From contig NZ_CP121017.1 in the NCBI RefSeq assembly GCF_041468085.1, positions 248,001 to 312,000 of the forward strand: a stretch of 64,000 bases of DNA. Direction: 5' to 3'. Shown here piece by piece: positions 1 through 64,000 of the stretch. The notes beneath the pieces were generated by a model. It did no database searches. It was not told the DNA's origin and saw only the letters and a program-made list of their open reading frames with translations. Both the position numbers and the translations under genes were made by a program. This stretch comes from Tistrella mobilis. Lineage in GTDB: Bacteria > Pseudomonadota > Alphaproteobacteria > Tistrellales > Tistrellaceae. Positions within the stretch are counted from its first letter, which is position 1; each line of letters starts with the position of its first letter.

Positions 1-317
1 GCGATGATCTCGCATCCGTAGCGGTCGTTGCCTTCCTGGTCCTTCCACTTCGTGTAGTGGATGCGGCCGCGAACCAGCACCTTCATACCGCTCTTGCAAT
101 AGTCCTGGACCGTCTTGCCGAGGCCGTTGAAGGCAGTGATCCGGTGCCATTCAGTGTCTTGAACCCGGTAGCCCTTCTCGTCCCGGACAACCTTGCCTTC
201 AGAGTAGCGGGGGCGCGAGGTGGCCAACGTGAAGTGGGTGATCCGGGTGCCGCCCTGGGTGGTGCGGGTTTCGGGGTCCTGACCGATGTTACCGGCGAGA
301 ATGACGATGTTCTGCAT
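1..317 (-). CDS. ssb: Single-stranded DNA-binding protein, C-terminus beyond the window
   Basis: SSB coats single-stranded DNA during replication, repair and, on mobile elements, establishment after transfer. The first 105 codons are present. The protein opens MQNIVILAGNIGQDPETR, the typical first strand of the SSB OB-fold, followed by a region like '...EWHRITAFNGLGKTVQDY' and '...GMKVLVRGRIHYTKW', which match the conserved SSB core. A GGAGA ribosome site lies 7 bases before the ATG. The acidic C-terminal tail would lie to the left and cannot be checked. It is the last visible gene of the minus-strand backbone, and the 5' leader contains strong hairpins. Confidence 0.9.
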   Translation of the reverse strand, partial: MQNIVILAGNIGQDPETRTTQGGTRITHFTLATSRPRYSEGKVVRDEKGYRVQDTEWHRITAFNGLGKTVQDYCKSGMKVLVRGRIHYTKWKDQEGNDRYGCEII

Positions 318-1039
318 TGTAAGTCTCCGTTGCTTCTCGGAGGGACCATCCCTCCGACGAGACCCGGCCAAGGCCGGCGGGAGACGCCTGCAACTGCACG
401 CTCGCGGGCAGCTCGCCCATAAGGCCCGGAGTGGGGCGGGCAGCCGCGCTTGCGCGGCAACACGGTCCGGAGCCGCGTGGGTTGCGGCCGGAAACCGAAC
501 GGTCTTAGGGGATCAGTCAGTCGGAGGGATTGGTGCCTCTGAACGCACACGGGATCAGACGCACGGCAGACCATCGCCATTCTCGCCGGCAACAGCGAAA
601 CGTCAGGCCCGATGATTCCGCGCCGCCGGGACGACACCTCCATCATCCGCTTCCGGCCACCCGCGTCTCGCTGCTCGGAGGGCATGGGCCTCCGGGAAGG
701 CAATGAAGAGGGCTGACGGGTGCTGAAGGCACGGAACGGCGCTGCGTCCCCCGGTTCGACGGCCGGCAGTGCGGTCCATTAGCATCGTGGCGAGGCGGAA
801 ATGAAGGTGGTCGCGGCCAGCCTTCACGACACGAGGGGAGTTGGCCAGCGGGCGAAAGACGCTCGCGGCCTGCGGGCTCATGCCGATGATCGGCCGCTCC
901 TGACCGGGCGAAGCAGACCCGAAGCGGGCGCATGGGCCGACCGGCGCCGACGCTGCATCGCGTTCTGAGCGGGAGGCCGAAGGGCGGGCGGCGCAAGCCG
1001 CCTCAGTTTGTCCTGGGAGCGGCGGATCGCGATGCCGGA
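318..1039. other. Gene-poor stretch with hairpins upstream of ssb
   Basis: No convincing gene is seen in these roughly 720 bases. Three perfect short inverted repeats lie in the part just upstream of ssb: CGGAGGG/CCCTCCG at 338-356, CCGGCC/GGCCGG around 364-377, and GCCGCGC/GCGCGGC at 443-458. They could fold in the ssb leader RNA and affect its expression. A 92-codon minus-strand reading frame (603-881) has partly plausible codon use but no recognisable product and no well-placed ribosome site, so it is not called. Confidence 0.4.
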
Positions 1040-1456
1040 TCAGCGCGAGAAGACCGAGACGCCGAGGGCATTGAGATTGACCATGGCGGCGATGCCGATG
1101 AACAGGCCGCCCGTGCCGCCGAGCAGATTGAGCACGATCGCAGAGTCGACCGCATTCTTCGTAACGCCGTGGACAAGGGCATAGCCGGCAATGGCGGCGG
1201 GAACTGCGAAGATCGCGAGTGCGATCAGGCGCAGGGCCGGGTTCTTCGCGAAGCCGAGAACGCCGATCACCAGCGCGATCGCCCCCAGGGCGGCGGCGAT
1301 GGCGGCGAAGCCGGTCATGAACAGGCCCGCGCCGGCGGCCCAGGCATATTGTGCGGCCGTGAGGCCGACCATGAAGGGCAGTGCATAGATCGCGAGATTA
1401 TAGGCGATGATGCAGAGCATGATGGTCAGGGAGATAGCGAGCAGGATCAGCGACAT
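1040..1456 (-). CDS. Small four-helix membrane protein of the island backbone
   Basis: The product is 138 residues and almost wholly hydrophobic. Four membrane segments can be drawn at about residues 2-34, 40-68, 74-96 and 104-128, with short polar turns between (for example FAKNP near 70 and HGVTKNAVDS near 100). GGAGG lies 5 bases before the ATG. I do not recognise the family. Position among replication and antirestriction genes suggests an element-specific role such as transfer or maintenance, but nothing in the sequence proves it. It is separated from the upstream DUF2493 gene by about 165 bases and so may have its own promoter. Confidence 0.7.
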   Translation of the reverse strand: MSLILLAISLTIMLCIIAYNLAIYALPFMVGLTAAQYAWAAGAGLFMTGFAAIAAALGAIALVIGVLGFAKNPALRLIALAIFAVPAAIAGYALVHGVTKNAVDSAIVLNLLGGTGGLFIGIAAMVNLNALGVSVFSR

Positions 1457-1621
1457 GGAAGCCTCCGCATGAACGGTTGAGGATCACGACAGGCTTCCGG
1501 TGAATACGCTCCGCCTGCGACTATGCTGCTGTGCCGGTTCTGCAAGGATGTTCAATCAAAGCCATCATCATCTCCCGTAGTCAAGTATTCGGCCGGTGAA
1601 GGGTTGCCGGAAGGCGGCGCT

Positions 1622-2560
1622 TTACGCGCCGCCCTCGAACTGCATGGTCGGGATGCCGAGCTTGCGGGCCTTGTCCGCGAGGTTTCCCTGAATGCCGCCG
1701 CCGCCGAAGACGAGGACGCCGACCGGCAGGACTTCCAGCATCGTGTCGTTACGCTTGTAGGGAGCCTGCTTTGCCGGATACTTCTGGAAGTCGGGCTCGA
1801 AGGCGATCTGCGGCACCTTGCGGCTGGCTGCCCAGCGGGCGGCGATGCGTTCCGCGCCCGTCTTCGCGCCGCCGTGGATGAGCACCATGTCGGCGTGCTT
1901 CGCACGAACCTGATCGAGTTTCGCCCAGATCAGGGTATGATCGTTGAAGTCGGTTCCGCCCGAGACGGCAACTTTCGGACCGGCGGGCAGCAGCACCTCC
2001 TTCTCAGCCCGGCGCTTCGCGGCAAGGTAGTCTCTGGAGTCGATCATCGCGGCGGTCAGATTGCGATGGCTGACCTTCGAGCCGGTGCGGGGCCTCCAGG
2101 CGCTGCCGGTGTGGTGCTCGAAGGCTTCGGCGGCGACATCGCGGAAGAGTTCCATGCTGTTGCGCCGTTCGATCATGGTCTGGCCCTCTGCCGTGAGGCG
2201 TTCGAGTTCGACCGACTTCACCTCGCTGCCGTCCTGTTCCGTCTGAAACCGGCGCTGCGCCCGCTCGTTGTCGTCCAGCTCGCGCTCCACCCGGCCGGTG
2301 GCGCGGTGGAAGAGATTGACGGCTCCCCAGAGCAGCTCTTCGAGATCGGGTTCGAGGCGGGTGTCGCCGAGGGTCGCGACGAGGGCATCGAAGATATCTG
2401 CGACGGCTGCGGCGACGGCATTGCCCTCCGGAAGCGGCCTCGGATCTGGTTCGTCCTGATATGGCCGCCAGCCGTAGAGCTGGAGTTCGTTGAGGACATG
2501 ATCGGTGGGGGATGCGGTGTGGATCGGCTCGTAACCTGCGTTTTCGTCTTCGTTCGTCAT
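1622..2560 (-). CDS. DUF2493 (YspA/SLOG-like) domain protein
   Basis: 312 residues. The C-terminal third (about 193-310) is a Rossmann-like DUF2493 domain: VAVSGGTDF near 198-206, a glycine-rich IHGGAKTGAE segment, and VFGGGGIQGN near the end. This is the YspA group of the SLOG superfamily, which is thought to bind nucleotides or nucleotide-derived ligands. The first 190 residues are mostly helical and charged, with no recognised domain. The start was taken at MTNEDENAGYEP because an AAGGAC site precedes it and residues upstream of it look like out-of-frame translation. It lies downstream of the Toprim and strawberry-notch genes. A role in nucleotide sensing on the element is inference. Confidence 0.85.
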   Translation of the reverse strand: MTNEDENAGYEPIHTASPTDHVLNELQLYGWRPYQDEPDPRPLPEGNAVAAAVADIFDALVATLGDTRLEPDLEELLWGAVNLFHRATGRVERELDDNERAQRRFQTEQDGSEVKSVELERLTAEGQTMIERRNSMELFRDVAAEAFEHHTGSAWRPRTGSKVSHRNLTAAMIDSRDYLAAKRRAEKEVLLPAGPKVAVSGGTDFNDHTLIWAKLDQVRAKHADMVLIHGGAKTGAERIAARWAASRKVPQIAFEPDFQKYPAKQAPYKRNDTMLEVLPVGVLVFGGGGIQGNLADKARKLGIPTMQFEGGA

Positions 2561-2888
2561 CGTGAGCGTCCTTGTCTGGAGACCGCGCCCATCGCGGCCT
2601 TCGCAGGCGTCGACGCCCACAGGCGGACCGGACTGGCAGCCCTCGCCTCTCGCGAGGGCCTCGATGGCCAAGCCCGGCTATTTTGTTTCGCGCTGCAAAG
2701 GCGGGGCTCGCCCCGCCGGCGGAAAATAGCCGCGCGCCGCGCCATTGCCCGGCCGGGCCGTTTGTGGGCCGATCGCCCTCTCAGAAGGCCGTGGGCGTGG
2801 GCTCTCCGACAGCAAAGGTCGCTTGCGATGATGAAGGGAGACGGCAAGTGGAGACGCCTGATCCACACCGCATCCCCTGCCGATCGCC

Positions 2889-3935
2889 TCAGCCCTCCAC
2901 GAAACGGCGGACGTCATCGGGATGAACCTGCTCCAACAGGGTCGCCCGGAGGGCGTCGACGCCGCGCCAGCGCAGATCATCGTTGAAGTCCTCAAGCTTC
3001 GGCGACAGGGAAATCGCCTCGATCCCGAGGCTCGTTGCTCTGGCGACCAGGCTGTCTCGCGCACCGTCCCCTGCCGGATCGCGATCCCGGAGGACATAGA
3101 GCCTGCGCAGGCTCAGTGGGAACAGGATGGCGGCGAGGTGTGCGGCCGAAAGCGCCGCCATCATTGGCATGTGGGGCAGGACCTGACGGGGCGATAGCAC
3201 GGTCTCGATGCCTTCGCCGGCCGCCAGCACCTCACCGGCGGCGCCGAAGCGGACACCGTGCCCGAGAAGATCGCCCATCGCCCGCCGCGGTGAATCGACG
3301 GGCGCCTTGCCCGAACCGTCCGGTGAAAGCCAGGTGCGGTGCGCGCCGGTCTGCTTGCCGTCGAGGTCGGTGACGGACGCGACGATCGCCGGCCAGATCT
3401 CGGTGGGCGAATGCGCATCCGGTTTATAGTAGCACCGCCCATGGTAGCGCAGCGCGGCGACGCCGGAGAGGGACGTGATCGCCCGCCCGTTGAGGTAGAT
3501 TTCCGCAAGCGTGCCGCCGATCGGCTGCGACATCGCGAAAAGCCGGCGCGAGGCTTCCGGCGACCCCGACGGCGCGGGGCTGGAGGTCCTGCCGGTCGGT
3601 GCCCCCGTCGTCGCAGGCTCGGGATGCGGGAGCGAGAGGAACCGGCGCGCTTCCTCGGCTACGTCCTTGAAGTCGACGAGGCCGAGCGCCTCGCGGATGA
3701 CGTCGAGGAGATCGCCATGCTCCCCGGTCGATGCGTCGGTCCATTTGCCTGCCGCGCCCTTGCCGGTTTCCGGCCCGGTCAGGCGCACGAACATCGAGCG
3801 TCCGGGGCTGTTGCGCGCATCGCCGACCTGCCAGTACCGTCCGGCGCGCCGGCCGGACGACAGGTATTCGCGGCAAACCGCTTCGGCGTGATGGCCGAGG
3901 CGGATCGCCAGCTCGGAGGCGTCGGGACGGGGCAT
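2889..3935 (-). CDS. Toprim domain-containing protein (primase-like, DUF7146 type)
   Basis: 348 residues. A C-terminal Toprim fold is clear: the glutamate motif GEGIETVLS near 240-248 and the DxD-type motif LRDRDPAGD near 282-290, the metal-binding centre used by primases and topoisomerases. The N-terminal region (MPRPDASELAIRLG, then RYWQVGDARNS and GGRW-like GAAGKWTDAST) resembles the primase-like part of phage and plasmid DNA primases. Its ATG overlaps the stop of the upstream strawberry-notch gene by one base (TGATG), so the two are translationally coupled. It probably helps start replication of the element in a new host, though no helicase domain is fused to it. Confidence 0.85.
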   Translation of the reverse strand: MPRPDASELAIRLGHHAEAVCREYLSSGRRAGRYWQVGDARNSPGRSMFVRLTGPETGKGAAGKWTDASTGEHGDLLDVIREALGLVDFKDVAEEARRFLSLPHPEPATTGAPTGRTSSPAPSGSPEASRRLFAMSQPIGGTLAEIYLNGRAITSLSGVAALRYHGRCYYKPDAHSPTEIWPAIVASVTDLDGKQTGAHRTWLSPDGSGKAPVDSPRRAMGDLLGHGVRFGAAGEVLAAGEGIETVLSPRQVLPHMPMMAALSAAHLAAILFPLSLRRLYVLRDRDPAGDGARDSLVARATSLGIEAISLSPKLEDFNDDLRWRGVDALRATLLEQVHPDDVRRFVEG

Positions 3936-6900
3936 CACGCCGCCTCCCGCTCGCCGATGCGCTCGACCGGCCAGCGATCGAGCACCCTGGCAAGCACGTC
4001 CGGGCCGCTGGCGTCGCTCGGCACGAACATGCGCAGCTTCCACGAGATGATCTCGTGGAACAGCCCGTAAGCCGTCAGGCGCTCGCGCATCGTGTCGTCG
4101 AAGCCCGACAGTTCGATGCGGTTCGCGCCCATGACGCGCACCCGGCGAAGCTGAAGGCCCTCGGCGAGGTCGAGGATGGTGCGGCCGTCCATCAAGGCGG
4201 CGAAGGCGTCGTCGGGCGCGATCGACGCGGCGCCGGTCGTGGTCGCGGTTGCGGCCCAGGCCGGAGAGACCTGCCGGCCGATGATGCGCTCGCCATCGTC
4301 CGTCTGGAGCCGATAGACGCGCGTCGAGTCGTTGGGCAGGCGCTTCCAGATCGGCAACAGCAAGCCCGTAACCATGTGAAGCCTCGCATCGGTGAACTCC
4401 GGCACCTCGGCGATCTCGGCTTCCCAGGCCGATGCGAAGGCATCCCGGTCGGCTTCGGCCCAGTGCGTCCCGCCCATGAGGCGGATCGGGATGTTGTGCG
4501 CCTCGGTCGGGCGGATCAGGCGGACACGGCGGTCGATCTCGCCGTCGTCGAGCATGACGCTGCTCGCTGGTATCTGCACGGCGGCCCGGCCGGAGCGCTC
4601 GTTGACGAGCAGCTTCGCGCGCGGATCGGCAAGTTCGGCAAGAGCTGCGTCGAGCGTCACCGGCCGGTTGCGCCTGCGTTCGTTGATCGTGAGCAGGCTG
4701 GTTTCCGCGCCGGTGCGGGGGTGGGTGTAGATCGTCTGGCGATCGACGACGACGAAGCTTTCGGCGCGCAGGGTCTCCAGCCCGGCGTCATAGGTGCCGG
4801 ACGCGATGGCACCTTCGATGCGGGCCGTCAGCAGCCCTTCAAAGGCGGTGAACAGCACGCCTTGAAGCTCGATCGTCAGCGCCAGCAGCCTGTTCAGGAA
4901 GGTCGTGATCGGCGGCAGCTCGTCCTTGAGGCCGTTCGAGTCCATCAGCTTCAGCCCGGTGGCCTGCTCGAAGCGGTCGAGCGAGCATCCCTCGACCTTG
5001 CCGCGCACCAGCAGGAAATAAAGCTGACGCAGCGCGTCGCGGGCGTAGGGGCTCTCCAGATTGTCCTCGGGCCGGAACAGGCCCTGGCCGCCGGTCTGGC
5101 GCTGGCCGCGCGTGATCGCGCCCAGCGTGTCGAGGCGGCGTGCGATCGTGCTCAGGAAGCGCTTCTCCGCCTTCACATTCGTCGAGATCGGCCGGAAGAG
5201 CGGCGGTTGTGCCTGATTGGTGCGGTGCGTCCGGCCGAGGCCCTGAATGGCGGTGTCCGCCTTCCAGCCCGCCTCGAGCAGATAGTGGACGCGCAGCCGC
5301 GTGTTCTTCGCCGACTTCTCCGCATGGTAGCTGCGGCCGGTGCCGCCGGCGTCGGAGAAGACGAGCACGCGCTTCTGATCGTCCATGAACGCCTGTGTCT
5401 CGGCGAGATTGGCGGCGCCTGCGCGCGTCTCGACGACGAGACGGTCGACGGTGACGCTGCCGCCGGGCTTGCGCACGATGCGCCGCGAGCGGCCCGTCAC
5501 CTCGGCAACCATGTCCGTCCCGAAATGCTGGACGAGCTGGTCGAGCGCGCCGGGAACCGGCGGCAGGCTGGCGAGCTTGGCGATCAGCGCGTCGCGTCGG
5601 GCGACGGCCTCGCGGCTTTCGACCGGCAGGCCGTCGCGATAGACCGGGCGCGACGACAGATTGCCCTCCGAGTCCGTGAACGGCTCGTAGAGCTGGACCG
5701 GGAAGGAATGGGCGAGATAGTCGAGGACGTATTCGCGCGGCGTGATGTCGACGCGGACGTCGTTCCACTCCTCGGTCGGCAGCTCCGCCAGCCGCCGTTC
5801 CATCAGCGCCTCGCCGGTCGAGACGATCTGGATGACGGCCGAATGGCCCGCCTCCAGATCGGCGGCGATCGAGCGCAGCAGGGTCGGCGCTTTCATGCTG
5901 CATAACAAATGGCCAAAGAAGCGCTGCTTGGCGCTTTCGAAGGCCGAGCGGGCGGCGGATTTCGCCTGCCTGTTCAGCGTGCCGGAGCCGCCTTCGCCGC
6001 CGCCGGTGATGTTGGCGGCCTGCATCGCCGCATCCAGATTGTTATGGATGATGGCGAAGGCGGCGGCATAGGCGTCGTAGATGCGGACCTGCTGGGGCGT
6101 CAGCTCATGCTCGACCAGCTCGTATTCGACGCCGGCGAAGGAGAGCGAGCGGGCGGTGTAGAGGCCGAGGGCGCGCAGGTCGCGGGCAAGCACCTCCATC
6201 GCCGCCACGCCGCCGGCCTCGATCGCCTCGACGAACTCCGCGCGCGTGGCGAAGGGGAAATCCTCGCCGCCCCACAGGCCGAGCCGCTGCGCATAGGCGA
6301 GATTGTGGACGGTGGTCGCGCCGGTGGCGGAGACATAGACGATGCGCGCGTTCGGCAGCGCATGCTGGAGGCGCAGCCCGGCGCGACCCTGCTGCGAGGC
6401 GGCAACGTCACCGCGTTCTCCCTTGCCGCCAGCGGCGTTCTGCATCTGGTGCGCCTCGTCGAAAATGATCACTCCATCGGCGTCGGAGCCAAACCATTCG
6501 ACGATTTGCCGGACGCGCGAAACCCTCTCTCCGCGGTCGTCGGAGCGCAGCGTGGCATAGGTTAGAAATAGGATGCCCTCGTTCAGCGTGATCGGCTTGC
6601 CCTGCGGGAACCGCGACAGCGGCGTGACCAGCAGGCGCTCCATGCCGAGCGCGCCCCAATCGCGCTGCGCGTCCTCGATCAGCTTGTCGGACTTCGATAT
6701 CCAGACCGCCTTGCGCCTTCCTTGCAGCCAGTTGTCGAGGATGATCGCGGCCGACTCGCGTCCCTTGCCGACGCCGGTGCCGTCGCCGATCATGAAGCCC
6801 TGGCGGAGGCGGACGGCGCCGCTGGCGTCCTCGGCCGCGGCGCTCAGCTTGTCGAAGGTGTCGTCGACCGTCCATGCGCCGGCGAGGAAGTCGGAATGCG

Positions 6901-8293
6901 CCTCGCCGGCATAGATCACCGTTTCGAGCTGCGCGTCCGACAGCAGGCCGAGCACGTCCGCCGGCAGCATCGGGCGATAGCTCGGCTTCGGCGGGGCGAC
7001 GCTCGCCATCGACGTCGACTGGACGAGCTGGGTGGGATGCGCGCAAGCCCCGGAAATCCGGATGGTCTGGAGACCGTATTCCTCATAGATCGCATCCGAC
7101 AGGCGACCGGCCTGGGCAGGCTTCCAGTCGACCGTCTCATAGGCGAGCGGAACGCCCTCCGGCTCGCGATGCGCCACAGCCGGCGCGGCCTTCGCCGCCC
7201 GGTTGATATAGGCGCGCACGGTCCGGGGCGCGGCGGTCGCGGCCATGGGCACGGCGATGGAAGGGTCGACCGGCGGGCGGGCCGGGAGATGCTCGGCCAG
7301 CCATCCGAGAAGCGTGGCGACGTCCGGCGCGACGCCGGGCGCGGTCGGGAACGCGGTCGGATCGTCCGCCGGCAGCTTGTCGATGACGGTGAGCCGCGTC
7401 GGGATGGTCGTGCCGTGCTTGGCATAGACCGACCCGTCGATCGCGGCGGAGAAGACGACGCGGCCGCGTTCCTGCAGACGGGCATAGGCCGAGGACCAGG
7501 CCGGTGCGTCCGGCGCGAAATTCGCCCCGGTGATCGCCACCAGCCGGCCGCCGGGCGCAAGGCGCGCCAGCGCCGAGGCGACATGGCGGAAGGCGGCGTC
7601 GGCCATGCGGCCCTCGACATTCGCCATCACCGAAAAAGGCGGGTTCATGAGAACGACGGTCGGAAGGAGAGCCCGGTCGAGGTGATCGTCGATCTGGGCC
7701 GCGTCGAAGCGCGTGACGGCAAGGGCCGGAAAGAGGTGGGAGAGAAGATCGGCGCGGGTGTCGGCCAGCTCGTTGAGCAGGAGCGAGCCGCCGGCGATCT
7801 CGGCCAGGATGGCGAGAAGCCCGGTTCCGGCCGAGGGCTCCAGCACGCGGTCGGCCGGCGTGATGGCTGCGGCGAACGAGGCTGCCAGGCCGAGCGGGAT
7901 CGGGGTGGAGAACTGCTGGAAGGTCTGCGCCTCCTCGGAGCGGCGCGTATGCGTCGGCATCAGGCCGGCGATCTTGGAAAGCTGCGGCAGGACCGCGGCG
8001 GCGGAGCCGGCCTTGCGGAAAAGCGGCTTTCCGTATTTGCGCAGCATGAGGACGGTCGCGACCTCGCAGGCTTCGTAGGCGGTCTTCCAGTCCCAGGCGC
8101 CGGCAGTGTCGGAGCCGCCGAAGGCGGTTTCCATCGCGCCGCGCAGCATGGTGGCGTCGACGCGCTGGCCGCGTTCGAGGTCAGAAAGGAGGATCTGCGC
8201 GGCAACGACGATCGCCGAGGGCGTGGCGGACGCAGCGACGGGCGGAAGCGATGCGGCGACCTCGGCGGCCGCGGTTGCGGATATCATGTTCAT
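3935..8293 (-). CDS. Strawberry-notch-like helicase/methyltransferase
   Basis: 1,452 residues, the normal size for bacterial strawberry-notch (Sno) proteins. Residues about 140-310 hold a methyltransferase-like fold with an SAM motif (LEPSAGTG, 151-158) and the adenine-N6 type catalytic NPPF (217-220). The middle is a superfamily-2 helicase: Walker A GDGTGVGKGR (503-512) and DEAH box IIFDEAHQ (609-616), followed by a helicase C-terminal domain with a GLGRTHR-type motif. Start at MNMISATAAAEV, with GAGG 9 bases upstream; an inner ATG two codons later is possible. A structured leader precedes it. On mobile elements Sno is thought to protect or remodel incoming DNA; the exact activity is not established. 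Confidence 0.92.
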   Translation of the reverse strand: MNMISATAAAEVAASLPPVAASATPSAIVVAAQILLSDLERGQRVDATMLRGAMETAFGGSDTAGAWDWKTAYEACEVATVLMLRKYGKPLFRKAGSAAAVLPQLSKIAGLMPTHTRRSEEAQTFQQFSTPIPLGLAASFAAAITPADRVLEPSAGTGLLAILAEIAGGSLLLNELADTRADLLSHLFPALAVTRFDAAQIDDHLDRALLPTVVLMNPPFSVMANVEGRMADAAFRHVASALARLAPGGRLVAITGANFAPDAPAWSSAYARLQERGRVVFSAAIDGSVYAKHGTTIPTRLTVIDKLPADDPTAFPTAPGVAPDVATLLGWLAEHLPARPPVDPSIAVPMAATAAPRTVRAYINRAAKAAPAVAHREPEGVPLAYETVDWKPAQAGRLSDAIYEEYGLQTIRISGACAHPTQLVQSTSMASVAPPKPSYRPMLPADVLGLLSDAQLETVIYAGEAHSDFLAGAWTVDDTFDKLSAAAEDASGAVRLRQGFMIGDGTGVGKGRESAAIILDNWLQGRRKAVWISKSDKLIEDAQRDWGALGMERLLVTPLSRFPQGKPITLNEGILFLTYATLRSDDRGERVSRVRQIVEWFGSDADGVIIFDEAHQMQNAAGGKGERGDVAASQQGRAGLRLQHALPNARIVYVSATGATTVHNLAYAQRLGLWGGEDFPFATRAEFVEAIEAGGVAAMEVLARDLRALGLYTARSLSFAGVEYELVEHELTPQQVRIYDAYAAAFAIIHNNLDAAMQAANITGGGEGGSGTLNRQAKSAARSAFESAKQRFFGHLLCSMKAPTLLRSIAADLEAGHSAVIQIVSTGEALMERRLAELPTEEWNDVRVDITPREYVLDYLAHSFPVQLYEPFTDSEGNLSSRPVYRDGLPVESREAVARRDALIAKLASLPPVPGALDQLVQHFGTDMVAEVTGRSRRIVRKPGGSVTVDRLVVETRAGAANLAETQAFMDDQKRVLVFSDAGGTGRSYHAEKSAKNTRLRVHYLLEAGWKADTAIQGLGRTHRTNQAQPPLFRPISTNVKAEKRFLSTIARRLDTLGAITRGQRQTGGQGLFRPEDNLESPYARDALRQLYFLLVRGKVEGCSLDRFEQATGLKLMDSNGLKDELPPITTFLNRLLALTIELQGVLFTAFEGLLTARIEGAIASGTYDAGLETLRAESFVVVDRQTIYTHPRTGAETSLLTINERRRNRPVTLDAALAELADPRAKLLVNERSGRAAVQIPASSVMLDDGEIDRRVRLIRPTEAHNIPIRLMGGTHWAEADRDAFASAWEAEIAEVPEFTDARLHMVTGLLLPIWKRLPNDSTRVYRLQTDDGERIIGRQVSPAWAATATTTGAASIAPDDAFAALMDGRTILDLAEGLQLRRVRVMGANRIELSGFDDTMRERLTAYGLFHEIISWKLRMFVPSDASGPDVLARVLDRWPVERIGEREAA

Positions 8294-8398
8294 GATGGGG
8301 AACCTCGGGAGAGTGGACGGAAACGAGCCGCGCAGCGCTCTCTCTCGACCGCACCGGCTCAAATCCGTCCCGGCCCCTCTCTTCCTCTCACAGCTTCC
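8294..8398 (-). promoter_or_regulatory. Structured leader of strawberry-notch gene (repeat copy C)
   Basis: Read on the minus strand, the leader contains GGACGGA (rc of 8364-8370) pairing perfectly with TCCGTCC (rc of 8315-8321). Inside it GAGCCG pairs with CGGCTC (arms 8355-8360 and 8325-8330), and the apical region contains GAGAGAGAG. Upstream of the stem is a GTGAGAGG-type purine stretch. The same architecture occurs before the antirestriction, parB and ardC genes. The ribosome site GAGG follows the stem. Confidence 0.6.
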
Positions 8399-8552
8399 GC
8401 GAAATCGCCGAGAGCAGCCGTTCGCCGCCGGAGGTTTCCGGCCGTCACCTCGTTGAGACGACGGCTTTGATCTACAATTGAGCGGGCTGGATTTTGCGCC
8501 GGTTTGCTTGCGCAAATCCCGAAACAACCGCGATATTGGAAGGATTAAGCTC

Positions 8553-8951
8553 GTGAGGACATGGCTGCTTCCGCGTGCGCCGAGATTCTACTGGCTCATC
8601 ATCCTGGCGTTCGCGGCATCGACGATCACGTCCGATTTGCCGGATTTCGGAGAGGGGCATTGGTCGACCTCGACCGCCTTCCGTGCCTGCATCATCGCGA
8701 TCGCGCTTCTCCTCGCCGCCCTGTCGGAGTTCTGGGACATCGCGCCCGCGATCATCGTCAGCGCGGAGGCCCGCTACCAGAACCGGCAGGCGCAGGCGGT
8801 CTACACGATCCCCGTCGTTTTCGACACCGCACCGACCGTCGTGCCGAGGATGTCGCGACTGCGCGTGACGCGGACGGATGACCATCGGCCCGTCAGGCCG
8901 TGGACCTTGCGCTTCGACTATGCCGCCGAAGGACAGAAGGGCGAATGGTAG
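8553..8951 (+). CDS. Small two-helix membrane protein
   Basis: 132 residues from a GTG start preceded by GGAAGG at 9 bases; codon use matches its neighbours on this strand only. Two membrane segments are visible: about residues 10-28 (YWLIILAFAAST) and 44-66 (ACIIAIALLLAALSEFW). A soluble C-terminal tail of about 60 residues follows, rich in beta-forming residues (AVYTIPVVFDTAP, RLRVTRTDD). No family is recognised. It is the only plus-strand gene in the first 15 kb, running opposite to the backbone between two structured leaders. Confidence 0.65.
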   Translation: MRTWLLPRAPRFYWLIILAFAASTITSDLPDFGEGHWSTSTAFRACIIAIALLLAALSEFWDIAPAIIVSAEARYQNRQAQAVYTIPVVFDTAPTVVPRMSRLRVTRTDDHRPVRPWTLRFDYAAEGQKGEW

Positions 8952-9032
8952 GACGGCCGCCCCCGCCGCGCCGAACGGGCCATCGCGAACACGACGAGAG
9001 CGCCCCGCCGTGAGGCGAGGCGCCCGGTCAAG

Positions 9033-9455
9033 TCAGTCGATCGCCGCGAAGATAGCCGAAGCTTCGGCATGTCCCTTCGAATAGGCTGCGAGGCGATGGT
9101 AGGCTTCCGCCAGATGGTCGGAATCGTGGCGCAGCGCGAGGTTCGAGAGGACGAAGAGGGTCGCGATGATGCCGGCGGCCTCGGCCGACACCTCGCCGCG
9201 AAACTCGGTGAGCCCGCTTTCGATCCGCATGGGCGATCGCGACGCGGGGGCGAGGAACAGCGGGCGGCCCCCATACTCGTAGAAATTCCAGAAGCCCCCG
9301 CGATAGTCATAGGGGCTGAGCCGCTCCATCACATGATAGACGGTGTTTTCCGCGATGATGAGGAGCCGCAGGCCGAACAGGGTCGGCAGGAAGGTTTCGC
9401 GGCAATCGTCCGCTACGATCGTTGCGGTCTGGCGGGCAGTGGCTTGAAGGGTCAT
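9033..9455 (-). CDS. KlcA/ArdB-type antirestriction protein
   Basis: 140 residues. The family's signature is present in the middle: a RLSPYDYRGGFWNFYEY stretch, matching the SPxYxGGxWxFYE core of KlcA/ArdB proteins, followed by FLAPAS and a helical C-terminus ending HDSDHLAEAYHRLAAYSKGH. These proteins let incoming plasmid or ICE DNA escape type I restriction; ArdB/KlcA do so without mimicking DNA. The gene sits behind one of the four structured leaders of the island, as ardC also does, which suggests shared control of protection functions at entry. Family assignment is firm; activity against any particular enzyme is not known. Confidence 0.88.
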   Translation of the reverse strand: MTLQATARQTATIVADDCRETFLPTLFGLRLLIIAENTVYHVMERLSPYDYRGGFWNFYEYGGRPLFLAPASRSPMRIESGLTEFRGEVSAEAAGIIATLFVLSNLALRHDSDHLAEAYHRLAAYSKGHAEASAIFAAID

Positions 9456-9552
9456 GGCCTGGTTCTCCGGAGAGAGGAAGGAGACAGGTCCGGGCGGCGC
9501 TCTCTCTTCAACCGCCCCGAACCGTCCAGGCCCCGTCCCTTCTCTCCCTCGC
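9456..9552 (-). promoter_or_regulatory. Structured leader of antirestriction gene (repeat copy D)
   Basis: On the minus strand GGGCGG pairs with CCGCCC (arms 9512-9517 and 9492-9497), extended by GGT/ACC outside a small internal loop. The apical loop contains GAAGAGAGAGCG. A TGTGAGCGAGGGAGAG purine stretch lies upstream and GGAGAACC lies just before the start codon. The layout matches the sno, parB and ardC leaders, although the primary sequence of the stem differs. Confidence 0.55.
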
Positions 9553-9852
9553 TCACAGGCGCCAGAGGCCGCCGGCGATCTCCCGCACCAGCATGTCGCG
9601 CGCCTTCGCCATCACCTCGCGGCCGCAGGTCTCGGGGTGATCGAAGAAGCGCGCGGCCGGGCCGTTCTCGGTCCAGTCGGCGTAGTAGCAATAGGACCGA
9701 TCCTGAAGCCGGAAGGCCGTCATGTCGGCGGCCCAATGCGGCTTCGGCTCGACGACGACGGTGACGCCATCGCGCGTTTCGGGCCAGGGCAGCGAGCGCT
9801 GCGAGGGCGGGCAACGAAGGTCCGCCGCCAGTATCTCGTCGACGGTGATCAT
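9553..9852 (-). CDS. Hypothetical protein, 99 aa, island backbone
   Basis: Starts MITVDEILAADLRCPPSQ and contains a central basic-aromatic segment (VVVEPKPHWAADMTAFRLQ) and a tyrosine-rich SYCYYADW; it ends REIAGGLWRL. No domain is recognised and no membrane segment is predicted. Its ATG overlaps the TGA of the upstream DUF6117-like gene (ATGA), so the two are translated together. The start chosen here is the one that gives this overlap; longer readings into the upstream gene look like out-of-frame translation. Confidence 0.6.
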   Translation of the reverse strand: MITVDEILAADLRCPPSQRSLPWPETRDGVTVVVEPKPHWAADMTAFRLQDRSYCYYADWTENGPAARFFDHPETCGREVMAKARDMLVREIAGGLWRL

Positions 9853-10118
9853 GACGCGGCTCCCTCGCCCGACCTGGCGATGAAGCCGTCCGGATCGTCG
9901 GGATCGGGCGGCAGGTAGGCGTCGTAGGGATTGCCATCGGCCAGATGGCCGAAGGGCGTCATGACGAAATCGCCGTCCTCCGCGCGGCCGACGGCGCAAA
10001 GGACGTAACGGCGCTCGCCGGTGACGGCATCCAGGCACTCCATGAGTGCGAGATTGCCGTCGCCGGCGGCGCGGAGAAGCGTGTTGAAGTTGGTGCGGGC
10101 GTGATCGGGAATGGCCAT
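9849..10118 (-). CDS. DUF6117-like small protein
   Basis: 89 residues: MAIPDHARTNFNTLLRAA, then ALMECLDAVTGERRYVLCAV, then DFVMTPFGHLADGNPYDAYL and an acidic proline-rich PPDPDDPDG tail. From memory this pattern matches the DUF6117 family found on alphaproteobacterial plasmids and integrative elements; its function is unknown. A strong CAGGAG site precedes the ATG, directly after a terminator-like hairpin. The stop overlaps the next gene's start. Family name is from recall, not a search. Confidence 0.7.
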   Translation of the reverse strand: MAIPDHARTNFNTLLRAAGDGNLALMECLDAVTGERRYVLCAVGRAEDGDFVMTPFGHLADGNPYDAYLPPDPDDPDGFIARSGEGAAS

Positions 10119-10130
10119 GTCAGGCTCCTG

Positions 10131-10160
10131 AAACGAGAACGCCCGGCGCGATGGCCGGGC
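10131..10160 (-). terminator. Hairpin with U-rich tract before the DUF6117-like gene
   Basis: On the minus strand GCCCGGC and GCCGGGC pair over 7 bases with a 6-base loop, followed by GTTCTCGTTT and then at once by the CAGGAG ribosome site of the next gene. It looks like an intrinsic terminator or attenuator closing the upstream two-gene unit. A similar hairpin-tract-CAGGAG block occurs at 11741-11768. Confidence 0.55.
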
Positions 10161-10195
10161 GATGGATGGGGATTGCGATCGGGGAGACGCAGGCG

Positions 10196-10390
10196 TCAGA
10201 GGCGGAAGCGCGCGACGAGGCGTTGCGCCTCGGCGTGGTGGCGCAGCATCTTGCGATAGAAGCGCTTGCGCGCGTCCCGCCTGTCGGGATCGCGCAGGGC
10301 GGAGCGGGACAGCTTGCGCCGCGCCGCCCCGACGACCGTGCGGCCGCGTTCCCACACGGGAACAGCGAGACGGAGATAGGTGGCGTACAT
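10196..10390 (-). CDS. Small basic protein, paralogue of the 10867 gene
   Basis: 64 residues, strongly basic: MYATYLRLAVPVWERGR, then many arginines, then KRFYRKMLRHHAEAQRLV. The C-terminal half matches the product of the gene at 10867-11064 (RRKFYREMLRCHAAAQ), so the two are paralogues. AGGTGG lies 6 bases before the ATG; a GTG three codons earlier is an alternative. Function unknown; the basic helical character would suit nucleic-acid binding, but that is a guess. It follows the 133-residue gene within 10 bases, and the same pairing of long then short gene occurs again upstream. Confidence 0.55.
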   Translation of the reverse strand: MYATYLRLAVPVWERGRTVVGAARRKLSRSALRDPDRRDARKRFYRKMLRHHAEAQRLVARFRL

Positions 10391-10399
10391 CGCGGCCAC

Positions 10400-10801
10400 C
10401 TACACGTTGATGCGCTCGCACAGCGCGTCGATCTCGGGGAGATCGAGCCCGGCGTGCGCGCCGTCGTTGTTGTAGATGTCCAGGAACACCGGATCGAGCG
10501 GCCCGTTGACAAGGGCGAGCTGAAGGGTGCGAAGACCGGCGAGCACCGCATCGCGCTCGTGGGCGGTCATGGCGACGATCAGGAACGCCTCGACCGTCTC
10601 ACCCTTTTCGAGAAGACGGACGCCGGTGGATTCGTCGATTTCATAATCGTCGAACTCCTGCACCTCGCCGGTGGCGATCCATTCGCCATCGTAGCGGACG
10701 CTTTCGGCGACGCTTCGCGCCTCTGCGGGCGTGCCGGCCTCGACGACGGTTTCGTAATAGACAAAGGCATCGTGGCCCTTGCGGACAACAAATCTGGGCA
10801 T
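10400..10801 (-). CDS. Hypothetical protein with paralogous N-terminal domain
   Basis: 133 residues starting MPRFVVRKGHDAFVYYETVV. The first 60 residues resemble those of the 221-residue product at 11061-11726 (MPMFTIETAYRLPAYRTRTY): both have an aromatic strand, then EA-TP-EA and a DGEW/DGDA segment. The C-terminal half (ALVNGPLDPVFLDIYNNDGA) is not shared. Start chosen at the ATG with GGAG 7 bases upstream; another ATG lies four codons earlier. No known family. The pair 10400/10196 repeats the layout of 11061/10867. Confidence 0.55.
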   Translation of the reverse strand: MPRFVVRKGHDAFVYYETVVEAGTPAEARSVAESVRYDGEWIATGEVQEFDDYEIDESTGVRLLEKGETVEAFLIVAMTAHERDAVLAGLRTLQLALVNGPLDPVFLDIYNNDGAHAGLDLPEIDALCERINV

Positions 10802-10810
10802 GGGAAGCTC

Positions 10811-10841
10811 CATAGGGAAAGCACCGGGCGCGACGGCCGGT
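10811..10841 (-). terminator. Weak hairpin between paralogous gene pairs
   Basis: ACCGG/CCGGT can pair over 5 bases with a GC-rich loop. On the minus strand it is followed by GCTTTCCCT and then the ribosome site of the 133-residue gene. Weaker than the hairpins at 10131 and 11741 but in the same place relative to the next gene. Confidence 0.35.
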
Positions 10842-10866
10842 CTGGTTGACGGGATGGTGGGAAGGC

Positions 10867-11064
10867 TCAGTGCCAGGTCTGCCACGCGCCGCTTTGGGCC
10901 GCGGCGTGGCAGCGCAGCATCTCGCGGTAGAACTTGCGGCGCAGAAGGCGTTTGCAGCGGTCCCGGCGGACCCAGGCGGGAAGCATTCGCGCCGCCGCCC
11001 GCAGGACCGCCCGGTCGGTGTCGATCACCGTGATGCCGAGATCGGCATAGATCGAGTGCATCAT
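10867..11064 (-). CDS. Small basic protein, paralogue of the 10196 gene
   Basis: 65 residues: MMHSIYADLGITVIDTDRAV, then an arginine-rich stretch and RRKFYREMLRCHAAAQ. The last part matches the 10196 product, so they arose by duplication. GGGAGG lies 7 bases before the first ATG. That ATG overlaps the stop of the upstream 221-residue gene (ATGA). No known domain. Confidence 0.6.
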   Translation of the reverse strand: MMHSIYADLGITVIDTDRAVLRAAARMLPAWVRRDRCKRLLRRKFYREMLRCHAAAQSGAWQTWH

Positions 11065-11726
11065 GGCCGGCCTCCCTTGGTGTTGCGCCACAATGCCGGT
11101 CCGAGGGCGGTGAGCACCGCGCGGATCTCGGCCGTGCCGGTCCGGTCGTCGGGAGCGGTCGATCTGACGACAGCCAGGCATGCCGAGCTGATCTCGCAGT
11201 CGGTCACGGCGTCGGGCGACAGGCCGCCGAAGTCCGGATCGGTTGCGAGGATCGTCGCGATGCGATCGCGAACTCGATCTTCCTCAAGCCATGCCAGGAC
11301 ATGGCGACGTCCGGGAAGATCGGCGGCAGGGTCGGGATCGCGCGCGCCGGCGATGATCGCCTCGCCGCGTGCGACCTCCCAGGAGGCGCGCGAGATCCAG
11401 TCCCTCTCCGTGGCGGTATTCGCGCAAACGTCTGCGACCAGCATCTTCAGCAGGCCGAGAACGATCTCGAACTGCGCGATCTTCCGGGCGTCCGTCTCCG
11501 CGAACTGCGAGGGAACGGCAATGGATGACCGTGCGAGGGGCGCATCCGGTCCGGGCCAGATGCCGGTGACGTAGGTCTCGCCGGCCGACTCGTAGGCGAT
11601 CGCATCGCCATCCCGATCGTCGTCCTCGATGGCGAGCCGGCAAGCCAGCTCGGGCGTGTCGGCCTCGTATGTCCGCGTCCGGTAGGCCGGGAGCCGGTAA
11701 GCGGTCTCGATGGTGAACATCGGCAT
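11061..11726 (-). CDS. Hypothetical island protein, 221 aa
   Basis: Starts MPMFTIETAYRLPAYRT. The first 60 residues are paralogous to the 133-residue product downstream and carry TPELACRLAIEDDDRDGD and GETYVTGIWPG. The rest is helical (IAQFEIVLGLLKMLVADV) and ends with VLTALGPALWRNTKG. There is no recognised fold, membrane segment or catalytic motif. A CAGGAG site sits 7-8 bases before the ATG, immediately after the terminator-like hairpin that follows parB. Conserved company with ParB and ArdC suggests a backbone role. Confidence 0.6.
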   Translation of the reverse strand: MPMFTIETAYRLPAYRTRTYEADTPELACRLAIEDDDRDGDAIAYESAGETYVTGIWPGPDAPLARSSIAVPSQFAETDARKIAQFEIVLGLLKMLVADVCANTATERDWISRASWEVARGEAIIAGARDPDPAADLPGRRHVLAWLEEDRVRDRIATILATDPDFGGLSPDAVTDCEISSACLAVVRSTAPDDRTGTAEIRAVLTALGPALWRNTKGGRP

Positions 11727-11740
11727 GATGTGCTCCTGAA

Positions 11741-11768
11741 ACGAAAACGGCCCGGCGAGCGCCGGGCC
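11741..11768 (-). terminator. Intrinsic terminator downstream of parB
   Basis: On the minus strand an 8-base perfect stem, GGCCCGGC/GCCGGGCC with a 4-base loop, is followed by GTTTTCGTTT. It lies 55 bases after the parB stop and directly before the CAGGAG site of the next gene, so it either ends parB transcripts or attenuates read-through. Confidence 0.65.
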
Positions 11769-11823
11769 TGGAGGTGGAAGGGGGAAGATGCGGGGCGACC
11801 GCGGCCGCCCCGCGGATGTGGGA

Positions 11824-13992
11824 CTATTCGGCGGCGACGAGCACCGCCGGATCTTCGCCGGTGCCGGCTTCGGGGGCCTCGTCGTCGCCGGCGAGGAAGT
11901 CGGGAAGCGCCACGTCGGGCTCGTCCTCTTCGGCTGCACCCTCGATCGCGGGCTCTTCGCTGGCGAGACGCAGCGGTTCCGGGAGCCAGCCGGTATTCGC
12001 CAGCCGCTCCTCCGCCTCGGACGCCATCCACATCTTGTCCTTCTTCTGGTTGTCGAGGAGATTGGCGGTGCTCTCGCCGACGGCCTCGGCGATGGCTTCG
12101 AGGATGCGCTGCTTGGTCACGCGACCGAAGTAGTTCGCGACGGTCGGCCGGAATCCGGCCTCCGCCATGTCGAGGCCGGTCACGCGGGCCAGGCGGTCGG
12201 CTTCCGCCATGCGCGCCTGGAGCTGCCTTTCGGAGATGCCGGTGGCGCTCATGGGATTGGGCCGCTCGTAGAGCGCGTTGATCCCGAGAGACATGCAATG
12301 CGCCAGCAGCGCCATGCGGTTCTCGTCGTCGAGCGCAACGAGCCAGTCCCAGAGCGCATCGTCGTCGGTCGGCACCTTGGCCTTCCATGCGGCGTGGCGC
12401 TTGTCCACGGCCTTCGCATAGGGCGTGGTCTTCAGGTCGGTTCCCTGATTGCCGCAAAAGACCTCGTGAACCGAGACCTGGACGGTCGCGCCATGGGTGG
12501 ATCGCCTGAAGGCGTCGCGGGCGAGCTTGTGCAGCAGCGCCGTCATGGCGACATGGGGATTGCTGCCGACCGCGTTGCGCAGCGCGATGGTACGATGCGC
12601 CGACAGCTCGATCACCAGCTTTTCGGGGAGCGGCCGGATGACGTCCACGTCCTCCTCTGGCTCGACCGGCCGGCCGTTGACGGCGATGACGGTGCGCGGT
12701 CCCTCGGGCGAGAGATCGTCATCGTCCTCGCCGTCGATACCGGCATCCGGCTCGACGCCTTCGGTGTCGACGGTCTCGACCGGCTCGTCCTCGGGGCGCA
12801 CCCAGCCGCGATTGACGACAAGCTCGCCGTCCTCGTCGACGGTGACGAAAGCGCCGGCGATGGCGATCTCGACCGGATCATAGACGGTCGGGCGGCGCTC
12901 GAAGGCTTCGAGCTGCCTTTCGATCTCGCCTAGGCGCCGGTCGATGTCCTCGGGCAGCTCCTGATCGGCCGGGTACTTGGCCTCAAGCCGCTCCTGCTGG
13001 CTGCGCAGCTTCTCGCGTTCGCGCCGCTCCTTCTTGGACAGTTCCGCCGGCGTGCCGACGACGCCGCGCAGGCCGTGGTCATAGCCGTAGGGAAGTTCGA
13101 GGTCTGCTTCGACCCACTTCCAGCCTTCGGCGGCCACAGCATCCGCGGCCGCCTTCAGCTTCTCCCCGACCAGCCGGTCGAGAAGCGGCACGTCTTCCAG
13201 CCATCCCTCCTCGTCATCGTCGAAGAGATAGCGCGGCAGGAGAGACCCGCTCGCCGCCAGATAGGCGTCGAGGCCGACGAAGCGCGCACGCTTGTCGGAT
13301 GCGGGAACCTCGGTCTCGGTGAGCATTTCCCGGATCTGCCAGGGCTCCTTGTTGTGGGACTGCCGGACGGCATCCCAAACCTGCTCCTGGCGTTCGTGAT
13401 CGGGATGGGCGGTGAACGCCTCCAGCGTCCGGAGCGTCATGCCGTTCGCGGCATAGACCTCGTGCAGCTTGGGCGAGACCTTGGCGAGCACCAGGCGCTG
13501 CTCGACATAGCGCGTCGTCGTGAAGTAGGCGCTGGCGACCTCCTCGTGGGTCATGCCGCCATCCACCATCCGCTTGAAGGCGCGGAACTGGTCGAGCGGA
13601 TGCAGCCCGACGCGGAAGGTGTTCTCGGCCAGCGAGTCGTCGACGGCCGAGGTCTTGGCATTGGCCTTCTTGACGAGGCAGGGGACCAGGCCGTCCTCGG
13701 GGAAGCGACCCTTTGCCACCAGGCGGGCGATGACGCGGTAGCGGCGACCGCCGGCCGGGGTCTCGAAATCGCCGGTCTCGTTGCCGTCGGCGTCGAGAAC
13801 GGCGCGGACATTGATGCCGAGGATCAGGTCCTCGCGGCGCTCGACATCGAACTCAAGCTCATCGAGGCCCGCATCGGCGTCGACTTCGCGAACATTGTCG
13901 TTCGACAGATGGATGCGGTTGAAGGGAATGTCGCGCGACCGCGAGAACTCGATCATCGCGAGGGCGGGCTTCTTCTTGGCAGCTCGGGCCAT
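11824..13992 (-). CDS. ParB/RepB-like N-terminal domain protein
   Basis: 722 residues, much larger than chromosomal ParB. The N-terminus has the ParB nuclease-like fold: IPFNRIHLSNDNVREV (23-38), ETPAGGRRYRVIARL (near 76-90), and the downstream helix-turn-helix region with LAENTFRVGLHPLDQF and MTHEEVASAYFTT. A long central region is charged, with an acidic linker near 405-430 (IDGEDDDDLSPEGP), and the last 70 residues are very acidic. Large ParB-like proteins of this kind are standard on alphaproteobacterial ICEs; a true partitioning role is not established, since no parA is next to it. A structured leader precedes the ATG. Confidence 0.88.
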   Translation of the reverse strand: MARAAKKKPALAMIEFSRSRDIPFNRIHLSNDNVREVDADAGLDELEFDVERREDLILGINVRAVLDADGNETGDFETPAGGRRYRVIARLVAKGRFPEDGLVPCLVKKANAKTSAVDDSLAENTFRVGLHPLDQFRAFKRMVDGGMTHEEVASAYFTTTRYVEQRLVLAKVSPKLHEVYAANGMTLRTLEAFTAHPDHERQEQVWDAVRQSHNKEPWQIREMLTETEVPASDKRARFVGLDAYLAASGSLLPRYLFDDDEEGWLEDVPLLDRLVGEKLKAAADAVAAEGWKWVEADLELPYGYDHGLRGVVGTPAELSKKERREREKLRSQQERLEAKYPADQELPEDIDRRLGEIERQLEAFERRPTVYDPVEIAIAGAFVTVDEDGELVVNRGWVRPEDEPVETVDTEGVEPDAGIDGEDDDDLSPEGPRTVIAVNGRPVEPEEDVDVIRPLPEKLVIELSAHRTIALRNAVGSNPHVAMTALLHKLARDAFRRSTHGATVQVSVHEVFCGNQGTDLKTTPYAKAVDKRHAAWKAKVPTDDDALWDWLVALDDENRMALLAHCMSLGINALYERPNPMSATGISERQLQARMAEADRLARVTGLDMAEAGFRPTVANYFGRVTKQRILEAIAEAVGESTANLLDNQKKDKMWMASEAEERLANTGWLPEPLRLASEEPAIEGAAEEDEPDVALPDFLAGDDEAPEAGTGEDPAVLVAAE

Positions 13993-14080
13993 GGTGGGGT
14001 ACTCCGTGACGGGCGCCGAGAGCCTCTCTCTCCGCTATCAACCCGTCACGAAATCCCCATCCCCTCTCTCACTCTCTGGA
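13993..14080 (-). promoter_or_regulatory. Structured leader of parB-like gene (repeat copy B)
   Basis: On the minus strand GTGACGGG (rc of 14042-14049) pairs perfectly with CCCGTCAC (rc of 14006-14013). Inside, GAGAG pairs with CTCTC (arms 14028-14032 and 14018-14022) around an AGAGG loop. The ardC leader has the same outer stem but GGGAG/CTCCC inside, a paired change that keeps the helix. A GAGAGTGAGAGAGGGG stretch lies upstream and GGAG follows the stem. Confidence 0.65.
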
Positions 14081-14101
14081 ACGCCGATGCGGGCGCCTGC
14101 C

Positions 14102-14443
14102 TCACCGGGCGGGGAGCGACGGCCGCGGCGCGTCCACCCCGTATTTCCGCCGCAGCGTGTCGATCGCCGCCTCCTGCCGGACGATCCTGCGACGAAGCCG
14201 GTCGAGATCGGGACCGGACGCCTTGAGCAGATCGTCGAGGATGCGGCGGTATTCCGCCTCGTCCGCGCCGGTCCAGCGGCTCATCGCACGATGGTAGTGC
14301 CGCGCTTTCGGCCGCCGGCGGATCGCCTCGGCTTCGGCCCGGCGGCATACCGCGCGCTCGGCCAGCGCGAGATTGTCCCGGCTTCGGGCGAGGCCGGCTT
14401 CCATGCGCACGAGAGCGGCGTGAAGTCGCGCGCGGTCAATCAC
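14102..14443 (-). CDS. Small helical charged protein downstream of ardC
   Basis: 113 residues, rich in Arg, Ala, Glu and Leu, predicted as two or three long helices (RARLHAALVRMEAGLARSR; DLDRLRRRIVRQEAAIDTLR) with coiled-coil character. It starts with GTG overlapping the ardC stop (GTGA), so it is translationally coupled to ardC. No known domain. Coupling suggests a partner of ArdC or a DNA-handling accessory, but this is only context. Confidence 0.6.
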   Translation of the reverse strand: MIDRARLHAALVRMEAGLARSRDNLALAERAVCRRAEAEAIRRRPKARHYHRAMSRWTGADEAEYRRILDDLLKASGPDLDRLRRRIVRQEAAIDTLRRKYGVDAPRPSLPAR

Positions 14444-15396
14444 GCCGCCCGCCTGTCAGGCTCGGCCTCCACCGGGCGCAGCCCGTCATCGGGGGCGAAG
14501 GACAATATCCAGTCGGCCGCCTTGCTGGCCTGGCTGGCGGCGCGGACCACGGCGCGGGAATCCTCGCGCAGCACGTCGAGCCAGGAGCCGATATAGTCGG
14601 CATGGCGCACGGTCGGGACGATGCCGAGCGACGCGCAGCAGAATGCGGCGCTCATCTCGGCGATCAGTTCCTCGAAGGCATATTTCTTCGTGCCGAAGGA
14701 GGAGGAGAAATCGCGGTTCAGCCGGCTGCGATGGCCGCTGGCGTGACCCAGCTCGTGCAGGGCCGTCCGGTGCCAGTTGATCGGCTCGAAATAGGCTTGC
14801 GGCGGCGGCACGACCACATAGTCGTCGGCCGGTACATAGAATGCCCTGTCGCCGCCGATGCGGAAGTCGACGCCCGTCGCCCTGATCAGCGCCTCGACCC
14901 TCGGCTCGATCAGGCCGGGGGGCGGCGGCGGAACCGCGACGGTGATGTCGTCGGGCAGCCGTTCGCATTGCGCTGCATTGAAGACGGTGAAGCGCTTGAG
15001 GAAGGGGATGGCCTGGGCTTCCTCGCCGGTCTCGCGCGCCCGGCGCTTCTCGTCCTCTGGGACGAAGCGGTCGGCATAGACGACGGTGGTGCCCTGCTCG
15101 CCCTTGCGGACATTGCCGCCGAGCGCGGCGGCCTGCCTGTAGGTGAGCCAGCCCTGACCGGGAAAACCGTGCTGCACGACGGCGCCCCAGAGGATCAGGA
15201 TGTTGATGCCGCTGTAGCTGCGGCCGGTGGCGGCGTTCCTCGGCAGGCCGAGCGGCGCTTTCGCCGACGCCGTGCCCCAGGGCTGGACCCAGGGGAAGCG
15301 GCCGACCTCGAGCTCGGCGATGATCTTGCCGGTGATCTCGTCATAGAGGTTCGTCCGGTCCGAGCCGGCGCGAGGGGTGCGGTCACGTCTGGACAT
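14440..15396 (-). CDS. ardC: ArdC-like antirestriction protein (ssDNA-binding plus zincin domain)
   Basis: 318 residues. The N-terminal ArdC domain (TNLYDEITGKIIAELEVG, then PWVQPWG and YSGINILILW) binds single-stranded DNA in characterised homologues and is shared with the N-terminus of TraC primases. The C-terminal half is a metallopeptidase-like zincin with HELGH at 214-218 and a downstream glutamate in AFEELIAEMSA. ArdC enters recipients with transferred DNA and protects it from restriction. In the leader the ribosome site is inside a short hairpin (CGCGG-AGAA-CCGCG just before the ATG), so translation may be controlled. Coupled to the helical 113-residue gene. Confidence 0.92.
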   Translation of the reverse strand: MSRRDRTPRAGSDRTNLYDEITGKIIAELEVGRFPWVQPWGTASAKAPLGLPRNAATGRSYSGINILILWGAVVQHGFPGQGWLTYRQAAALGGNVRKGEQGTTVVYADRFVPEDEKRRARETGEEAQAIPFLKRFTVFNAAQCERLPDDITVAVPPPPPGLIEPRVEALIRATGVDFRIGGDRAFYVPADDYVVVPPPQAYFEPINWHRTALHELGHASGHRSRLNRDFSSSFGTKKYAFEELIAEMSAAFCCASLGIVPTVRHADYIGSWLDVLREDSRAVVRAASQASKAADWILSFAPDDGLRPVEAEPDRRAA

Positions 15397-15480
15397 CGCG
15401 GTTCTCCGCGACGGGCGCCGGGAGCCTCTCTCCCAGCCCTCAACCCGTCACGGCAAACCCCGTCCGCACTCTCACTCTCG
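15397..15480 (-). promoter_or_regulatory. Structured leader of ardC (repeat copy A)
   Basis: On the minus strand GTGACGGG (rc of 15444-15451) pairs with CCCGTCGC (rc of 15408-15415; one G-T wobble). Inside, GGGAG pairs with CTCCC around an AGAGG loop (arms 15430-15434 and 15420-15424). Downstream, CGCGG/CCGCG encloses the GGAG ribosome site immediately before the start codon. Closest in sequence to the parB leader. Confidence 0.65.
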
Positions 15481-15672
15481 GGGGGCGTTGCGGGGTCTCC
15501 CCGCAGAAGGGGGTGTGTCGGCAACGAAGTGCCGACCAGGGGGAAGGCTTTCCCCCGCAAGACCGTAAAACCGTGGAAGCGTATAAATGCAAAAGCATAG
15601 ATACGGACCGCCGGAAATCGCGAAGGACCGCCAGCCTCGAAATCGCTCCGGTCCCGCCCTATCTTGCCATCC

Positions 15673-16272
15673 ATGTGCAACGCCTATGAACAGCATGTGA
15701 AATGGGTCGAGTATTGCAGGATGATGCAGGCGCTGGAGCTTGGGATTCCGACGCAACAAAGCGACCTTGACCTTCCCGAACATGACGACATCCGCATCAA
15801 CCAGATGGGTCCGGTGATGCGGGCGACGGCGAACGACCGCGAGGTCGAGCTGGAGCGGATGAATTTCGGATTGCCGTCGAACCGGCCCGAGGGCGGCCCG
15901 GTGTTCAACTTCCGCTCGGAAGGGCGCGATTTCTCCAACACCCATCGCTGCCTCGTCCCGGCCTCGGCCTTCTTCGAGTTCACCGGCACGAAATATCCGA
16001 AGACCAAGCACCGCTTTACGCTGAACGGAGCGCCCTTCCTTGCCGTCGCCGGCATCTGGCGCGAGGCGCAGGGCAATCACCCGGCCTCCTTCGCCATGCT
16101 GACGACCGATCCCGGTCCCGACGTGAAGCCGATCCACGACCGGCAGATCGTGGTGCTGCGGCCGGAAGATTGGGCGGCCTGGCTATGGCTGACGAAACCG
16201 GAGGCCGAGTTATTACGGCCGCTGGAGCAAGTCTCCCTCTCGGTCGAGACGGTGCGGAAGGGTGCCGACTAG
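15673..16272 (+). CDS. SOS response-associated peptidase (SRAP/HMCES, YedK-like)
   Basis: 199 residues. SRAP proteins use Cys2, exposed after Met removal, to form a thiazolidine crosslink with abasic sites in single-stranded DNA. The ATG at this position puts Cys at residue 2 (MCNAYEQH), so it is preferred over the ATG three codons upstream. Other conserved residues are visible: FNFRSE (78-83), SAFFEFTG with Glu102, and IHDRQIVVL with His155. Many mobile elements carry an SRAP gene, where it may shield single-stranded DNA during transfer. It opens the plus-strand part of the cargo, with no clear ribosome site. Confidence 0.93.
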   Translation: MCNAYEQHVKWVEYCRMMQALELGIPTQQSDLDLPEHDDIRINQMGPVMRATANDREVELERMNFGLPSNRPEGGPVFNFRSEGRDFSNTHRCLVPASAFFEFTGTKYPKTKHRFTLNGAPFLAVAGIWREAQGNHPASFAMLTTDPGPDVKPIHDRQIVVLRPEDWAAWLWLTKPEAELLRPLEQVSLSVETVRKGAD

Positions 16273-16442
16273 CCCCATCGCCGCTTCCATCCGCCACTAT
16301 GACAGCGGCATCCGACGACGAAAGCGGCCGTCAGCTTCTCCAACATGCGATAGTGCGCTCGACCGCTTCCCGGCCGAGGTGACGCCTTTCCTTGAAGAGT
16401 CTAGGGTAGATTTGTGGAAGTTTCGGAGCTGTTGGCGGGGGC

Positions 16443-17405
16443 ATGGCGGATATATTTGAGAATGCGGTAACTTCGATTGTGCTCGGTATCGAAGATTTCC
16501 GAGAGGGTTCCGACGCGCGCATGTTGAGTGCGGCGCGCAACTACTATGCGGGCGTGCTGTTACTGGGCAAGGAATGCCTCGTCCGTGCCGCCCCTGACGC
16601 CGATCCGATGGAGATCATCGGCGCGAAATTCGAACCCGTCCCCGATGGTGACGGCGGCGTTGACCATGAGGTTGTCGGCTATGCGACGGTAGATCTCGCC
16701 CAGCTCAAGAGCCGATTCAAGAAATTCGGCTTGTCCTGGCCTGACGTGAACATCGAAAAGCTGCAACGATTCCGAAACAATCTTGAGCATTATCACCTGG
16801 CCGAACCCGTTGGAGCGCTGAAGGAGGCGATCGCCGCCTCATTTCCGATGGTTATCGACTTCCTGGAGACGCTGAAAGAAGATCCGCAAGACGTCTTGGC
16901 GGACGTCTGGGATACAATCCTTGAAGAGACGAATGCCTTCAATAAGGTCCAGAAGAGCTGCATGGACAGCCTTCTGCGCCTGAATTGGCCCGGTGAGATC
17001 GGGCAACTGGATCGTATGTCTTGCACCAATTGTGGCTCGTCTCTTATCGGTCAGACCGACCGCGACAATATCGAGAGCGAAGCGGCCGATGCCAAATGCT
17101 TCCAGTGTGGCCATGAGTACGATCAGCGGCAGCTTGCTGAGATGGTCGTGTCGGCGAGCTACGAGATCGACGCCTATTATGCCGCCAAGAACGGTGACTC
17201 GTCACCGATCGCGACATGCCCCGAATGCAGCGCCGACGCCTATGTCGAGAATGGAGAAATGAGCATTTGCTTTGCATGTAAGGAAACGATCGGTGGCGAG
17301 TGCAGTCGATGCAGTGCCGACATCACGGTCCATGAGTACAATCCAGACTATCCCGGTTTGTGCAGCTACTGCGCTCACACCTGGGAAAAGGTTATGCGAG
17401 AGTGA
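16443..17405 (+). CDS. HEPN-like domain protein with C-terminal zinc ribbons
   Basis: 320 residues. The N-terminal 180 residues are helical with RNYYAGVLLLGKECL (32-46) and RNNLEH at 111-116, which fits the R-x4-H catalytic motif of HEPN ribonucleases. The C-terminal 130 residues carry six CxxC pairs (CTNC, CFQC, CPEC, CFAC, CSRC, CSYC), enough for three zinc ribbons. HEPN nucleases are common toxins in RNA-targeting conflict systems. Its stop overlaps the GTG of the next gene, so the two form a pair. GC content is lower than the backbone. Family assignment is by motif; no named homologue is recalled. Confidence 0.6.
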   Translation: MADIFENAVTSIVLGIEDFREGSDARMLSAARNYYAGVLLLGKECLVRAAPDADPMEIIGAKFEPVPDGDGGVDHEVVGYATVDLAQLKSRFKKFGLSWPDVNIEKLQRFRNNLEHYHLAEPVGALKEAIAASFPMVIDFLETLKEDPQDVLADVWDTILEETNAFNKVQKSCMDSLLRLNWPGEIGQLDRMSCTNCGSSLIGQTDRDNIESEAADAKCFQCGHEYDQRQLAEMVVSASYEIDAYYAAKNGDSSPIATCPECSADAYVENGEMSICFACKETIGGECSRCSADITVHEYNPDYPGLCSYCAHTWEKVMRE

Positions 17406-17929
17406 CGAAGGATATTGTCATCCGCACCGCCGTCGAGACGGATAATTTGATGGAGATGGTGCGAGCCTCTGCCGCACGGGCTCAACAATGGATGGCGTCG
17501 CAATCGGGGGACCCGCTGGACCTGTTGCGCCGGATGAAGTTCGATCCAATTGGCTTCCATCCCCTCGAGGATCGGCCGTTAAATCTGATCGAGCAAATCA
17601 ATCAGACTTGGACCTTCGCCGTCGCCATCGCGGCTGCCCGCCAATTGTTGAACCTACATCCAGACGTGAGCGGGTTTCGGCTCGCCCCTGGCGCGCACGC
17701 ATCGCTTGAACTCGACATCATGAGTGAGGAAGCCGGCTATGTCGGCGCCGAGACCTTTGCGGCTGTCAATCCACGCAACAACGGCAAGCTGGCAGCCGAT
17801 CTTGTTAAGCTCGCATCTCGCATGGAGCGATATAAGTACGTATTCTTCATGTCACCCTTGTTCCCCGGCAACGAACGCCGACCGCAGTTCGAACGCAATG
17901 GGATAGAGGTCTGGTCTGTCGATTTCTGA
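17402..17929 (+). CDS. Partner of HEPN gene, possible restriction-endonuclease-like fold
   Basis: 175 residues from a GTG that overlaps the HEPN gene's stop (GTGA). An ATG 14 codons upstream is possible but lies inside the HEPN gene. The C-terminal half reads ASLELDIMSEEAGYVGAE, TFAAVNPRNNGKLAADLVK, then YKYVFFMSPLF and GIEVWSVDF. An acidic strand, a further Glu, a helix and a hydrophobic strand are in an order seen in PD-(D/E)xK nucleases, but the canonical E-x-K is not clear. No family is recognised. Coupling suggests it acts with the HEPN protein as a two-gene conflict module. Confidence 0.5.
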   Translation: MTKDIVIRTAVETDNLMEMVRASAARAQQWMASQSGDPLDLLRRMKFDPIGFHPLEDRPLNLIEQINQTWTFAVAIAAARQLLNLHPDVSGFRLAPGAHASLELDIMSEEAGYVGAETFAAVNPRNNGKLAADLVKLASRMERYKYVFFMSPLFPGNERRPQFERNGIEVWSVDF

Positions 17930-18011
17930 CCAGGACGAAAGGGTTGTCCGACAGGGTGGTCGTCGGTGGTTGCAGCAGACTGAGAGAGGCGATGAACCCA
18001 AACTTCTTGGG

Positions 18012-19223
18012 TCACGCACGCGGTGATGCGACTACTGTCCCTTTCTCTCCTGGTCGTCCGTCCACCATGTAGATCTGCCAGCCGAGCATCTCGACGTCGC
18101 TGGGTAGTTCCCAAGATGTCAAGACAGTTTGGTATAGGCACTCGGGACTGCCGAAGAAGTCCAAATAGGGCTGGATAGCACCCCAATCCATTCCAAGCGA
18201 CTTAAGCTCGACCAATAGCAGCGTCGGCCCGAATTGGGTTCCTTCACGGGCTAGCGCCATCGCGAGTTCAAGTAGAACGCGCCCCCTTTCGCCACCCGAT
18301 AATTGCTCGAACCTCATCACTCGACCATTGGTCAGATGACTTTCCAACACGTAGACAGGTGCGTCAAGATCATCTCTCTGAAGCTCGTCCTCGTCGTCTT
18401 CCTGCTGCGTCCGCTGGACAAATTCCACTTTCTTTACGAAATCACCGGATACGCGAGTGCCCAAGCTGCGCAACGCGAACTCATCAATCTGGAGCAAGTC
18501 CATGATTCGACGAAGATCGCACACAATGCGGTTGTCACCGCGTCCGCTTAGATAAACCGCGCTTGATCGGGCGTGGTTTCGGCTAACCGTTTTTCCATCA
18601 AGGTCTAGAGTGAGGATGCCTTCTGTTTGAACGGAGAGCCGATGTTCGGCGGGGGCGTCGAATATGATATCGTAGTGGACGTTGTTGTTTGCGAGCCAAC
18701 GCCGGATATTGTCACTCGCCTCAAGTATGCTCACCCACTCGCAAATAGCGGATTTGCCACTGCCATTAGGCCCGATTAGAAATGTGGTCTTGGCGAAATC
18801 GATCTGCGTGCCGGGCGTGAAGAGCGGTGAACGCTCAAGCCTTAGAGTTCGCACGAATCCGAAAGCTGCCTGATTTCCGCTATGTTCAAACGATGTGCGG
18901 TATTCGTGGAGCGCTTTCCAGCTCTGCAACACATTGACGGGAAAGCGCACGCCGCTTTTCTTGTCGATCAGGTTCTCGTGCGCTCCGCACATCCAAATAC
19001 CATTGGATGCGTGTTTTAGTTGCGCAGGCTTTAGCCCGCCCTGCCCACGGGGGCCACGAAGAGAGGCGGCGTGAATATGGCTGGCGAAGCCGGTGTCCTC
19101 GTACTGGTCAGGTGCGACCGCTGGCCCGAGGGTCAACTTCTGGCAGCCCGGATAGGAACAACGATAGCCTGCCCTGGAAGCGATGACATGGCGCGTCGTT
19201 GATGTAAAACCGTGCCGCGTCAC
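18012..19223 (-). CDS. HNH nuclease fused to ABC-type ATPase
   Basis: 403 residues. Residues about 15-95 form an HNH/treble-clef nuclease: CSYPGC, ASHIHAASLRG, then MCGAHENLIDKK. Residues about 120-400 are an SMC/ABC-like ATPase: Walker A LIGPNGSGKSAI (149-160) and ABC signature LSGGERGR (308-315). The Walker B position reads TLLLVELKS, lacking the usual aspartate. Separate ATPase and HNH proteins make up Septu-type systems (PtuA/PtuB); here both are in one chain. Probably a defence effector in which the ATPase gates DNA cutting. It stands alone between the HEPN pair and the ABC-3C operon. Confidence 0.75.
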   Translation of the reverse strand: MTRHGFTSTTRHVIASRAGYRCSYPGCQKLTLGPAVAPDQYEDTGFASHIHAASLRGPRGQGGLKPAQLKHASNGIWMCGAHENLIDKKSGVRFPVNVLQSWKALHEYRTSFEHSGNQAAFGFVRTLRLERSPLFTPGTQIDFAKTTFLIGPNGSGKSAICEWVSILEASDNIRRWLANNNVHYDIIFDAPAEHRLSVQTEGILTLDLDGKTVSRNHARSSAVYLSGRGDNRIVCDLRRIMDLLQIDEFALRSLGTRVSGDFVKKVEFVQRTQQEDDEDELQRDDLDAPVYVLESHLTNGRVMRFEQLSGGERGRVLLELAMALAREGTQFGPTLLLVELKSLGMDWGAIQPYLDFFGSPECLYQTVLTSWELPSDVEMLGWQIYMVDGRPGEKGTVVASPRA

Positions 19224-19294
19224 GTAGATCGTACTCCGATTTGCGAGGCCCTAAGATACACAACTGAATAGACCAAATTACCTTCATTCACTTA

Positions 19295-19319
19295 AAATCG
19301 CGCGTTTTCACGCGAATTT
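19295..19319. terminator. Dyad in AT-rich gap between HNH-ATPase and ABC-3C genes
   Basis: AAATCGCG and CGCGAATTT flank an 8-base loop (one bulged base), inside an AT-rich stretch that contrasts with its surroundings. On the minus strand it ends in TTTTAAG, so it may terminate the ABC-3C operon that ends 110 bases upstream. Being 72-96 bases before the HNH-ATPase gene, it could instead be an operator. Confidence 0.35.
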
Positions 19320-19428
19320 CTCCGATATGCCCATATCCGTCCGTGAGCGTGCGCCCCCGGAATGGGCGCGGTGGCAACCGAAGCGTTCCGAAAATGAAGA
19401 GCCAGACCCGACCATGTGCGCCCCCCAA

Positions 19429-21174
19429 TCAGTACCGGAATCCGAGCAGACTACCGCTCGCGTCGGTATCCGTCAGACGCAGCCGAACGAGCGCTTCATA
19501 GTCGAAGCCCGGCGAAAAGTCGCTGACCGGGACCATGTCGGTGTTGAGGGTGCAGATATATTGAAAGTCGTATTTTGCGGCCATCGCTGCCGCTAGTTCG
19601 AGCGCGTGGGCTCGCTGACGGGGATCAACGCCGTCGAAGATCGTGCTGTCGTGAATCAGGAAGTCGATCCCGAGACCGCGCTGCCGCGCGAATGAGATCA
19701 GCATGAGATCGTAGCAGAAGATTTTCATCTTGCTGATACCCTCGCTCGGGCTACCGGCAATCTCTACGTCGAACTTGTAGCCCGTATCATCGATGTCGAT
19801 GACTAGGCGACCGGGCGATTTGTAGAGACTCTCGGAGAATTCAGAGAACAGGCTGAGCGCCTGTGACCAGAGTGCGCGCCGTTCTTCATAATCGAGTGCT
19901 GTCGCTCGCTTCAACTCCACGGTCTCGACCTTGATCGTGTCCGCCTTCGTGGTCATCTGGCGAAGCTGTGTGATCCTGTTGGTCAGTTCATCGACCTTCA
20001 GCCGGGTGGCGGCATGCAGCTCCTGTAGCTGCGTCAGTTCCTCCAGCGCGCCCTGTCCGGCAAGCGCGCTAAGGTAGCCGGCACGGCGATCCGTGAGAGT
20101 CGCTATGTTCGTCTCGCGCTCGCTGACAGCAGCCTCAAGCGCGGCAATCTCGCTGGCGATGAACTCGCGGCGGTTGGCGATAATCTGCGCATTGAAAGCC
20201 CGCGCATCCTCCAGCGTCTTCTTGACGGCGCCAGGCAGGGCGATGCCCGCCTCACCGTAGAGAGCTTCCAGCCGGTCTTCGGTCGGGACATCTTCGCTGA
20301 CCAGCGAGTCGCGGTAGCGATCGAGCCGGCGCTTATCCACGATATTGGCGTTGACCAAGCCGTGGATTTCGCCGGTCAGGACGTTCGCCTGGCCCTCGAT
20401 CTCACGGTACTGGGGAAGCACGCGGAAGCTTGAGAGAGCATCGCGCTCGCGTTCGAGCTGTGTCGACAGGCGAAGGCGTTCGGCTTCGAGTTCACCGAGG
20501 GACGCCAGTTCGCCGTCGACCGCTCCGGTCTTGATCGCCTGTTTGAGCGCATCGAGTGCGTTCTTTTGATCCTTGAGCTGCTGCCAGGTCGCAGCTTTCT
20601 CCCAGTTCAATCCGAGAAGGAATGCGTTGTGGACCTGGATATCCCAGGTCTTCTGATTATCGAAATACTTGAAGGGGATGTTGTACGCGGCTGTCTGGTT
20701 ACGCACGAAATAGGAAAGCAGCGACCGCGCCGAGGGCTTGTAGCCCGACTCGGCAGACAACTCGCTGATGCCGAACAGCGCCCAGGCGAGGACCGCTCGC
20801 CATTTCTTCGCGTCGAGACCGGGCACGCCTTCCTTGTTAGGGGTCGGGCGGACAGGCCAGTCGTCGGTCGCGCCTTCGATCGCGAAGAAACCGGGCGTGT
20901 CGGTGGCTCGCGTTACCGCGACGTCGCGGCCGGACAGGGAAAGCTCCAGCGTGAATGCCCAACCCTGCAAAGCCTCGATGCGAAGTCCCTTTCCGGGTGA
21001 GGTATTGCTTGCGAGACAGAAGTCGATGATCTCGATGAGCGTCGATTTGCCAAGTGCGTTCGTCGTGTCCTTGTCGCCGGCCGAGGTGGATCGGTCGGCC
21101 AGTATGAGATTGACTCCTGGCTGAAGCAGAGCGGCGTGGAAGCCTTTGTGATTGGCGCGAACAGCTCGGATCAT
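19429..21174 (-). CDS. ABC-three-component system ATPase (DUF2326 type)
   Basis: 581 residues, SMC-like. N-terminus MIRAVRANHKGFHAALLQPG is the first ABC strand pair. The P-loop is an atypical TTNALGKSTLIEII (37-50), characteristic of DUF2326 ATPases. A long coiled-coil middle is visible (LEAERLRLSTQLERERDAL; LEAAVSERETNIATL). The C-terminal head has ISFARQRGLGIDFLIHDS, the Walker B-like strand of this family. In ABC-3C systems this ATPase works with a small middle component and an effector fused to a C-terminal domain. Its ATG overlaps the middle-component stop by 4 bases. Start chosen at the ATG where homology begins. Confidence 0.85.
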   Translation of the reverse strand: MIRAVRANHKGFHAALLQPGVNLILADRSTSAGDKDTTNALGKSTLIEIIDFCLASNTSPGKGLRIEALQGWAFTLELSLSGRDVAVTRATDTPGFFAIEGATDDWPVRPTPNKEGVPGLDAKKWRAVLAWALFGISELSAESGYKPSARSLLSYFVRNQTAAYNIPFKYFDNQKTWDIQVHNAFLLGLNWEKAATWQQLKDQKNALDALKQAIKTGAVDGELASLGELEAERLRLSTQLERERDALSSFRVLPQYREIEGQANVLTGEIHGLVNANIVDKRRLDRYRDSLVSEDVPTEDRLEALYGEAGIALPGAVKKTLEDARAFNAQIIANRREFIASEIAALEAAVSERETNIATLTDRRAGYLSALAGQGALEELTQLQELHAATRLKVDELTNRITQLRQMTTKADTIKVETVELKRATALDYEERRALWSQALSLFSEFSESLYKSPGRLVIDIDDTGYKFDVEIAGSPSEGISKMKIFCYDLMLISFARQRGLGIDFLIHDSTIFDGVDPRQRAHALELAAAMAAKYDFQYICTLNTDMVPVSDFSPGFDYEALVRLRLTDTDASGSLLGFRY

Positions 21175-21398
21175 GAGGCGGTCCTGACGATGAGGCCGTC
21201 TCGAATGTCGATGGCGCCGATGAGATAGAGGAGATTCGAGGCCAGCACGAACCGCTCGAAAGTTCCGACGTTCGGCTCCGTGCGCAGACGCTCCCAAAGG
21301 CCCGAGACGGTCATGGGCATGCTGAGGTGGGCAAGCAGCGTCGCGCCGACACCGATCAGCGCCTCGTTCTGCGGGATATGTTTGGTCGGAAGAATCAT
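21171..21398 (-). CDS. ABC-3C middle component (MC6-like)
   Basis: 75 residues: MILPTKHIPQNEALIGVGAT, then LWERLRTEPNVGTFERFVLA and NLLYLIGAIDIRDGLIV. The pattern of a small winged-helix-like protein between the effector and ATPase genes fits the middle components of ABC-three-component systems; MC6 is the closest by recall. It is overlapped by 4 bases at both ends (ATGA with the effector gene and ATGA with the ATPase gene), so the three proteins are made from one coupled message. Confidence 0.8.
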   Translation of the reverse strand: MILPTKHIPQNEALIGVGATLLAHLSMPMTVSGLWERLRTEPNVGTFERFVLASNLLYLIGAIDIRDGLIVRTAS

Positions 21399-22138
21399 TT
21401 CTCAAACACGTCGCAGATTTCGAAAAGATAGATCAGCACCGCGATACCAGCAGTCTTGTCCGCCTGCCGACGCAACCCGCGTTGGGCAAAGGCGCACATC
21501 AGCTCGAACAGCTCGTCGCCCTTATGGCCCTCCTTCCGACGCGCGTAATATTCCTCAAGGAAGCCGGCTTTCAGGCGTTCGGGAAAGTCCGGATCGAGCT
21601 GCGCTTCGGCCTCGACATAGTCGCCAACGGTAGCTCGCGAGGTCAGACCGGCAGCAATGATATGCCGAGATCCGTTCGATAGAGCGTTCTTCTTGATCTT
21701 CTCGTCGGGCGCGGTGAGATCGAACGATCCATTGCCTACAGGAGCTTGGCTGGCGACCCACGACACAGCGTTCTGCAATTCGGGAAAGGCAACGTCCGCA
21801 AAAGCCGCCTCCATCGCCTGGCGAACCTGCTCTTCGTGGCTTTCCTTCAGTTGCTGCAACGTCGCGGTGGGCCAATCAGCCTCGACCTTGTCGATGATCG
21901 TATGGTGGTCGGTGCAGAGATAGATAAGGTTGCGGACGTTATCGCGCTCCGCATCGGTCATGGAGGCGTCGTAGCGCGCGGCGGTCGGCTTTTCACCCCG
22001 AATATGTGCCGCCTCGCCGACATAGGTGTCGTCTCCCACCTGGGCGTCGTAGGTGAGATGCTTGCCGCATTTCGGAAAGGCGCAGACGCCGCCGCTTCGA
22101 AACGCCAGGATGATTCTCGTCGGATAACTAGCGCCCAC
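21395..22138 (-). CDS. HNH nuclease effector with ABC-3C C-terminal domain
   Basis: 247 residues from a GTG. The N-terminal HNH fold has CAFPKCGKHL (20-29), GEAAHIRGEKP (near 42-52) and NLIYLCTDHHTIIDK (near 70-84). The C-terminal region after about residue 125, with GLTSRATVGDYVEA and DELFELMCAFAQRGLRRQ, matches the ABC-3C C-terminal domain that docks effectors to the ATPase complex. The effector is predicted to cut nucleic acid when the ATPase senses invasion. First gene of the three-gene operon; its first codons overlap the end of the higA antitoxin gene upstream by 11 bases. Confidence 0.82.
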   Translation of the reverse strand: MGASYPTRIILAFRSGGVCAFPKCGKHLTYDAQVGDDTYVGEAAHIRGEKPTAARYDASMTDAERDNVRNLIYLCTDHHTIIDKVEADWPTATLQQLKESHEEQVRQAMEAAFADVAFPELQNAVSWVASQAPVGNGSFDLTAPDEKIKKNALSNGSRHIIAAGLTSRATVGDYVEAEAQLDPDFPERLKAGFLEEYYARRKEGHKGDELFELMCAFAQRGLRRQADKTAGIAVLIYLFEICDVFEK

Positions 22139-22511
22139 GCCGACCGCCCATCTGCGCGCGCGTGCCAGGACGGCGGGTCGTTATCTGTGGAGGAGCGCTG
22201 GCATCGCCGAGCTGGTGAATCCGCAATGCGGGCCGCTGCGGCAGCTTGACCGTCAATTCGAGCTCTCCCCCCACAGCTTCCACATAGCTGCGGAGAGTGG
22301 AGAGATACATATCGGTCTGTCGCTCGATCTGAGAAACCGAGGGCTGCTTGATGTTGAGCGCGGATGCGATCTCAGCCTGGGCCTTACCCGCAATCTGCCG
22401 CAACTCGCGAAGGCCCTCGACTTCCTGCTTCAAATCCTGATAGCGGGCGTCGATCGCTGCCTGCTCTTCGGCAGGGAGCGCGGCAATGATGTCATTCAGG
22501 CTCCGACCCAT
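22128..22511 (-). CDS. HigA-like XRE antitoxin
   Basis: 127 residues. An XRE-type helix-turn-helix lies in the middle: LRQIAGKAQAEIASALNIKQ followed by PSVSQIERQTDMYLSTLRSY and VEAVGGELELTV, the layout of small HigA/transcriptional-regulator antitoxins. The C-terminal 30 residues are basic and look disordered. It starts 1 base after the toxin stop, in the toxin-first order typical of HigBA. It should neutralise the toxin and bind the palindrome over the toxin's start. Its 3' end overlaps the ABC-3C effector gene. Confidence 0.85.
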   Translation of the reverse strand: MGRSLNDIIAALPAEEQAAIDARYQDLKQEVEGLRELRQIAGKAQAEIASALNIKQPSVSQIERQTDMYLSTLRSYVEAVGGELELTVKLPQRPALRIHQLGDASAPPQITTRRPGTRAQMGGRRGR

Positions 22512-22512
22512 C

Positions 22513-22881
22513 TCATTTGCCCTTCTTTGCGGATTTCAGGCTTTCCAGATGCTCGGAAAACCGTAGATCCGCCTTTGCGATCAGCGTTTTGTAGAAGCGC
22601 TTCTGACTGACGCCCGATTTGTCACCCGCTACAAGAACGATGGCTTTGCGCTCGGGATCGAAAGCGAAGGCCGCACGCCATTCGCCATCGCTGCCTTCGA
22701 AGCGCAGCTCCTTCATATTGGCGTGTTTCGATCCTTTGAGCGTGTCGGCGTGAGGCCGGCTAAGCTGCGGTCCGTAATCGGACAGCAGCTTGGTGGCGGC
22801 GATCAACGCGACCCGGACATCACGCTCAAAAGTCAGAACCTCAGCCTCGAAGGCGGAGTGGAATTCGACCTCCCATTCCAT
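22513..22881 (-). CDS. HigB/RelE-like toxin (phage gp49-like)
   Basis: 122 residues: WEVEFHSAFEAEVLTFERDV, then KLLSDYGPQLSRPHADTLKG, then MKELRFEGSDGEWRAAFAFD and KAIVLVAGDKSG, ending KRFYKTLIAKADLRFSEHL. This is the RelE-fold toxin family that cuts mRNA on the ribosome, as found with XRE antitoxins. No ribosome site is obvious because the start codon lies inside a palindrome. The toxin gene comes first in the pair, as in HigBA. Confidence 0.88.
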   Translation of the reverse strand: MEWEVEFHSAFEAEVLTFERDVRVALIAATKLLSDYGPQLSRPHADTLKGSKHANMKELRFEGSDGEWRAAFAFDPERKAIVLVAGDKSGVSQKRFYKTLIAKADLRFSEHLESLKSAKKGK

Positions 22882-22899
22882 ATAGGTTAGAACCTATAT
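22880..22899. promoter_or_regulatory. Perfect palindrome over the higB start (likely antitoxin operator)
   Basis: ATATAGGTT and AACCTATAT form a 9-base perfect inverted repeat around a 2-base centre. It overlaps the toxin start codon and the last codons of the upstream HTH gene. The position suits autorepression by the HigA-type antitoxin, or binding by the HTH protein itself, since a related ACATAG/CTATGT dyad lies at the end of the paralogous HTH gene (34099-34118). Confidence 0.6.
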
Positions 22900-23196
22900 C
22901 CGGTCAATGGGAAGGATGCGGGGCGGTTCTGGCGATACCGTCGTGGTGCGACGGCAGCTCTTAGCCCAAGCGTCCAGATCATCGACTGCATAGCGGACCC
23001 ATTTGCCGAACTTATGATAGGCGGGGCCTCCTCCTCGCGAGCGGTAGCACTCCAACGTATGTGCTTCGAGGGCGAGGTAGCGCGCCGCCGCCTCAGTGTC
23101 GACGAAACGAACTGGTCCCGCCTCGTCGACGAACCTGGCGCGCTTGAGGATGTCCGGCGTTGGCCAGCGGCGATCCGGCTTTGCTCTATCGGACAT
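22894..23196 (-). CDS. Small HTH (AlpA/excisionase-like) DNA-binding protein, copy 1
   Basis: 100 residues. The middle reads VRFVDTEAAARYLALEAHTL, ECYRSRGGGPAYHKFGKWVR, then YAVDDLDAWAKSCRR, the standard winged-helix layout of excisionase/AlpA proteins, with the R-Y-x-x-x-DLxAW end of the wing. Such proteins steer excision or regulate element genes. It shares most of its sequence with the gene at 34113-34412; the two copies bracket the 23-34 kb cargo. Start at MSDRAKPDRRWPTP chosen by match to the paralogue. Confidence 0.85.
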   Translation of the reverse strand: MSDRAKPDRRWPTPDILKRARFVDEAGPVRFVDTEAAARYLALEAHTLECYRSRGGGPAYHKFGKWVRYAVDDLDAWAKSCRRTTTVSPEPPRILPIDRI

Positions 23197-23394
23197 GACC
23201 GGCCTCCATCGCTTCGGTGCGCTTCGAGCCAGGCGGAACCGAGCGGTTTTCGCCGCTGCGGTGACGATAGGGTCTGTAATTGCCGAGACGGGTGGGGGAC
23301 TAGCGCCCCGACCGCAGATAATTCGAACATCCCTGACTCCGCGCGACAGTCCGGGGAGCGGGCGTAAACATGAGTCATGGCGTTCCCACATAGA

Positions 23395-23431
23395 TTGAAA
23401 ACTGTCAGAAAACTGCGTATATTTCTGACAG
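23395..23431 (+). promoter_or_regulatory. Promoter and operator of the abiE operon
   Basis: TTGAAA (23395-23400) and TATATT (23418-23423) are spaced by 17 bases, close to the sigma-70 consensus. An inverted repeat CTGTCAGAA (23402-23410) / TTCTGACAG (23423-23431) surrounds the -10 box. The AGGAGA ribosome site begins at the end of the second arm. AbiEi antitoxins repress their own operons by binding inverted repeats, so this is the likely site. Confidence 0.7.
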
Positions 23432-23441
23432 GAGATTTATC

Positions 23442-24035
23442 ATGCAGCGACTGACCGAACAGATTCTGGCGCATACCGAGGGTTTGCCCGAGGGCGCTCC
23501 GATCGCCGCGAAAAGCCTGCTCCATCTCGGCAACCGCCCCGCATTGGACCAGGCATTGTCGCGACTGGCAGAACGTGGCCGGCTGATACGGGCCGGGCGC
23601 GGCGTTTACCTACGTCCGGTTTCGAGCCGGTTCGGCGTTCGCGCGCCCTCCGTCGATAAAGCCGTTGAAGCCCTTGCGACGCAGCGTGGTGAAATCATCG
23701 TGTCGAACGGAGCGGCGGCTGCCAATGCGCTCGGGCTCACGACCCAAGTACCGGTCCGGTCGGTCTATCTGACCTCGGGCCGAAGCCGGACCATGACTCT
23801 GGGCCAGCAGACTATTGAGCTGCGCCATGCGCCACGCTGGCAGTTGGCGTTGGCCGATCGCCCTGCCGGGCAGGCCGTGCGCGCACTCGCCTGGCTGGGA
23901 CCGGAGAAGGCGGAAGCGGCCTTGAAGACGCTGAAACACAAGCTGCCGTCTTCTACGTTCGGCGAGCTTGTCGCGGCCGCGCCGCAACTACCGAGCTGGC
24001 TCGCCAGATCGGTCGGCAAGGTCGCTCATGGCTGA
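23442..24035 (+). CDS. AbiEi-like antitoxin (DUF6088 type)
   Basis: 197 residues. The N-terminal winged helix is visible as GAPIAAKSLLHLGNRPALDQ and ALSRLAERGRLIRAGRGVYL, followed by the AbiEi antitoxin domain with VEALATQRGEIIVSNGAAAA and VYLTSGRSRTMTLGQ. In AbiE (type IV) systems it does not bind the toxin but represses the operon and counters its effect. It overlaps the toxin gene by 8 bases and has its own promoter with a palindromic operator. Assignment is firm. Confidence 0.88.
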   Translation: MQRLTEQILAHTEGLPEGAPIAAKSLLHLGNRPALDQALSRLAERGRLIRAGRGVYLRPVSSRFGVRAPSVDKAVEALATQRGEIIVSNGAAAANALGLTTQVPVRSVYLTSGRSRTMTLGQQTIELRHAPRWQLALADRPAGQAVRALAWLGPEKAEAALKTLKHKLPSSTFGELVAAAPQLPSWLARSVGKVAHG

Positions 24036-25044
24036 AGCCTTCGTCACATTGTCAGCGAACGATCGGCGCGAGGCTCTTGCCGTTGCCGCCGATCGATCCG
24101 GCCGCCCGGCCCATCTGCTTGAAAAGGACGTGTGGGTCGTCTGGACTCTCGCAACGCTGTTCGGGTCAAATTTCGGCGAACATCTCGTGTTCAAGGGCGG
24201 CACATCACTGTCAAAGGCTTATCACGTCATCCGGCGTTTTTCCGAGGACGTGGATCTCACCTACGACATCCGCGCCATCGCCCCCGACCTGGTGGGCGAA
24301 AACGGCGAGGGCCTGCCGAAAAACCGGAGTGAGGAGAAGCGATGGTCGAAGGCAGTCCGCCACCGGCTGCCAGAATGGGTCGACGGAACAGTCCGACCTC
24401 TCCTTGCCCGCGCGATCGACGCGCAGTCGTTGCCTGCAACGTTCAGGGCCGAAGGCGACAAGCTGTTCATCGACTATGAGGCGACCTCTTCGGGATCGGG
24501 CTATGTGGCTCCGAGCGTGATGCTGGAATTCGGCGCCCGCTCGACCGGGGAGCCGGCCAGCCCGCGCGATGTTGTATGCGACGCGGCCGGATTGGTCGAC
24601 GGCGTCGAATTCCCAACGGCTCGTCCCCGGGTCATGCATGCCGAGCGAACCTTCTGGGAGAAAGCGACGGCAATGCATGTTTATTGCCTCGAGGGCCGGT
24701 TGCGGGGCGATCGGTTCGCCCGTCATTGGCACGATGTCGTCCGACTGGATGATGCGGGGGTCGCCAACGCCGCAATATCGGATCGTGAGCTCGCCGACGC
24801 GGTTGCCCGCCACAAAACCATGTTCTTCGGGGCGAAGACGGTTGATGGCGAGGTTATCGACTACGAAGCCGCCGTCGGTGGAAAGCTGCAACTCGTGCCG
24901 GACGGAGATGCGCGCGCTGCGCTGGCAACGGACTATGCGCACATGGTCGAGGATGGGTTGCTGCTTGACGACGCGGAACCCTTCGAGGCGCTGATCATGC
25001 GATGTGCGGACATCGCCGGGCGAGCCAACCGTGCTGCGAAGTGA
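24028..25044 (+). CDS. AbiEii nucleotidyltransferase toxin
   Basis: 338 residues. The nucleotidyltransferase core has HLVFKGGTSLSKAYHVIRRF followed by SEDVDLTYDI, the GS-x-DxD metal site of the DNA polymerase beta fold. Later conserved parts include RTFWEKATAMHVYC and FARHWHDVVRL. AbiEii enzymes stop growth by adding nucleotides to tRNA ends in characterised relatives; phage infection leads to abortive infection. The start is the ATG inside the last codons of the antitoxin gene; longer readings run through that gene. Next gene overlaps at TGATG. Confidence 0.9.
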   Translation: MAEAFVTLSANDRREALAVAADRSGRPAHLLEKDVWVVWTLATLFGSNFGEHLVFKGGTSLSKAYHVIRRFSEDVDLTYDIRAIAPDLVGENGEGLPKNRSEEKRWSKAVRHRLPEWVDGTVRPLLARAIDAQSLPATFRAEGDKLFIDYEATSSGSGYVAPSVMLEFGARSTGEPASPRDVVCDAAGLVDGVEFPTARPRVMHAERTFWEKATAMHVYCLEGRLRGDRFARHWHDVVRLDDAGVANAAISDRELADAVARHKTMFFGAKTVDGEVIDYEAAVGGKLQLVPDGDARAALATDYAHMVEDGLLLDDAEPFEALIMRCADIAGRANRAAK

Positions 25045-25940
25045 TGATGGGAGATAGGGTGTCGAGCTATTTTACGGATCGTGAATATGGGGCACGCCCT
25101 GCAACAATCGATGTCATTGGTGACCGTCTGTGGGCGGGTCTTTTCACCTTGATCGAGACGAGGATTGGCGATGGCTCGTTTGGCTTTCGCTTTCCGGAAC
25201 AGTGCCCCGACGGGAATGGTCCGTGCGGATGTGACGTCCAAGCCTTCAGCCGGGTGCTGGGCGCCGAGGTGCCGTGGATCGAATGGCCGTTCTCTGTGAA
25301 CGAAGTGCCCGATACGCCGGTGATCCTCGATCTGCTCGAGTTTTGCGCCAGCGCCGTCGGCGAGCCGATTCAAGGCAGTTATCATTCCTACTTCGGTCAC
25401 CATCACTTGAGCTGGAACCGGGACGGCGGCCTTGCTCGGTTCGTAGCCGACGTAAACCTCCTGTTTCGCCGGAACGCGATTGCGTATGAACTCACATCGA
25501 GCGGACAGGCCCGCCGGCTTCTCCCACAGCCGGTCGCCGATGTTCTCGGTTGGGCGATGTTTCATACCGGTGATGCGGAGACGGACCGCCTGCTCGAAGC
25601 CGCTCGCCAACGGTTTCTATCGCCCAAACCTGAAGACAGGCAGGACGCGCTGGAGAAACTGTGGGATGCCTTTGAACGGCTGAAGACACTGGAACCCGGC
25701 GCCAACAAGCGCGCTCAGGCCGAAGCGATGCTGGACCGTGTCGCCACGCCGGACTCTGGATTCCGGGAAGCCCTTGGGCGGGAGGCCGCTGAGCTGACCT
25801 CCATAGGGAACAGCTTTCGCATTCGTCATTCCGAGACGACCCAAGAAACCCTGACCTCTCTGGATCAGGTGGATTATCTGTTTACGCGGATGTTTGCATT
25901 TGTGCGTGTGATCCTGAGAGGGACCGGGCGTGGCGGATGA
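25044..25940 (+). CDS. AbiJ-NTD4 domain protein
   Basis: 298 residues. The sequence MSSYFTDR-type opening (VSSYFTDREYGARPATIDVI), GSFGFRFPEQCPDGNG, VILDLLEFCASAV, SYFGHHHLSWNRDGG, RNAIAYEL and LEKLWDAFERLKTLEPG matches the AbiJ N-terminal domain 4 family as I recall it. The end (FRIRHSETTQETLTSLDQVD, YLFTRMFAFVRVILR) is its usual tail. AbiJ proteins are abortive-infection factors; the mechanism is poorly known. Its ATG overlaps the AbiEii stop, and the next gene starts 11 bases before its own stop, so all four genes from abiEi onward may be one transcript. Confidence 0.75.
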   Translation: MMGDRVSSYFTDREYGARPATIDVIGDRLWAGLFTLIETRIGDGSFGFRFPEQCPDGNGPCGCDVQAFSRVLGAEVPWIEWPFSVNEVPDTPVILDLLEFCASAVGEPIQGSYHSYFGHHHLSWNRDGGLARFVADVNLLFRRNAIAYELTSSGQARRLLPQPVADVLGWAMFHTGDAETDRLLEAARQRFLSPKPEDRQDALEKLWDAFERLKTLEPGANKRAQAEAMLDRVATPDSGFREALGREAAELTSIGNSFRIRHSETTQETLTSLDQVDYLFTRMFAFVRVILRGTGRGG

Positions 25941-27252
25941 TCTTTATCGGCTTATCTTCGGAATTCTGCACGGGATGAGCCACGCCCAAATGAGTCAGGA
26001 GCCGGGGCTGGTCGCTGGGCTGGTCGTGCCGGCACCAGAGGGCTTCTCAAAACGGCAGCGTATCGAACTTGCGCTCGAAAACCTCACGCAGGCGGACTTG
26101 GCTCGACTGGCGCTCAAATTCGCTGCTGCTCGCAGCGACATCCCGCTTGATGAGGCGGGCCGCAAGGTGCTTGAGGCTGATGATCCACCGCTGACGCAGA
26201 TCACACGACGAGACGTCGCGCGGATTCTCGGCAACGACCTCGCCGGCGAGCGTAGCACCGTGGAGGTCGTCGAGAGCTACTTCCCGCTTTCCTCACCATT
26301 CGAAGCCCTTTTTGGCAGCAAAGGCCAGAGCCTGCGCGACCGCATCGCCCGGCACATGGATCACAATCCCGGCGATTGGTCGGTCGAACAACTGTTTGGA
26401 GAAATCGGGGCCTTCGATTGTTCCAGGGCCAGGTTCGGCGCCTTGCTCGAACAAGCTGTTCACCCCCTTTCCCGATCAGGTGATGAGCAGACGAAGACAG
26501 TCGAAGCGTTGAACAGGGTGCTCGCGCGGGATGGATATGAGCTTGCGCAGGATGGCGAGGTATCCGGCCATCCGCTTTTCAGTTTCCGCTCTCTGGTGCG
26601 GGGGGTTGGCGGCCGGCCGAAAAACCTGATCTTTGCGTCACGAGGACCGAAGCCGGAAATCGGCTTCGCCGATGCGATCAACAACGACATCGTCATTCTG
26701 TCCGGCGAAGAGAGCTGCCTGATCTACGACCGGCCGATCAGCGCGAGCGGCCTTCTGTGGTCGGAACTCGTTTCCTGGTGGGGCGACGTTACGCCCGGTG
26801 CTGATGCCGCAAGACTCGGAGCGCGTCTCCAGGAATCCCTGGCCTCGGATGCGGAACGCAAGCTTTTCGCGGCCTACTTCAAGGCTTATCGGTCTACCCT
26901 CGGCGAGGCGCTGCCCGCGCTGCTGCCGCAGGTCTACCTTCACTATGATCCTGCCGTCGTAAAAACCCTGCGTCACCGGCTTCCATTGCCGCGTCAACGC
27001 ATGGACTTCCTGCTTCTGTTACCCAGCCGTCAGCGCGTCGTGATTGAGGTCGACGGTAAGCACCATTTCTCGGAAAACGACCTTCCTTCATTGAAGGTCT
27101 ATGCCGATATGGTGTCGGCCGACCGCGAGCTGCGCCTTGCGGGATATGAGGTCTATCGGTTCGGTGCAAATGAACTGGTCGGTGACGGCGCCGAAGCGAA
27201 GATCAAGGATTTCTTCGACAAACTTTTTCGCCTGCATCGCATTCGCCAATGA
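25930..27252 (+). CDS. Predicted nuclease with C-terminal DUF559/Vsr-like domain
   Basis: 440 residues from a GTG overlapping the AbiJ-NTD4 gene. The C-terminal 110 residues carry RMDFLLLLPSRQRVVIEVDG followed by KHHFSE and YADMVSADRELRLAGYEVYR, the D...E-V-D-G-K layout of DUF559/Vsr-like PD-(D/E)xK nucleases. The first 310 residues are not recognised: an N-terminal helical part (LALENLTQADLARLALKFAA) and a beta-rich middle (LIFASRGPKPEIGFADAINN). It is probably the nuclease effector paired with the AbiJ-NTD4 protein. Confidence 0.7.
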   Translation: MADDLYRLIFGILHGMSHAQMSQEPGLVAGLVVPAPEGFSKRQRIELALENLTQADLARLALKFAAARSDIPLDEAGRKVLEADDPPLTQITRRDVARILGNDLAGERSTVEVVESYFPLSSPFEALFGSKGQSLRDRIARHMDHNPGDWSVEQLFGEIGAFDCSRARFGALLEQAVHPLSRSGDEQTKTVEALNRVLARDGYELAQDGEVSGHPLFSFRSLVRGVGGRPKNLIFASRGPKPEIGFADAINNDIVILSGEESCLIYDRPISASGLLWSELVSWWGDVTPGADAARLGARLQESLASDAERKLFAAYFKAYRSTLGEALPALLPQVYLHYDPAVVKTLRHRLPLPRQRMDFLLLLPSRQRVVIEVDGKHHFSENDLPSLKVYADMVSADRELRLAGYEVYRFGANELVGDGAEAKIKDFFDKLFRLHRIRQ

Positions 27253-27285
27253 ACTCACTCGCTGATCGGTTGGCGTATGATCAAA

Positions 27286-28170
27286 TCAGGGCGCATTCTC
27301 GATCTGGCGGGCAACCCATTGGGTATGTTCACGAGAGAACGCTCGCTCGGCTTCATTTACGAAGGCAGAAAACTTCTCTTCGCTGTCAATCGTGCCAAGC
27401 CGCGTCTGCAAGATGCCGATCTCGTGGGCGGTGAGGCTGTAGGCAGAAGCGAGTTCGTTGAATTTCTTCAGTTGGATCCAACCTATGGCGGAAGACGCTA
27501 TCACCAGCAAAGGTTCGGTTGGCCAAATCATCCATGGTGGATCATGGCGGATTCGGAGGAGAGCTAAAGCGATTGCGGCACCTTGAACGAGGACGCATAT
27601 CAATATCCATAGGCGAAAACGCTGCCTATTCCAGGTAACCTTTGCTACATACCATTCGCGTTGGTCCGTAATCCGGTCAGTATTATATCGTTGAACACGC
27701 TCTGCGAGAGGCAGAGCACGAACCGCATTCATTTCGTTGGTGATCTGATCGCCGGTTACCGGCCGACGGCTTATCGAGTCGCGGACGTGGCTGTTGGCAT
27801 CCAGAATCGCCCTCAGAAACTCCGAGAATTTCTCTGCTACTGTTGAGAGTTTCGGGGCATCTTCGAATGGCTCAGCTCGCATCATGTAACGCCAGGTTGA
27901 TGTCTTGATCGACTCCGCCAGCGCTCGGCACCCGTACCACTCTTTCTCAGGTTTTTGGACTGCCATATATAGTAGGAGACCCGTAGAGGCGGCCAGAACT
28001 AACGCATAAGCGATGTATAGATCAGGAGACGCTCCAAACCAAATAGAGATCGTCGCTGCGACAGTGAGCAGAAGGTACTGCAGCCGAATAAGCCTTAGAT
28101 AGGTGGACTGGGCATCGGCGGCGGAGCCGTCTGCCGAGCGGTACAGGGCGGGAAAACTATCAGGCGTCAT
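27286..28170 (-). CDS. SLATT-domain (DUF4231) membrane protein, likely effector
   Basis: 294 residues. Two membrane helices near the N-terminus (about 31-47 and 52-71) are followed by the SLATT hallmark W-x-x-x-RAxAExIKT-x-xW (EWYGCRALAESIKTSTWRYM, 77-96). A cytoplasmic helical part and a second pair of hydrophobic segments (about 186-206 and 220-235) follow. SLATT proteins are predicted pore-forming effectors of nucleotide-signal immune systems, often beside SLOG or TIR proteins. It is the last gene of an eight-gene operon and follows the MGGG-TIR gene by 17 bases. Likely output: membrane damage on activation. Confidence 0.8.
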   Translation of the reverse strand: MTPDSFPALYRSADGSAADAQSTYLRLIRLQYLLLTVAATISIWFGASPDLYIAYALVLAASTGLLLYMAVQKPEKEWYGCRALAESIKTSTWRYMMRAEPFEDAPKLSTVAEKFSEFLRAILDANSHVRDSISRRPVTGDQITNEMNAVRALPLAERVQRYNTDRITDQREWYVAKVTWNRQRFRLWILICVLVQGAAIALALLRIRHDPPWMIWPTEPLLVIASSAIGWIQLKKFNELASAYSLTAHEIGILQTRLGTIDSEEKFSAFVNEAERAFSREHTQWVARQIENAP

Positions 28171-28187
28171 ATCGACGGATCTCCGGG

Positions 28188-28655
28188 CTATTTCAGTTCA
28201 GCGGCCAATTGATTCCACTGGACGACTTTCACGCCGTGCTTCGCCACCCAAGGCGGATTTTGCCGTGGGGCGCCCCCCTTGGGGTGAACCGCCACCACCT
28301 TTTTCCCAAGAGCGAGGCTGGTCTCCACTTCCCAAGTCACCCAACGGCTTTGCGCAGTATTGTCGGAGATGTAGACGACACAAACAGATGAGCGCTCTAT
28401 CCGCTCGCTGATCTTTTGTTTGATATATTCTGCGCGTTCGCTGTCGTAGGGCTCGCGAACAGAATGATCGTTGAACTCGATATCACTGTTCTCGTTCTTC
28501 GCATGCGCGCGCAGAAGATTGACCTCGTCCATATCTTCGGTTGCAAAACTGATAAAGACATTTCGTTTGCCGCCCTGAAGCGCCGCCTTGGCTTTCTCCT
28601 CCAGGGACCGAATGTCGCCTAACCTGCTCCAGCTCCCGCTACTCCCGCCGCCCAT
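28188..28655 (-). CDS. TIR-domain protein (ThsB-like) with Gly-rich N-terminus
   Basis: 155 residues. The start MGGGSSGSWSRLGD has a GAGGGGG ribosome site 6 bases upstream and begins 1 base after the QueC-like stop; an ATG 9 codons earlier has no such site. Residues about 28-155 are a TIR fold: RNVFISFATEDMDEVNLLR, EYIKQKISERIERSSVCVVY, then TAQSRWVTWEVETSLALGKK with the likely catalytic Glu, and KVVAVHPKGG. ThsB-type TIRs make NAD-derived signals. After Met removal the N-terminus would be Gly-Gly-Gly, a possible substrate for the neighbouring QueC-like enzyme (inference). Confidence 0.85.
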   Translation of the reverse strand: MGGGSSGSWSRLGDIRSLEEKAKAALQGGKRNVFISFATEDMDEVNLLRAHAKNENSDIEFNDHSVREPYDSERAEYIKQKISERIERSSVCVVYISDNTAQSRWVTWEVETSLALGKKVVAVHPKGGAPRQNPPWVAKHGVKVVQWNQLAAELK

Positions 28656-28656
28656 A

Positions 28657-29247
28657 TCAGACCCCCTCAGCCTTGAATTCATTACATGCTATGCACGCTC
28701 CACAAGGTGTTTCACCCCCGAGATGACAGGAATAAGTGCCCTCGATGCCTTTAAGCGTCGCGAGTTCGATGACTTCCTGCTTGTGGAACGACGAGAGCGG
28801 TGCAAGGACCTTTATTTCACGCCCCATGCTCCTTGCGATCATTGCCTCCGCCTCCTGCAAGAACGCCGATGTCTGGTCAGGAAACAGGCTGGTTTCCTCA
28901 TGGAGGAGTCCAATCGATATCGCATCGGCGTCGCGCTGAAATGCGTAGGCTGCTGCTACAAGCAGAAAGAGGAGATTTCGACCAGGAGTAAACGCATCCT
29001 CCAGCACTCGCTGGTTCGGGTCCGTCAACCCGGACTTAATGAGGCGGCCATAGCCCGACAGGTCGGCCACCTCCAAATCTGGTAGCTGCAACTTGGCCAT
29101 CGCTGACCGGCAAGCCGCGTGCTCTCGATCGCGGGATCGCTGCCCATAGTCGATGAAAATCGGATATTGCTGAATCCCTTCCTCTTTTGCGAGGTAGGCG
29201 ACCAGCGTGGAATCAAGCCCACCGGAAACGAGAGTGACAATGCTCAT
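28657..29247 (-). CDS. QueC-like enzyme (Cap9-type, 7-cyano-7-deazaguanine synthase family)
   Basis: 196 residues. The PP-loop ATPase motif SGGLDSTLVAYLA (8-20) and the C-terminal zinc site with four cysteines (YSCHLGGETPCGACIACNEF) match QueC, which converts CDG to preQ0 with ATP and ammonia. QueC-like proteins also occur as Cap9 in type IV CBASS, where they act on a protein or nucleotide partner rather than in tRNA queuosine synthesis. No queD, queE or folE is nearby, so CDG would come from the host pathway. ATG overlaps the OGG-like stop (ATGA). The start was set at the QueC N-terminus (MSIVTLVSGG). Confidence 0.88.
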   Translation of the reverse strand: MSIVTLVSGGLDSTLVAYLAKEEGIQQYPIFIDYGQRSRDREHAACRSAMAKLQLPDLEVADLSGYGRLIKSGLTDPNQRVLEDAFTPGRNLLFLLVAAAYAFQRDADAISIGLLHEETSLFPDQTSAFLQEAEAMIARSMGREIKVLAPLSSFHKQEVIELATLKGIEGTYSCHLGGETPCGACIACNEFKAEGV

Positions 29248-29951
29248 GCTAACGCGCGCTCCGTATCTTGAGAACCCGCAACCCGCATCACTATCCAGAT
29301 CGCCCAATCCATAAGGCCGACTGCAAATCCGAGCCTATTTGCATGTGAAATCAGTTTATCTTCTTGCATGTGATAGTGTGAAAGCTTCGAGATGGCTCGG
29401 CCGGCCCCTGTGTAGAGTCCAATAATCGTCATGTAGTTCAATACGTGGCGATCCAGGACTGCGAGATCGTAGCTGATACCTGCGTTACGCAGGAACATAC
29501 TCGCCTGCTTTGGCCCGATTCCAGCTACGTTCGACACAAGCCACGAGCGAGCGGTTGCCGCATCTCCGAAGGCATGCACGAGTGAGCACAGGTCCCCGCT
29601 TTCCTGCGAGACCGATTCGCGCGCAGAGGCCAATTGCATCGACTTTGATCGAGGAAAGCGATAATTTCGAAGGCTGCCGTTCACCAGTACAGGTTGACGG
29701 AGAACCCCGAGGATTTCATCGGCGAGTTCGGCCCGGGGTGCCGATGTGTTGAGGAGAAGCTGCCGTTTATCCAAAGCATCGGCGGTGGCTACGGCAAGCC
29801 CATACGGTACTTGACTGCTGAGCAGGCAGCATGAGAGTTCCCACCAGAGATTTCGCTCGTCAAGCGCACTCTGAGAGCGCTTAGCCCGCTCTTCAATCTC
29901 CGGGCATATTGCGGCAACGGCGTGCTCCAGCCTGGCAGCATCGTTTCTCAT
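29244..29951 (-). CDS. OGG-like N-glycosylase/DNA lyase (Cap11-type)
   Basis: 235 residues. A helix-hairpin-helix with VAGIGPKQASMFLRNAGISY contains the Lys at the place of OGG1 Lys249, and VLDRHVLNYM gives the catalytic Asp. The N-terminal part (WWELSCCLLSSQVPYGLAVA) is the usual helical start of small bacterial and archaeal OGG2 enzymes. OGG2 removes 8-oxoguanine, but this family also appears as Cap11 in type IV CBASS beside QueC- and TGT-like genes, as here. Overlaps its neighbours at both ends by 4 bases. Whether it acts on DNA or a modified nucleobase is unknown. Confidence 0.85.
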   Translation of the reverse strand: MRNDAARLEHAVAAICPEIEERAKRSQSALDERNLWWELSCCLLSSQVPYGLAVATADALDKRQLLLNTSAPRAELADEILGVLRQPVLVNGSLRNYRFPRSKSMQLASARESVSQESGDLCSLVHAFGDAATARSWLVSNVAGIGPKQASMFLRNAGISYDLAVLDRHVLNYMTIIGLYTGAGRAISKLSHYHMQEDKLISHANRLGFAVGLMDWAIWIVMRVAGSQDTERALA

Positions 29952-31351
29952 CTGAACAAATCCGGCATTTGATCCCTAAGTTGTTTTGAATTGGATTGGC
30001 CCAACAGGCCGACGGCAAATGCTTCTAAGCGATTTGTTGAAGCGGCAGCCTGCAAGTCGTGGGTTAGCTCCCGATAGTAGTCCAAATTATGGAAGGCAAC
30101 TTTACCTGCGTAGTCTATATTATCGTCGGAGAGCGCAGAAACAGTGATGGCCGAAGCCGCCATCTGCGCCTGGTATGCGAAAAAATCGAAATGTTGGTAG
30201 TGATTTAATCTGTGCTGCTGTCGGTCAACGGCAACCCGGCACCACTCTAACCCATCGAAGCTGTCTGCTCCAGCTGCCGTTAGGATCGCTATACTCCATG
30301 GATTTCCCGTACCCAAGAGATGGATCGGCTGATAAAAGGATAAGCGATCAAGCTCGTTCCGGACGCGCCTCATGGTCTGTGCGCGCTGGATCAGCCCTCG
30401 GCCCAACTCGCGCTCCGCCAGCGCGATCATCGGTGGCTGGAGCTGGTCGGCGACATCCCGCACGACCTCGGGGAGAATAGTAAGATCGTACCCTTTCGAC
30501 CTAGTGGCGGGAGCATGAATGATTGGAAGGACGGGGGCTTTGGTGAACTTCCTGTCTCGTTCGACCGCTGCAATGACTTGCCCAACCGCACGCTTTCTGT
30601 CCCTCGACGGATCCATCTCGTCGAAGCAATACACCCAATCGTGTGAAATCCCTTCCAGCGCCAATTCGAAATCTTGGGGCTTCCAGCTGTCGTCGTCGCG
30701 TCGCGTCGCTTCATAATTGCCTGAATCGACGAGGACAAATCCGCCTTGCGCGCGGATACGCTTCAGCTCCTGCTGGATACCTCGAGGGCGGCGGGGTGGA
30801 AACAGGTCGTAGGCGGAGACAAGGACCGTCGATGTACCGAAGAGACGAAGAGCCTTAAGAGCTTCGAGAGGAACGAGTTGTGTCTCGTGTGATGACACGG
30901 AGAGGAACAAGCTCGGAAGGGGGACTCTACCCGCAGCGATGGCTGATGGGCGGGTTGGCGCCATCCTCGGCGGGACGACAGTCGAAATCTTGCGCATCAG
31001 GTGCTGGATACCAGGATGATCGTCTTCTCCGGTCCAGCCCAGAAGATCAACCGCACTATAGCCGTTAAAGCCGTACGGCGCATTTGTCGGAATGATCTTA
31101 GCGGGAATAATCGGAATATTATATTGCTCAGCTAAGCGGAGTTCGTCCTTTACATTACTCTTGTCCTTAGCTGTCGGCGACCAGAGCGGAACGACGCATT
31201 TTGTATTCTGGATTTCACGTTCGATCACGGTCGAGAAGTCGCCGACGATTTTATCGTCCCACCAAACATCCCATCGGGTTGAAAGTGTTTTTACTAATCT
31301 CTCCGCCTGTCCGACATCTTCTCGTGAATAGACTATGTAGACGTCTGACAT
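29948..31351 (-). CDS. TIR domain fused to tRNA-guanine transglycosylase-like domain (Cap10-type)
   Basis: 467 residues. Residues 1-125 are a TIR domain: SDVYIVYSREDVGQAERLVK, WDVWWDDKIV, then VVPLWSPTAKDKSNVKDELR with the expected Glu. Residues about 145-440 resemble TGT: FVLVDSGNYEA with the pocket Asp, YCFDEMDPS, LPIIHAPATRSKGYD, and IHLLGTGNPWSIAILTAAGA then DSFDGLEWCR, placing the nucleophile-like Asp. The usual TGT zinc cysteines are absent. TGT-like Cap10 accompanies QueC and OGG in type IV CBASS; a TIR fusion is not part of that standard layout. GGGGGGAG lies 10 bases before the ATG. Confidence 0.82.
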   Translation of the reverse strand: MSDVYIVYSREDVGQAERLVKTLSTRWDVWWDDKIVGDFSTVIEREIQNTKCVVPLWSPTAKDKSNVKDELRLAEQYNIPIIPAKIIPTNAPYGFNGYSAVDLLGWTGEDDHPGIQHLMRKISTVVPPRMAPTRPSAIAAGRVPLPSLFLSVSSHETQLVPLEALKALRLFGTSTVLVSAYDLFPPRRPRGIQQELKRIRAQGGFVLVDSGNYEATRRDDDSWKPQDFELALEGISHDWVYCFDEMDPSRDRKRAVGQVIAAVERDRKFTKAPVLPIIHAPATRSKGYDLTILPEVVRDVADQLQPPMIALAERELGRGLIQRAQTMRRVRNELDRLSFYQPIHLLGTGNPWSIAILTAAGADSFDGLEWCRVAVDRQQHRLNHYQHFDFFAYQAQMAASAITVSALSDDNIDYAGKVAFHNLDYYRELTHDLQAAASTNRLEAFAVGLLGQSNSKQLRDQMPDLFR

Positions 31352-31395
31352 ACGTAATTACTCCCCCCAGAGTAGTGAATCAGAAGTCTCACAAA

Positions 31396-32574
31396 TTATG
31401 CGTCGCCGCAACTGTCTAGGCTACGGCAAGATGCACGAGGCCAGGCAGCTCGGTACAAAGACGAGGCGAAGTCGGGAACAATCGTAACGCCGAGATCGGA
31501 GAGTGCAGCGATATCGGACCGCTGCTCCTCGTCCAGTATTACAATATTTTGGTGAGATCGCGTTGCGCAGAGTCGTCGAATTTCCGTTGTGCTCAATCCG
31601 TCCGCCACTAGAAGTGAAGGTGCATTTTCGAGGAATGAATCTGGGACCTCATCGAGTTGAGGTGAGAGCACTTCAACACCAAGCTCTTTCAGGCGGAAGC
31701 GCGCCTCCTCAAGCGTATACCGCCTTCCGATTGTAGATGTTGAGCCATGCAGAACAATCCGGTTTGGTGCCTGCCCTGTTATGGGCTCGCGGCTACTGAG
31801 CAAGTCGGTTTGCACCGGAAGGGTCATTGTCTCACAGTAGGCGGACACCGATCGGGAGGCGAGGTCCGCGGCTTCGGCCGCGGAAGTTCCGGCTTCGCCC
31901 CAATGATATGCAAACACGGCACTGAAGACATCCCCTGTTCCGATCTTGAAGACCCGAGATGAATAATATGCGGGAATGGTATTAGGTTCGGCATGACGCT
32001 CAAAGACGGTGACCCCCCGCACCCCTCTTTTTACGACTATCACAGTCACCCGATCGCCATGCGACATGGCTTTCGCGGCGGCAGTCGCCAAGTCGGTGCA
32101 ACCCGCATAGCGGCAGAGCTCTAGCTCATTCATAACCAAAGCAAGCCGTTTCGCTGTCGAGCCATTGGCTCCAAATGGCTCAGGACGGACAGCTGTCTGA
32201 GGATCGTAAATCGCGCGGACAGCGTGCACGATGGCAGATCCTTCCAGGAACCCGAATCTCAGGACCACATCTCCCGAAACATGTATCGGAGGCTGCTGAG
32301 GAAATGACCCAGGTCGCGGCTCGATGTGTGGTTGAGACAGTGGGTGGAAGTACGCAAATGCGATCGCAATATCGGAATGGGTGCGGGATAGCCGCACACC
32401 GAGGTCCGACAGTTCGTCCGCTCCCGGGCTGCTCTCGTCCCGTGCATAGGTGTGAAGAGTGCTCCCTGGCGAAAGAGCACTGACGGCTGCCGCCGCGCGC
32501 CCGCCCGAGCCAAACTGTGCGTTCCACTTCGGCGTTTCGCACAATTCGCGATATAGTCCACCTGCGATTTGCAT
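31396..32574 (-). CDS. PfkB-family kinase with NDT-like C-terminal domain
   Basis: 392 residues. The first 280 residues are a ribokinase/PfkB fold: FGSGGRAAAAVSAL near the start, VIVVKRGVRGVTVFERH, then FKIGTGDVFSAVFAYHW with the catalytic Asp in a GTGD motif. Residues about 285-385 (RIVLHGSTSTIGRRYTLEEA, RFRLKELGVEVLSPQLDE, LLVADGLSTTEIRRL) resemble nucleoside 2-deoxyribosyltransferases, without the usual clear catalytic Glu. Such fusions suggest handling of nucleosides. It lies between an NDT-like gene (15-base gap) and the TIR-TGT gene (44-base gap), in the same operon. Confidence 0.75.
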   Translation of the reverse strand: MQIAGGLYRELCETPKWNAQFGSGGRAAAAVSALSPGSTLHTYARDESSPGADELSDLGVRLSRTHSDIAIAFAYFHPLSQPHIEPRPGSFPQQPPIHVSGDVVLRFGFLEGSAIVHAVRAIYDPQTAVRPEPFGANGSTAKRLALVMNELELCRYAGCTDLATAAAKAMSHGDRVTVIVVKRGVRGVTVFERHAEPNTIPAYYSSRVFKIGTGDVFSAVFAYHWGEAGTSAAEAADLASRSVSAYCETMTLPVQTDLLSSREPITGQAPNRIVLHGSTSTIGRRYTLEEARFRLKELGVEVLSPQLDEVPDSFLENAPSLLVADGLSTTEIRRLCATRSHQNIVILDEEQRSDIAALSDLGVTIVPDFASSLYRAAWPRASCRSLDSCGDA

Positions 32575-32589
32575 GATGCATACGTCCAG

Positions 32590-33417
32590 CTAATGGCCGA
32601 TGATTGTCTGCATGCGGGCTAGTAGCGTCGCGGACAACTCGGCCCGACCTTGGTCGTTGTTGAGGTAGCGCACATATCGGAGATGGCGCAGGTCGAACGG
32701 GATATCGTGATCGCTTTGTGCAATGAGGATGACCTCTCGACCTAAGGTGTGTGCAATCCCGGCTTCGTAAAATACATTCGGATTTCGACCTGAGCAGTCA
32801 CAGATCACGATGCGCGAACGATCAATCAGGGAAACGACATCCTGAATAATTGACGCATTCTCCCAGATGTCGTCCGCCCGTCGGCAACGAAGTCCGACAC
32901 CTTGAGCAGCGTTTCGGATAGCATCAAAAACAGGATTAAACGCCGCATCGAAGGGCATCATGGCGGATGCAAGATGGGGGTCTAAATTCTCATGCTCGGC
33001 CAATGGGAAGACCGTTGGCCGCTGTCGCCGGGGGCGTACCTGGCGAAGTAAAAAGCGGTACAAGTCGACCTCTTTCACGGCCCAATGGTTGCGAGAGAAT
33101 TCGAAATCTCGGGGCATGTCCAGTTCAGCCCGGCTATCATAAAGCAGCGAGTTTGTTAGGGGAGGAACGTCGGGGTCAAAGCTTACCTCGAGTGAGACTT
33201 CGCCCCCTACGATGCGCGCCCGGTTTATCTGCCCGACATACGCGGACTCATCGCCGGTCCCCTCTTCGCAGAAGAGACAAGGCAGAGCCGTAAGTTTGTC
33301 CAGAAGTGGCGTATTGTTCAATCTGAATAGTTCGGCGATATGCGCTTCCGTATATTCGAACATCCGGCCGATCGGCACAGTGACTCTTCCCGATGGCCAA
33401 TCAGCATTAAACATCAA
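32590..33417 (-). CDS. Protein with nucleoside-deoxyribosyltransferase/TIR-like C-terminal domain
   Basis: 275 residues. The C-terminal 125 residues have the pattern ASAMMPFDAAFNPVFDAIRN, LRCRRADDIWENASIIQDVV, IVICDCSGRNPNVFYEAGIA, HTLGREVILIAQSDHDIPFD and LRYVRYL, typical of a large family of NDT-like/TIR-related nucleotide-binding domains common in defence loci. The N-terminal half (VTVPIGRMFEYTEAHIAELF; PCLFCEEGTGDESAYVG; ELDMPRDFEFSRNHW) is of unknown fold and may sense something. Ribosome site is weak; the start could be the second Met or an upstream TTG. Confidence 0.7.
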   Translation of the reverse strand: MMFNADWPSGRVTVPIGRMFEYTEAHIAELFRLNNTPLLDKLTALPCLFCEEGTGDESAYVGQINRARIVGGEVSLEVSFDPDVPPLTNSLLYDSRAELDMPRDFEFSRNHWAVKEVDLYRFLLRQVRPRRQRPTVFPLAEHENLDPHLASAMMPFDAAFNPVFDAIRNAAQGVGLRCRRADDIWENASIIQDVVSLIDRSRIVICDCSGRNPNVFYEAGIAHTLGREVILIAQSDHDIPFDLRHLRYVRYLNNDQGRAELSATLLARMQTIIGH

Positions 33418-33450
33418 AAGATTGAAAATCGACGTCCCCTCCGCGTTAAA

Positions 33451-33945
33451 TTACAGGCCCCAGCTACGATACTGATCCGTGCCGTAGTGCCGTGCTCCCC
33501 CGGCCCTTTCGGTGCGGCTCAAATGTTGGAATTCAGTTGGCCAATGTCTTATAGCATGTTCTATGGCCTTCAGTTTGAATGGTACGTGTACAACACAATG
33601 ATCCCTAATGATCGGCGGGCACAAACTGTCCTGTACGCGGCTTTCATTGAGGTTGACGGCAATAATCGGCAGATCCAAGCTCAACGCGAGTTCTAGCTCC
33701 CACCTTACAAAGCGGAAAAGATTCTTGGTCGAGTTTCCAATCAACACCATAACTGCTGTCGATTGTCGCATTCGCTCCCGCAATTTCGATTTTACGTAAT
33801 CCTCATTCTGAGCACGCGACGTCATGTTGTCGAGATCATGAGAGTCCACGAACTGGAACGGTATTCTGGGGTTGGCATGCCACCCCCGGACATACCGGTA
33901 AGCCCATTGGTCGTTATCGCCATCGAAAACGACGTAAGTCGACAT
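33451..33945 (-). CDS. TIR-like protein (ThsB/DUF1863 family)
   Basis: 164 residues. YVVFDGDNDQWAYRYVRGW opens the fold, FQFVDSHDLDNMTSRAQNED follows, then VKSKLRERMRQSTAVMVLIG and NLFRFVRWELELALSLDLPI with the conserved W-E-x-E, IIAVNLNESRVQDSLCPPII and AIEHAIRHWP. This is the MTH538/DUF1863 TIR-like family that includes Thoeris ThsB sensors. It is the first gene of the eight-gene operon, with GGGGGGAA just before the ATG. In Thoeris several ThsB TIRs can share one effector; here a SLATT protein at the operon end could be that effector. Confidence 0.82.
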   Translation of the reverse strand: MSTYVVFDGDNDQWAYRYVRGWHANPRIPFQFVDSHDLDNMTSRAQNEDYVKSKLRERMRQSTAVMVLIGNSTKNLFRFVRWELELALSLDLPIIAVNLNESRVQDSLCPPIIRDHCVVHVPFKLKAIEHAIRHWPTEFQHLSRTERAGGARHYGTDQYRSWGL

Positions 33946-34112
33946 TTTCCGTTCCCCCCAAGACTACTTAACGCTGAACCCGATCTACAAAACTCAGAAG
34001 CTTCCTTCGCCGCGTGCGAACCCCAACGCGATTCAGAACTCTCGGTCAAAGGCTCGAATCTCATCCTCGAAGGAAGAGTGAGCGTGCCCCTCCAAGAGAC
34101 ATAGCCTCAAAC

Positions 34113-34412
34113 CTATGTTCGATTAAGAGGGAGAATGCGCGGTGCTTCCGGAGAAGCGGTCGTCGAACGTCGGCAGCTTTCCGCCCAGGCATCAAGGTCG
34201 CCGACCGCGTACCGGACGTAGCGTCCGAACTTGTAGAATGCCGGCCCCGTATCGAGAGATCGGTAGCATTCGAGCGTATGGGCATCGAGCGCCAGATATC
34301 TTGCCGCTGCGTCTGTATCGACAAAGCGGACGGGGCCAGCATCTTCCACGTAGACCGCGCGCGCGAGGAGGTCTGCGGACGGCCATTTTGCTCGGTTGTT
34401 AGGTCGCGACAT
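34113..34412 (-). CDS. Small HTH (AlpA/excisionase-like) DNA-binding protein, copy 2
   Basis: 99 residues: MSRPNNRAKWPSADLLARAV, VRFVDTDAAARYLALDAHTL, then YKFGRYVRYAVGDLDAWAES and ILPLNRT. It is a close paralogue of the gene at 22894-23196, matching through the whole length. This copy lies 52 bases upstream of the integrase gene start side's stop, i.e. next to int, as expected of a recombination directionality factor. An ACATAG/CTATGT dyad overlaps its 3' end. It may drive excision; copy 1 may be a duplicate carried along with cargo. Confidence 0.85.
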   Translation of the reverse strand: MSRPNNRAKWPSADLLARAVYVEDAGPVRFVDTDAAARYLALDAHTLECYRSLDTGPAFYKFGRYVRYAVGDLDAWAESCRRSTTASPEAPRILPLNRT

Positions 34413-34463
34413 GACGCACCTCCGTTCGTGCTTCGGCAGGGATCGATGTGAAACGGGGCGCGC

Positions 34464-35867
34464 TCATCGCGTTGCCTCCCTGTTTTCATCATGTCGGGCG
34501 CCGGGCGGGGTGGCGCGATTGGCCCCGTTGCGATGGCGGAATGGCCGATAGTTTCCGACCTTGGTGCGCGACGAATACTTGCCGTCTTCCAGGCCGGGAG
34601 GCGGCGACGCGGGCTCGGCAACGTCCGCTGTTTCCAGCGCGGCGCCGACCTCGATCTCGACCTCTGTCGACGGTTCCTCAGCGACCGGGGCTTCGGCGCC
34701 GACGACGATGCGCCTGCGCGCGGCGACCGCATCCGCAGCCATGCGCACCGGGTCTTCCTCGTTGTGAACGTAGCGCATGAACATGGTGACGGTCTTATGC
34801 GCCGTGAGCGCCATACCGACCTTCAATGGCACGCCCGAGTTCGCGATATCGGTTGCGGCGCGATGGCGGATGCCGTGCGTACCGACATGGGGGACGCCCG
34901 CTCGGGCAAGGATGCGCCGCCATCCGTGTTGATAGGTATTGTCCGTCATCGGCTTCGAGGGATCGAAGATCGACGGGCACACATAGGGCGACGTCTCGAA
35001 GCGCGGAGCCTTGCTGAGCAGCCGGTGAGCCTCGTCGCTGAGAGGCTTCGTCATTCCTCCCGTCTTGCTGTCAGGCCAGGTCACGCGCCGGCGTTCGAGG
35101 TCGATCCAGGCCCATTCGAGCGTAAGCACCTCGGACTTGCGCGCCGCCAGCTCGAACTGGAGCCGGATGGCGAGGGTGATGAAGGGATGCTCCAGGCCCT
35201 CCCGGTCCGAGCGGTCGAGATAGGCGAAGAGCTTGCGCATCTCCTCGTCGGTGATGAACCGGGTCGATCCGTTCTCCGCGAATTTCTGGACGTGCCTGCA
35301 CGGATTGGAGCCGTCTGGCCGATATCCCCACAGTTCGGCGAGGTTGAACATCTTCCGAAGGGCAGCGAGCGTTCGATTGGCGTTCACCGGCCGGTCGGCC
35401 ATGCCGGTCATCAATTCCGAGATGTGGGCGCGGGTGACTTCATGAGCCTTGTAGCGGCCCAGGCGCGGAAGGATGTGGTTCTTGATGTTCAGTTCGTTCG
35501 TCGCGACGGTGGAGGGCTTGTTGTGAAGCTTCGAGTGCTCCTCGATGAACTTGGTGCACAGCTCCTTCATGGTCGGTGCTGCGCGCGCGGCTGTCTTCTC
35601 CGCGCACGGGTCGCGTCCATAACGAACCTCCGCGAGCCAGTCCTGTGCCAGGTTGCGGGCCTGATCGACGGTGAGTTCTCCGAATCGACCTAGCGCGGGC
35701 TTCCGGCGGACGCCGGAATTGGTCACGTAGGCGAGCATGAAGATCTTGCCGCCGAACGGTGTGACTTTCAGCATGAAGCCCGGTACGATCGTATCGCGGA
35801 GTTCGTATTCGCGCTCCTTCGGGCGCGCGGCGTCCACAGCCGTCTTGGTGAGTTTGATTTTGGCCAT
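34464..35867 (-). CDS. Tyrosine-type integrase (DUF4102/P4-like)
   Basis: 467 residues. The N-terminal arm-binding domain (MAKIKLTKTAVDAARPKERE, then IVPGFMLKVTPFGGKIF and GRFGELTVDQARNLAQDWLA) is the DUF4102-type domain of P4-like integrases. The catalytic domain has the first Arg in ELAARKSEVLTLEW, H-x-x-R in GTHGIRHRAATDIANSG, and the nucleophile Tyr in TAHKTVTMFMRYVH. About 65 extra C-terminal residues are of low complexity. It lies 195 bases from the tRNA-Leu fragment, so it should integrate the island at the tRNA 3' end. Confidence 0.93.
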   Translation of the reverse strand: MAKIKLTKTAVDAARPKEREYELRDTIVPGFMLKVTPFGGKIFMLAYVTNSGVRRKPALGRFGELTVDQARNLAQDWLAEVRYGRDPCAEKTAARAAPTMKELCTKFIEEHSKLHNKPSTVATNELNIKNHILPRLGRYKAHEVTRAHISELMTGMADRPVNANRTLAALRKMFNLAELWGYRPDGSNPCRHVQKFAENGSTRFITDEEMRKLFAYLDRSDREGLEHPFITLAIRLQFELAARKSEVLTLEWAWIDLERRRVTWPDSKTGGMTKPLSDEAHRLLSKAPRFETSPYVCPSIFDPSKPMTDNTYQHGWRRILARAGVPHVGTHGIRHRAATDIANSGVPLKVGMALTAHKTVTMFMRYVHNEEDPVRMAADAVAARRRIVVGAEAPVAEEPSTEVEIEVGAALETADVAEPASPPPGLEDGKYSSRTKVGNYRPFRHRNGANRATPPGARHDENREATR

Positions 35868-36062
35868 CAGAGGTCTCCAAACACGTTAGTCGTAGGAGTC
35901 GCGCGAGGGTGTCTAGGAGCACGATTCCCGGCTATTGCCGGCAAGTATGGAGAAGTTTGAAGCCTACGATGGTCAAGCTAAATCATTGATCGTAGTAGGT
36001 TTTCGCGCTTTTACTTGCAATCGGCGGTGTTTAGAATATCGTCCTTTGGGCCGCTCAAAATC

Positions 36063-36106
36063 GACCACCGAAAGGTATGGGGGTTCGAGTCCCCCCTCTC
36101 GCACCA
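36063..36106 (+). other. Attachment site: orphan 3' end of tRNA-Leu (attR-like)
   Basis: The stretch has a variable arm ACC-GAAA-GGT, a T arm GGGGG-TTCGAGT-CCCCC, the acceptor strand CTCTCGC, discriminator A and an encoded CCA. The long variable arm and the acceptor sequence fit tRNA-Leu. No 5' half lies upstream, so this is the duplicated 3' end left at the island's far junction. The complete tRNA-Leu should be at the left junction outside the window. Confidence 0.85.
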
Positions 36107-36121
36107 TGTCCGGCTTCGCCA

Positions 36122-37105
36122 TCAGCGCCCGGCGCCCGCTCCGAACCTCTCCCGATACGCCGCCGGCGTCAGCCCGGTGATCCGCTGGAACAGCTTGCGG
36201 AAAGATGCCGGATCTTCGTAACCGGCTTCCCAGGCGATCCGGTCGACGGTCTCTGCGCTCCGTTCCAGCCGCTCGCGGGCGCGGGCGATACGCAGATGCT
36301 GGCAGTATTCCACCGGCCGCAGGCCCGTGGCCTTGCGGAAGCGGCGCAGGAAGGTGCGTTCCTCCAGCCCCGCCCGCGCCGCCAGATCGGGCAGCCGCAC
36401 CTCGCGTGCCCCCGTTGCCTGCAGCCAGTGCTGGACCTTCAGGATCGCCGCATCGCCATGGTCGAGCCGCGGCACGAACAGGCTGTAGGCGCGCTGTTCG
36501 CGGCCGGGCGGGTCGATCAGCAGGAAGCGGGCGGTGCGCACCATCAATGCCGGCCCCAGCAGGCGGGCGATCAGGGCTAGGCCCAGATCGGTCCACGACA
36601 TCACCCCGCCCGCGGTCATCAGGTCGCCGTCGTCGATCAGCAGCCGGGCGGTATCGACCCGGATGGCGGGGAAGCGGCTGGCGAAGCGGTCGTGATAATT
36701 CCAGTGGGTGGTGGCCGGGCGGCCGTCGAGCAGCCCGGTTTCGGCCAGCAGGAAGGCGCCGGCACAGACCGAGCACAGCACGGCGCCGTCACCATGACGG
36801 GCGGTCAGCCAGCGGGCCAGCGGTGCGGCGGCTTCGGGCGAGATCGGCGGCGCCAGGCTGGGCGGCAGGATCAGGGCCGCCGGCCGGCCGGGCCGGCCCG
36901 GATGGCTGTCGAACAGCCGCCGCACCTCTCCCGTCTCGTCCGCCCGCCAATGGCTGAGGCGGAGCGCCGGACCCGTGGCCTCGTCTTCGGCCCGCAGCCG
37001 GTCGGCGATCAGGATCAGGTCGCTCAGGCCGTGGATCGCGGCCTCCTGGACGTCCGGGTAGAGCAGCAGGCCGATTTCGACCGGCTCCGGCAGCGTGTCG
37101 GTCAT
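36122..37105 (-). CDS. GlxA-family transcriptional regulator (DJ-1/PfpI plus AraC HTH)
   Basis: 327 residues. The N-terminal 190 residues are a DJ-1/PfpI-like fold (IGLLLYPDVQEAAIHGLSDL; VLCSVCAGAFLLAETGLLDG with the nucleophile-elbow Cys region; ATTHWNYHDRFASRFP; MTAGGVMSWTDLGLALI). The last 100 residues are the double AraC helix-turn-helix (VRLPDLAARAGLEERTFLRR; IAWEAGYEDPASFRKLFQRI TGLTPAAYRERFG in two runs). Divergent from an isochorismatase-family hydrolase gene, which it probably controls. First chromosomal gene right of the island. Confidence 0.92.
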   Translation of the reverse strand: MTDTLPEPVEIGLLLYPDVQEAAIHGLSDLILIADRLRAEDEATGPALRLSHWRADETGEVRRLFDSHPGRPGRPAALILPPSLAPPISPEAAAPLARWLTARHGDGAVLCSVCAGAFLLAETGLLDGRPATTHWNYHDRFASRFPAIRVDTARLLIDDGDLMTAGGVMSWTDLGLALIARLLGPALMVRTARFLLIDPPGREQRAYSLFVPRLDHGDAAILKVQHWLQATGAREVRLPDLAARAGLEERTFLRRFRKATGLRPVEYCQHLRIARARERLERSAETVDRIAWEAGYEDPASFRKLFQRITGLTPAAYRERFGAGAGR

Positions 37106-37225
37106 TTGTCGGTTTCGCCCCTCTGAATGTCGGTTCCGCCGATCCCAAGCCTGCCCGCCTGCGGCTAGCCTGTCCATCACCGCCCGGATGTCCCGAAGCG
37201 GAAGCAAGGCCAGGAGGCAGCCGTC

Positions 37226-37771
37226 ATGGGCAAGCGCGCCCTCGTCGTAATCGACGTCCAGAACGACTATTTCCCCGGTGGCCGCTGGCCGCTGGTCGGC
37301 ATTGAGGCTGCAGCGGCCAATGTCGCCCGGCTGATCGCCGCCTTCCGCGCGGCGGGGGAGCCGGTGGTGCATGTCCGCCACGAATTCACCCGCGAGGGCG
37401 CGCCCTTCTTCGTCGCCGGATCCGATGGCGCCCGCATCCACGAGAGCGTCACTCCGGCGGAGGGTGAGCCGGTGGTGCTGAAGCACTTTCCCAACGCCTT
37501 CCGCGAGACCGGGCTGGACGCGCTGCTGCACGAGATGGCCGTGGACCACGTGGTGATCGCCGGCGCCATGAGCCATATGTGCATCGATGCCGGTGCCCGC
37601 GCCGCCCGCGATCTGGGCTTCGAGGTCACCGTCGCCCATGACGCCTGCGCCACCCGCGACCAGGAGTTCGGCGGCGTGATCGTCCCGGCCGCCCAGGTCC
37701 ATGCGGCCTTCATGGCGGCGCTGGGCTTTGCCTATGCCAATGTCGTGGCGACCGGCGAGCTGGCAGGCTGA
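37226..37771 (+). CDS. Cysteine hydrolase, isochorismatase/nicotinamidase family
   Basis: 181 residues. The catalytic triad is visible: Asp in ALVVIDVQNDYFPGG, Lys in VVLKHFPNAFRETGL and Cys in GAMSHMCIDAGARAARDLG. The cis-peptide region GAMSH precedes the Cys as in the family. Length and motifs fit small amidohydrolases acting on nicotinamide-like or carbamoyl compounds; the substrate cannot be told. Divergently placed from the GlxA-type regulator with 120 bases between the starts. Confidence 0.9.
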   Translation: MGKRALVVIDVQNDYFPGGRWPLVGIEAAAANVARLIAAFRAAGEPVVHVRHEFTREGAPFFVAGSDGARIHESVTPAEGEPVVLKHFPNAFRETGLDALLHEMAVDHVVIAGAMSHMCIDAGARAARDLGFEVTVAHDACATRDQEFGGVIVPAAQVHAAFMAALGFAYANVVATGELAG

Positions 37772-37783
37772 CCCCCCCCGGCC

Positions 37784-38407
37784 TCACCCCCTGACCGCCA
37801 CCACCATCGATCCCACCAGCAGCACCGCCAGCACCACATTGACCGTCCGCGACACACGCGGCCGGCGGAGCAGGCGGGCGAAGCCGGCGCCGAGCAGCAG
37901 CCAGACGACATGGCTGGCGATGATCGAGCCTGCCAGGATCAGAATCCGCGGCCCGATTTCGCCGGGCGTGGTACCGGTGCCGGCGAACAGGGCGGCGAAG
38001 GCGAGCCAGGCTTTGGGGTTGGTGATGGCCAGCACCACCCCGCCGGCCGGTCCCGGCGGGCGGCTGCCGGCCTGGGGCAGGCCCGGCGGCGGGGCGGTGG
38101 CGATGCGCAGGGCCAGGTACAGGATGTAGCCGGCCGATATGATCAGCAGGATGGTCGCCACTGCCGGCTCCGCCAGCAGCAGCGAGGCGAGGCCGGCGGC
38201 GACTGCCGCCATGACCGAGATCGTCCCGAGCGCACTGCCCAGGGCGTAGGGCAGGGCGCGGGCCAGGCCGAAGGCACTGCCGGTTGCCGTCATGGCGATG
38301 GTGCTGGGGCCCGGGCTGAAGGTGATCGCGAGGCTTGCGGCGGCGAAACCTGCAAGCTCGGGCAGGGCGGCAGGCCCGGGCAGGGTGATGCTGGAGAGAT
38401 CGGCCAT
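37784..38407 (-). CDS. LysE-family amino-acid exporter
   Basis: 207 residues with six hydrophobic segments. The first carries ITFSPGPSTIAMTATGSAFG, the GP-rich signature of RhtB/LysE transporters, and the fourth VVLAITNPKAWLAFAALFAG, the second conserved NPK motif. The family exports amino acids or derivatives across the inner membrane. It is divergent from an AraC-type regulator gene whose start lies 48 bases away, so regulation by that protein is likely. Confidence 0.9.
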   Translation of the reverse strand: MADLSSITLPGPAALPELAGFAAASLAITFSPGPSTIAMTATGSAFGLARALPYALGSALGTISVMAAVAAGLASLLLAEPAVATILLIISAGYILYLALRIATAPPPGLPQAGSRPPGPAGGVVLAITNPKAWLAFAALFAGTGTTPGEIGPRILILAGSIIASHVVWLLLGAGFARLLRRPRVSRTVNVVLAVLLVGSMVVAVRG

Positions 38408-38454
38408 CGCGCCGGCTCCTGTACGCTGAGCGAAGACGGGGGTAGTATGGCAGT

Positions 38455-39324
38455 ATGACTGACCTATCTGCCAGCCCGACTGCCCCGCTGCCGGGGCTTG
38501 AAACGGCCCCCGCCGCCGAGGGCGGGATCCGGCTGCGCCTGGGTGCGGGCGCGCCTGGCCTGGAGCGTCTGGCCGCGGCCTTCGACGGTCGGGCTTTCGC
38601 GCCCCATCGCCACGACACTTATGCGATCGGCATCACCACTCATGGCGTGCAGAGCTTCCGCTATCGTGGTACCCGCCGGGCCTGCCTGGCCGGGCAGATG
38701 CATGTGCTTCACCCCGACGAGATTCACGACGGCGCCGCTGGCACGCCCGAGGGCTTCGGCTATCGGATCGTCTATGTCGATCCGGCGCTGATCCTGGCGG
38801 CCCTGGACGGCCGGCCGCTGCCTTTCGTCGCCGACCCGGTGGTCACGGCGGCGGCGATCGATCCGGTGCTGCGGCAGGGGCTGGTCGATCTGGATGTGCC
38901 GCTGGGCGATCTGGAGAGCGTCGAACTCGTCACCGGGCTGGCGGACATGCTGGGCCGGCTGGATCGGTCGGCATCGCCGAGGGGCACAGGCGGCCGGCTG
39001 CCGGTCGAAGCGCTGGAGCAGGTGCGCCGGCTGATCGCCGACGACCCGGCAACCCGCCATGCCGCCGCCGCTCTGGAAGCCGTTTCGGGCCTGGATCGCT
39101 GGACGCTGGCCCGCCAGTTCCGGCGCGCCTTCGGCACCAGCCCCAGCCGTTATCGCACCATGCGCCAGCTGGACCTTGCACGGGCGGCGATGCAGCGGGG
39201 CCTTGCCCTGTCGGAAGCGGCGCTGGACGCGGGCTTCGCCGATCAGAGCCATATGAGCCGCGCCTTCAAGCGCGGCTACGGCCTCACCCCGGCCCGCTGG
39301 GCGGGGGCGGTTACGGCGCGTTGA
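38455..39324 (+). CDS. AraC-family transcriptional regulator
   Basis: 289 residues. The N-terminal cupin domain reads [40 protein letters not shown] and [20 protein letters not shown]. The C-terminal double HTH is [40 protein letters not shown] and [20 protein letters not shown], ending [11 protein letters not shown]. The layout is that of regulators paired with LysE exporters, and the gene is divergent from one. Its last 49 bases overlap the convergent dehydrogenase gene. Confidence 0.92.
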
Positions 39325-40199
39325 GCCGCTGTCCGGGCCTGGATCGCCTTCACCACCGCCGCCATGTCGAGGCTGTCATGGCCGGCGGCGAGCGTCTCGC
39401 CGAACAGGCCGTGACAGACATCAAGGAGGGGCGAGGCGATCTCTGCCGCCCGCGCCGCTTCCGCCACCAGCCGGGCATTCTTGAACACGTCCGGGATCGA
39501 GGCCTGGACGCTGTAATCGCCGGCCCGCAGTTTGGCGAGCTTCATCCGCGACACCGCACTCGCCATCGGGCCTGCATCCAGCACCTCGACGAAGCGGTCG
39601 AGATCGAGCCCATGGCCCTCGGCGAAATGGAAGGCTTCGGTCAGCCCGGTGACCATGGTGATCAGGAACAGGTTGACCGCCAGCTTCATCTGCAGCGCCT
39701 GGGGCACGGCGCCGCAGGCCACGGTCTGGCGGCACATCGGTGCCAGCAGCGGTTCGACCCGGGCGACGTCTTCAGGGGCACCGGCCAGCATGGCGACCAG
39801 CTGCCCCGCCTCGGCCGGCGCGCGGGAGCCGGAGACCGGCGCTTCGACATAGCGCCCGCCGGCGGTACGGATTTCAGCCGCGAGCGCGCAGGAATATCCG
39901 GCGGGCAGCGTGCCCATGTTGACGATCAGATGGCCTGCGACATTGGCCCGGAAACGCGCGACGCTGCGGCCCAGCACCAGATCGGTCGAGGCCTCGTCGA
40001 TCATCATCAGGATGACGACCTCGGCGCGGCGGAAGACCTCGTCCGGGCTTGCCGCGACTTCGGCGCCGGCGGCGGCCAGGGCGTCGCATTTCTCCCGCGT
40101 GCGGTTCCATACCACCAGTGGTGTGCCGGCACGTGCCAGGTTGAGCGCCATGGGCTGGCCCATCACGCCGAGCCCGATAAATCCGACGGTTTCGGTCAT
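39276..40199 (-). CDS. NAD(P)-dependent beta-hydroxyacid dehydrogenase
   Basis: 307 residues. N-terminal Rossmann fold with [19 protein letters not shown], and the family substrate site [20 protein letters not shown]. The catalytic Lys is in [20 protein letters not shown], and the helical C-terminal domain includes [20 protein letters not shown]. These enzymes oxidise 3-hydroxyisobutyrate-like acids; the exact substrate is not evident. It converges on, and overlaps, the AraC gene by 49 bases. Confidence 0.9.
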
Positions 40200-40294
40200 G
40201 TCGTCCTCCCGATCCGGGGGCGGCCATCATGCCCGGCCGCCAGTCGCCACGAGGCTAGGGGAGGTATGAACCGACGTCTTGAATGGTTGTGACA

Positions 40295-41215
40295 TCACCT
40301 GTCCGGGGCGGCCGTCTGCAGATCTTCGACTTTCACGACGACATCCATGACCGGCCGGTCGACATCCGCGCCGACGAAGCTTCCGGCGATCGGCAGGATC
40401 TGCTGGATGTTGCGCGCCACCGCAACCGGGATCAGATTGGCCGAGCCCACCGCCCGGTTGGTCGGGTCGAACGGGATCCAGCCGGCGCCGGGCACAAAGA
40501 CTTCGGCCCATGCATGTGTCGATCCCGCCGCCGTCGATCCCAGCTGGTCGCCGGCCGGGTTGTAGAGATAGCCCGAGACGAGCCGCGCCCCAAAGCCGAG
40601 CGTTCTGGCCGCCTCGGTGAACAGCACGGCAAAGTCGCGGCAGGATCCCCACCTCCTGTCGAGGGTTTCGAGCGGCCCCTGTGTCCCTTCGGTTTCGCGA
40701 CTCTCATAGGCAATCTGCGCCGCAACGCCGTTGCTGAGGTCCTTCAGCAACGAGAGGGTGTCGGTCGGCCTGCTCATCACGAAGCCTTCGACCCAATCGG
40801 ACAGCCGCCCCGTTGCGTCGGCATATTGGGGCAGGGCGAGTGCGCCGAGATCGGTCCAGTCATCCGCAGAATAGAAGAACGGATAGCGGATCGCCGAGGC
40901 TGCGATCGGGAAGACGGGCCAGGCCGGCGCGCTGAGCCCGACGACGGCCTGGGCATGGATCGTCAGCGTGTCGGACGGGCTTTCGAACAGGGCGGATGCG
41001 ATGGCGTTGCCCGCCACATCATGTGACCAGTCGACCCGGGCCGCCGGTGAGATGTCGAGATCGAAGGCAAGCAGCCTGTGCTCCCGGCTTTCCCGTGGTC
41101 GCAGCATCAGCCTGTGGGGGCCCAGTATGACGGCGCGATCGTAACGATACGACGTGATGTGGGTGATCCTGACCTTTTGGTCGGCGCCCTCTCGACGGTC
41201 GGTTCCCTCTGCCAT
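40295..41215 (-). CDS. Transglutaminase-like protease family protein
   Basis: 306 residues. N-terminal bacterial transglutaminase-like domain ([40 protein letters not shown]). The catalytic core has Cys in [20 protein letters not shown], His in [19 protein letters not shown] and Asp in [20 protein letters not shown]. Proteins of this type are probably cytoplasmic peptidases or amidases of unknown target. No partner alpha-E or circularly-permuted ATP-grasp gene is adjacent, which is the more usual company. Confidence 0.88.
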
Positions 41216-41314
41216 GAATTCTGCTCCTCGCGTCTTCAGGCGGGTCGATGTCTCGCAAGCACCTTACCGCAGGGATCCGGCCCGGATAGCCGGCATCTTG
41301 GCCGAAGGCCGGCG

Positions 41315-41779
41315 TCACCCCGGATCGGGCCAGGCGCCGGCATCCTTGACCGAGCTGTAGACGAAGATCGATTCGATCGACGTTATGCCCTCGATATCGT
41401 GCAGGCGATTGCGGACGAAATCCTCATAAGCCGCGAGGTCGGCCACCATCACCCGCAGCAGATAGTCGGATTTGCCGGTGACCAGATGGCATTCCACCAC
41501 CTCGTCGATCACGCCGATCCGGCGTTCGAAACCGTCCACCACGGCTCGGTTGTGCCGGTCCAGGCGGATATGGACGAAGGCGGTGAGGCCCAGTCCGAAG
41601 GCCTTGGCATCGACCCGGGCGCCATAGCCCCGGATGACACCCGCCTCTTCCAGCGCCCGTACCCGGCGCAGGCAGGGTGAGGGTGAAAGCGCCACACGGT
41701 CCGCCAGTTCCAGATTGGTGATCCGACCCTCGGTCTGGAGGATGCGGACGATCTGGCGGTCCTTGTCGTCCATGGCCAT
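41315..41779 (-). CDS. Lrp/AsnC-family regulator of methionine gamma-lyase
   Basis: 154 residues. The HTH is IVRILQTEGRITNLELADRV followed by ALSPSPCLRRVRALEEAGVI; the ligand-binding RAM domain follows (VECHLVTGKSDYLLRVMVAD; LAAYEDFVRNRLHDIEGITS; IESIFVYSSVKDAG). It is divergent from the methionine gamma-lyase gene, whose start is about 110 bases away, matching the MdeR/MdeA arrangement of pseudomonads. AGGAAA precedes the chosen ATG; a second ATG two codons later is possible. Confidence 0.9.
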   Translation of the reverse strand: MAMDDKDRQIVRILQTEGRITNLELADRVALSPSPCLRRVRALEEAGVIRGYGARVDAKAFGLGLTAFVHIRLDRHNRAVVDGFERRIGVIDEVVECHLVTGKSDYLLRVMVADLAAYEDFVRNRLHDIEGITSIESIFVYSSVKDAGAWPDPG

Positions 41780-41889
41780 TCCTTTCCTGGCATATCTGAC
41801 CTGAAGACTGCCGATTCGGGGTGAAAATGGCAATCAAACGCCAGGCGAGGCGGCGCATCATGCCCCGAGATACAGAGGGAGACGCCCCC

Positions 41890-43095
41890 ATGACCACATC
41901 GCGCAGTTTTTCGACCCGCGCCATCCATTCAGGCTACGATCCGGCTGCCAATGACGGTGCGCTGACCCCGCCGCTTCATCTTACCTCAACCTTCGTGTTC
42001 GAGACCGCCGAGGCGGGTGGCGAGATGTTTGCCGGCACCCGCCCCGGCCATGTCTATTCCCGCATCTCCAACCCCACCCTCGACCTGCTGGAGCGCCGGA
42101 TGGCCGATCTGGAAGGGGCGGAGGCGGGGCTGGCACTGGCGTCGGGTATGGGGGCGATCTCCGCCACGCTCTGGACCCTGGTTTCGCCGGGGGACGAGGT
42201 GATCGTCGACCGCACGCTTTATGGCTGTACCTTCGCCTTTATGCGCCATGGTCTGGCGCGCTTCGGGGTCACCATCACCCATGTCGATCTGACCGACCCC
42301 GAAAACCTTGCCGCCGCCATCGGCTCACGCACCCGGGTGGTGTATTTCGAAACCCCGGCCAATCCGAACATGCGGCTGGTCGACATCGGTCGGGTGTCGG
42401 AGATCGCCCGTGCCGCGGGCGCCGTGACCGTGGTCGACAACACCTATGCCACGCCCCGTCTCACCCGGCCGATCGAGCTCGGTGCCGATCTGGTGGTGCA
42501 TTCGGCGACCAAATATCTGGGGGGACATGGTGATCTGGTGGCAGGGCTGGTGGTCGGTGATGCCGAAACCGTCGGCCGGATCCGGCTGGAAGGGCTGAAG
42601 GACATGACCGGCGCGGTGATGGCGCCGTTCAACGCCATGCTGATCCTGCGCGGGCTCAAGACCCTGGCGCTGCGCATGGAGCGCCATTCGGCGAGTGCGC
42701 TTGCGGTGGCGCGGATGCTGAACGCCCATCCGGCCGTGGCGTCGGTCTGGTATCCGGGACTGGAAGATTTCCCGCAGCATGATCTGGCCCGGCGCCAGAT
42801 GGCGCTGCCGGGCGGCATGATCGCCTTCGAGCTGACCGGCGGTCTCGCGGCCGGCCGCGAGACCATGAACCGGCTGGGGCTGATCGGCCGGGCGGTGTCG
42901 CTGGGCGATGCCGAAAGCCTGATCCAGCACCCCGCCTCAATGACCCACTCGACCTATACGCCCGAGGAGCGGGCCGCCTATGGCATTTCCGACGGGCTGA
43001 TCCGGCTGTCGGTCGGGTTGGAGGATCCGGCGGATCTGCTGGAGGATCTTGAGCAGGCCCTGCCGCGGCCGGTTCTGCACCGGCGCAGTGCCTGA
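41890..43095 (+). CDS. mdeA: Methionine gamma-lyase
   Basis: 401 residues, the usual size. PLP-dependent Cys/Met metabolism family: GYDPAANDGALTPPLHLTST, the Tyr/Arg phosphate motif VYSRISNPTLDLLERRMADL, Asp in VVDNTYATPRLTRPIELGAD, and PLP Lys in VVHSATKYLGGHGDLVAGLV. A Cys in RTLYGCTFAFMRHGL matches the lyase-specific Cys of MdeA and separates it from cystathionine enzymes. It cleaves L-methionine to methanethiol, ammonia and 2-oxobutanoate. GAGGGAGA precedes the chosen ATG; upstream Met codons in frame are less likely. Confidence 0.9.
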   Translation: MTTSRSFSTRAIHSGYDPAANDGALTPPLHLTSTFVFETAEAGGEMFAGTRPGHVYSRISNPTLDLLERRMADLEGAEAGLALASGMGAISATLWTLVSPGDEVIVDRTLYGCTFAFMRHGLARFGVTITHVDLTDPENLAAAIGSRTRVVYFETPANPNMRLVDIGRVSEIARAAGAVTVVDNTYATPRLTRPIELGADLVVHSATKYLGGHGDLVAGLVVGDAETVGRIRLEGLKDMTGAVMAPFNAMLILRGLKTLALRMERHSASALAVARMLNAHPAVASVWYPGLEDFPQHDLARRQMALPGGMIAFELTGGLAAGRETMNRLGLIGRAVSLGDAESLIQHPASMTHSTYTPEERAAYGISDGLIRLSVGLEDPADLLEDLEQALPRPVLHRRSA

Positions 43096-43107
43096 ACATC
43101 TCGTCAA

Positions 43108-43123
43108 AAGTTGTATAGGCAAG
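43108..43123. promoter_or_regulatory. HutC-type operator-like site after mdeA
   Basis: AAGTTGTATAGGCAAG differs by one base from the inverse of the site before hutX (43999-44015). It lies between the convergent 3' ends of mdeA and hutC, an odd place for an operator; it may be an auxiliary site for looping or chance. Confidence 0.45.
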
Positions 43124-43156
43124 TGGGCGATTCCGACGGGATCGCCCGTCGCGCTG

Positions 43157-43915
43157 TCAGTAGCTGCTCTCCAGCCGGTAGCGTGTGCCGGGGTAGAGCA
43201 GGCGCACCGCCGTCACCACCCGCGGCCCCGACCAGGTCCGGCGGCGGACCATCAGGCAGGGCTCGGCGCGGGCAATCGCGAGCAGCCGGCATTCCCAGGC
43301 CTTGGGCAGGATCGCTTCAACCGACTGTTCGGTGCGGGTGATGGGGGCGAGTGCCGTAAGGTAGGCGTTGGGCGTGATACTGCTGAAATCCTGGGCCAGA
43401 TAGTCGGGCGCCACCGCCGGGTTGACGAACCGGTCCTCGATCTGGATCGGCACCTCGTCCTCGCGATGGACGATGACGGTGTGGAAGACTTCCGATCCCA
43501 TCGCGACCTCCAGCGCGTCGGCAAGCTCCGGCCCGCAATTTTCTTTCTGGCTCAGGGTGATGGAAACCGTATGGGCGGCGCCGCGTTCGGCGATCTCGTC
43601 GGCGATGTTGCGCACGCCCAGGAAGGGGGCGCTGCGCTTGGCGGGGGCGACGAAGGATCCCTTGCCCTGAACGCGCAGGATCACGCCTTCGGCCGCCAGC
43701 TCTCTCAGGGCGCGATGCGCGGTCATGCGGCTCACCCCCATCTCCTCGACCAGCTCGTTCTCCGACGGTACCCGGTGATTGGCCGGCCAGTCGCCGCTGG
43801 CGATGCGTGACTTGATACGGGCCTTCAGCTGCTCGTAAAGCGGCAAGTCGCGCAGCCCGTCTTCGCCGGCCGGCGCCGGCCGGGTCGCCTCGATCTGGAT
43901 GCCGATCTGGGTCAT
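43157..43915 (-). CDS. hutC: Histidine utilization repressor HutC (GntR/UTRA)
   Basis: 252 residues. GntR winged helix: LYEQLKARIKSRIASGDWPA, HRVPSENELVEEMGVSRMTA and HRALRELAAEGVILRVQGKG. UTRA effector domain: EVFHTVIVHREDEVPIQIED, RFVNPAVAPDYLAQDFSSIT and the HutC-type end EPCLMVRRRTWSGPRVVTAV with YPGTRYRL. HutC represses hut genes and is released by urocanate. It is divergent from hutX, with operator-like palindromes between. The start MTQIGIQIE is chosen as the HTH domain begins soon after; upstream residues look untranslated. Confidence 0.92.
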   Translation of the reverse strand: MTQIGIQIEATRPAPAGEDGLRDLPLYEQLKARIKSRIASGDWPANHRVPSENELVEEMGVSRMTAHRALRELAAEGVILRVQGKGSFVAPAKRSAPFLGVRNIADEIAERGAAHTVSITLSQKENCGPELADALEVAMGSEVFHTVIVHREDEVPIQIEDRFVNPAVAPDYLAQDFSSITPNAYLTALAPITRTEQSVEAILPKAWECRLLAIARAEPCLMVRRRTWSGPRVVTAVRLLYPGTRYRLESSY

Positions 43916-43998
43916 GGGGGCTGCCTGTATGGTGTGCATGCGGCAAGTTGCATGTTTTTCGACCATACAGGATTGCGTCCCTTCGGGAAATGGGTCAT

Positions 43999-44015
43999 CT
44001 TGCATATACAACTTG
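43999..44015. promoter_or_regulatory. HutC operator between hutC and hutX
   Basis: CTTGCATATACAACTTG contains the imperfect palindrome TTGCATATACAA, of the type bound by HutC (TTGTATATACAA-like). A half-matching GCAAGTTGCATG lies at 43943-43954 nearer hutC. Location between the two divergent genes suits control of both. Confidence 0.65.
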
Positions 44016-44157
44016 CCTGTGGCGCCCCGGGGAACTGAGGGGGGCTCAGGCCAAAGCGCACCCCCGGCCCGGCGGCCCCTGCCCGTGCGGTCCGGTGAGG
44101 AGGCGACGACCGAAGATCCTGACCGGGTACGCCAAGCGATAAAAAAGGGAACGCACG

Positions 44158-45201
44158 GTGTCGAATTTCACCTTCACCACGCTCAAGCTCGCGCTCGCCA
44201 CCACGGCCGCCGTGTTCGCGGTCTCCACCGGCAGCGCCCAGGCCTCGTATTGCGGGGACGGCAAGACCGTCACCTTTGCCGGCATCGACTGGGAAAGCGG
44301 CGCCTTCATCACCGAGGTGATGAAGACCATCCTGTCCGAAGGCTATGACTGCGCGGTCGACGCGATCCCCGGCAACTCTGTGACGCTGGAGCAGGCGACC
44401 GCCAATAACGACGTCCAGATCTTCGCCGAGGAATGGATCGGCCGCAGCGACGTCTGGAACAATGCCGCCGCCGCCGGCCAGGTGGTCTCGGTCGGCAAGA
44501 CCTTCGTCGGCGCCAGCGAGGGCTGGTTTGTCCCGGCCTATATGATCAAGGGCGACACCACCCGCGGCATCGCCCCTGCCGCGCCCAAGCTGGAGACGGT
44601 GGAGCAGCTCAAGGATCCGGCGATCGTGAAGCTGTTCACCGACCCGGAGGAGCCGTCGAAGGGCCGTTTCCTGAACTGCCCCTCGGGCTGGACCTGCGAG
44701 GGTGTCAACACGGCCAAGCTCGAAGCCTACAAGCTTACCGACGATTATGTGAACTTCCGCCCGGGCACCGGCACCGCGCTGGATGCGGCGATCTCGGCCG
44801 CCTATCTGCGCGGCGAGCCGATCCTGTTCTACTACTGGACGCCGACCGCGATCATGGGCAAGTACGATCTGGTCCAGCTGAAGGAACCGGCCTATGACGA
44901 GGCCTGCTGGACGGAGCTGACCAGCGCCACCGGCAAGCGTGACCGCGGCTGTGCCTTCCCGGCGGTCGAGGTTGCCTATGGCCTGAACGCCGATTTCGCC
45001 AAGGCGGCGCCCGAGATCGTCGAGATGCTGGAGAAGGCGACCTTCCCGCTGGCCGAGGTGAATGCCAGCCTGGCCTATATGGTCGACGAAAAGGCCGATG
45101 CCCAGGCTGCCGCGAAACGCTTCCTGGCGACCAAGGGCGATGTCTGGGGCGGCTGGGTTCCGGCCGAGGTCCGGGCGAAGATCGAGGCGGCGGTGAAGTG
45201 A
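44158..45201 (+). CDS. hutX: Histidine/betaine-type ABC transporter substrate-binding protein
   Basis: 347 residues. A signal peptide (about 1-30, ATTAAVFAVSTGSAQA then SYCGDG) directs it to the periplasm. The OpuAC fold is visible: TVTFAGIDWESGAFITEVMK, VTLEQATANNDVQIFAEEWI and FYYWTPTAIMGKYDLVQLKE. The QAT class binds quaternary amines or histidine; the place between hutC and a HutH homologue points to HutX. GTG start with AAGGGA 7 bases upstream. A strong inverted repeat follows the gene. Confidence 0.88.
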   Translation: MSNFTFTTLKLALATTAAVFAVSTGSAQASYCGDGKTVTFAGIDWESGAFITEVMKTILSEGYDCAVDAIPGNSVTLEQATANNDVQIFAEEWIGRSDVWNNAAAAGQVVSVGKTFVGASEGWFVPAYMIKGDTTRGIAPAAPKLETVEQLKDPAIVKLFTDPEEPSKGRFLNCPSGWTCEGVNTAKLEAYKLTDDYVNFRPGTGTALDAAISAAYLRGEPILFYYWTPTAIMGKYDLVQLKEPAYDEACWTELTSATGKRDRGCAFPAVEVAYGLNADFAKAAPEIVEMLEKATFPLAEVNASLAYMVDEKADAQAAAKRFLATKGDVWGGWVPAEVRAKIEAAVK

Positions 45202-45252
45202 CGGGCTGAGCCCCGTCCCGACCTCCCGCCCCGGTCTCCATCCCTGCCTCCC

Positions 45253-45293
45253 GCACGGTCCACCGCCGGCCCCCGCCCGGTGGTGGACCGTGC
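45253..45293 (+). repeat. 12-base inverted repeat between hutX and hutW
   Basis: GCACGGTCCACC (45253-45264) and GGTGGACCGTGC (45282-45293) pair perfectly around a 17-base GC-rich loop. No U tract follows. Such hairpins after binding-protein genes commonly stabilise the upstream message so that more binding protein than permease is made; that role here is inferred. Confidence 0.6.
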
Positions 45294-45329
45294 CATCCTC
45301 CGCTTCACCCGCGGCAAGGAAGCCAGCCC

Positions 45330-46187
45330 ATGTTCCCCGAGTCCCTCCACATTTCCATTCGCGGGCCGATCAACGACTTCGTCCGCATGCTGGTGGTCGA
45401 TTACGGCTTCGTGTTCAAGGCCGTGTCGAATGTCATCCTCCAGGGCATCCTGGTCATCGAGCAGATCCTGCGCGGCCTGCCCTGGTGGGTGGTGTTTCTG
45501 GTGTTCACGGGGCTTGCCTGGCAGGCGACCCGCCGGATTGCGCCGACGGTGATGATCGCCGTGATGCTGCTGGTCGTGGGCGTGCTCGGGCTCTGGGACC
45601 TGACCATGCAGACGCTCGCCCTGATGCTGATGGCGACACTCGTCTCGGTGGTCATCGGCATCCCCGTCGGGATCTGGGTCGCCAAAAGCCGGATCATGCG
45701 CGGCATCACCCTGCCGGTGCTCGACGTGATGCAGACCATGCCGAGCTTCGTCTATCTGATCCCGGCGATCATGCTCTTCGGCCTGGGCAAGGTGCCGGCG
45801 GTGCTGGCGACCATCATCTACGCCGTGCCGCCGCTGATCCGGCTCACCGATCTCGGCATCCGTCAGGTCGACCGCGAGGTGATCGAGGCCGCCCAGGCCT
45901 TCGGCGGCAGTCCGCGCCAGATCCTGTTCGGGGTGGAACTGCCGCTCGCAACCCCGACCATTATGGCCGGTCTCAACCAGACGATCATGATGGCCCTGTC
46001 GATGGTGGTGGTCGCCTCCATGATCGGCGCCCGCGGCCTTGGCGAGCAGGTGCTGAACGGCATCCAGACGCTCGATGTCGGCAAGGGGCTGGAAGCAGGG
46101 CTCGGCATCGTCATCCTGGCCATCGTGCTCGACCGCATCACCCAGGGCTTCGGCCGGCCGCGCAACGAGGATGCCCGTCATGGCTGA
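45330..46187 (+). CDS. hutW: ABC transporter permease, histidine/betaine type
   Basis: 285 residues, six or so membrane helices: WWVVFLVFTGLAWQATRRIA, VMIAVMLLVVGVLGLWDLTM and MMALSMVVVASMIGARGLGE. The EAA loop, the contact with the ATPase, is DREVIEAAQAFGGSPRQILF followed by GVELPLATPTIMAGL. This is the ProW/OpuAB family; context assigns it to histidine uptake (HutW). It overlaps the ATPase gene by 8 bases. Confidence 0.88.
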   Translation: MFPESLHISIRGPINDFVRMLVVDYGFVFKAVSNVILQGILVIEQILRGLPWWVVFLVFTGLAWQATRRIAPTVMIAVMLLVVGVLGLWDLTMQTLALMLMATLVSVVIGIPVGIWVAKSRIMRGITLPVLDVMQTMPSFVYLIPAIMLFGLGKVPAVLATIIYAVPPLIRLTDLGIRQVDREVIEAAQAFGGSPRQILFGVELPLATPTIMAGLNQTIMMALSMVVVASMIGARGLGEQVLNGIQTLDVGKGLEAGLGIVILAIVLDRITQGFGRPRNEDARHG

Positions 46188-47001
46188 GATCGAGATCCGC
46201 AATGTCTACAAGATCTTCGGCCGCGACACCGGAACCGCGCTCCGGCTTGCGAAGGAGGGTCTCGACAAGGCCGAGGTGCTGGCCCGCACCGGCTGCAGCG
46301 TCGGCCTGGACGATGTCAGCCTGACCATCGGCGCCGGCCGGATCTTCGTGATCATGGGGCTGTCGGGTTCGGGCAAGTCGACGCTGGTCCGGCACATCAA
46401 CCGGCTGATCGAGCCCACCGCCGGCGAGGTTCGTTTCGACGGCCGCAACATCCTGGATCTGGGAGCGAAGGCGCTCAGGGATTTCCGCACCCATCGGGTC
46501 AGCATGGTGTTCCAGAGCTTCGGGCTGATGCCGCATCGCACCGTGCTGCAGAACGTCGTCTACGGCCAGCGGGTGCGCGGCCTGTCGCGCGCCGAGGCCC
46601 GGCCGATCGGCATGCAGTGGATCGAGGCGGTCGGCCTGTCCGGCTATGAAGACAAGTATCCTCACCAGCTGTCGGGCGGCATGAAGCAGCGCGTCGGCCT
46701 TGCCCGGGCCCTGGCCGCCGATACCGACGTGATCCTGATGGACGAGGCCTTCTCGGCGCTTGATCCGCTGATCCGCACCGACATGCAGGACCAGCTGCTT
46801 CAGCTGCAGCAGAACCTCGCCAAGACCATCGTCTTCATCACCCACGATCTGGACGAGGCGCTGCGCATCGGCTCGGAGATCGCGATCCTGAAGGATGGCC
46901 GCCTGGTCCAGGTCGGCAGCCCCGACGAGATCCTGACCAACCCCGCCAACGACTATGTCGCCCGTTTCGTCCAGCGTCGGACCGGAGGTGGCCATGACTG
47001 A
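46180..47001 (+). CDS. hutV: ABC transporter ATPase, histidine/betaine type
   Basis: 273 residues. Walker A IMGLSGSGKSTLVRHINRLI, Q-loop VFQSFGLMPHRTVLQNVVYG, signature HQLSGGMKQRVGLARALAAD, Walker B VILMDEAFSALDPLIR and H-loop VFITHDLDEALRIGSEIAI. The N-terminal insert (LAKEGLDKAEVLARTGCSVG) is typical of ProV/OpuAA ATPases; the C-terminal CBS pair is absent, as in HutV. ATG chosen inside the permease end; an in-frame ATG three codons earlier is possible. It overlaps the HutH-like gene by 8 bases. Confidence 0.9.
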   Translation: MAEIEIRNVYKIFGRDTGTALRLAKEGLDKAEVLARTGCSVGLDDVSLTIGAGRIFVIMGLSGSGKSTLVRHINRLIEPTAGEVRFDGRNILDLGAKALRDFRTHRVSMVFQSFGLMPHRTVLQNVVYGQRVRGLSRAEARPIGMQWIEAVGLSGYEDKYPHQLSGGMKQRVGLARALAADTDVILMDEAFSALDPLIRTDMQDQLLQLQQNLAKTIVFITHDLDEALRIGSEIAILKDGRLVQVGSPDEILTNPANDYVARFVQRRTGGGHD

Positions 47002-48556
47002 TCCCATGCAGGATCCGGCGGCGCCGGACGGCTTTCTTTCGGGGGACGTGACCGCGGAGGCGCTCGTGCAGGCGAACCGCATCATCCTCGACCGCGTCCT
47101 CGGCTGGCGCGACCTCGCCTCCATTGCCGAAGGGGCCGGGCTGGAGCTGTCGCCTGCCGCCTGGGCACGGATCGAGGCGGCGCGCCGGGTGGTCGATGCC
47201 CTGGTCGACCGCGGCATCCGCGGCTATGGCATCAATACCGGCGTCGGTGCGCTCTGCGACGTGATCATCGACCGCTCCGCCCAGCAGAGCCTGTCGCGCA
47301 ACATCCTGTTCAGCCATGCCTGCGGCGTGGGGGAGCCGCTGCCCGAGGCGGAGACCCGTGCGATCATGGCTGCCCAGATCGCCAATTTTGCCCATGGCTA
47401 TTCGGGCGTGCGGCCGCAGACGGTCGCGGCACTGCTGGCGCTGCTGAATGCCAATATCCTGCCGGTGATCCCCGCGCGCGGCTCGGTCGGCTATCTCACC
47501 CATGCGGCCCAGATCGGTCTGGTGCTGATCGGCCACGGCACGGCCCGCAAGGGGGTGGAACTGCTGACCGGACGCGAGGCCCTGGCCGCTGTCGGGCTGG
47601 AACCGCTGGTGCTGGAAGCCAAGGAAGGCCTGAGCCTGGTCAACGGCACGCCCTGTGCCACCGGCCTCGCCTGTCTGGCGCTGGCCCGTATGGACCGGGC
47701 GATGGACTGGGCGGATGCGGCGGCGACGCTCGCTTACGAGAACCTCGGCGCCCAGGCGGGGGCCTTTGCGCCGGCGCCGCTGGCCTTGCGCACCTCTCCC
47801 GGTCTGCAGACCGTCGGTGCCAGGCTCGATGCCTGGCTTGCCGGCAGCGAATTGCTGGCCGCTGCCGCAGGCAGTCGCACCCAGGATCCGCTGAGCCTGC
47901 GCGCCGTGCCCCAGGTCCATGGCGCGGTACGCGACCAGATCGAGCAACTGGCAGTGGTGGTCGATCGGGAGCTGGCCAGCGTCACCGACAATCCGGCGGT
48001 GTCGGGCACGCCCGAGGTGCCCGAGGTGCATTCCCAGGCCCATGCGGTCGGGGCGGCGCTCGGTCTTGCCATGGATGCGCTGGCGGTGGCGGCGGCAGAG
48101 CTTGCCGCGATCTCGGAACGCCGGGTCGACCGGCTGGTCAATCCGCTGGTCAGCCGGCTGCCGGCTTTCCTGGCCGGTGACAGCGGGGTGTGTTCCGGCT
48201 TCATGATCGCCCAGTACACCGCAGCGGCGCTGGCAGCGGAATGCCGGCGGCTTGCCGCCCCGGCCAGCCTGGATGGCGGCATCACCTCGGCCCTTCAGGA
48301 AGACATCCTGACCCACGCCACCCCGGCGGCGGGCAAGGCACTGGCGGTGCTCGACAATCTGGAGCGCATCCTCGCGATCGAACTGCTCGCCGCCGCCCAG
48401 GCCTATGACCTTCAGCCCCCGGCCCTCGCCCGGGCACCCCGCACCGATGCGCTCTATCGCCGCATCCGGGCCCGTGTGGCGCCCTATGCCGACGACCGGC
48501 CGCTCAACGGCGACTTCGCCGCCCTGCACACCATCCTCAGGACCACCCGTCCCTGA
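46994..48556 (+). CDS. HutH homologue (HAL/PAL/TAL fold) lacking the MIO tripeptide
   Basis: 520 residues, the family's length. The fold is well conserved: RGIRGYGINTGVGALCDVII, SRNILFSHACGVGEPLPEAE, SLVNGTPCATGLACLALARM and AGSRTQDPLSLRAVPQVHGA (the S-x-x-xQDxYSLR-like part). Where HutH has GSVG-ASG-DLAPLAH, this protein reads ARGSVGYLTHAAQIGLVLIG: the Ala-Ser-Gly that cyclises to the MIO electrophile is missing. Normal histidine deamination is therefore doubtful. GGAGG precedes the ATG, and the gene lies within the hut operon. It may be a HutH2-type protein with another role. Confidence 0.85.
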   Translation: MTDPMQDPAAPDGFLSGDVTAEALVQANRIILDRVLGWRDLASIAEGAGLELSPAAWARIEAARRVVDALVDRGIRGYGINTGVGALCDVIIDRSAQQSLSRNILFSHACGVGEPLPEAETRAIMAAQIANFAHGYSGVRPQTVAALLALLNANILPVIPARGSVGYLTHAAQIGLVLIGHGTARKGVELLTGREALAAVGLEPLVLEAKEGLSLVNGTPCATGLACLALARMDRAMDWADAAATLAYENLGAQAGAFAPAPLALRTSPGLQTVGARLDAWLAGSELLAAAAGSRTQDPLSLRAVPQVHGAVRDQIEQLAVVVDRELASVTDNPAVSGTPEVPEVHSQAHAVGAALGLAMDALAVAAAELAAISERRVDRLVNPLVSRLPAFLAGDSGVCSGFMIAQYTAAALAAECRRLAAPASLDGGITSALQEDILTHATPAAGKALAVLDNLERILAIELLAAAQAYDLQPPALARAPRTDALYRRIRARVAPYADDRPLNGDFAALHTILRTTRP

Positions 48557-48640
48557 CGGTGACGTCCGCCTTTCAGCCTCAGCCGCCCCAAGACCGACCC
48601 GGCCCGAGCCGGCCGATTTTTCGCCCGAGGAGCAGATCCG

Positions 48641-50314
48641 ATGAGCAATCCGCGTCACAACATCCGCGAGATCAGGGCGCCGCGCGGACCCGAGATCAGC
48701 GCCCGGAGCTGGCTGACCGAAGCCCCGCTCCGCATGCTGATGAACAACCTCGATCCGGACGTCGCCGAGAACCCCAACGAGCTGGTGGTCTATGGCGGCA
48801 TCGGCCGTGCCGCCCGCACCTGGGAGGATTTCGACCGGATCGCGGCGACGCTTCGCACGCTTTCGGATGACGAAACCCTGCTCGTCCAGTCGGGCAAACC
48901 GGTCGGCGTGTTCCGCACCCACAAGGACGCGCCCCGGGTGCTGATCGCCAATTCCAACCTGGTGCCGCATTGGGCGACCTGGGACCATTTCAACGAGCTG
49001 GACCGCAAGGGCCTGGCCATGTACGGCCAGATGACCGCGGGATCCTGGATCTATATCGGCACCCAGGGCATCGTTCAGGGCACCTACGAGACCTTTGTCG
49101 AGGCCGGCCGCCAGCATTATGACGGCAATCTGAAGGGCCGCTGGATCCTGACCGGCGGGCTCGGCGGCATGGGCGGCGCCCAGCCGCTGGCGGCGGTGAT
49201 GGCCGGTGCCTGCTGCCTGGCGGTGGAGTGCAACCCGGACTCGATCGATTTCCGCCTCCGCACCCGCTATCTGGATGCAAAGACGGAATCGCTGGACGAG
49301 GCGCTGGAGATGATCCGGGTCTGGACCGAGGCTGGTGAGGCGAAGTCGGTCGGCCTGCTCGGCAATGCGGCCGAGGTGCTGCCCGAACTGGTCCGCCGCG
49401 GCGTGCGTCCCGACATCGTCACCGATCAGACCTCGGCCCATGATCCGATCAACGGCTATCTGCCGATCGGCTGGAACATCGCCGAATGGCGGGCGAAGCG
49501 CGAGAGCGATCCGAAGGCGGTGGAAGCGGCGGCGCGGGCCTCGATGAAGGTCCATGTCCAGGCGATGCTCGACTTCTGGAACCAGGGCGTGCCGACCCTC
49601 GATTACGGCAACAACATCCGTCAGGTTGCGAAGGATGAGGGGCTGGAGAACGCCTTCGCCTTCCCGGGCTTCGTGCCGGCCTATATCCGGCCGCTGTTCT
49701 GCCGCGGCGTCGGTCCGTTCCGCTGGGCCGCTCTTTCCGGTGATCCGGAAGACATCTACAAGACCGACGCGAAGGTGAAGGAGCTGCTGCCCGACAATGC
49801 CCATCTCCACCGCTGGCTCGACATGGCGCGGGAGCGGATCTCCTTCCAGGGGCTGCCGGCGCGGATCTGCTGGGTCGGCCTGGGCGATCGTCACCGCCTG
49901 GGTCTCGCCTTCAACGAAATGGTTGCGAAGGGCGAGCTGAAGGCGCCGGTGGTGATCGGCCGTGATCATCTGGATTCGGGCTCGGTCGCCAGCCCCAACC
50001 GCGAGACCGAGGCGATGAAGGACGGGTCCGATGCCGTGTCGGACTGGCCGCTGCTCAACGCCCTGCTCAACTGCGCGAGCGGCGCCACCTGGGTCAGCCT
50101 GCATCACGGCGGTGGCGTGGGTATGGGCTTTTCGCAGCATTCGGGTATGGTCGTGGTCTGTGACGGTACCGAAGATGCCGCGCGCCGGGTGGAGCGGGTG
50201 CTCTGGAACGATCCTGCGACCGGTGTGATGCGTCATGCCGATGCCGGCTATGACATCGCGCTCGATTGCGCCCGCGAGCAGGGGCTGCGCCTGCCTGCGA
50301 TCCTGGGGAACTGA
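48641..50314 (+). CDS. hutU: Urocanate hydratase
   Basis: 557 residues, as expected. Converts urocanate to 4-imidazolone-5-propionate with tightly bound NAD. Clear urocanase blocks: [20 protein letters not shown] at the start, [40 protein letters not shown] (NAD site), [20 protein letters not shown], and the catalytic-Cys region [20 protein letters not shown] with [19 protein letters not shown]. The gene follows the HutH homologue by 84 bases and precedes hutD. Confidence 0.96.
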
Positions 50315-50354
50315 GACCGGCCGCCACCGGTCGGGGAAGATGGAGGACACGGTC

Positions 50355-50951
50355 ATGGCCCCGATGCGTCTGCTGCCCGCGGCCGGACATCGGCGCATGC
50401 CCTGGAAGAATGGCGGCGGCGAGACCGTGGAAATCGCGATCTCGCCCGCCGGTGCCGGGCTTGACGGTTTCGACTGGCGATTGAGCATGGCGATGGTTGC
50501 CACTGACGGTCCGTTCTCGATCTTTCCCGGCATCGACCGGTCGCTCGCGGTGCTCCAGGGGGCGGGGATGGAGCTGTCGGTTGCAGGTGTGGGCCATTGC
50601 CGCCTCGATCCCGCAGCCGAACCCTTCGCCTTCCCCGCCGACCGACCCACCACCGCCCGGCTGATCGACGGGCCGATCACGGACCTCAACCTGATGACCC
50701 GGCGGGCGGGTTTCGCCCACGAGATGGAGCGGATGCGGGTGGCCGGCCCGGCAGATCTGGCGGTGGTGTCCGAAATCGTGCTGCTGCTCTGTATGGAGGG
50801 TCAGGTGGGCGTGCAGATCCGGGGCGAGACGGTCGATCTTGCGCCGCTCGATGCCCTGCTGATCGACCGCCGCGGTCTGGCCGAGGCCGGAGGCGTCGAT
50901 GGTGACGGCCTGCTGATGGTCTGCCGGATCTGCGAACGCACATCGGCCTGA
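50355..50951 (+). CDS. hutD: HutD family protein
   Basis: 198 residues. Begins MAPMRLLPAAGHRRMPWKNG then GGETVEIAISP, the W-K-N-G-G-G-x-T signature of HutD, and has FDWRLSMAMVATDGPFSIFP and LNLMTRRAGFAHEMERM. HutD is a bicupin-like protein that modulates histidine utilisation, perhaps by binding formylated intermediates. GGAGG lies 8 bases before the second Met, which is the chosen start. Last of the hut genes here; hutI and hutG are not in the window. Confidence 0.9.
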   Translation: MAPMRLLPAAGHRRMPWKNGGGETVEIAISPAGAGLDGFDWRLSMAMVATDGPFSIFPGIDRSLAVLQGAGMELSVAGVGHCRLDPAAEPFAFPADRPTTARLIDGPITDLNLMTRRAGFAHEMERMRVAGPADLAVVSEIVLLLCMEGQVGVQIRGETVDLAPLDALLIDRRGLAEAGGVDGDGLLMVCRICERTSA

Positions 50952-51051
50952 GGCATGGGTGCGTCTCGGGGGGGCGAACCTCCTGACAGGTTTCTGTCAC
51001 GCCCCGTGGCAGAATGCCGGTTCCAGCACCACCGAACCGCGCCCGGATGCC

Positions 51052-52146
51052 ATGACCGATACCGCCCAGCCTGCACTCAAAGACATCTTCGACCGTGCCC
51101 GGATCGAAGCGATCGCCGGTCATCTGGCCGATCTTTCGCTGGCCTTCGATCGCGCGCGCTTTCTGGAAGCGGCCCTCCGCGACCTCGACGGTCTGGCCCT
51201 CATGGCCCGGCTCGGTCAGGTCAGCGAGGCGATCCACCTGGCCCTCGATCTGCCGGTGGACCGGGCACTGGATGTGCTGCGCGGGCTGGCACCGCGGATG
51301 GGATCGGGCTTCGCCACTCTGATCCTGCCCGATTGGGTGGCGCGGTTTGCCGCCGACGACACGGATCGGGCGCTGGATGCGCTTGCTTTCTTCACCCGGT
51401 TCGGTTCGTCGGAATTCGGCATTCGCCCCTTCATCCGCCGGGAGCCCGCCCATGTGCTGGCGGTGATGACCGGCTGGACCGCGGATGCGTCCGACCATGT
51501 CCGCCGCCTGGCGAGCGAGGGCGCGCGGCCCCGCCTGCCCTGGTCTTTCCGGCTGGAGGCGGTGATGGCCGATCCGGCCCTGACCTGGCCGATCCTCGAC
51601 CGGCTGAAGACCGACCCTGCGATCTATGTCCGCCGCTCGGTCGCCAACCACCTGAACGACATCTCGAAGGATCATCCCGACTGGCTGCTGGATCGGCTTG
51701 CCGGCTGGGATCGCGATCATCCGCATATCGCCTGGATCATCCGCCACGGCCTGCGCAGCCGGATCAAGGCCGGTGATCCGCGGGCGCTGACGCTCGTGGG
51801 CGCCGACCGGCCCGCGGACGTGCGGATCGCGGCGGCGGCGGTCACGCCGGCACGGATCCGCCCGGGTGATCGCATCACCCTGGCCGTGGATCTGGTCTCG
51901 ACCGCGCTGACCTCGCAGCGGCTGGTGATCGACTATGCCATCGGCTATGTCCGTCCGACCGGTATTTCGCGCAAGGTCTTCAAGCTCCGCACGGTGGATC
52001 TCGCCCCCGGCGAACGGCTTCAGTTCTCCCGCTCCCAGGTGATCCGCGACTTCTCCACCCGCCGCCATCATCCCGGCCATCATGCGGTGGAGCTGCTGGT
52101 CAATGGTGCGGTGCTGGCCACCACCGGCTTCGATCTCGTGGGCTAG
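51052..52146 (+). CDS. DNA alkylation repair protein, AlkC/AlkD-like HEAT repeats
   Basis: 364 residues, nearly all helical. The conserved AlkD/AlkC segment is YVRRSVANHLNDISKDHPDW followed by HIAWIIRHGLRSRIKAGDP and ALTLVG. An N-terminal helical repeat region precedes it (DIFDRARIEAIAGHLADLSL), and about 100 beta-rich residues follow (ITLAVDLVSTALTSQRLVID; YAIGYVRPTGISRKVFKL), as in AlkC with its C-terminal immunoglobulin-like domain. These enzymes remove alkylated bases without base flipping. It starts 100 bases after hutD and is probably a separate function. Confidence 0.82.
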   Translation: MTDTAQPALKDIFDRARIEAIAGHLADLSLAFDRARFLEAALRDLDGLALMARLGQVSEAIHLALDLPVDRALDVLRGLAPRMGSGFATLILPDWVARFAADDTDRALDALAFFTRFGSSEFGIRPFIRREPAHVLAVMTGWTADASDHVRRLASEGARPRLPWSFRLEAVMADPALTWPILDRLKTDPAIYVRRSVANHLNDISKDHPDWLLDRLAGWDRDHPHIAWIIRHGLRSRIKAGDPRALTLVGADRPADVRIAAAAVTPARIRPGDRITLAVDLVSTALTSQRLVIDYAIGYVRPTGISRKVFKLRTVDLAPGERLQFSRSQVIRDFSTRRHHPGHHAVELLVNGAVLATTGFDLVG

Positions 52147-52330
52147 CGGCTCAGCCGCTCCATCAGCGCCATGGCGGCCGCCGGATTGGCGGGTTTGAAG
52201 CCCGAAATCACATAGAGAAAGACATCGCGTGGTGTCGGTTTGGCTGGCGGTCGCTCCACCATCGAACCCGTCGGGGTAGACGCGGCCGCGCCAGGGCTCG
52301 AAGGTCCAGCCGCGGCCCTCATCATCACCC
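52143..52330 (-). pseudogene. Remnant of a DUF72 gene with internal deletion
   Basis: Read on the minus strand, the start of a DUF72 protein is seen (GWTFEPWRGRVYPDGFDGG). About 10 codons later, in another frame, its end follows (TPRDVFLYVISGFKPANPAA, AMALMERL, stop). DUF72 proteins are normally around 250-300 residues, so some 200 residues are missing and the frame is shifted. The product, if any, is not functional. It lies convergent with the AlkC/D-like gene. Confidence 0.7.
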
Positions 52331-52466
52331 GCACTCATGCTCAAGGCGATGGTGCAGGTGGCGGCCAGGTTCCGGGATGCGGCGCCGGGTCGCAGGCCTG
52401 CCTTGTAGGTTTTCCAGTCGGGCGGCGTGAAAAAGAGCGATGACGTCACCTGAGGGAGCGCCTTCC

Positions 52467-53795
52467 ATGTCCGCGCCGAAACGGTTGCTGATCGCCTTTC
52501 TTGTCGTTCTGCCCGGCCTCTGGCTCGCCACCGGGCAGATCTTTCAGGTACCCGCGGAGATTTTCGCCATCCGCCCGGCGATAATGCAAGGCACCGGCAT
52601 CCTGGCGATCGGTGCGATGAGTCTGGCTCTGGTGCTGGCGATGCGGCCGGTGCGCCTTGAAGGCCTGCTCGGCGGGCTCGACAAGGGCTACCGGCTGCAC
52701 AAATGGCTGGGCATCACGGCGCTGATCTCGGCCGTCATCCATTGGCTGTGGGCCCAGGCGCCGAAATGGGCGGTGGGCTGGGGGCTGCTCGACCGGCCGG
52801 CGCGCAACCGGATACCGGTCGAGCCGGGGACGTTGGAGGCAACCCTGCGCAGCTGGCGTGGCTTTGCGGAAAGCGTCGGCGAATGGGCGTTCTATGCGGC
52901 GGCGGCCTTGATCCTGCTGGCACTGATCCGGCGCTTCCCTTATTGCCGGGTCTTTCAGGTCCACCGCCTGCTGGCCCTGGCTTATCTGGTGCTGGTCTTC
53001 CACGCCGCGGTGCTGTTCACCTTCGATCAATGGACCCAGCCGGTCGGCATCGTGGTGGCGGTGCTGCTGGCGGCCGGCACGGTCTCGGCGGTGCTGGCCC
53101 TGTTCGGCCGGATCGGGCTCAGCCGGCGCGTCGCGGGCCGCGTCTCCCGCCTGGTGCATGATCCGGCCGCCCGGGTGCTGGAGGTCGATCTGGCACTTTC
53201 GGGCAACTGGCCGGGGCATCGGGCGGGGCAGTTCGCCTTCGTCACTTTCGATGCCGCCGAAGGGCCGCACCCTTTCACCATCTCTTCTGCCTGGCGCGGT
53301 GATGGCCGGCTCCGTTTTCACGTCAAGGCGCTGGGGGATCATACCCGGACCCTGCCTGGCCGGTTGAAGCAGGGCGATGAAGTGACTGTCGAAGGGCCAT
53401 ATGGCCGCTTCGATTTCGTCGACCGTCATCCGGCCCAGCTGTGGGTCGCCGGCGGCATCGGCATCACCCCCTTCCTCGCCCGGCTGGAGGCATTGGCAGC
53501 GGCACCAGAGCCGCGGCCGGTCGATCTGATCTATTGCGCGGCGGTGCCGGCACCGGATTTCGTCGCCCGGCTCCAGGCGCTGGCGATGGCGGCCGGGGTG
53601 CGGCTGCATGTACTGGCGAGCGGCCGCGACGGCCGGCTGGATGCTACCCGCCTGGCGCGGCTGGTGCCGGACTGGCGCGAGGCTTCGATCTGGTTCTGCG
53701 GCCCGGCCGGATTTGGTCGCAGCCTGCGCCGCGGGCTCGAACGGCTTGGCCTTGCCCGTGGCCGCTTCCATCAGGAAGCCTTCGAGATGCGCTGA
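52467..53795 (+). CDS. Ferric-reductase-like transmembrane flavoprotein
   Basis: 442 residues. Six membrane helices in the first 230 residues (LLIAFLVVLPGLWLATGQIF; IMQGTGILAIGAMSLALVLA) with haem-ligand His in YRLHKWLGITALISAVIHWL and VFQVHRLLALAYLVLVFHAA. Then an FAD domain (HRAGQFAFVTFDAAEGPHPF TISS in sequence) and an NAD(P) domain (LWVAGGIGITPFLARLEALA; IWFCGPAGFGRSLRRGL). It passes electrons from NAD(P)H across the membrane to an unknown acceptor, perhaps iron. GAGGGAG lies 9 bases before the ATG. Confidence 0.9.
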   Translation: MSAPKRLLIAFLVVLPGLWLATGQIFQVPAEIFAIRPAIMQGTGILAIGAMSLALVLAMRPVRLEGLLGGLDKGYRLHKWLGITALISAVIHWLWAQAPKWAVGWGLLDRPARNRIPVEPGTLEATLRSWRGFAESVGEWAFYAAAALILLALIRRFPYCRVFQVHRLLALAYLVLVFHAAVLFTFDQWTQPVGIVVAVLLAAGTVSAVLALFGRIGLSRRVAGRVSRLVHDPAARVLEVDLALSGNWPGHRAGQFAFVTFDAAEGPHPFTISSAWRGDGRLRFHVKALGDHTRTLPGRLKQGDEVTVEGPYGRFDFVDRHPAQLWVAGGIGITPFLARLEALAAAPEPRPVDLIYCAAVPAPDFVARLQALAMAAGVRLHVLASGRDGRLDATRLARLVPDWREASIWFCGPAGFGRSLRRGLERLGLARGRFHQEAFEMR

Positions 53796-54424
53796 TCCGG
53801 TTTGGGCATATCCGGTGCCAGATGCCGGGTGAGCATGGCCACCAGTTCGTCGTGCAGAGCCGCGGGCAGGTGGTCGTGCCCGTCGGCAAGGGCACCGTGG
53901 ATCACGGCCTCGATGCTTCGTTCCACCAGTACCGCGAGCACGGCGGGATCACGGCCGTGGGCAAGGGGCAGGGTGGCGATCCAGGTGGCAATGTGGGTGG
54001 TGATCGCGGCTGAGACATCCCTGATCCGGGCCAGGTCGCCGATCCGTGGGACCTGCTCGTTCAGCACCCGGTGCAGCGTCGGGTGCAGGCGATGGGCATC
54101 GGTTGCGGCCTCGACGATCATCGCCACCCCTTCGGCCGGCAGTGTGCCGGCCAGCCGCGGTGCCAGCTCGTCGAACACCGCCTGCAGGGCCGTGGCGTGG
54201 CGGTCGATCAGCGCCGCGATCACGGCCTCCTTCGACGGGAAGTACTGGTAAAGCGAGCCGACGCCCACGCCCGCTGCCTCGGCGATCCGGGTGGTGGTGG
54301 CGCGGTCGAAGCCGTCGCGCACCAGAATGTGAGCGGCGCCGTCCAGGATCGCCTCGACCGTGGCGCGCGATCGGGCCTGAACCGGCCGTTTCCGCGGGCT
54401 GGTAGCGGGGGGCGCAGGCGGCAT
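53771..54424 (-). CDS. TetR/AcrR-family regulator
   Basis: 217 residues. HTH: ARSRATVEAILDGAAHILVR, DGFDRATTTRIAEAAGVGVG and SLYQYFPSKEAVIAALIDRH, the TetR pattern. The ligand domain is helical and includes HRLHPTLHRVLNEQVPRIGD. Divergent from a cupin gene, 90 bases between starts, so likely its regulator. The 3' end overlaps the convergent flavoprotein gene by 25 bases. Start chosen at MPPAPPATSP because the residues before it are low quality. Confidence 0.9.
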   Translation of the reverse strand: MPPAPPATSPRKRPVQARSRATVEAILDGAAHILVRDGFDRATTTRIAEAAGVGVGSLYQYFPSKEAVIAALIDRHATALQAVFDELAPRLAGTLPAEGVAMIVEAATDAHRLHPTLHRVLNEQVPRIGDLARIRDVSAAITTHIATWIATLPLAHGRDPAVLAVLVERSIEAVIHGALADGHDHLPAALHDELVAMLTRHLAPDMPKPDQRISKAS

Positions 54425-54513
54425 CGGCGGGGCTCCGGATGCGAATTCAGAAAGCGAAGGAATCTTCGTATTCTGAAGGCGACCGATCAAGCCCCGATGA
54501 GAGAGGTGCCCTG

Positions 54514-54900
54514 ATGAAGCCGGCCGTGTTCTCGATCGCCCAGGAACTCGCGACACTGGTGCCGGGCGGCGATTTCCGCCTGCTCGACCACCATCTGGCC
54601 GACGGGCCGGTGATGGCGGGGGTGATCCGCATCGACGCCGACAGTGTGAAAGGCTTCTGGGAGCGCCATGACGGCGGTGACGAAATCCTGGTGATCCTGG
54701 CCGGTCGCGCCACCTTCACCATCCGCTCGGCCGATGGTGACATGCGGCTGGAGGTCGGGCCGGGCGATGCCCTCTGTGTGCCAAGGAGCATGGCGCACAA
54801 TGCGGTGCTGCACACGCCTGCCCTCGACATCCTGTTCTTCACGCCCCGGGACGGCAGCGCCGCCTGGACCGACGATCCGTCGATCACGCCCCGTCATTGA
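54514..54900 (+). CDS. Single-domain cupin protein
   Basis: 128 residues. The double-stranded beta-helix has FWERHDGGDEILVILAGRAT and FTIRSADGDMRLEVGPGDAL, then CVPRSMAHNAVLHTPALDIL. The first cupin motif (H-x4-DE) is present, and the second keeps the final His. Substrate unknown; small cupins beside TetR genes often act on or sense small hydrophobic compounds. AGAGGT precedes the ATG. The 3' end overlaps the convergent ECF sigma gene by 17 bases. Confidence 0.85.
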   Translation: MKPAVFSIAQELATLVPGGDFRLLDHHLADGPVMAGVIRIDADSVKGFWERHDGGDEILVILAGRATFTIRSADGDMRLEVGPGDALCVPRSMAHNAVLHTPALDILFFTPRDGSAAWTDDPSITPRH

Positions 54901-56134
54901 GGCCGGCGGCTGCGGCCGCGAGCCAGGCGCGCACGGCCGGATCCTCGGCAAGACCGATGGCGCGGGCATAGGCGGCGCGGGCGGATGCCATATCGCCCGT
55001 TGCCGCCAGCAGATGGGCCCGAAGCGCCCAGGCCGGCTGATACTCCTCAAGTCCTGCGACGGCATCGAGGGCATGGAGGCCGCGGACCGGGCCGGCCGTT
55101 CCGGCAAGCGCCGCGGCGTGGCCCACGGCGGCGCCGGCGGACGGGGCGATTGCCATCAGGGCCTTATAGAGGGCCAGGCGGATGTCGGGGCCGGGTTGCG
55201 GCCGGCCGGCGGGGTCGGCGCGTGCGTTATGGGCGGACTGGATCGCCGCCTCCAGCTGATAGCGGCCGGGGCGCCCCAGGGCTGCGGCTGCGGCCAGCTG
55301 GGCTTCGGCCTCGGCGATCAGATCCGCCCGCCAGAGCGTGGTGTCCTGAAGATCGATCGGGACATAACGGCCGGCGTCGTCGCGCCTTGCCGGGCGGCGT
55401 GCCTCGCAATGGGCCATCAGGGCCAGAAGACCGCGCGCCTCGGCCGCGGACGGCATCAGCTCCACCAGCAGCCGGCCCAGCCACAGGGCCTCGCCGGTCA
55501 GGTCGGCCCCGCGGGTATCGCCGCCGGCCACCATCTCCCAGCCGGTACCGAAGGCGGCGTAGACGGCATCCAGCACATGGCTCAGCCGTTCCGGCAGATC
55601 CTGCGGCTCGGGCAGCTCAAAGCCGATGCCGGCGCTCCGGATCCGCGCCTTGGCCCTGACCAGCCGCTGCCCCATGGTGGCCGGTGCCACCAGAAAGGCC
55701 GATCCGATCCGGGCGGCATCCAGCCCCAGCACCGCCTGCAGCATCAACGGCGCGCGCATCTCGGAGGCGATCGCGGGATGGGCGCAGACGAACAGCAGGG
55801 CCAGGCGGTCGTCGGGCAGGGGGCGCGCCGCCATCGCCGCCTCCTCCGCCTCCCCCGCCAGCAGGGTCAGGGCCGGTTCGGCCGCCCGGCGCACGGCCCC
55901 GTGGCGCAGGGCATGGGTGATCCGGCGGCGGGCGACCGTGGCGAGCCAGGCCTCCGGCTCCCGCGGCACACCCTGCCGGGGCCAGAGGTCCAGCGCGATC
56001 CGGAAAGCATCGGCCACGGCATCCTCTGCCGCGGCGAGGTCGCGGAACCGCGCGGCCAGGAAGGCGACGAGGCGGGCACGGGACTGCCGTGCCGCCGCCT
56101 CGACCGCCCTGTGTGCCACGTCGGGGCCGGTCAC
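54884..56134 (-). CDS. ECF sigma factor with long C-terminal extension (DUF6596)
   Basis: 416 residues. Sigma region 2 is at the N-terminus (RLVAFLAARFRDLAAAEDAV, ADAFRIALDLWPRQGVPREP, EAWLATVARRRITHALR) and region 4 follows (RAPLMLQAVLGLDAARIGSA; FLVAPATMGQRLVRAKARIR). The remaining 230 residues are the helical extension found in the ECF42-type group (DUF6596; YAAFGTGWEMVAGGDTRGAD and TPR-like YQPAWALRAHLLAATGDM). It starts with GTG overlapping the YCII stop. This group is always coupled to a DGPF/YCII protein, as here. Confidence 0.9.
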   Translation of the reverse strand: MTGPDVAHRAVEAAARQSRARLVAFLAARFRDLAAAEDAVADAFRIALDLWPRQGVPREPEAWLATVARRRITHALRHGAVRRAAEPALTLLAGEAEEAAMAARPLPDDRLALLFVCAHPAIASEMRAPLMLQAVLGLDAARIGSAFLVAPATMGQRLVRAKARIRSAGIGFELPEPQDLPERLSHVLDAVYAAFGTGWEMVAGGDTRGADLTGEALWLGRLLVELMPSAAEARGLLALMAHCEARRPARRDDAGRYVPIDLQDTTLWRADLIAEAEAQLAAAAALGRPGRYQLEAAIQSAHNARADPAGRPQPGPDIRLALYKALMAIAPSAGAAVGHAAALAGTAGPVRGLHALDAVAGLEEYQPAWALRAHLLAATGDMASARAAYARAIGLAEDPAVRAWLAAAAAGLNDGA

Positions 56135-56514
56135 GCCCCGCCTCCGGGTTCCTGCATCGGCGGCATCACCGGCCGCAGCTCTACGGCCCCCTGTGCGGCC
56201 GCCGGGCAACGCGCCGCCCAGTCGAGTGCCGTGTCCAGATCCGGCACGTCGATCACGAAATAGCCGGCGAGCTTTTCCTTGGTGTCGGCGAAGGGGCCAT
56301 CCTGAACCTGGCGGCGCCCGTCCGTGATCCGCACCGTGGTCGCCGTTTCGGGCGGCAGCAATCCGTGGCCGTCCTGGACGATGCCGGCAGCCTGGATCGC
56401 CTGGACATAGGCACCCCAGCCCCCCCAATAGGCGTCGGCCTCGGCCGGATCCTGCTGCTTCGCCAGGGCCTCCGCGGTCTCGTAGATCACCATCATATAC
56501 TGCATTGGTCGCAT
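56131..56514 (-). CDS. YCII/DGPF-domain protein, ECF sigma partner
   Basis: 127 residues. Starts MRPMQYMMVIYETAEAL and contains the DGPF motif in VQDGPFADTKEKLAGYFVID, preceded by TVRITDGRRQ. Dimeric alpha-beta barrel family. In bacteria these are co-transcribed with ECF42 sigma factors and are thought to be their targets or signal partners. GTGA overlap with the sigma gene supports coupling. An inner start at MQYMM is possible. Confidence 0.9.
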   Translation of the reverse strand: MRPMQYMMVIYETAEALAKQQDPAEADAYWGGWGAYVQAIQAAGIVQDGHGLLPPETATTVRITDGRRQVQDGPFADTKEKLAGYFVIDVPDLDTALDWAARCPAAAQGAVELRPVMPPMQEPGGGA

Positions 56515-56678
56515 CCCTCATCTGTGGACGGCGCGCCCTGCCCGCACCCCGCGGGCTGCTCTCCCCCGTCCGGAATGATGAGCCCCGGGCAACGACGATT
56601 TCGACAGCGCCGTTGCGCTGCCCGACAAAAATTTCCGGAGAGAATATCCGGCGCCGATCCCGTCTTCCGGCCGGCGAC

Positions 56679-56708
56679 TTGACACCCGATGCAACCAGGG
56701 ATCAGAAT
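56679..56708 (+). promoter_or_regulatory. Sigma-70 promoter of the cbi operon
   Basis: TTGACA (56679-56684) and CAGAAT (56703-56708) are separated by 18 bases. Transcription would start near 56715, right at the 5' edge of the cobalamin riboswitch, which supports the call. Confidence 0.6.
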
Positions 56709-56715
56709 CACACCC

Positions 56716-56930
56716 CATGAAGGTCCGCCTTTCGCTCCGGATGGGGGAGGGCGGTGTAAAAGGGAACATGGGTACGGGTGCAATGCGCCCGGGAGCCATG
56801 GCTGCCCCCGCAACTGTAGGCGGAGAGTTTGTCGCCCGCCCGGGACTTATGGTTTCGGGCTCTCAGGCCACTGGGCAACCGGGAAGGCCGGCGACGGATG
56901 GTGACCCGCAAGCCAGGAAACCTGCCTTCA
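56716..56930 (+). ncRNA. Cobalamin riboswitch
   Basis: The B12-box class elements are in order: a GGTCCGCC/GGCGGTG stem at the 5' end, AAGGGAACATGGG, GGTGCAATGCGCCCGGGAGC, the conserved GCTGCCCCCGCAACTGTAG, and the closing AGCCAGGAAACCTGCC. It lies ahead of cbiMNQO, so adenosylcobalamin (or a related form) should reduce cobalt import. A separate hairpin that hides the cbiM ribosome site follows at 57001-57040. Confidence 0.93.
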
Positions 56931-57000
56931 CATCTGACAGGGCCACTCTCCGAACGGGGTGTTCGGATGGGGGCGGGGTCCCCGGAACCTGCCGGGATTT

Positions 57001-57040
57001 CTCCGAAGGCCTTGCCGCACGTGGCCAACGCCTTCGGAGG
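57001..57040 (+). promoter_or_regulatory. Ribosome-site-sequestering hairpin of cbiM
   Basis: CTCCGAAGGC (57001-57010) pairs perfectly with GCCTTCGGAG (57030-57039). The second arm holds most of the GGAGG (57036-57040) that precedes the cbiM start. This is a likely expression platform: the ligand-bound riboswitch would favour this helix and block translation. No U tract follows, so termination is unlikely. Confidence 0.7.
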
Positions 57041-57048
57041 ATCGGCCC

Positions 57049-57723
57049 TTGCATATTATGGAAGGCTATCTGCCGGCGACCCATGCCGCCCTCTGGGCGG
57101 CGGTCTCGGCACCCTTCGTCATTCACGGAGCCCGCCGGATCACCCGGCTGGTCCGCGAAACACCGGAAGTGAAGCTTCTGCTGGCGGCATCCGGTGCCTA
57201 TGTTTTCGTGCTCTCGGCGCTGAAACTGCCATCCGTCACCGGCAGCTGTTCACATCCGACCGGGACAGGGCTGGCCGCAACCCTGTTCGGCCCCACGGTC
57301 ACCGCCGTGCTCGGCACCATCGTGCTGCTGTTCCAGGCTTTGCTGCTTGCCCATGGCGGGCTCACCACCCTTGGCGCCAACGTCTTTTCCATGGCGATCG
57401 CAGGACCTTTCGTTGCCTGGGGGCTGTTCCACGGCCTCACCCGCATGGGGGCCGGGGCGGCGCTCGCGATCTTCGTGGCGGCGACACTGGGTGATCTTGC
57501 GACCTATGTGGTGACCTCGCTGCAGCTGGCGCTCGCCTTCCCCGATCCGGCCGGCGGCATCGCCGGGGCGGCATCGAAGTTCCTGGGTATTTTCGCCCTC
57601 ACCCAGGTGCCGCTCGCGATCAGCGAGGGGCTGCTGACCGTGGTGGTGTTCAACATGCTCGGCCGCTACAGCCGCTCGGAACTGAAGGCGCTGGATCTGT
57701 TCCGCGGGCGGGTGGCGTCATGA
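57049..57723 (+). CDS. cbiM: Cobalt ECF transporter substrate-binding subunit CbiM
   Basis: 224 residues from a TTG start. CbiM needs Met-His at its N-terminus to hold the metal, and the TTG reads [16 protein letters not shown] with GGAGG 8 bases upstream; the ATG three codons later would lose His2. Several membrane helices follow ([40 protein letters not shown] with the second metal-binding His; [20 protein letters not shown]). It gives the cobalt specificity of the importer. Overlaps cbiN by 4 bases. Confidence 0.92.
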
Positions 57724-58049
57724 TGAAGCGCAATCTGATCCTGCTTGCCCTGGTCGTGATGCTGGCCATCGCACCGCTGCTGATCCACCCGCCCGGCACC
57801 GTGGAGTTCGCCGGAGCGGACGGTCAGGCCGAGCTGGTGATCGGCGAGATCGCACCCGACTACGAACCCTGGTTCCAGCCGCTTTGGGAACCGCCGAGCG
57901 GTGAGATCGAAAGCCTGCTCTTCGCCCTTCAGGCGGCGATCGGCGCCGGGCTGCTCGGCTATTATTTCGGCCTGCGCCGCGGCCGCCGCGATGCGGACCC
58001 GGCCGCGGACGATACTGCCGCGGCGCGCGCCGACAGGCCCCGCGCCTGA
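57720..58049 (+). CDS. cbiN: Cobalt transport protein CbiN
   Basis: 109 residues with two membrane helices: [20 protein letters not shown] at the N-terminus and [20 protein letters not shown] near the C-terminus. Between them is the periplasmic part [20 protein letters not shown] followed by [13 protein letters not shown], the CbiN hallmark. CbiN helps load cobalt onto CbiM. The C-terminal tail is long and charged. Overlaps both neighbours (ATGATG start; TGATG end). Confidence 0.92.
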
Positions 58050-58792
58050 TGCGGGCCATCGATCGTGCCGCGCAGACCAATCGCTGGCGCAGACGACCGG
58101 CTGCCGAAAAGGCCCTGATCTTCATCGGGCTGATGCTGGTCTCGCTGGTCGTGGCCGGCTGGATCGGCCAGATCGTGATCCTGCTGCTGGTCCTCTGCCT
58201 GGTGCTGGGGGCAGCACGGGTGGGGCTGCGGGATGTGCGTGCTGCGGCCGTGATGCCGGCCGGCTTCATCCTGGCCGGCACCGCCGTACAGATGATCACG
58301 CTTCACTGGGCAGGCGGGCCCGTGGTCGGCATCGCCGATCCCGACATGCTGTCCGCTGCCGCCTTCACCGGGCTGAGGAGCGTCACCTGTGTCGCCTGCC
58401 TGATCGGGCTTGCGCTCACCACGCCGCTCACCTCGCTGCTCCAGATGATTCAGCGTCGCGGACTCGCCCCCGACATCTCGGATCTGGCGATGATGATGTT
58501 CCGCATCGTGTGGCTGGTGCTGGACTGTCTGGAGACGGGGCAGCGTGCCCAGGCGGCCCGGCTGGGGCATGCCGGCTGGGGCCGGCAGATCCGATCGGGG
58601 GGCCGGCTGCTCGCCGGGCTTCTGCCGCGGGTGCTGGATCGGGCGCAGCGGATGAATGCCGGGCTTGCCGTGCGGGGCTATGACGGCCGGCTGCGCTTTG
58701 CCGGTGCCGAGGCGGTTGCCGCCCCGGCCCGGCTTGCCCTGCTCGCGGGCGGCCTTGTCTTTGCCGCAGCCGGCGCGGCCTGGATCGGCTGA
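58049..58792 (+). CDS. cbiQ: Cobalt ECF transporter T component CbiQ
   Basis: 247 residues. Membrane segments include LIFIGLMLVSLVVAGWIGQI and ILLLVLCLVLGAARVGL, and the coupling helices carry the T-component A-R-G-like motifs QAARLGHAGWGRQI and MNAGLAVRGYDGRLRF. It links CbiM to the ATPase. Somewhat divergent: the second motif reads VRGYDG rather than ARGFxG. One-base overlaps with cbiN and cbiO. Confidence 0.9.
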   Translation: MRAIDRAAQTNRWRRRPAAEKALIFIGLMLVSLVVAGWIGQIVILLLVLCLVLGAARVGLRDVRAAAVMPAGFILAGTAVQMITLHWAGGPVVGIADPDMLSAAAFTGLRSVTCVACLIGLALTTPLTSLLQMIQRRGLAPDISDLAMMMFRIVWLVLDCLETGQRAQAARLGHAGWGRQIRSGGRLLAGLLPRVLDRAQRMNAGLAVRGYDGRLRFAGAEAVAAPARLALLAGGLVFAAAGAAWIG

Positions 58793-59616
58793 TGCTCGAA
58801 GCTCGGGATCTGGTTCATCACTATCCGGGCGGCGTCACGGCGCTCGATCATGTCGATCTGGTGATTCCGGCCGGCGGACGCCTGGCTATCCTGGGCGCCA
58901 ATGGTGCCGGCAAGTCGACCCTGCTGCTGGCGCTGGCGGGCGCGATCCGCACCGATCGGGGGCAGGTGATCCTCGACGGCAGCCCGGTCACTCATGACCG
59001 CAAGGGATTGACCCGGCTCCGGCATCGGGTCGGTCTGGTGTTCCAGGATCCCGACGACCAGCTCTTTGCCGCAACCGTCGCCGAGGATGTAAGCTTCGGT
59101 CCGCTCAATCTTGGCCTGACCATGGCCGAGGCCCGGGGCCGTACGGCAGAGGCGCTGGATATGATGGGCGTTGCCCATCTCGCCGATCGTGCCACTCATA
59201 TGCTGAGCTTCGGCCAACGCAAGCGGGTCGCCATCGCCGGGCTGCTGGCCATGCGGCCCGGTATCCTGCTGCTCGACGAGCCGACGGCGGGGCTCGATCC
59301 GGCCGGCGTCGATGAACTGATGCAGCGGCTGGATGCGGTGGCCGGCACCGGCACGGCCGTGGTCATCGCCACCCACGACATGGACCTGGCCAATGGCTGG
59401 GCCGATCGTATTGCCGTGTTCGGCCGCGGGCAGATCGTCCTCGACGGGCCGCCCGAGGCGGTTTTTGAGGATGAGGCGCTGCTGGCGGCGCTGGGGCTGC
59501 GCCTGCCGATGCTCCGCCGCCTGGCCGGCGAACTGGCAGCCCGCGGGCTGCTGAAGGCCGGCCCCCTGCCGCGGCGGCTGGAGGATCTGGTGGCCGCCTT
59601 GCCGGGGCACCGGTAA
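58792..59616 (+). CDS. cbiO: Cobalt ECF transporter ATPase CbiO
   Basis: 274 residues. Walker A AILGANGAGKSTLLLALAGA, Q-loop VGLVFQDPDDQLFAATVAED (the ECF-type FQDPDDQ), signature MLSFGQRKRVAIAGLLAMRP, Walker B ILLLDEPTAGLDPAGVDEL and H-loop VVIATHDMDLANGWADRIAV. It powers cobalt uptake with CbiMNQ. The signature reads LSFGQ in place of LSGGQ, common in this family. Confidence 0.93.
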   Translation: MLEARDLVHHYPGGVTALDHVDLVIPAGGRLAILGANGAGKSTLLLALAGAIRTDRGQVILDGSPVTHDRKGLTRLRHRVGLVFQDPDDQLFAATVAEDVSFGPLNLGLTMAEARGRTAEALDMMGVAHLADRATHMLSFGQRKRVAIAGLLAMRPGILLLDEPTAGLDPAGVDELMQRLDAVAGTGTAVVIATHDMDLANGWADRIAVFGRGQIVLDGPPEAVFEDEALLAALGLRLPMLRRLAGELAARGLLKAGPLPRRLEDLVAALPGHR

Positions 59617-59623
59617 AGCGGCC

Positions 59624-61561
59624 CTAATGGCCGCCTGCGGCCTTCAACCGGCGGTGAAGCGTGGCGCGATGGATGCCGAGCAGACGTGCGGCGGCGCTGA
59701 TATTGCCGCCGGTCCCGGCCAGGGCGCGGAAGACCGCGTCATCGGTGAGGGCACGCAGTGAGGCGGGGGCGGCCGGCGCAGCTGCCGGAGCGGCCGGAGA
59801 GGATGGTGCGGGCGAGGGTGGGGCGGCCTCGGCTGCTGCTTCGGCCTCTCCCAGGATTTCCTGCGGCAGGTCGGTCGCCTCGATGACCGCCCCGTCATCC
59901 GCCAGGGCGACCAGCGTGCGCAACAGGTTGGCGAGTTCCCTCAGATTGCCGGGCCAGCGGTGGCCGATCAGCCTTTGGCGCGCCTCGTCCGACAGCCGGA
60001 TGGCCCGTGCGGCGGCGCCGGTGGCGGCGAAGACGGCATCCACGATCCCATCCAGCGGCTGACGGTCGCGCAGCGGCGTCAGGGTCACCGACAGGTGATT
60101 CAGCCGGTAATAGAGGTCGCTGCGGAAGCGCCCTTCGGCCACGGCTGTCTTCAGGTCCTGATGGGTGGCGGCGACCAGTCGGAAATCGACCTTGACCGGC
60201 TTGCCGGCGCCGAGCGGCAGGACCTCGCCATCCTGAAGCACCCTGAGCAGCCGCGCTTGCAGGCCGAGCGGCATGTCGCCGATCTCGTCCAGGAACAGGA
60301 TCCCCCCTTCGGCCTGGCGGATGCGGCCGGTAGAGCCACGCTTTCGGGCCCCGGTGAAGGCGCCGTCCTCGTAGCCGAAAAGTTCGCTTTCAAGCAGGCC
60401 TTCCGGGATGGCGGCGCAGTTGACGGCGACCAGCGGCCGGCCGGCGAGGCTGGAGCGGCTGTGCAGCGCCCGCACGAACACCTCTTTGCCGGTGCCCGTT
60501 TCCCCCTGCAACAGCACCGGAATATCGGCATCGGTGGCGCGCACCGCGCGGGCGAGCAGGGCATCGGTGGCCAGGTCCCAGACCATGCCGCCGCGGATGG
60601 TCACCGCCTGCGCTTCGGCGACGGGGGCCGGGGCCGGGCGGCGGCGGGGCACCGCCGGGGCGGGGCGCGAGACGCGCAGATGCATCGGCACACCACCGGC
60701 ACGGGTGTGCAGAAGCCGGGCTTCGCCGGTCATCGTTCCGTCGAACAGGGCTTCCCAGTCGGTTTCGCCGATCGTGGAGGCATCGACGCCGAGCAGGCCG
60801 AGGGCGATGCGGTTGGCCGCGGTCAGCCGCCCGTCGCGAAAGGCCAGCAGCCCCTCATGCGGGGTGCCGAGCCACGAGGGATGGGAGTGCAGCCGCACCA
60901 GCAGATCGGCGCCGTCGCTCTCGGCGGCCTGCATCGCCCAGCGATGCTCCAGATTGGCGACCGCCAGCCGGATCAGGGTCCGGGCATGGGTCTGCGGCCG
61001 GCGGGCATCGGCCGACAGGTCGAACAGCCCGGCGATCCGCCCGGACGGATCGAAGACCGGCATGGCCGTGCAGACCAGAAAACGGTTTTCGTCCAGGTAA
61101 TGCTCTGCCCCGTCGACCTCGACCAGGCCGCCTTCGGCCAGCGCCGTGCCGACCGCATTGGTGCCTTCATGTTCTTCCGACCAGCAGGCGCCCGGCTGCA
61201 GGAACACCCGGCGGGCCCGGCCGGCAAAACCGTCATCACCCCGGGCATCCAGGATCAGGCCGCGGGAATCGGTCAGGATCGCCACGCCACGCGCATCTGC
61301 CATGGCATGGGCCAGCAGATCGAGTTCCGGCGTCGCGAGCCGCAGCAGATCGTGATTGCGCTCGCGCTGGCGGCGGAGGGCTGCCAGGCCGAGCGGATCC
61401 TGCCGCGCCGGCCGGTTCATCGCCAGCCCGCGTGAGGCACAACGTTGCCAGGACCGGCCGATCACCTCGGGCACGGATCCGTCAGGCAGGTGGCCGGCAT
61501 CGCGGAACTGACCGCGGACGCCGGTAAGCGTCTGCATCTGCAGCCCGGACTGCTGGGACAT
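59624..61561 (-). CDS. Sigma-54-dependent activator, AcoR-like (GAF-AAA-Fis)
   Basis: 645 residues. N-terminal V4R/GAF-type sensor ([60 protein letters not shown]), a PAS-like middle, then the AAA domain: Walker [21 protein letters not shown], the sigma-54 contact loop [19 protein letters not shown], and Walker [21 protein letters not shown]. The C-terminal Fis helix-turn-helix is [20 protein letters not shown]. AcoR-like regulators respond to acetoin, alcohols or aldehydes. It is divergent from adhP, with palindromes and a -24/-12 promoter between. GGGGAG precedes the chosen ATG. Confidence 0.92.
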
Positions 61562-61773
61562 CCGGTCGTTCTCCCCGCGGCGCCCCTTGATGTTCATCGA
61601 CCGTTGGTTATGACGGTGGCCGTCATCACCCCGGTCCCGGTTGCGGCGGCGGGCGCCTGCCTTGCTGCAACACTATTCTTTCAGAATGCCCCGGTGGCGG
61701 CAGTTGTGCAAGGGATGCAAGGGTTTGCGCATCAGCCCGGCCGGGCGGTGGCGAAGACGTGCTGCGGCCTTTT

Positions 61774-61810
61774 GCGACAGCTGTCGCGCAACTGTCGCGT
61801 CCTGCGACAG
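61774..61810 (+). promoter_or_regulatory. Two palindromic upstream activator sites
   Basis: GCGACAGCTGTCGC (61774-61787) is a perfect 14-base palindrome. CTGTCGC (61792-61798) and GCGACAG (61804-61810) form a second with a 5-base centre. They lie 75-110 bases upstream of the -24/-12 promoter, a normal distance for sigma-54 activator sites, and match the TGTCGC/GCGACA type used by AcoR-like proteins. Confidence 0.75.
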
Positions 61811-61885
61811 GTTGATGGTGACAGCCCGGTGCGCCACAGCCGGCCGGTGCGCCGATCTCGGCGCGTTTCGGTGCGACGCCTCGTC

Positions 61886-61901
61886 TGGCACGGTGTTTGC
61901 T
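61886..61901 (+). promoter_or_regulatory. Sigma-54 promoter (-24/-12) of adhP
   Basis: TGGCACGGTGTTTGCT fits the consensus TGGCAC-G-N4-TTGC(A/T) exactly. Transcription would begin near 61912, leaving a leader of about 318 bases before adhP in which no gene is seen. Confidence 0.8.
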
Positions 61902-62229
61902 GCTTGGTCTTCCGGAATGGTGTCGGGCGTCCCTACCCGCCATTTCCCCCACCGCGTCAGCATATCCCTCGCGGATGCGGTGCTTAACTTGCGGGGGCGG
62001 TGTTCCCGTGCGCCGCCCCCGTCATCGTCTCCGGGAAACCGGATCCGGACACGCCCCGGGGCAGCGGGCGTGCGGTTCCGCCCGGAAGGCGTTATGCTGA
62101 TCGTGTTACGCCACCTGCGCGATCATCTCTCCTTCCAGACCATCCAGAACGAGACCCCCCGACGGCATCATCCGCGCAAGGGGGGCGGACAAACCGTCCG
62201 GACGTCTCACCGATGGAGGAAACGCGAAG

Positions 62230-63261
62230 ATGTCTCTGCCAAACACGATGAAGGCGGCCGTGGTGCGCGCTTTCGGACAGCCGCTGGTCATCGAGGAAGT
62301 CCCCGTGCCGCGCCCCGATCCCGGGCAGGTCCTGATCAGGGTCGTCGCTTCGGGCGTCTGCCACACCGATCTGCATGCCGCCGAGGGCGACTGGCCGGTG
62401 AAGCCCGAGCCTCCGTTCATTCCAGGCCATGAAGGCGTCGGCTATGTCGCGGCGGTGGGTGCCGGCGTGCGGTCGGTGAAGGAAGGCGATCGGGTCGGCG
62501 TGCCCTGGCTGCACACCGCCTGCGGCCATTGCGAGCACTGCATCACCGGCTGGGAAACGCTCTGCGGCGATCAGAAGAACACCGGCTATTCGGTCGATGG
62601 CGGTTTTGCGGATTATGTGATCGCCGATCCGGCCTATGTCGGCCATCTGCCCGAGGCGCTGGGCTTCGAGGCGGCAGCCCCGATCCTCTGTGCCGGCGTG
62701 ACGGTCTATAAGGGCATCAAGGAAACCGAGGCCCGACCCGGCCAGTGGCTGGTGGTTTCCGGGGTTGGCGGCCTTGGTCATCTGGCCGTGCAATACGGCA
62801 AGGCGATGGGGCTGCATGTGGCCGCCGTCGACATCGGTGACGAGAAACTGGCTCTGGCCCGCCGGCTGGGTGCCGATGTGGCGCTGGATGCCCGCGACCC
62901 CGAGGTCGTGCAGAAGATGATCACCGAGACGGAGGGCGGCGCCCATGGCGTGCTGGTCACCGCGGTTTCCGAGAAGGCCTTCGCCCAGGCAGCCGACATG
63001 CTCCGCCGCCGCGGCATCATGGCGCTCTGCGGCCTGCCGCCGGGCACCTTCCCGATCTCGATCTTCAACATGGTGCTGAACCGCCGCACCATCCGCGGTT
63101 CGATCGTCGGCACCCGGGCCGATCTCGCCGAATGCCTCACCTTTGCCGGTGAAGGCAAGGTGGCGGCGACCTATTCGACGGCACGGCTGGAAGACGTCAA
63201 CGACGTGTTCGACCGCATGCGGGCCGGCAAAATCGAAGGCCGGGTCGTGCTGAAGATCTGA
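62230..63261 (+). CDS. adhP: Zinc-dependent alcohol dehydrogenase AdhP
   Basis: 343 residues. Catalytic zinc site in ASGVCHTDLHAAEGDWPVKP and PPFIPGHEGVGYVAAVG; structural zinc in ACGHCEHCITGWETLC. The NAD Rossmann motif is VVSGVGGLGHLAVQYGKAMG, with VAAVDIGDEKLALARRLGAD. Closely matches AdhP/AdhA ethanol dehydrogenases. GGAGG lies upstream of the ATG. Expected to be induced by the divergent sigma-54 activator. A strong hairpin follows the stop. Confidence 0.95.
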   Translation: MSLPNTMKAAVVRAFGQPLVIEEVPVPRPDPGQVLIRVVASGVCHTDLHAAEGDWPVKPEPPFIPGHEGVGYVAAVGAGVRSVKEGDRVGVPWLHTACGHCEHCITGWETLCGDQKNTGYSVDGGFADYVIADPAYVGHLPEALGFEAAAPILCAGVTVYKGIKETEARPGQWLVVSGVGGLGHLAVQYGKAMGLHVAAVDIGDEKLALARRLGADVALDARDPEVVQKMITETEGGAHGVLVTAVSEKAFAQAADMLRRRGIMALCGLPPGTFPISIFNMVLNRRTIRGSIVGTRADLAECLTFAGEGKVAATYSTARLEDVNDVFDRMRAGKIEGRVVLKI

Positions 63262-63277
63262 CAGGCCGTCAGCCCTC

Positions 63278-63308
63278 AAGACCGGTGCCCCGCAAGGGTG
63301 CCGGTCTT
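63278..63308 (+). terminator. Hairpin downstream of adhP
   Basis: AAGACCGG and CCGGTCTT, with inner CCC/GGG, pair around a short loop, 17 bases after the adhP stop. Only a short CTTCA follows, so termination may be inefficient. Confidence 0.6.
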
Positions 63309-63451
63309 CACGATTGTGGCCTTCCGCACCCGGGTCCGCGCGAAAGCGTCGCGGGGCATGGTTGCAGGCTTGCGCTTGAGGTGCACTTGCGACTTATTTG
63401 CGGCCTGGAGCGCCGGCTGGCCGGCCGGCGCCGTCCTTCGCCGCGAGACCC

Positions 63452-64000
63452 ATGTCCGACGACGACCTGACCCGGATCGACCTCAACCTTCTGGTCGTGT
63501 TCTCGGCGCTGATCGAGACCGGCAGCGTGACACGTGCCGCCGAGCGTTTGCGATCCAGCCAGCCTGCTGTCAGCCGCTCGCTGGCGCGGCTGCGGGAGCT
63601 GTTCGATGATCCGCTGCTGATCAAATCCGGCAAGGAGATGGTGCCCACGCCCCGGGCGCTGGCGCTGAAGGGGCCGGTCGCGGCGGCGCTGGGCGACATC
63701 CGGCGGCTGTTCAAGCCGGCCGGCTTCGACCCCGTGACCGATCGCCGGCGCTTCCGGGTATCGTCGACCGATTACGGCGTGCTGTCGGTGCTGGCGCCGG
63801 TGATGGGCGAGCTTGCCGCCACCCCCAATATCGAGATCGCCGTCGACCCTTTGACCGACGACGATCATCAAAAACTGGCGTCGGGCGCGCTCGACATGGT
63901 GATCATCGGCCGCACGCCGGAGCGGCCGGAGCTGTACCGGCGCCGGCTGTTCACCGAGCGCCGTGCCTGTCTGGTGCGCCAGGGCCATCCGATCACCAGC
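63452..64000 (+). CDS. LysR-family regulator, C-terminus beyond the window
   Basis: The first 183 codons are present. The HTH is LNLLVVFSALIETGSVTRAA, ERLRSSQPAVSRSLARLREL, then FDDPLLIKSGKEMVPTPRAL, the LysR pattern of the NodD/LinR-like group. The effector domain begins with RRFRVSSTDYGVLSVLAPVM and continues to the window edge. Target genes are unknown; it points away from adhP. It was read directly from the sequence because it has no stop within the window. Confidence 0.9.
   Translation, partial: MSDDDLTRIDLNLLVVFSALIETGSVTRAAERLRSSQPAVSRSLARLRELFDDPLLIKSGKEMVPTPRALALKGPVAAALGDIRRLFKPAGFDPVTDRRRFRVSSTDYGVLSVLAPVMGELAATPNIEIAVDPLTDDDHQKLASGALDMVIIGRTPERPELYRRRLFTERRACLVRQGHPITS

Follow-up and report, generated by a model that had tools for sequence, protein, structure and literature searches.

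A TIR protein with a glycine-rich N-terminus is encoded directly after a QueC-like enzyme in Tistrella mobilis, which raises the question of whether the enzyme attaches a nucleobase to that N-terminus. The preliminary description of this locus had pointed out that QueC-like Cap9 enzymes attach a deazaguanine to the N-terminal glycine of their partner, and this is in print (PMC11996544 and PMC13279940; both available to us in part). Comparison of sequences leads us to think it probable that the QueC-like enzyme tags Gly2 of the TIR protein with a base, as part of a module distantly related to the deazaguanylation machinery of type IV CBASS, in which the TIR replaces the CD-NTase as acceptor. 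Each step after the tag on the TIR is held with less confidence.

The window, meaning the whole stretch of 64,000 nucleotides that was analysed, holds eight closely spaced genes on the minus strand at 27286-33945. In the order of transcription these are as follows.

33451..33945, minus strand: second ThsB-like TIR, starting MSTYVVFDGD (without MGG), an internal control (PF08937 1.5e-17; PADLOC ThsB 4.3e-49)
32590..33414, minus strand: U275, with a TIR-effector-like C-terminus (PADLOC Effector TIR 1.4e-9)
31396..32574, minus strand: PfkB-like protein (PF00294 5.9e-7)
29948..31351, minus strand: fusion of a TIR domain and a Cap10-like TGT domain, the proposed tag reader (TIR_2 4.5e-14; PADLOC TGT 2.5e-24)
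29244..29951, minus strand: OGG-like HhH-GPD protein (PF22175 4.8e-25)
28657..29247, minus strand: QueC-like (Cap9-like) ligase, 196 aa (PF06508 1.2e-39; PADLOC QueC 2.1e-27)
28653..28668, minus strand: GAGGGGG Shine-Dalgarno-like stretch, 6-base spacer and TIR ATG, overlapping the 3' end of the QueC-like gene (read from the sequence)
28188..28655, minus strand: TIR protein (ThsB_TIR), 155 aa, with the tail MGGGSSGSWSRLGD, the proposed Gly2 base acceptor (PF08937 2.8e-24)
27286..28170, minus strand: SLATT membrane protein (SLATT_3 + SLATT_1), the proposed effector (PF18184 9.2e-40; PF18181 9.1e-34)

The TGT/OGG and OGG/QueC pairs overlap by 4 bases each, and a single base separates the QueC stop from the TIR start. 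U275 begins at an ATG at 33414, with a TTG at 33417 as an alternative, and a Pfam search assigned it to no family. We predict that the core of TIR-TGT, OGG-like, QueC-like and TIR proteins forms a deazaguanylation-type immune module. The surroundings of the operon are those of a likely mobile defence island: a similar small ORF pair (AAARYLAL.AHTLECYRS...) flanks it at 22894-23391 and 34113-34412, and an ORF labelled integrase-like by eye lies at 34464-35867. Adjoining the system on the plus strand are tandem AbiJ_NTD4-like (under Pfam's cut-off) and AbiJ_NTD3 genes (25002-27252).

The TIR start and its conservation

The TIR start had been placed at 28655, one base past the QueC-like stop, and this proved exact: the stop TGA occupies 28659-28657 and the ATG 28655-28653. 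The ribosome-binding stretch described six bases upstream was also found, the DNA reading GAGGGGG-TCTGAT-ATG, and the protein begins MGGGSSGSW. A longer in-frame start is possible at 28682, giving MNSRLRGSDMGGG, and is disfavoured because there are homologues in which the MGG codon is itself the most upstream start possible in frame (23 of 65 loci); an annotation artefact was set aside for the same reason. The tail before the fold, described as flexible, was predicted to be disordered in our structure model (pLDDT < 50 for residues 1-13), for which the best fold matches were a B. cereus TIR and ThsB. Glu109 of this small TIR, within WVxWE, was kept in 65/65 aligned proteins and E70 in the TIR domain of the TIR-TGT fusion in 21/21; we take both to be the glutamate usual for NAD-cleaving TIRs.

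M1, G2 and G3 were invariant across 42 of 42 aligned TIRs, while residue 4 drifted between G, S, D, N and H. The Gly-Gly-Gly N-terminus of the preliminary description thus holds for the window TIR and not as a constant feature, the constant element being MGG rather than MGGG. Loci were collected by scanning genome contigs with a QueC alignment alone, the partner playing no part in selection, which yielded 59 loci; the scan patterns required DAFTPGRN or CI[AS]C[NL]EFK, which confines the sample to this QueC clade. A TIR gene adjoined QueC in 58 of the 59, and all 57 with a readable start began MGG. With eight further TIR loci, the QueC-to-TIR junction gave MGG in 65/65 under a nearest-start rule, which takes the start codon nearest the stop of the upstream gene with no preference for MG starts; these 65 loci encode 62 different proteins that are related, not independent, and all lie in one QueC clade. 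The start codons were 64 ATG and one GTG, and the proteins showed 41 different first-12 stretches, with all four glycine codons used at both positions. The proposal that the partner is the TIR protein beside QueC is supported by comparative evidence: the 65 MGG starts, the adjoining Cap10-like TGT, and the MGGSGGG starts of CD-NTases in two type IV CBASS loci. No homologue among the 65 kept the QueC neighbour while lacking the N-terminal glycine.

Neighbours were read at 68 loci, namely the 59 together with the window, L001-L004, L029, L031, L100 and the CBASS locus L030. The TIR gene was next to QueC in 66 of them, the exceptions being L030, where a CD-NTase stands there, and L098, where the QueC reading breaks off and there is no TIR. 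Both lie outside the 65, as does L042, whose TIR frame is interrupted and whose reading begins MGGGSSGSW. L099 was counted, its TIR being cut by the contig end after its start, and L005 and L008 were left out of the 68, their TIRs being identical to that of L001.

Applied to the other junctions of the operon, the nearest-start rule gave MGG in 0/64 cases for OGG to QueC, 0/62 for TGT to OGG and 0/39 for PfkB to TGT (MG in 2/39). No MGG was observed among up to five starts for each of 21 ORFs encoding the second ThsB-like TIRs of system loci, many of which start MGLPRTFVGF, directly at the fold. A check proposed in the preliminary description, whether a Met-Gly start goes with the presence of QueC, pointed the same way: in scans of 398 and 115 genomes, MGG was found in 0/21 TIR ORFs that do not follow QueC. 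This second set of 21 includes two second TIRs of loci holding the system (in L162 and L192) and leaves out repeats of one ORF (the second ORF of L173, L174 and L193) and two weak matches (E 6e-3); in L186 the stretch examined contained neither an ATG nor a GTG start, and L188 and L190 gave no match. Five full-length TIR relatives, the window's included, were found in the 398-genome scan, all beside QueC and all with MGG, and the five of 398 genomes matched by PADLOC's TGT model were these same five.

The 59 scanned loci were mostly from Alpha-, Beta- and Gammaproteobacteria. Magnetococcia, Desulfuromonadia, Chlorobiota, Bdellovibrionota and Acidobacteriota records contributed single loci, and several of these records are metagenome bins. 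In a plasmid collection, tblastn matched QueC in 13 Rhizobiaceae records (73-75% identity), and these 13 also gave the matches to the TIR (72-78%) and to TIR-TGT (49.5-50.3%). We classified 67 loci into 41 of subtype A, 20 of subtype B and 6 incomplete or unclear. Subtype A has TIR-TGT, OGG, QueC and TIR in 41/41 and PfkB in 40/41, and U275 is the best label of an ORF in 10/41. Subtype B has SLATT, QueC, TIR and a TGT on which no TIR was found, with OGG found in 19 of the 20. An ORF labelled MAP3K_TRAF_bd/TPR-S lies near 32/41 subtype A loci (in L001 at 3562-4905), and its protein is possibly a sensor arm. In the Rhizobium BT03 copy (L005 1281-3387), an IS3-family element splits the SLATT gene and the core genes are annotated as whole. 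A search of phage records with TIR-TGT gave no match. One viral contig (L040 1-3327) begins at a TIR of this family reading MGGGGGGGRG, downstream of which lies a 681-aa ORF with SGGVDS and CxxC motifs that is QueC-like by eye.

QueC is also found with a PfkB-NDT neighbour, the context of QueC cluster 4, which has been linked to purine salvage (PMC13329287, partial text). At such loci a protein of about 125 aa with the start MGS[ST]GSG (MGSTGSG or MGSSGSG) is encoded upstream of PfkB-NDT, QueC and an HhH-like gene, the last so labelled by eye, with a weak BLASTP match and none in Pfam. It was observed in Neotabrizicola, Cupriavidus and Proteus (L006 4281-4664, L007 4275-4652, L196 3962-4378) and had matches in four plasmid-collection records, three of which have no PLSDB table feature there; it is possibly another Gly-start conjugation partner. 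The window PfkB was rejected as a full PfkB-NDT fusion like that of L006, since only the PfkB stretch aligns well (4e-6), and the window OGG-like protein was rejected as close kin of L006's HhH-like protein, the match being weak (6e-4).

The QueC-like enzyme, the TGT domain and the donor base

The window QueC carries SGGLDS, YGQ(x)5E, FTPGRN, FPDQ and C(x)7CxxCxxC. Among 67 TIR-linked QueCs, which have Cap9-type motif spacing, FTPGRN, YxQ(x)5E and F[PS]DQ were each present in 67/67, and C(x)7CxxCxxC in 66/67, being absent from the broken L098. One study describes the Cap9 motifs as Y/FxQ(x)5E plus CE(x)6CxxCxxCxD and reports that QueC stays partially active when its Tyr is changed to Phe (PMC13329287, partial text). 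The base contacts of Cap9 are Tyr115 and Asp117, where QatC has Thr/Thr (PMC13279940, partial text); since F[PS]DQ is universal in the TIR-linked set, the aromatic-x-Asp contact of Cap9 is kept there, unlike QatC's Thr pair. The Cys of Cap9's YxDC is Gln in 67/67.

The best PDB match to the window QueC was the biosynthetic QueC 2pg3 (3.4e-16), with Cap9 9nto_B at 2.8e-13; PADLOC's CBASS QueC model gave 94.5 bits, where two genuine Cap9s reached 221 and 231; and the QatC model gave E 0.02. The score against the TIGR00364 equivalog was 122 bits, under its 150.3 cut-off. In a tree that compared them with two Cap9s, three cluster-4-type and five canonical QueCs, the TIR-linked QueCs formed a clade of their own (94/93) on long branches.

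For the fused TGT domain, the best PDB sequence match was 9ntn (4.5e-7), a Cap10-CdnD structure with an NDG-tagged N-terminus. It was also the best fold match, narrowly, to the predicted TIR-TGT structure (pLDDT 89), at 4.4e-13 vs 6.4e-13 for canonical TGTs. A profile alignment (E 3.6e-8) matched D209, D244 and D366, kept in 63/64, 64/64 and 64/64 proteins, to the aspartates of the canonical DSGGFQ, FDE and FDCV motifs; we take these to be the base-binding and nucleophile residues of TGT, with D366 aligned to the nucleophile. The TIR-system TGTs shared DSG[NG]YE and FDGLxW with both Cap10-type proteins compared, while the canonical TGTs had FDCVxPTR in place of FDGLxW (5/5) and DSGGFQ in 3/5. 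PADLOC's TGT model scored the window domain at 84 bits, compared to 370 and 365 for two CBASS TGTs, and the domain did not reach the cut-off of PF01702 or that of TIGR00449. In the OGG-like protein, the HhH Lys and Asp, presumably its catalytic residues, were kept in 63/63 aligned sequences.

Eight host genomes were examined for a source of the base. QueD (PF01242) was found in four, including the window's own, and the tRNA TGT in all eight. In the window's genome, QueC, QueD and a radical-SAM gene lie side by side at C4:3712504-3714082, away from the system, and with this gene cluster the host can plausibly make CDG. Three of the seven TIR-system hosts searched (G119, G443 and G736) had neither QueD nor a second full-length QueC, so the standard CDG route is not visible in them; their donor has to come from salvage or from a phage, or else be another compound. 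The gap in QueD is not peculiar to the TIR version, since the type IV CBASS host G123, which has a second QueC, also gave no QueD match.

Proposed mechanism and competing explanations

Met before Gly is normally removed by methionine aminopeptidase, which would expose Gly2 of the flexible TIR tail. By analogy with Cap9, the QueC-like enzyme would use ATP to activate a 7-deazaguanine carboxylate, most likely CDG, and would couple the activated base to the amine of Gly2 in place of ammonia. The attachment might arm or restrain the TIR, as the preliminary description proposed. The retained base pocket of the Cap10-like TGT domain may then grip the tagged end of the TIR, as 9ntn suggests. Because the TGT domain of subtype A carries its own TIR, reading of the tag by the fusion would bring two TIR domains together. 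On infection, the assembled TIRs might make an NAD-derived signal or hydrolyse NAD, with SLATT as the putative membrane effector. A bolder version, which we regard as a long shot, makes the base a tether coupling the two TIRs: QueC would write, TIR-TGT would read, and a composite TIR active site would form, while CDG-less hosts would take the donor from phages with their own 7-deazaguanine DNA-modification genes, so that conjugation would act as the infection sensor.

The PDB search, which puts the window QueC nearer to biosynthetic QueC than to Cap9, would also suit an enzyme that makes a free deazaguanine (preQ0/ADG-like). The TIRs would base-exchange it on NAD to give a deazaguanine-ADP-ribose messenger, TGT and OGG would handle the N-glycosidic bond, and the MGG tail would have no role beyond docking on QueC. 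TGT and OGG folds do act on N-glycosidic bonds, base exchange by TIRs is known, and D366, which aligns with the nucleophile of TGT, is conserved. We nevertheless consider this explanation unlikely, as it accounts neither for a constant Met-Gly-Gly whose following residues drift nor for the match to the NDG-binding Cap10. The chemistry could instead differ in its donor, with QueC modifying the TIR N-terminus with an acyl group or base other than CDG, as has been suspected for QatC (PMC13279940, partial text). The lack of both QueD and canonical QueC in three of seven TIR hosts fits such a donor, as does Gln for the Cys of YxDC in 67/67; what makes it quite unlikely is that the aromatic-x-Asp contact, the RN motif and the TGT pocket aspartates are all kept, and that outside deazaguanines could be salvaged.

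It could also be argued that the two glycines are incidental: they would belong to a flexible linker rich in Gly and Ser, passed on with the operon as a unit in which QueC does something unrelated. Gly-rich tails are common, and a single QueC clade holds all the loci, so the cases are not independent. Yet M-G-G stays constant through 41 first-12 stretches with all four Gly codons at both positions, the second TIRs of the same loci lack MGG in the starts listed, and in type IV CBASS the same start appears, next to a QueC, on an unrelated protein, the CD-NTase, all of which makes mere inheritance very improbable. Conjugation of a base to Gly2 of the TIR is the reading carried forward here.

In the partial texts available, base-to-protein conjugation is shown for one acceptor, the CD-NTase of type IV CBASS, and QatB is proposed as another. 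If a TIR is an acceptor too, base-to-protein tagging would be a reusable module and not the peculiarity of one defence system, with QueC as writer and TGT as reader forming a portable control unit for different signal-making enzymes, and CBASS-type control would be linked to TIR signalling. The loci span nearly 60 species, and the fusion of TGT to a TIR suggests what the tag is for.

Comparison with known systems

A plain queuosine role was rejected for the QueC-like gene, the window's own genome having a separate QueC/QueD cluster elsewhere. Folds and pocket motifs are shared with canonical QueC and TGT, but the window proteins score under the equivalog and family cut-offs. Thoeris shares the ThsB-like TIRs with their usual glutamate (PF08937 2.8e-24 and 1.5e-17); here, however, the TIR has an MGG tail and sits with QueC, TGT and OGG, and no ThsA (SIR2/SLOG or macro-domain) was found among the ten window proteins scanned. 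The same ten included no KAP ATPase (QatA) or TatD nuclease (QatD). The likeness to qatABCD is that a QueC-family protein has a small neighbour whose disordered tail begins with Gly, and QatB G2 is essential (PMC13279940, partial text). QatC differs from the 196-aa window QueC in its N- and C-terminal extensions (same source) and in its Thr pair in place of Tyr/Asp. Searches by title, abstract start and term counts, with supplements and most subscription journals outside their reach, found no description of a TIR-QueC-TGT-OGG operon, and 'TIR' does not occur in the main texts of PMC13279940 and PMC13329287.

Two type IV CBASS loci were available for direct comparison, and the Cap9/Cap10 comparison draws on these (L030 and L195) together with PDB entries. 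L030 encodes QueC, TGT, a CD-NTase that matches PADLOC's Cyclase model at 5.5e-110, a small membrane protein, and an OGG that PADLOC matches at 7.3e-79. Translated from its ATG, which a GTG precedes by one codon, the CD-NTase begins MGGSGGGSYIPD. L195, from Pseudanabaena, has QueC, TGT, a CD-NTase reading MGGSGGGFFSNS (PADLOC Cyclase 1.1e-125) and a SLATT_4-like protein (1.8e-5, under Pfam's cut-off). Viral contigs yielded no further type IV CBASS loci. Both CD-NTases start MGGSGGG beside QueC and TGT genes, and MGGS is the CD-NTase motif needed for NDG (PMC13279940, partial text). A straightforward type IV CBASS was rejected for the window, as no CD-NTase was found among its ten scanned proteins, and a CD-NTase query was among the two best ORF labels only in L030 of the 68 loci. 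Also set aside were an OGG kinship, since PADLOC's CBASS OGG model misses the window's protein and Pfam's Ogg-HhH misses that of L030, and a shared SLATT, since the L030 membrane protein has no Pfam SLATT match.

What type IV CBASS and the window system have in common is a QueC-family enzyme and a Cap10-like TGT beside an MGG-start partner, along with an HhH/OGG-type gene. They differ in that the acceptor candidate here is a ThsB-like TIR and no CD-NTase, in the fusion of the subtype A TGT to a second TIR domain, in the added PfkB-like gene, and in the separate clade of the QueCs. Judged by PADLOC scores, the kinship of QueC (94.5 vs 221-231 bits) and TGT (84 vs 365-370 bits) to their CBASS counterparts is distant. 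As in NDG systems, a Met-Gly partner start (65/65) and a disordered tail (pLDDT < 50) lie beside QueC, and by sequence and gene order the TIR sits where type IV CBASS has its CD-NTase, with a start, a putative writer and a putative reader of the same kind.
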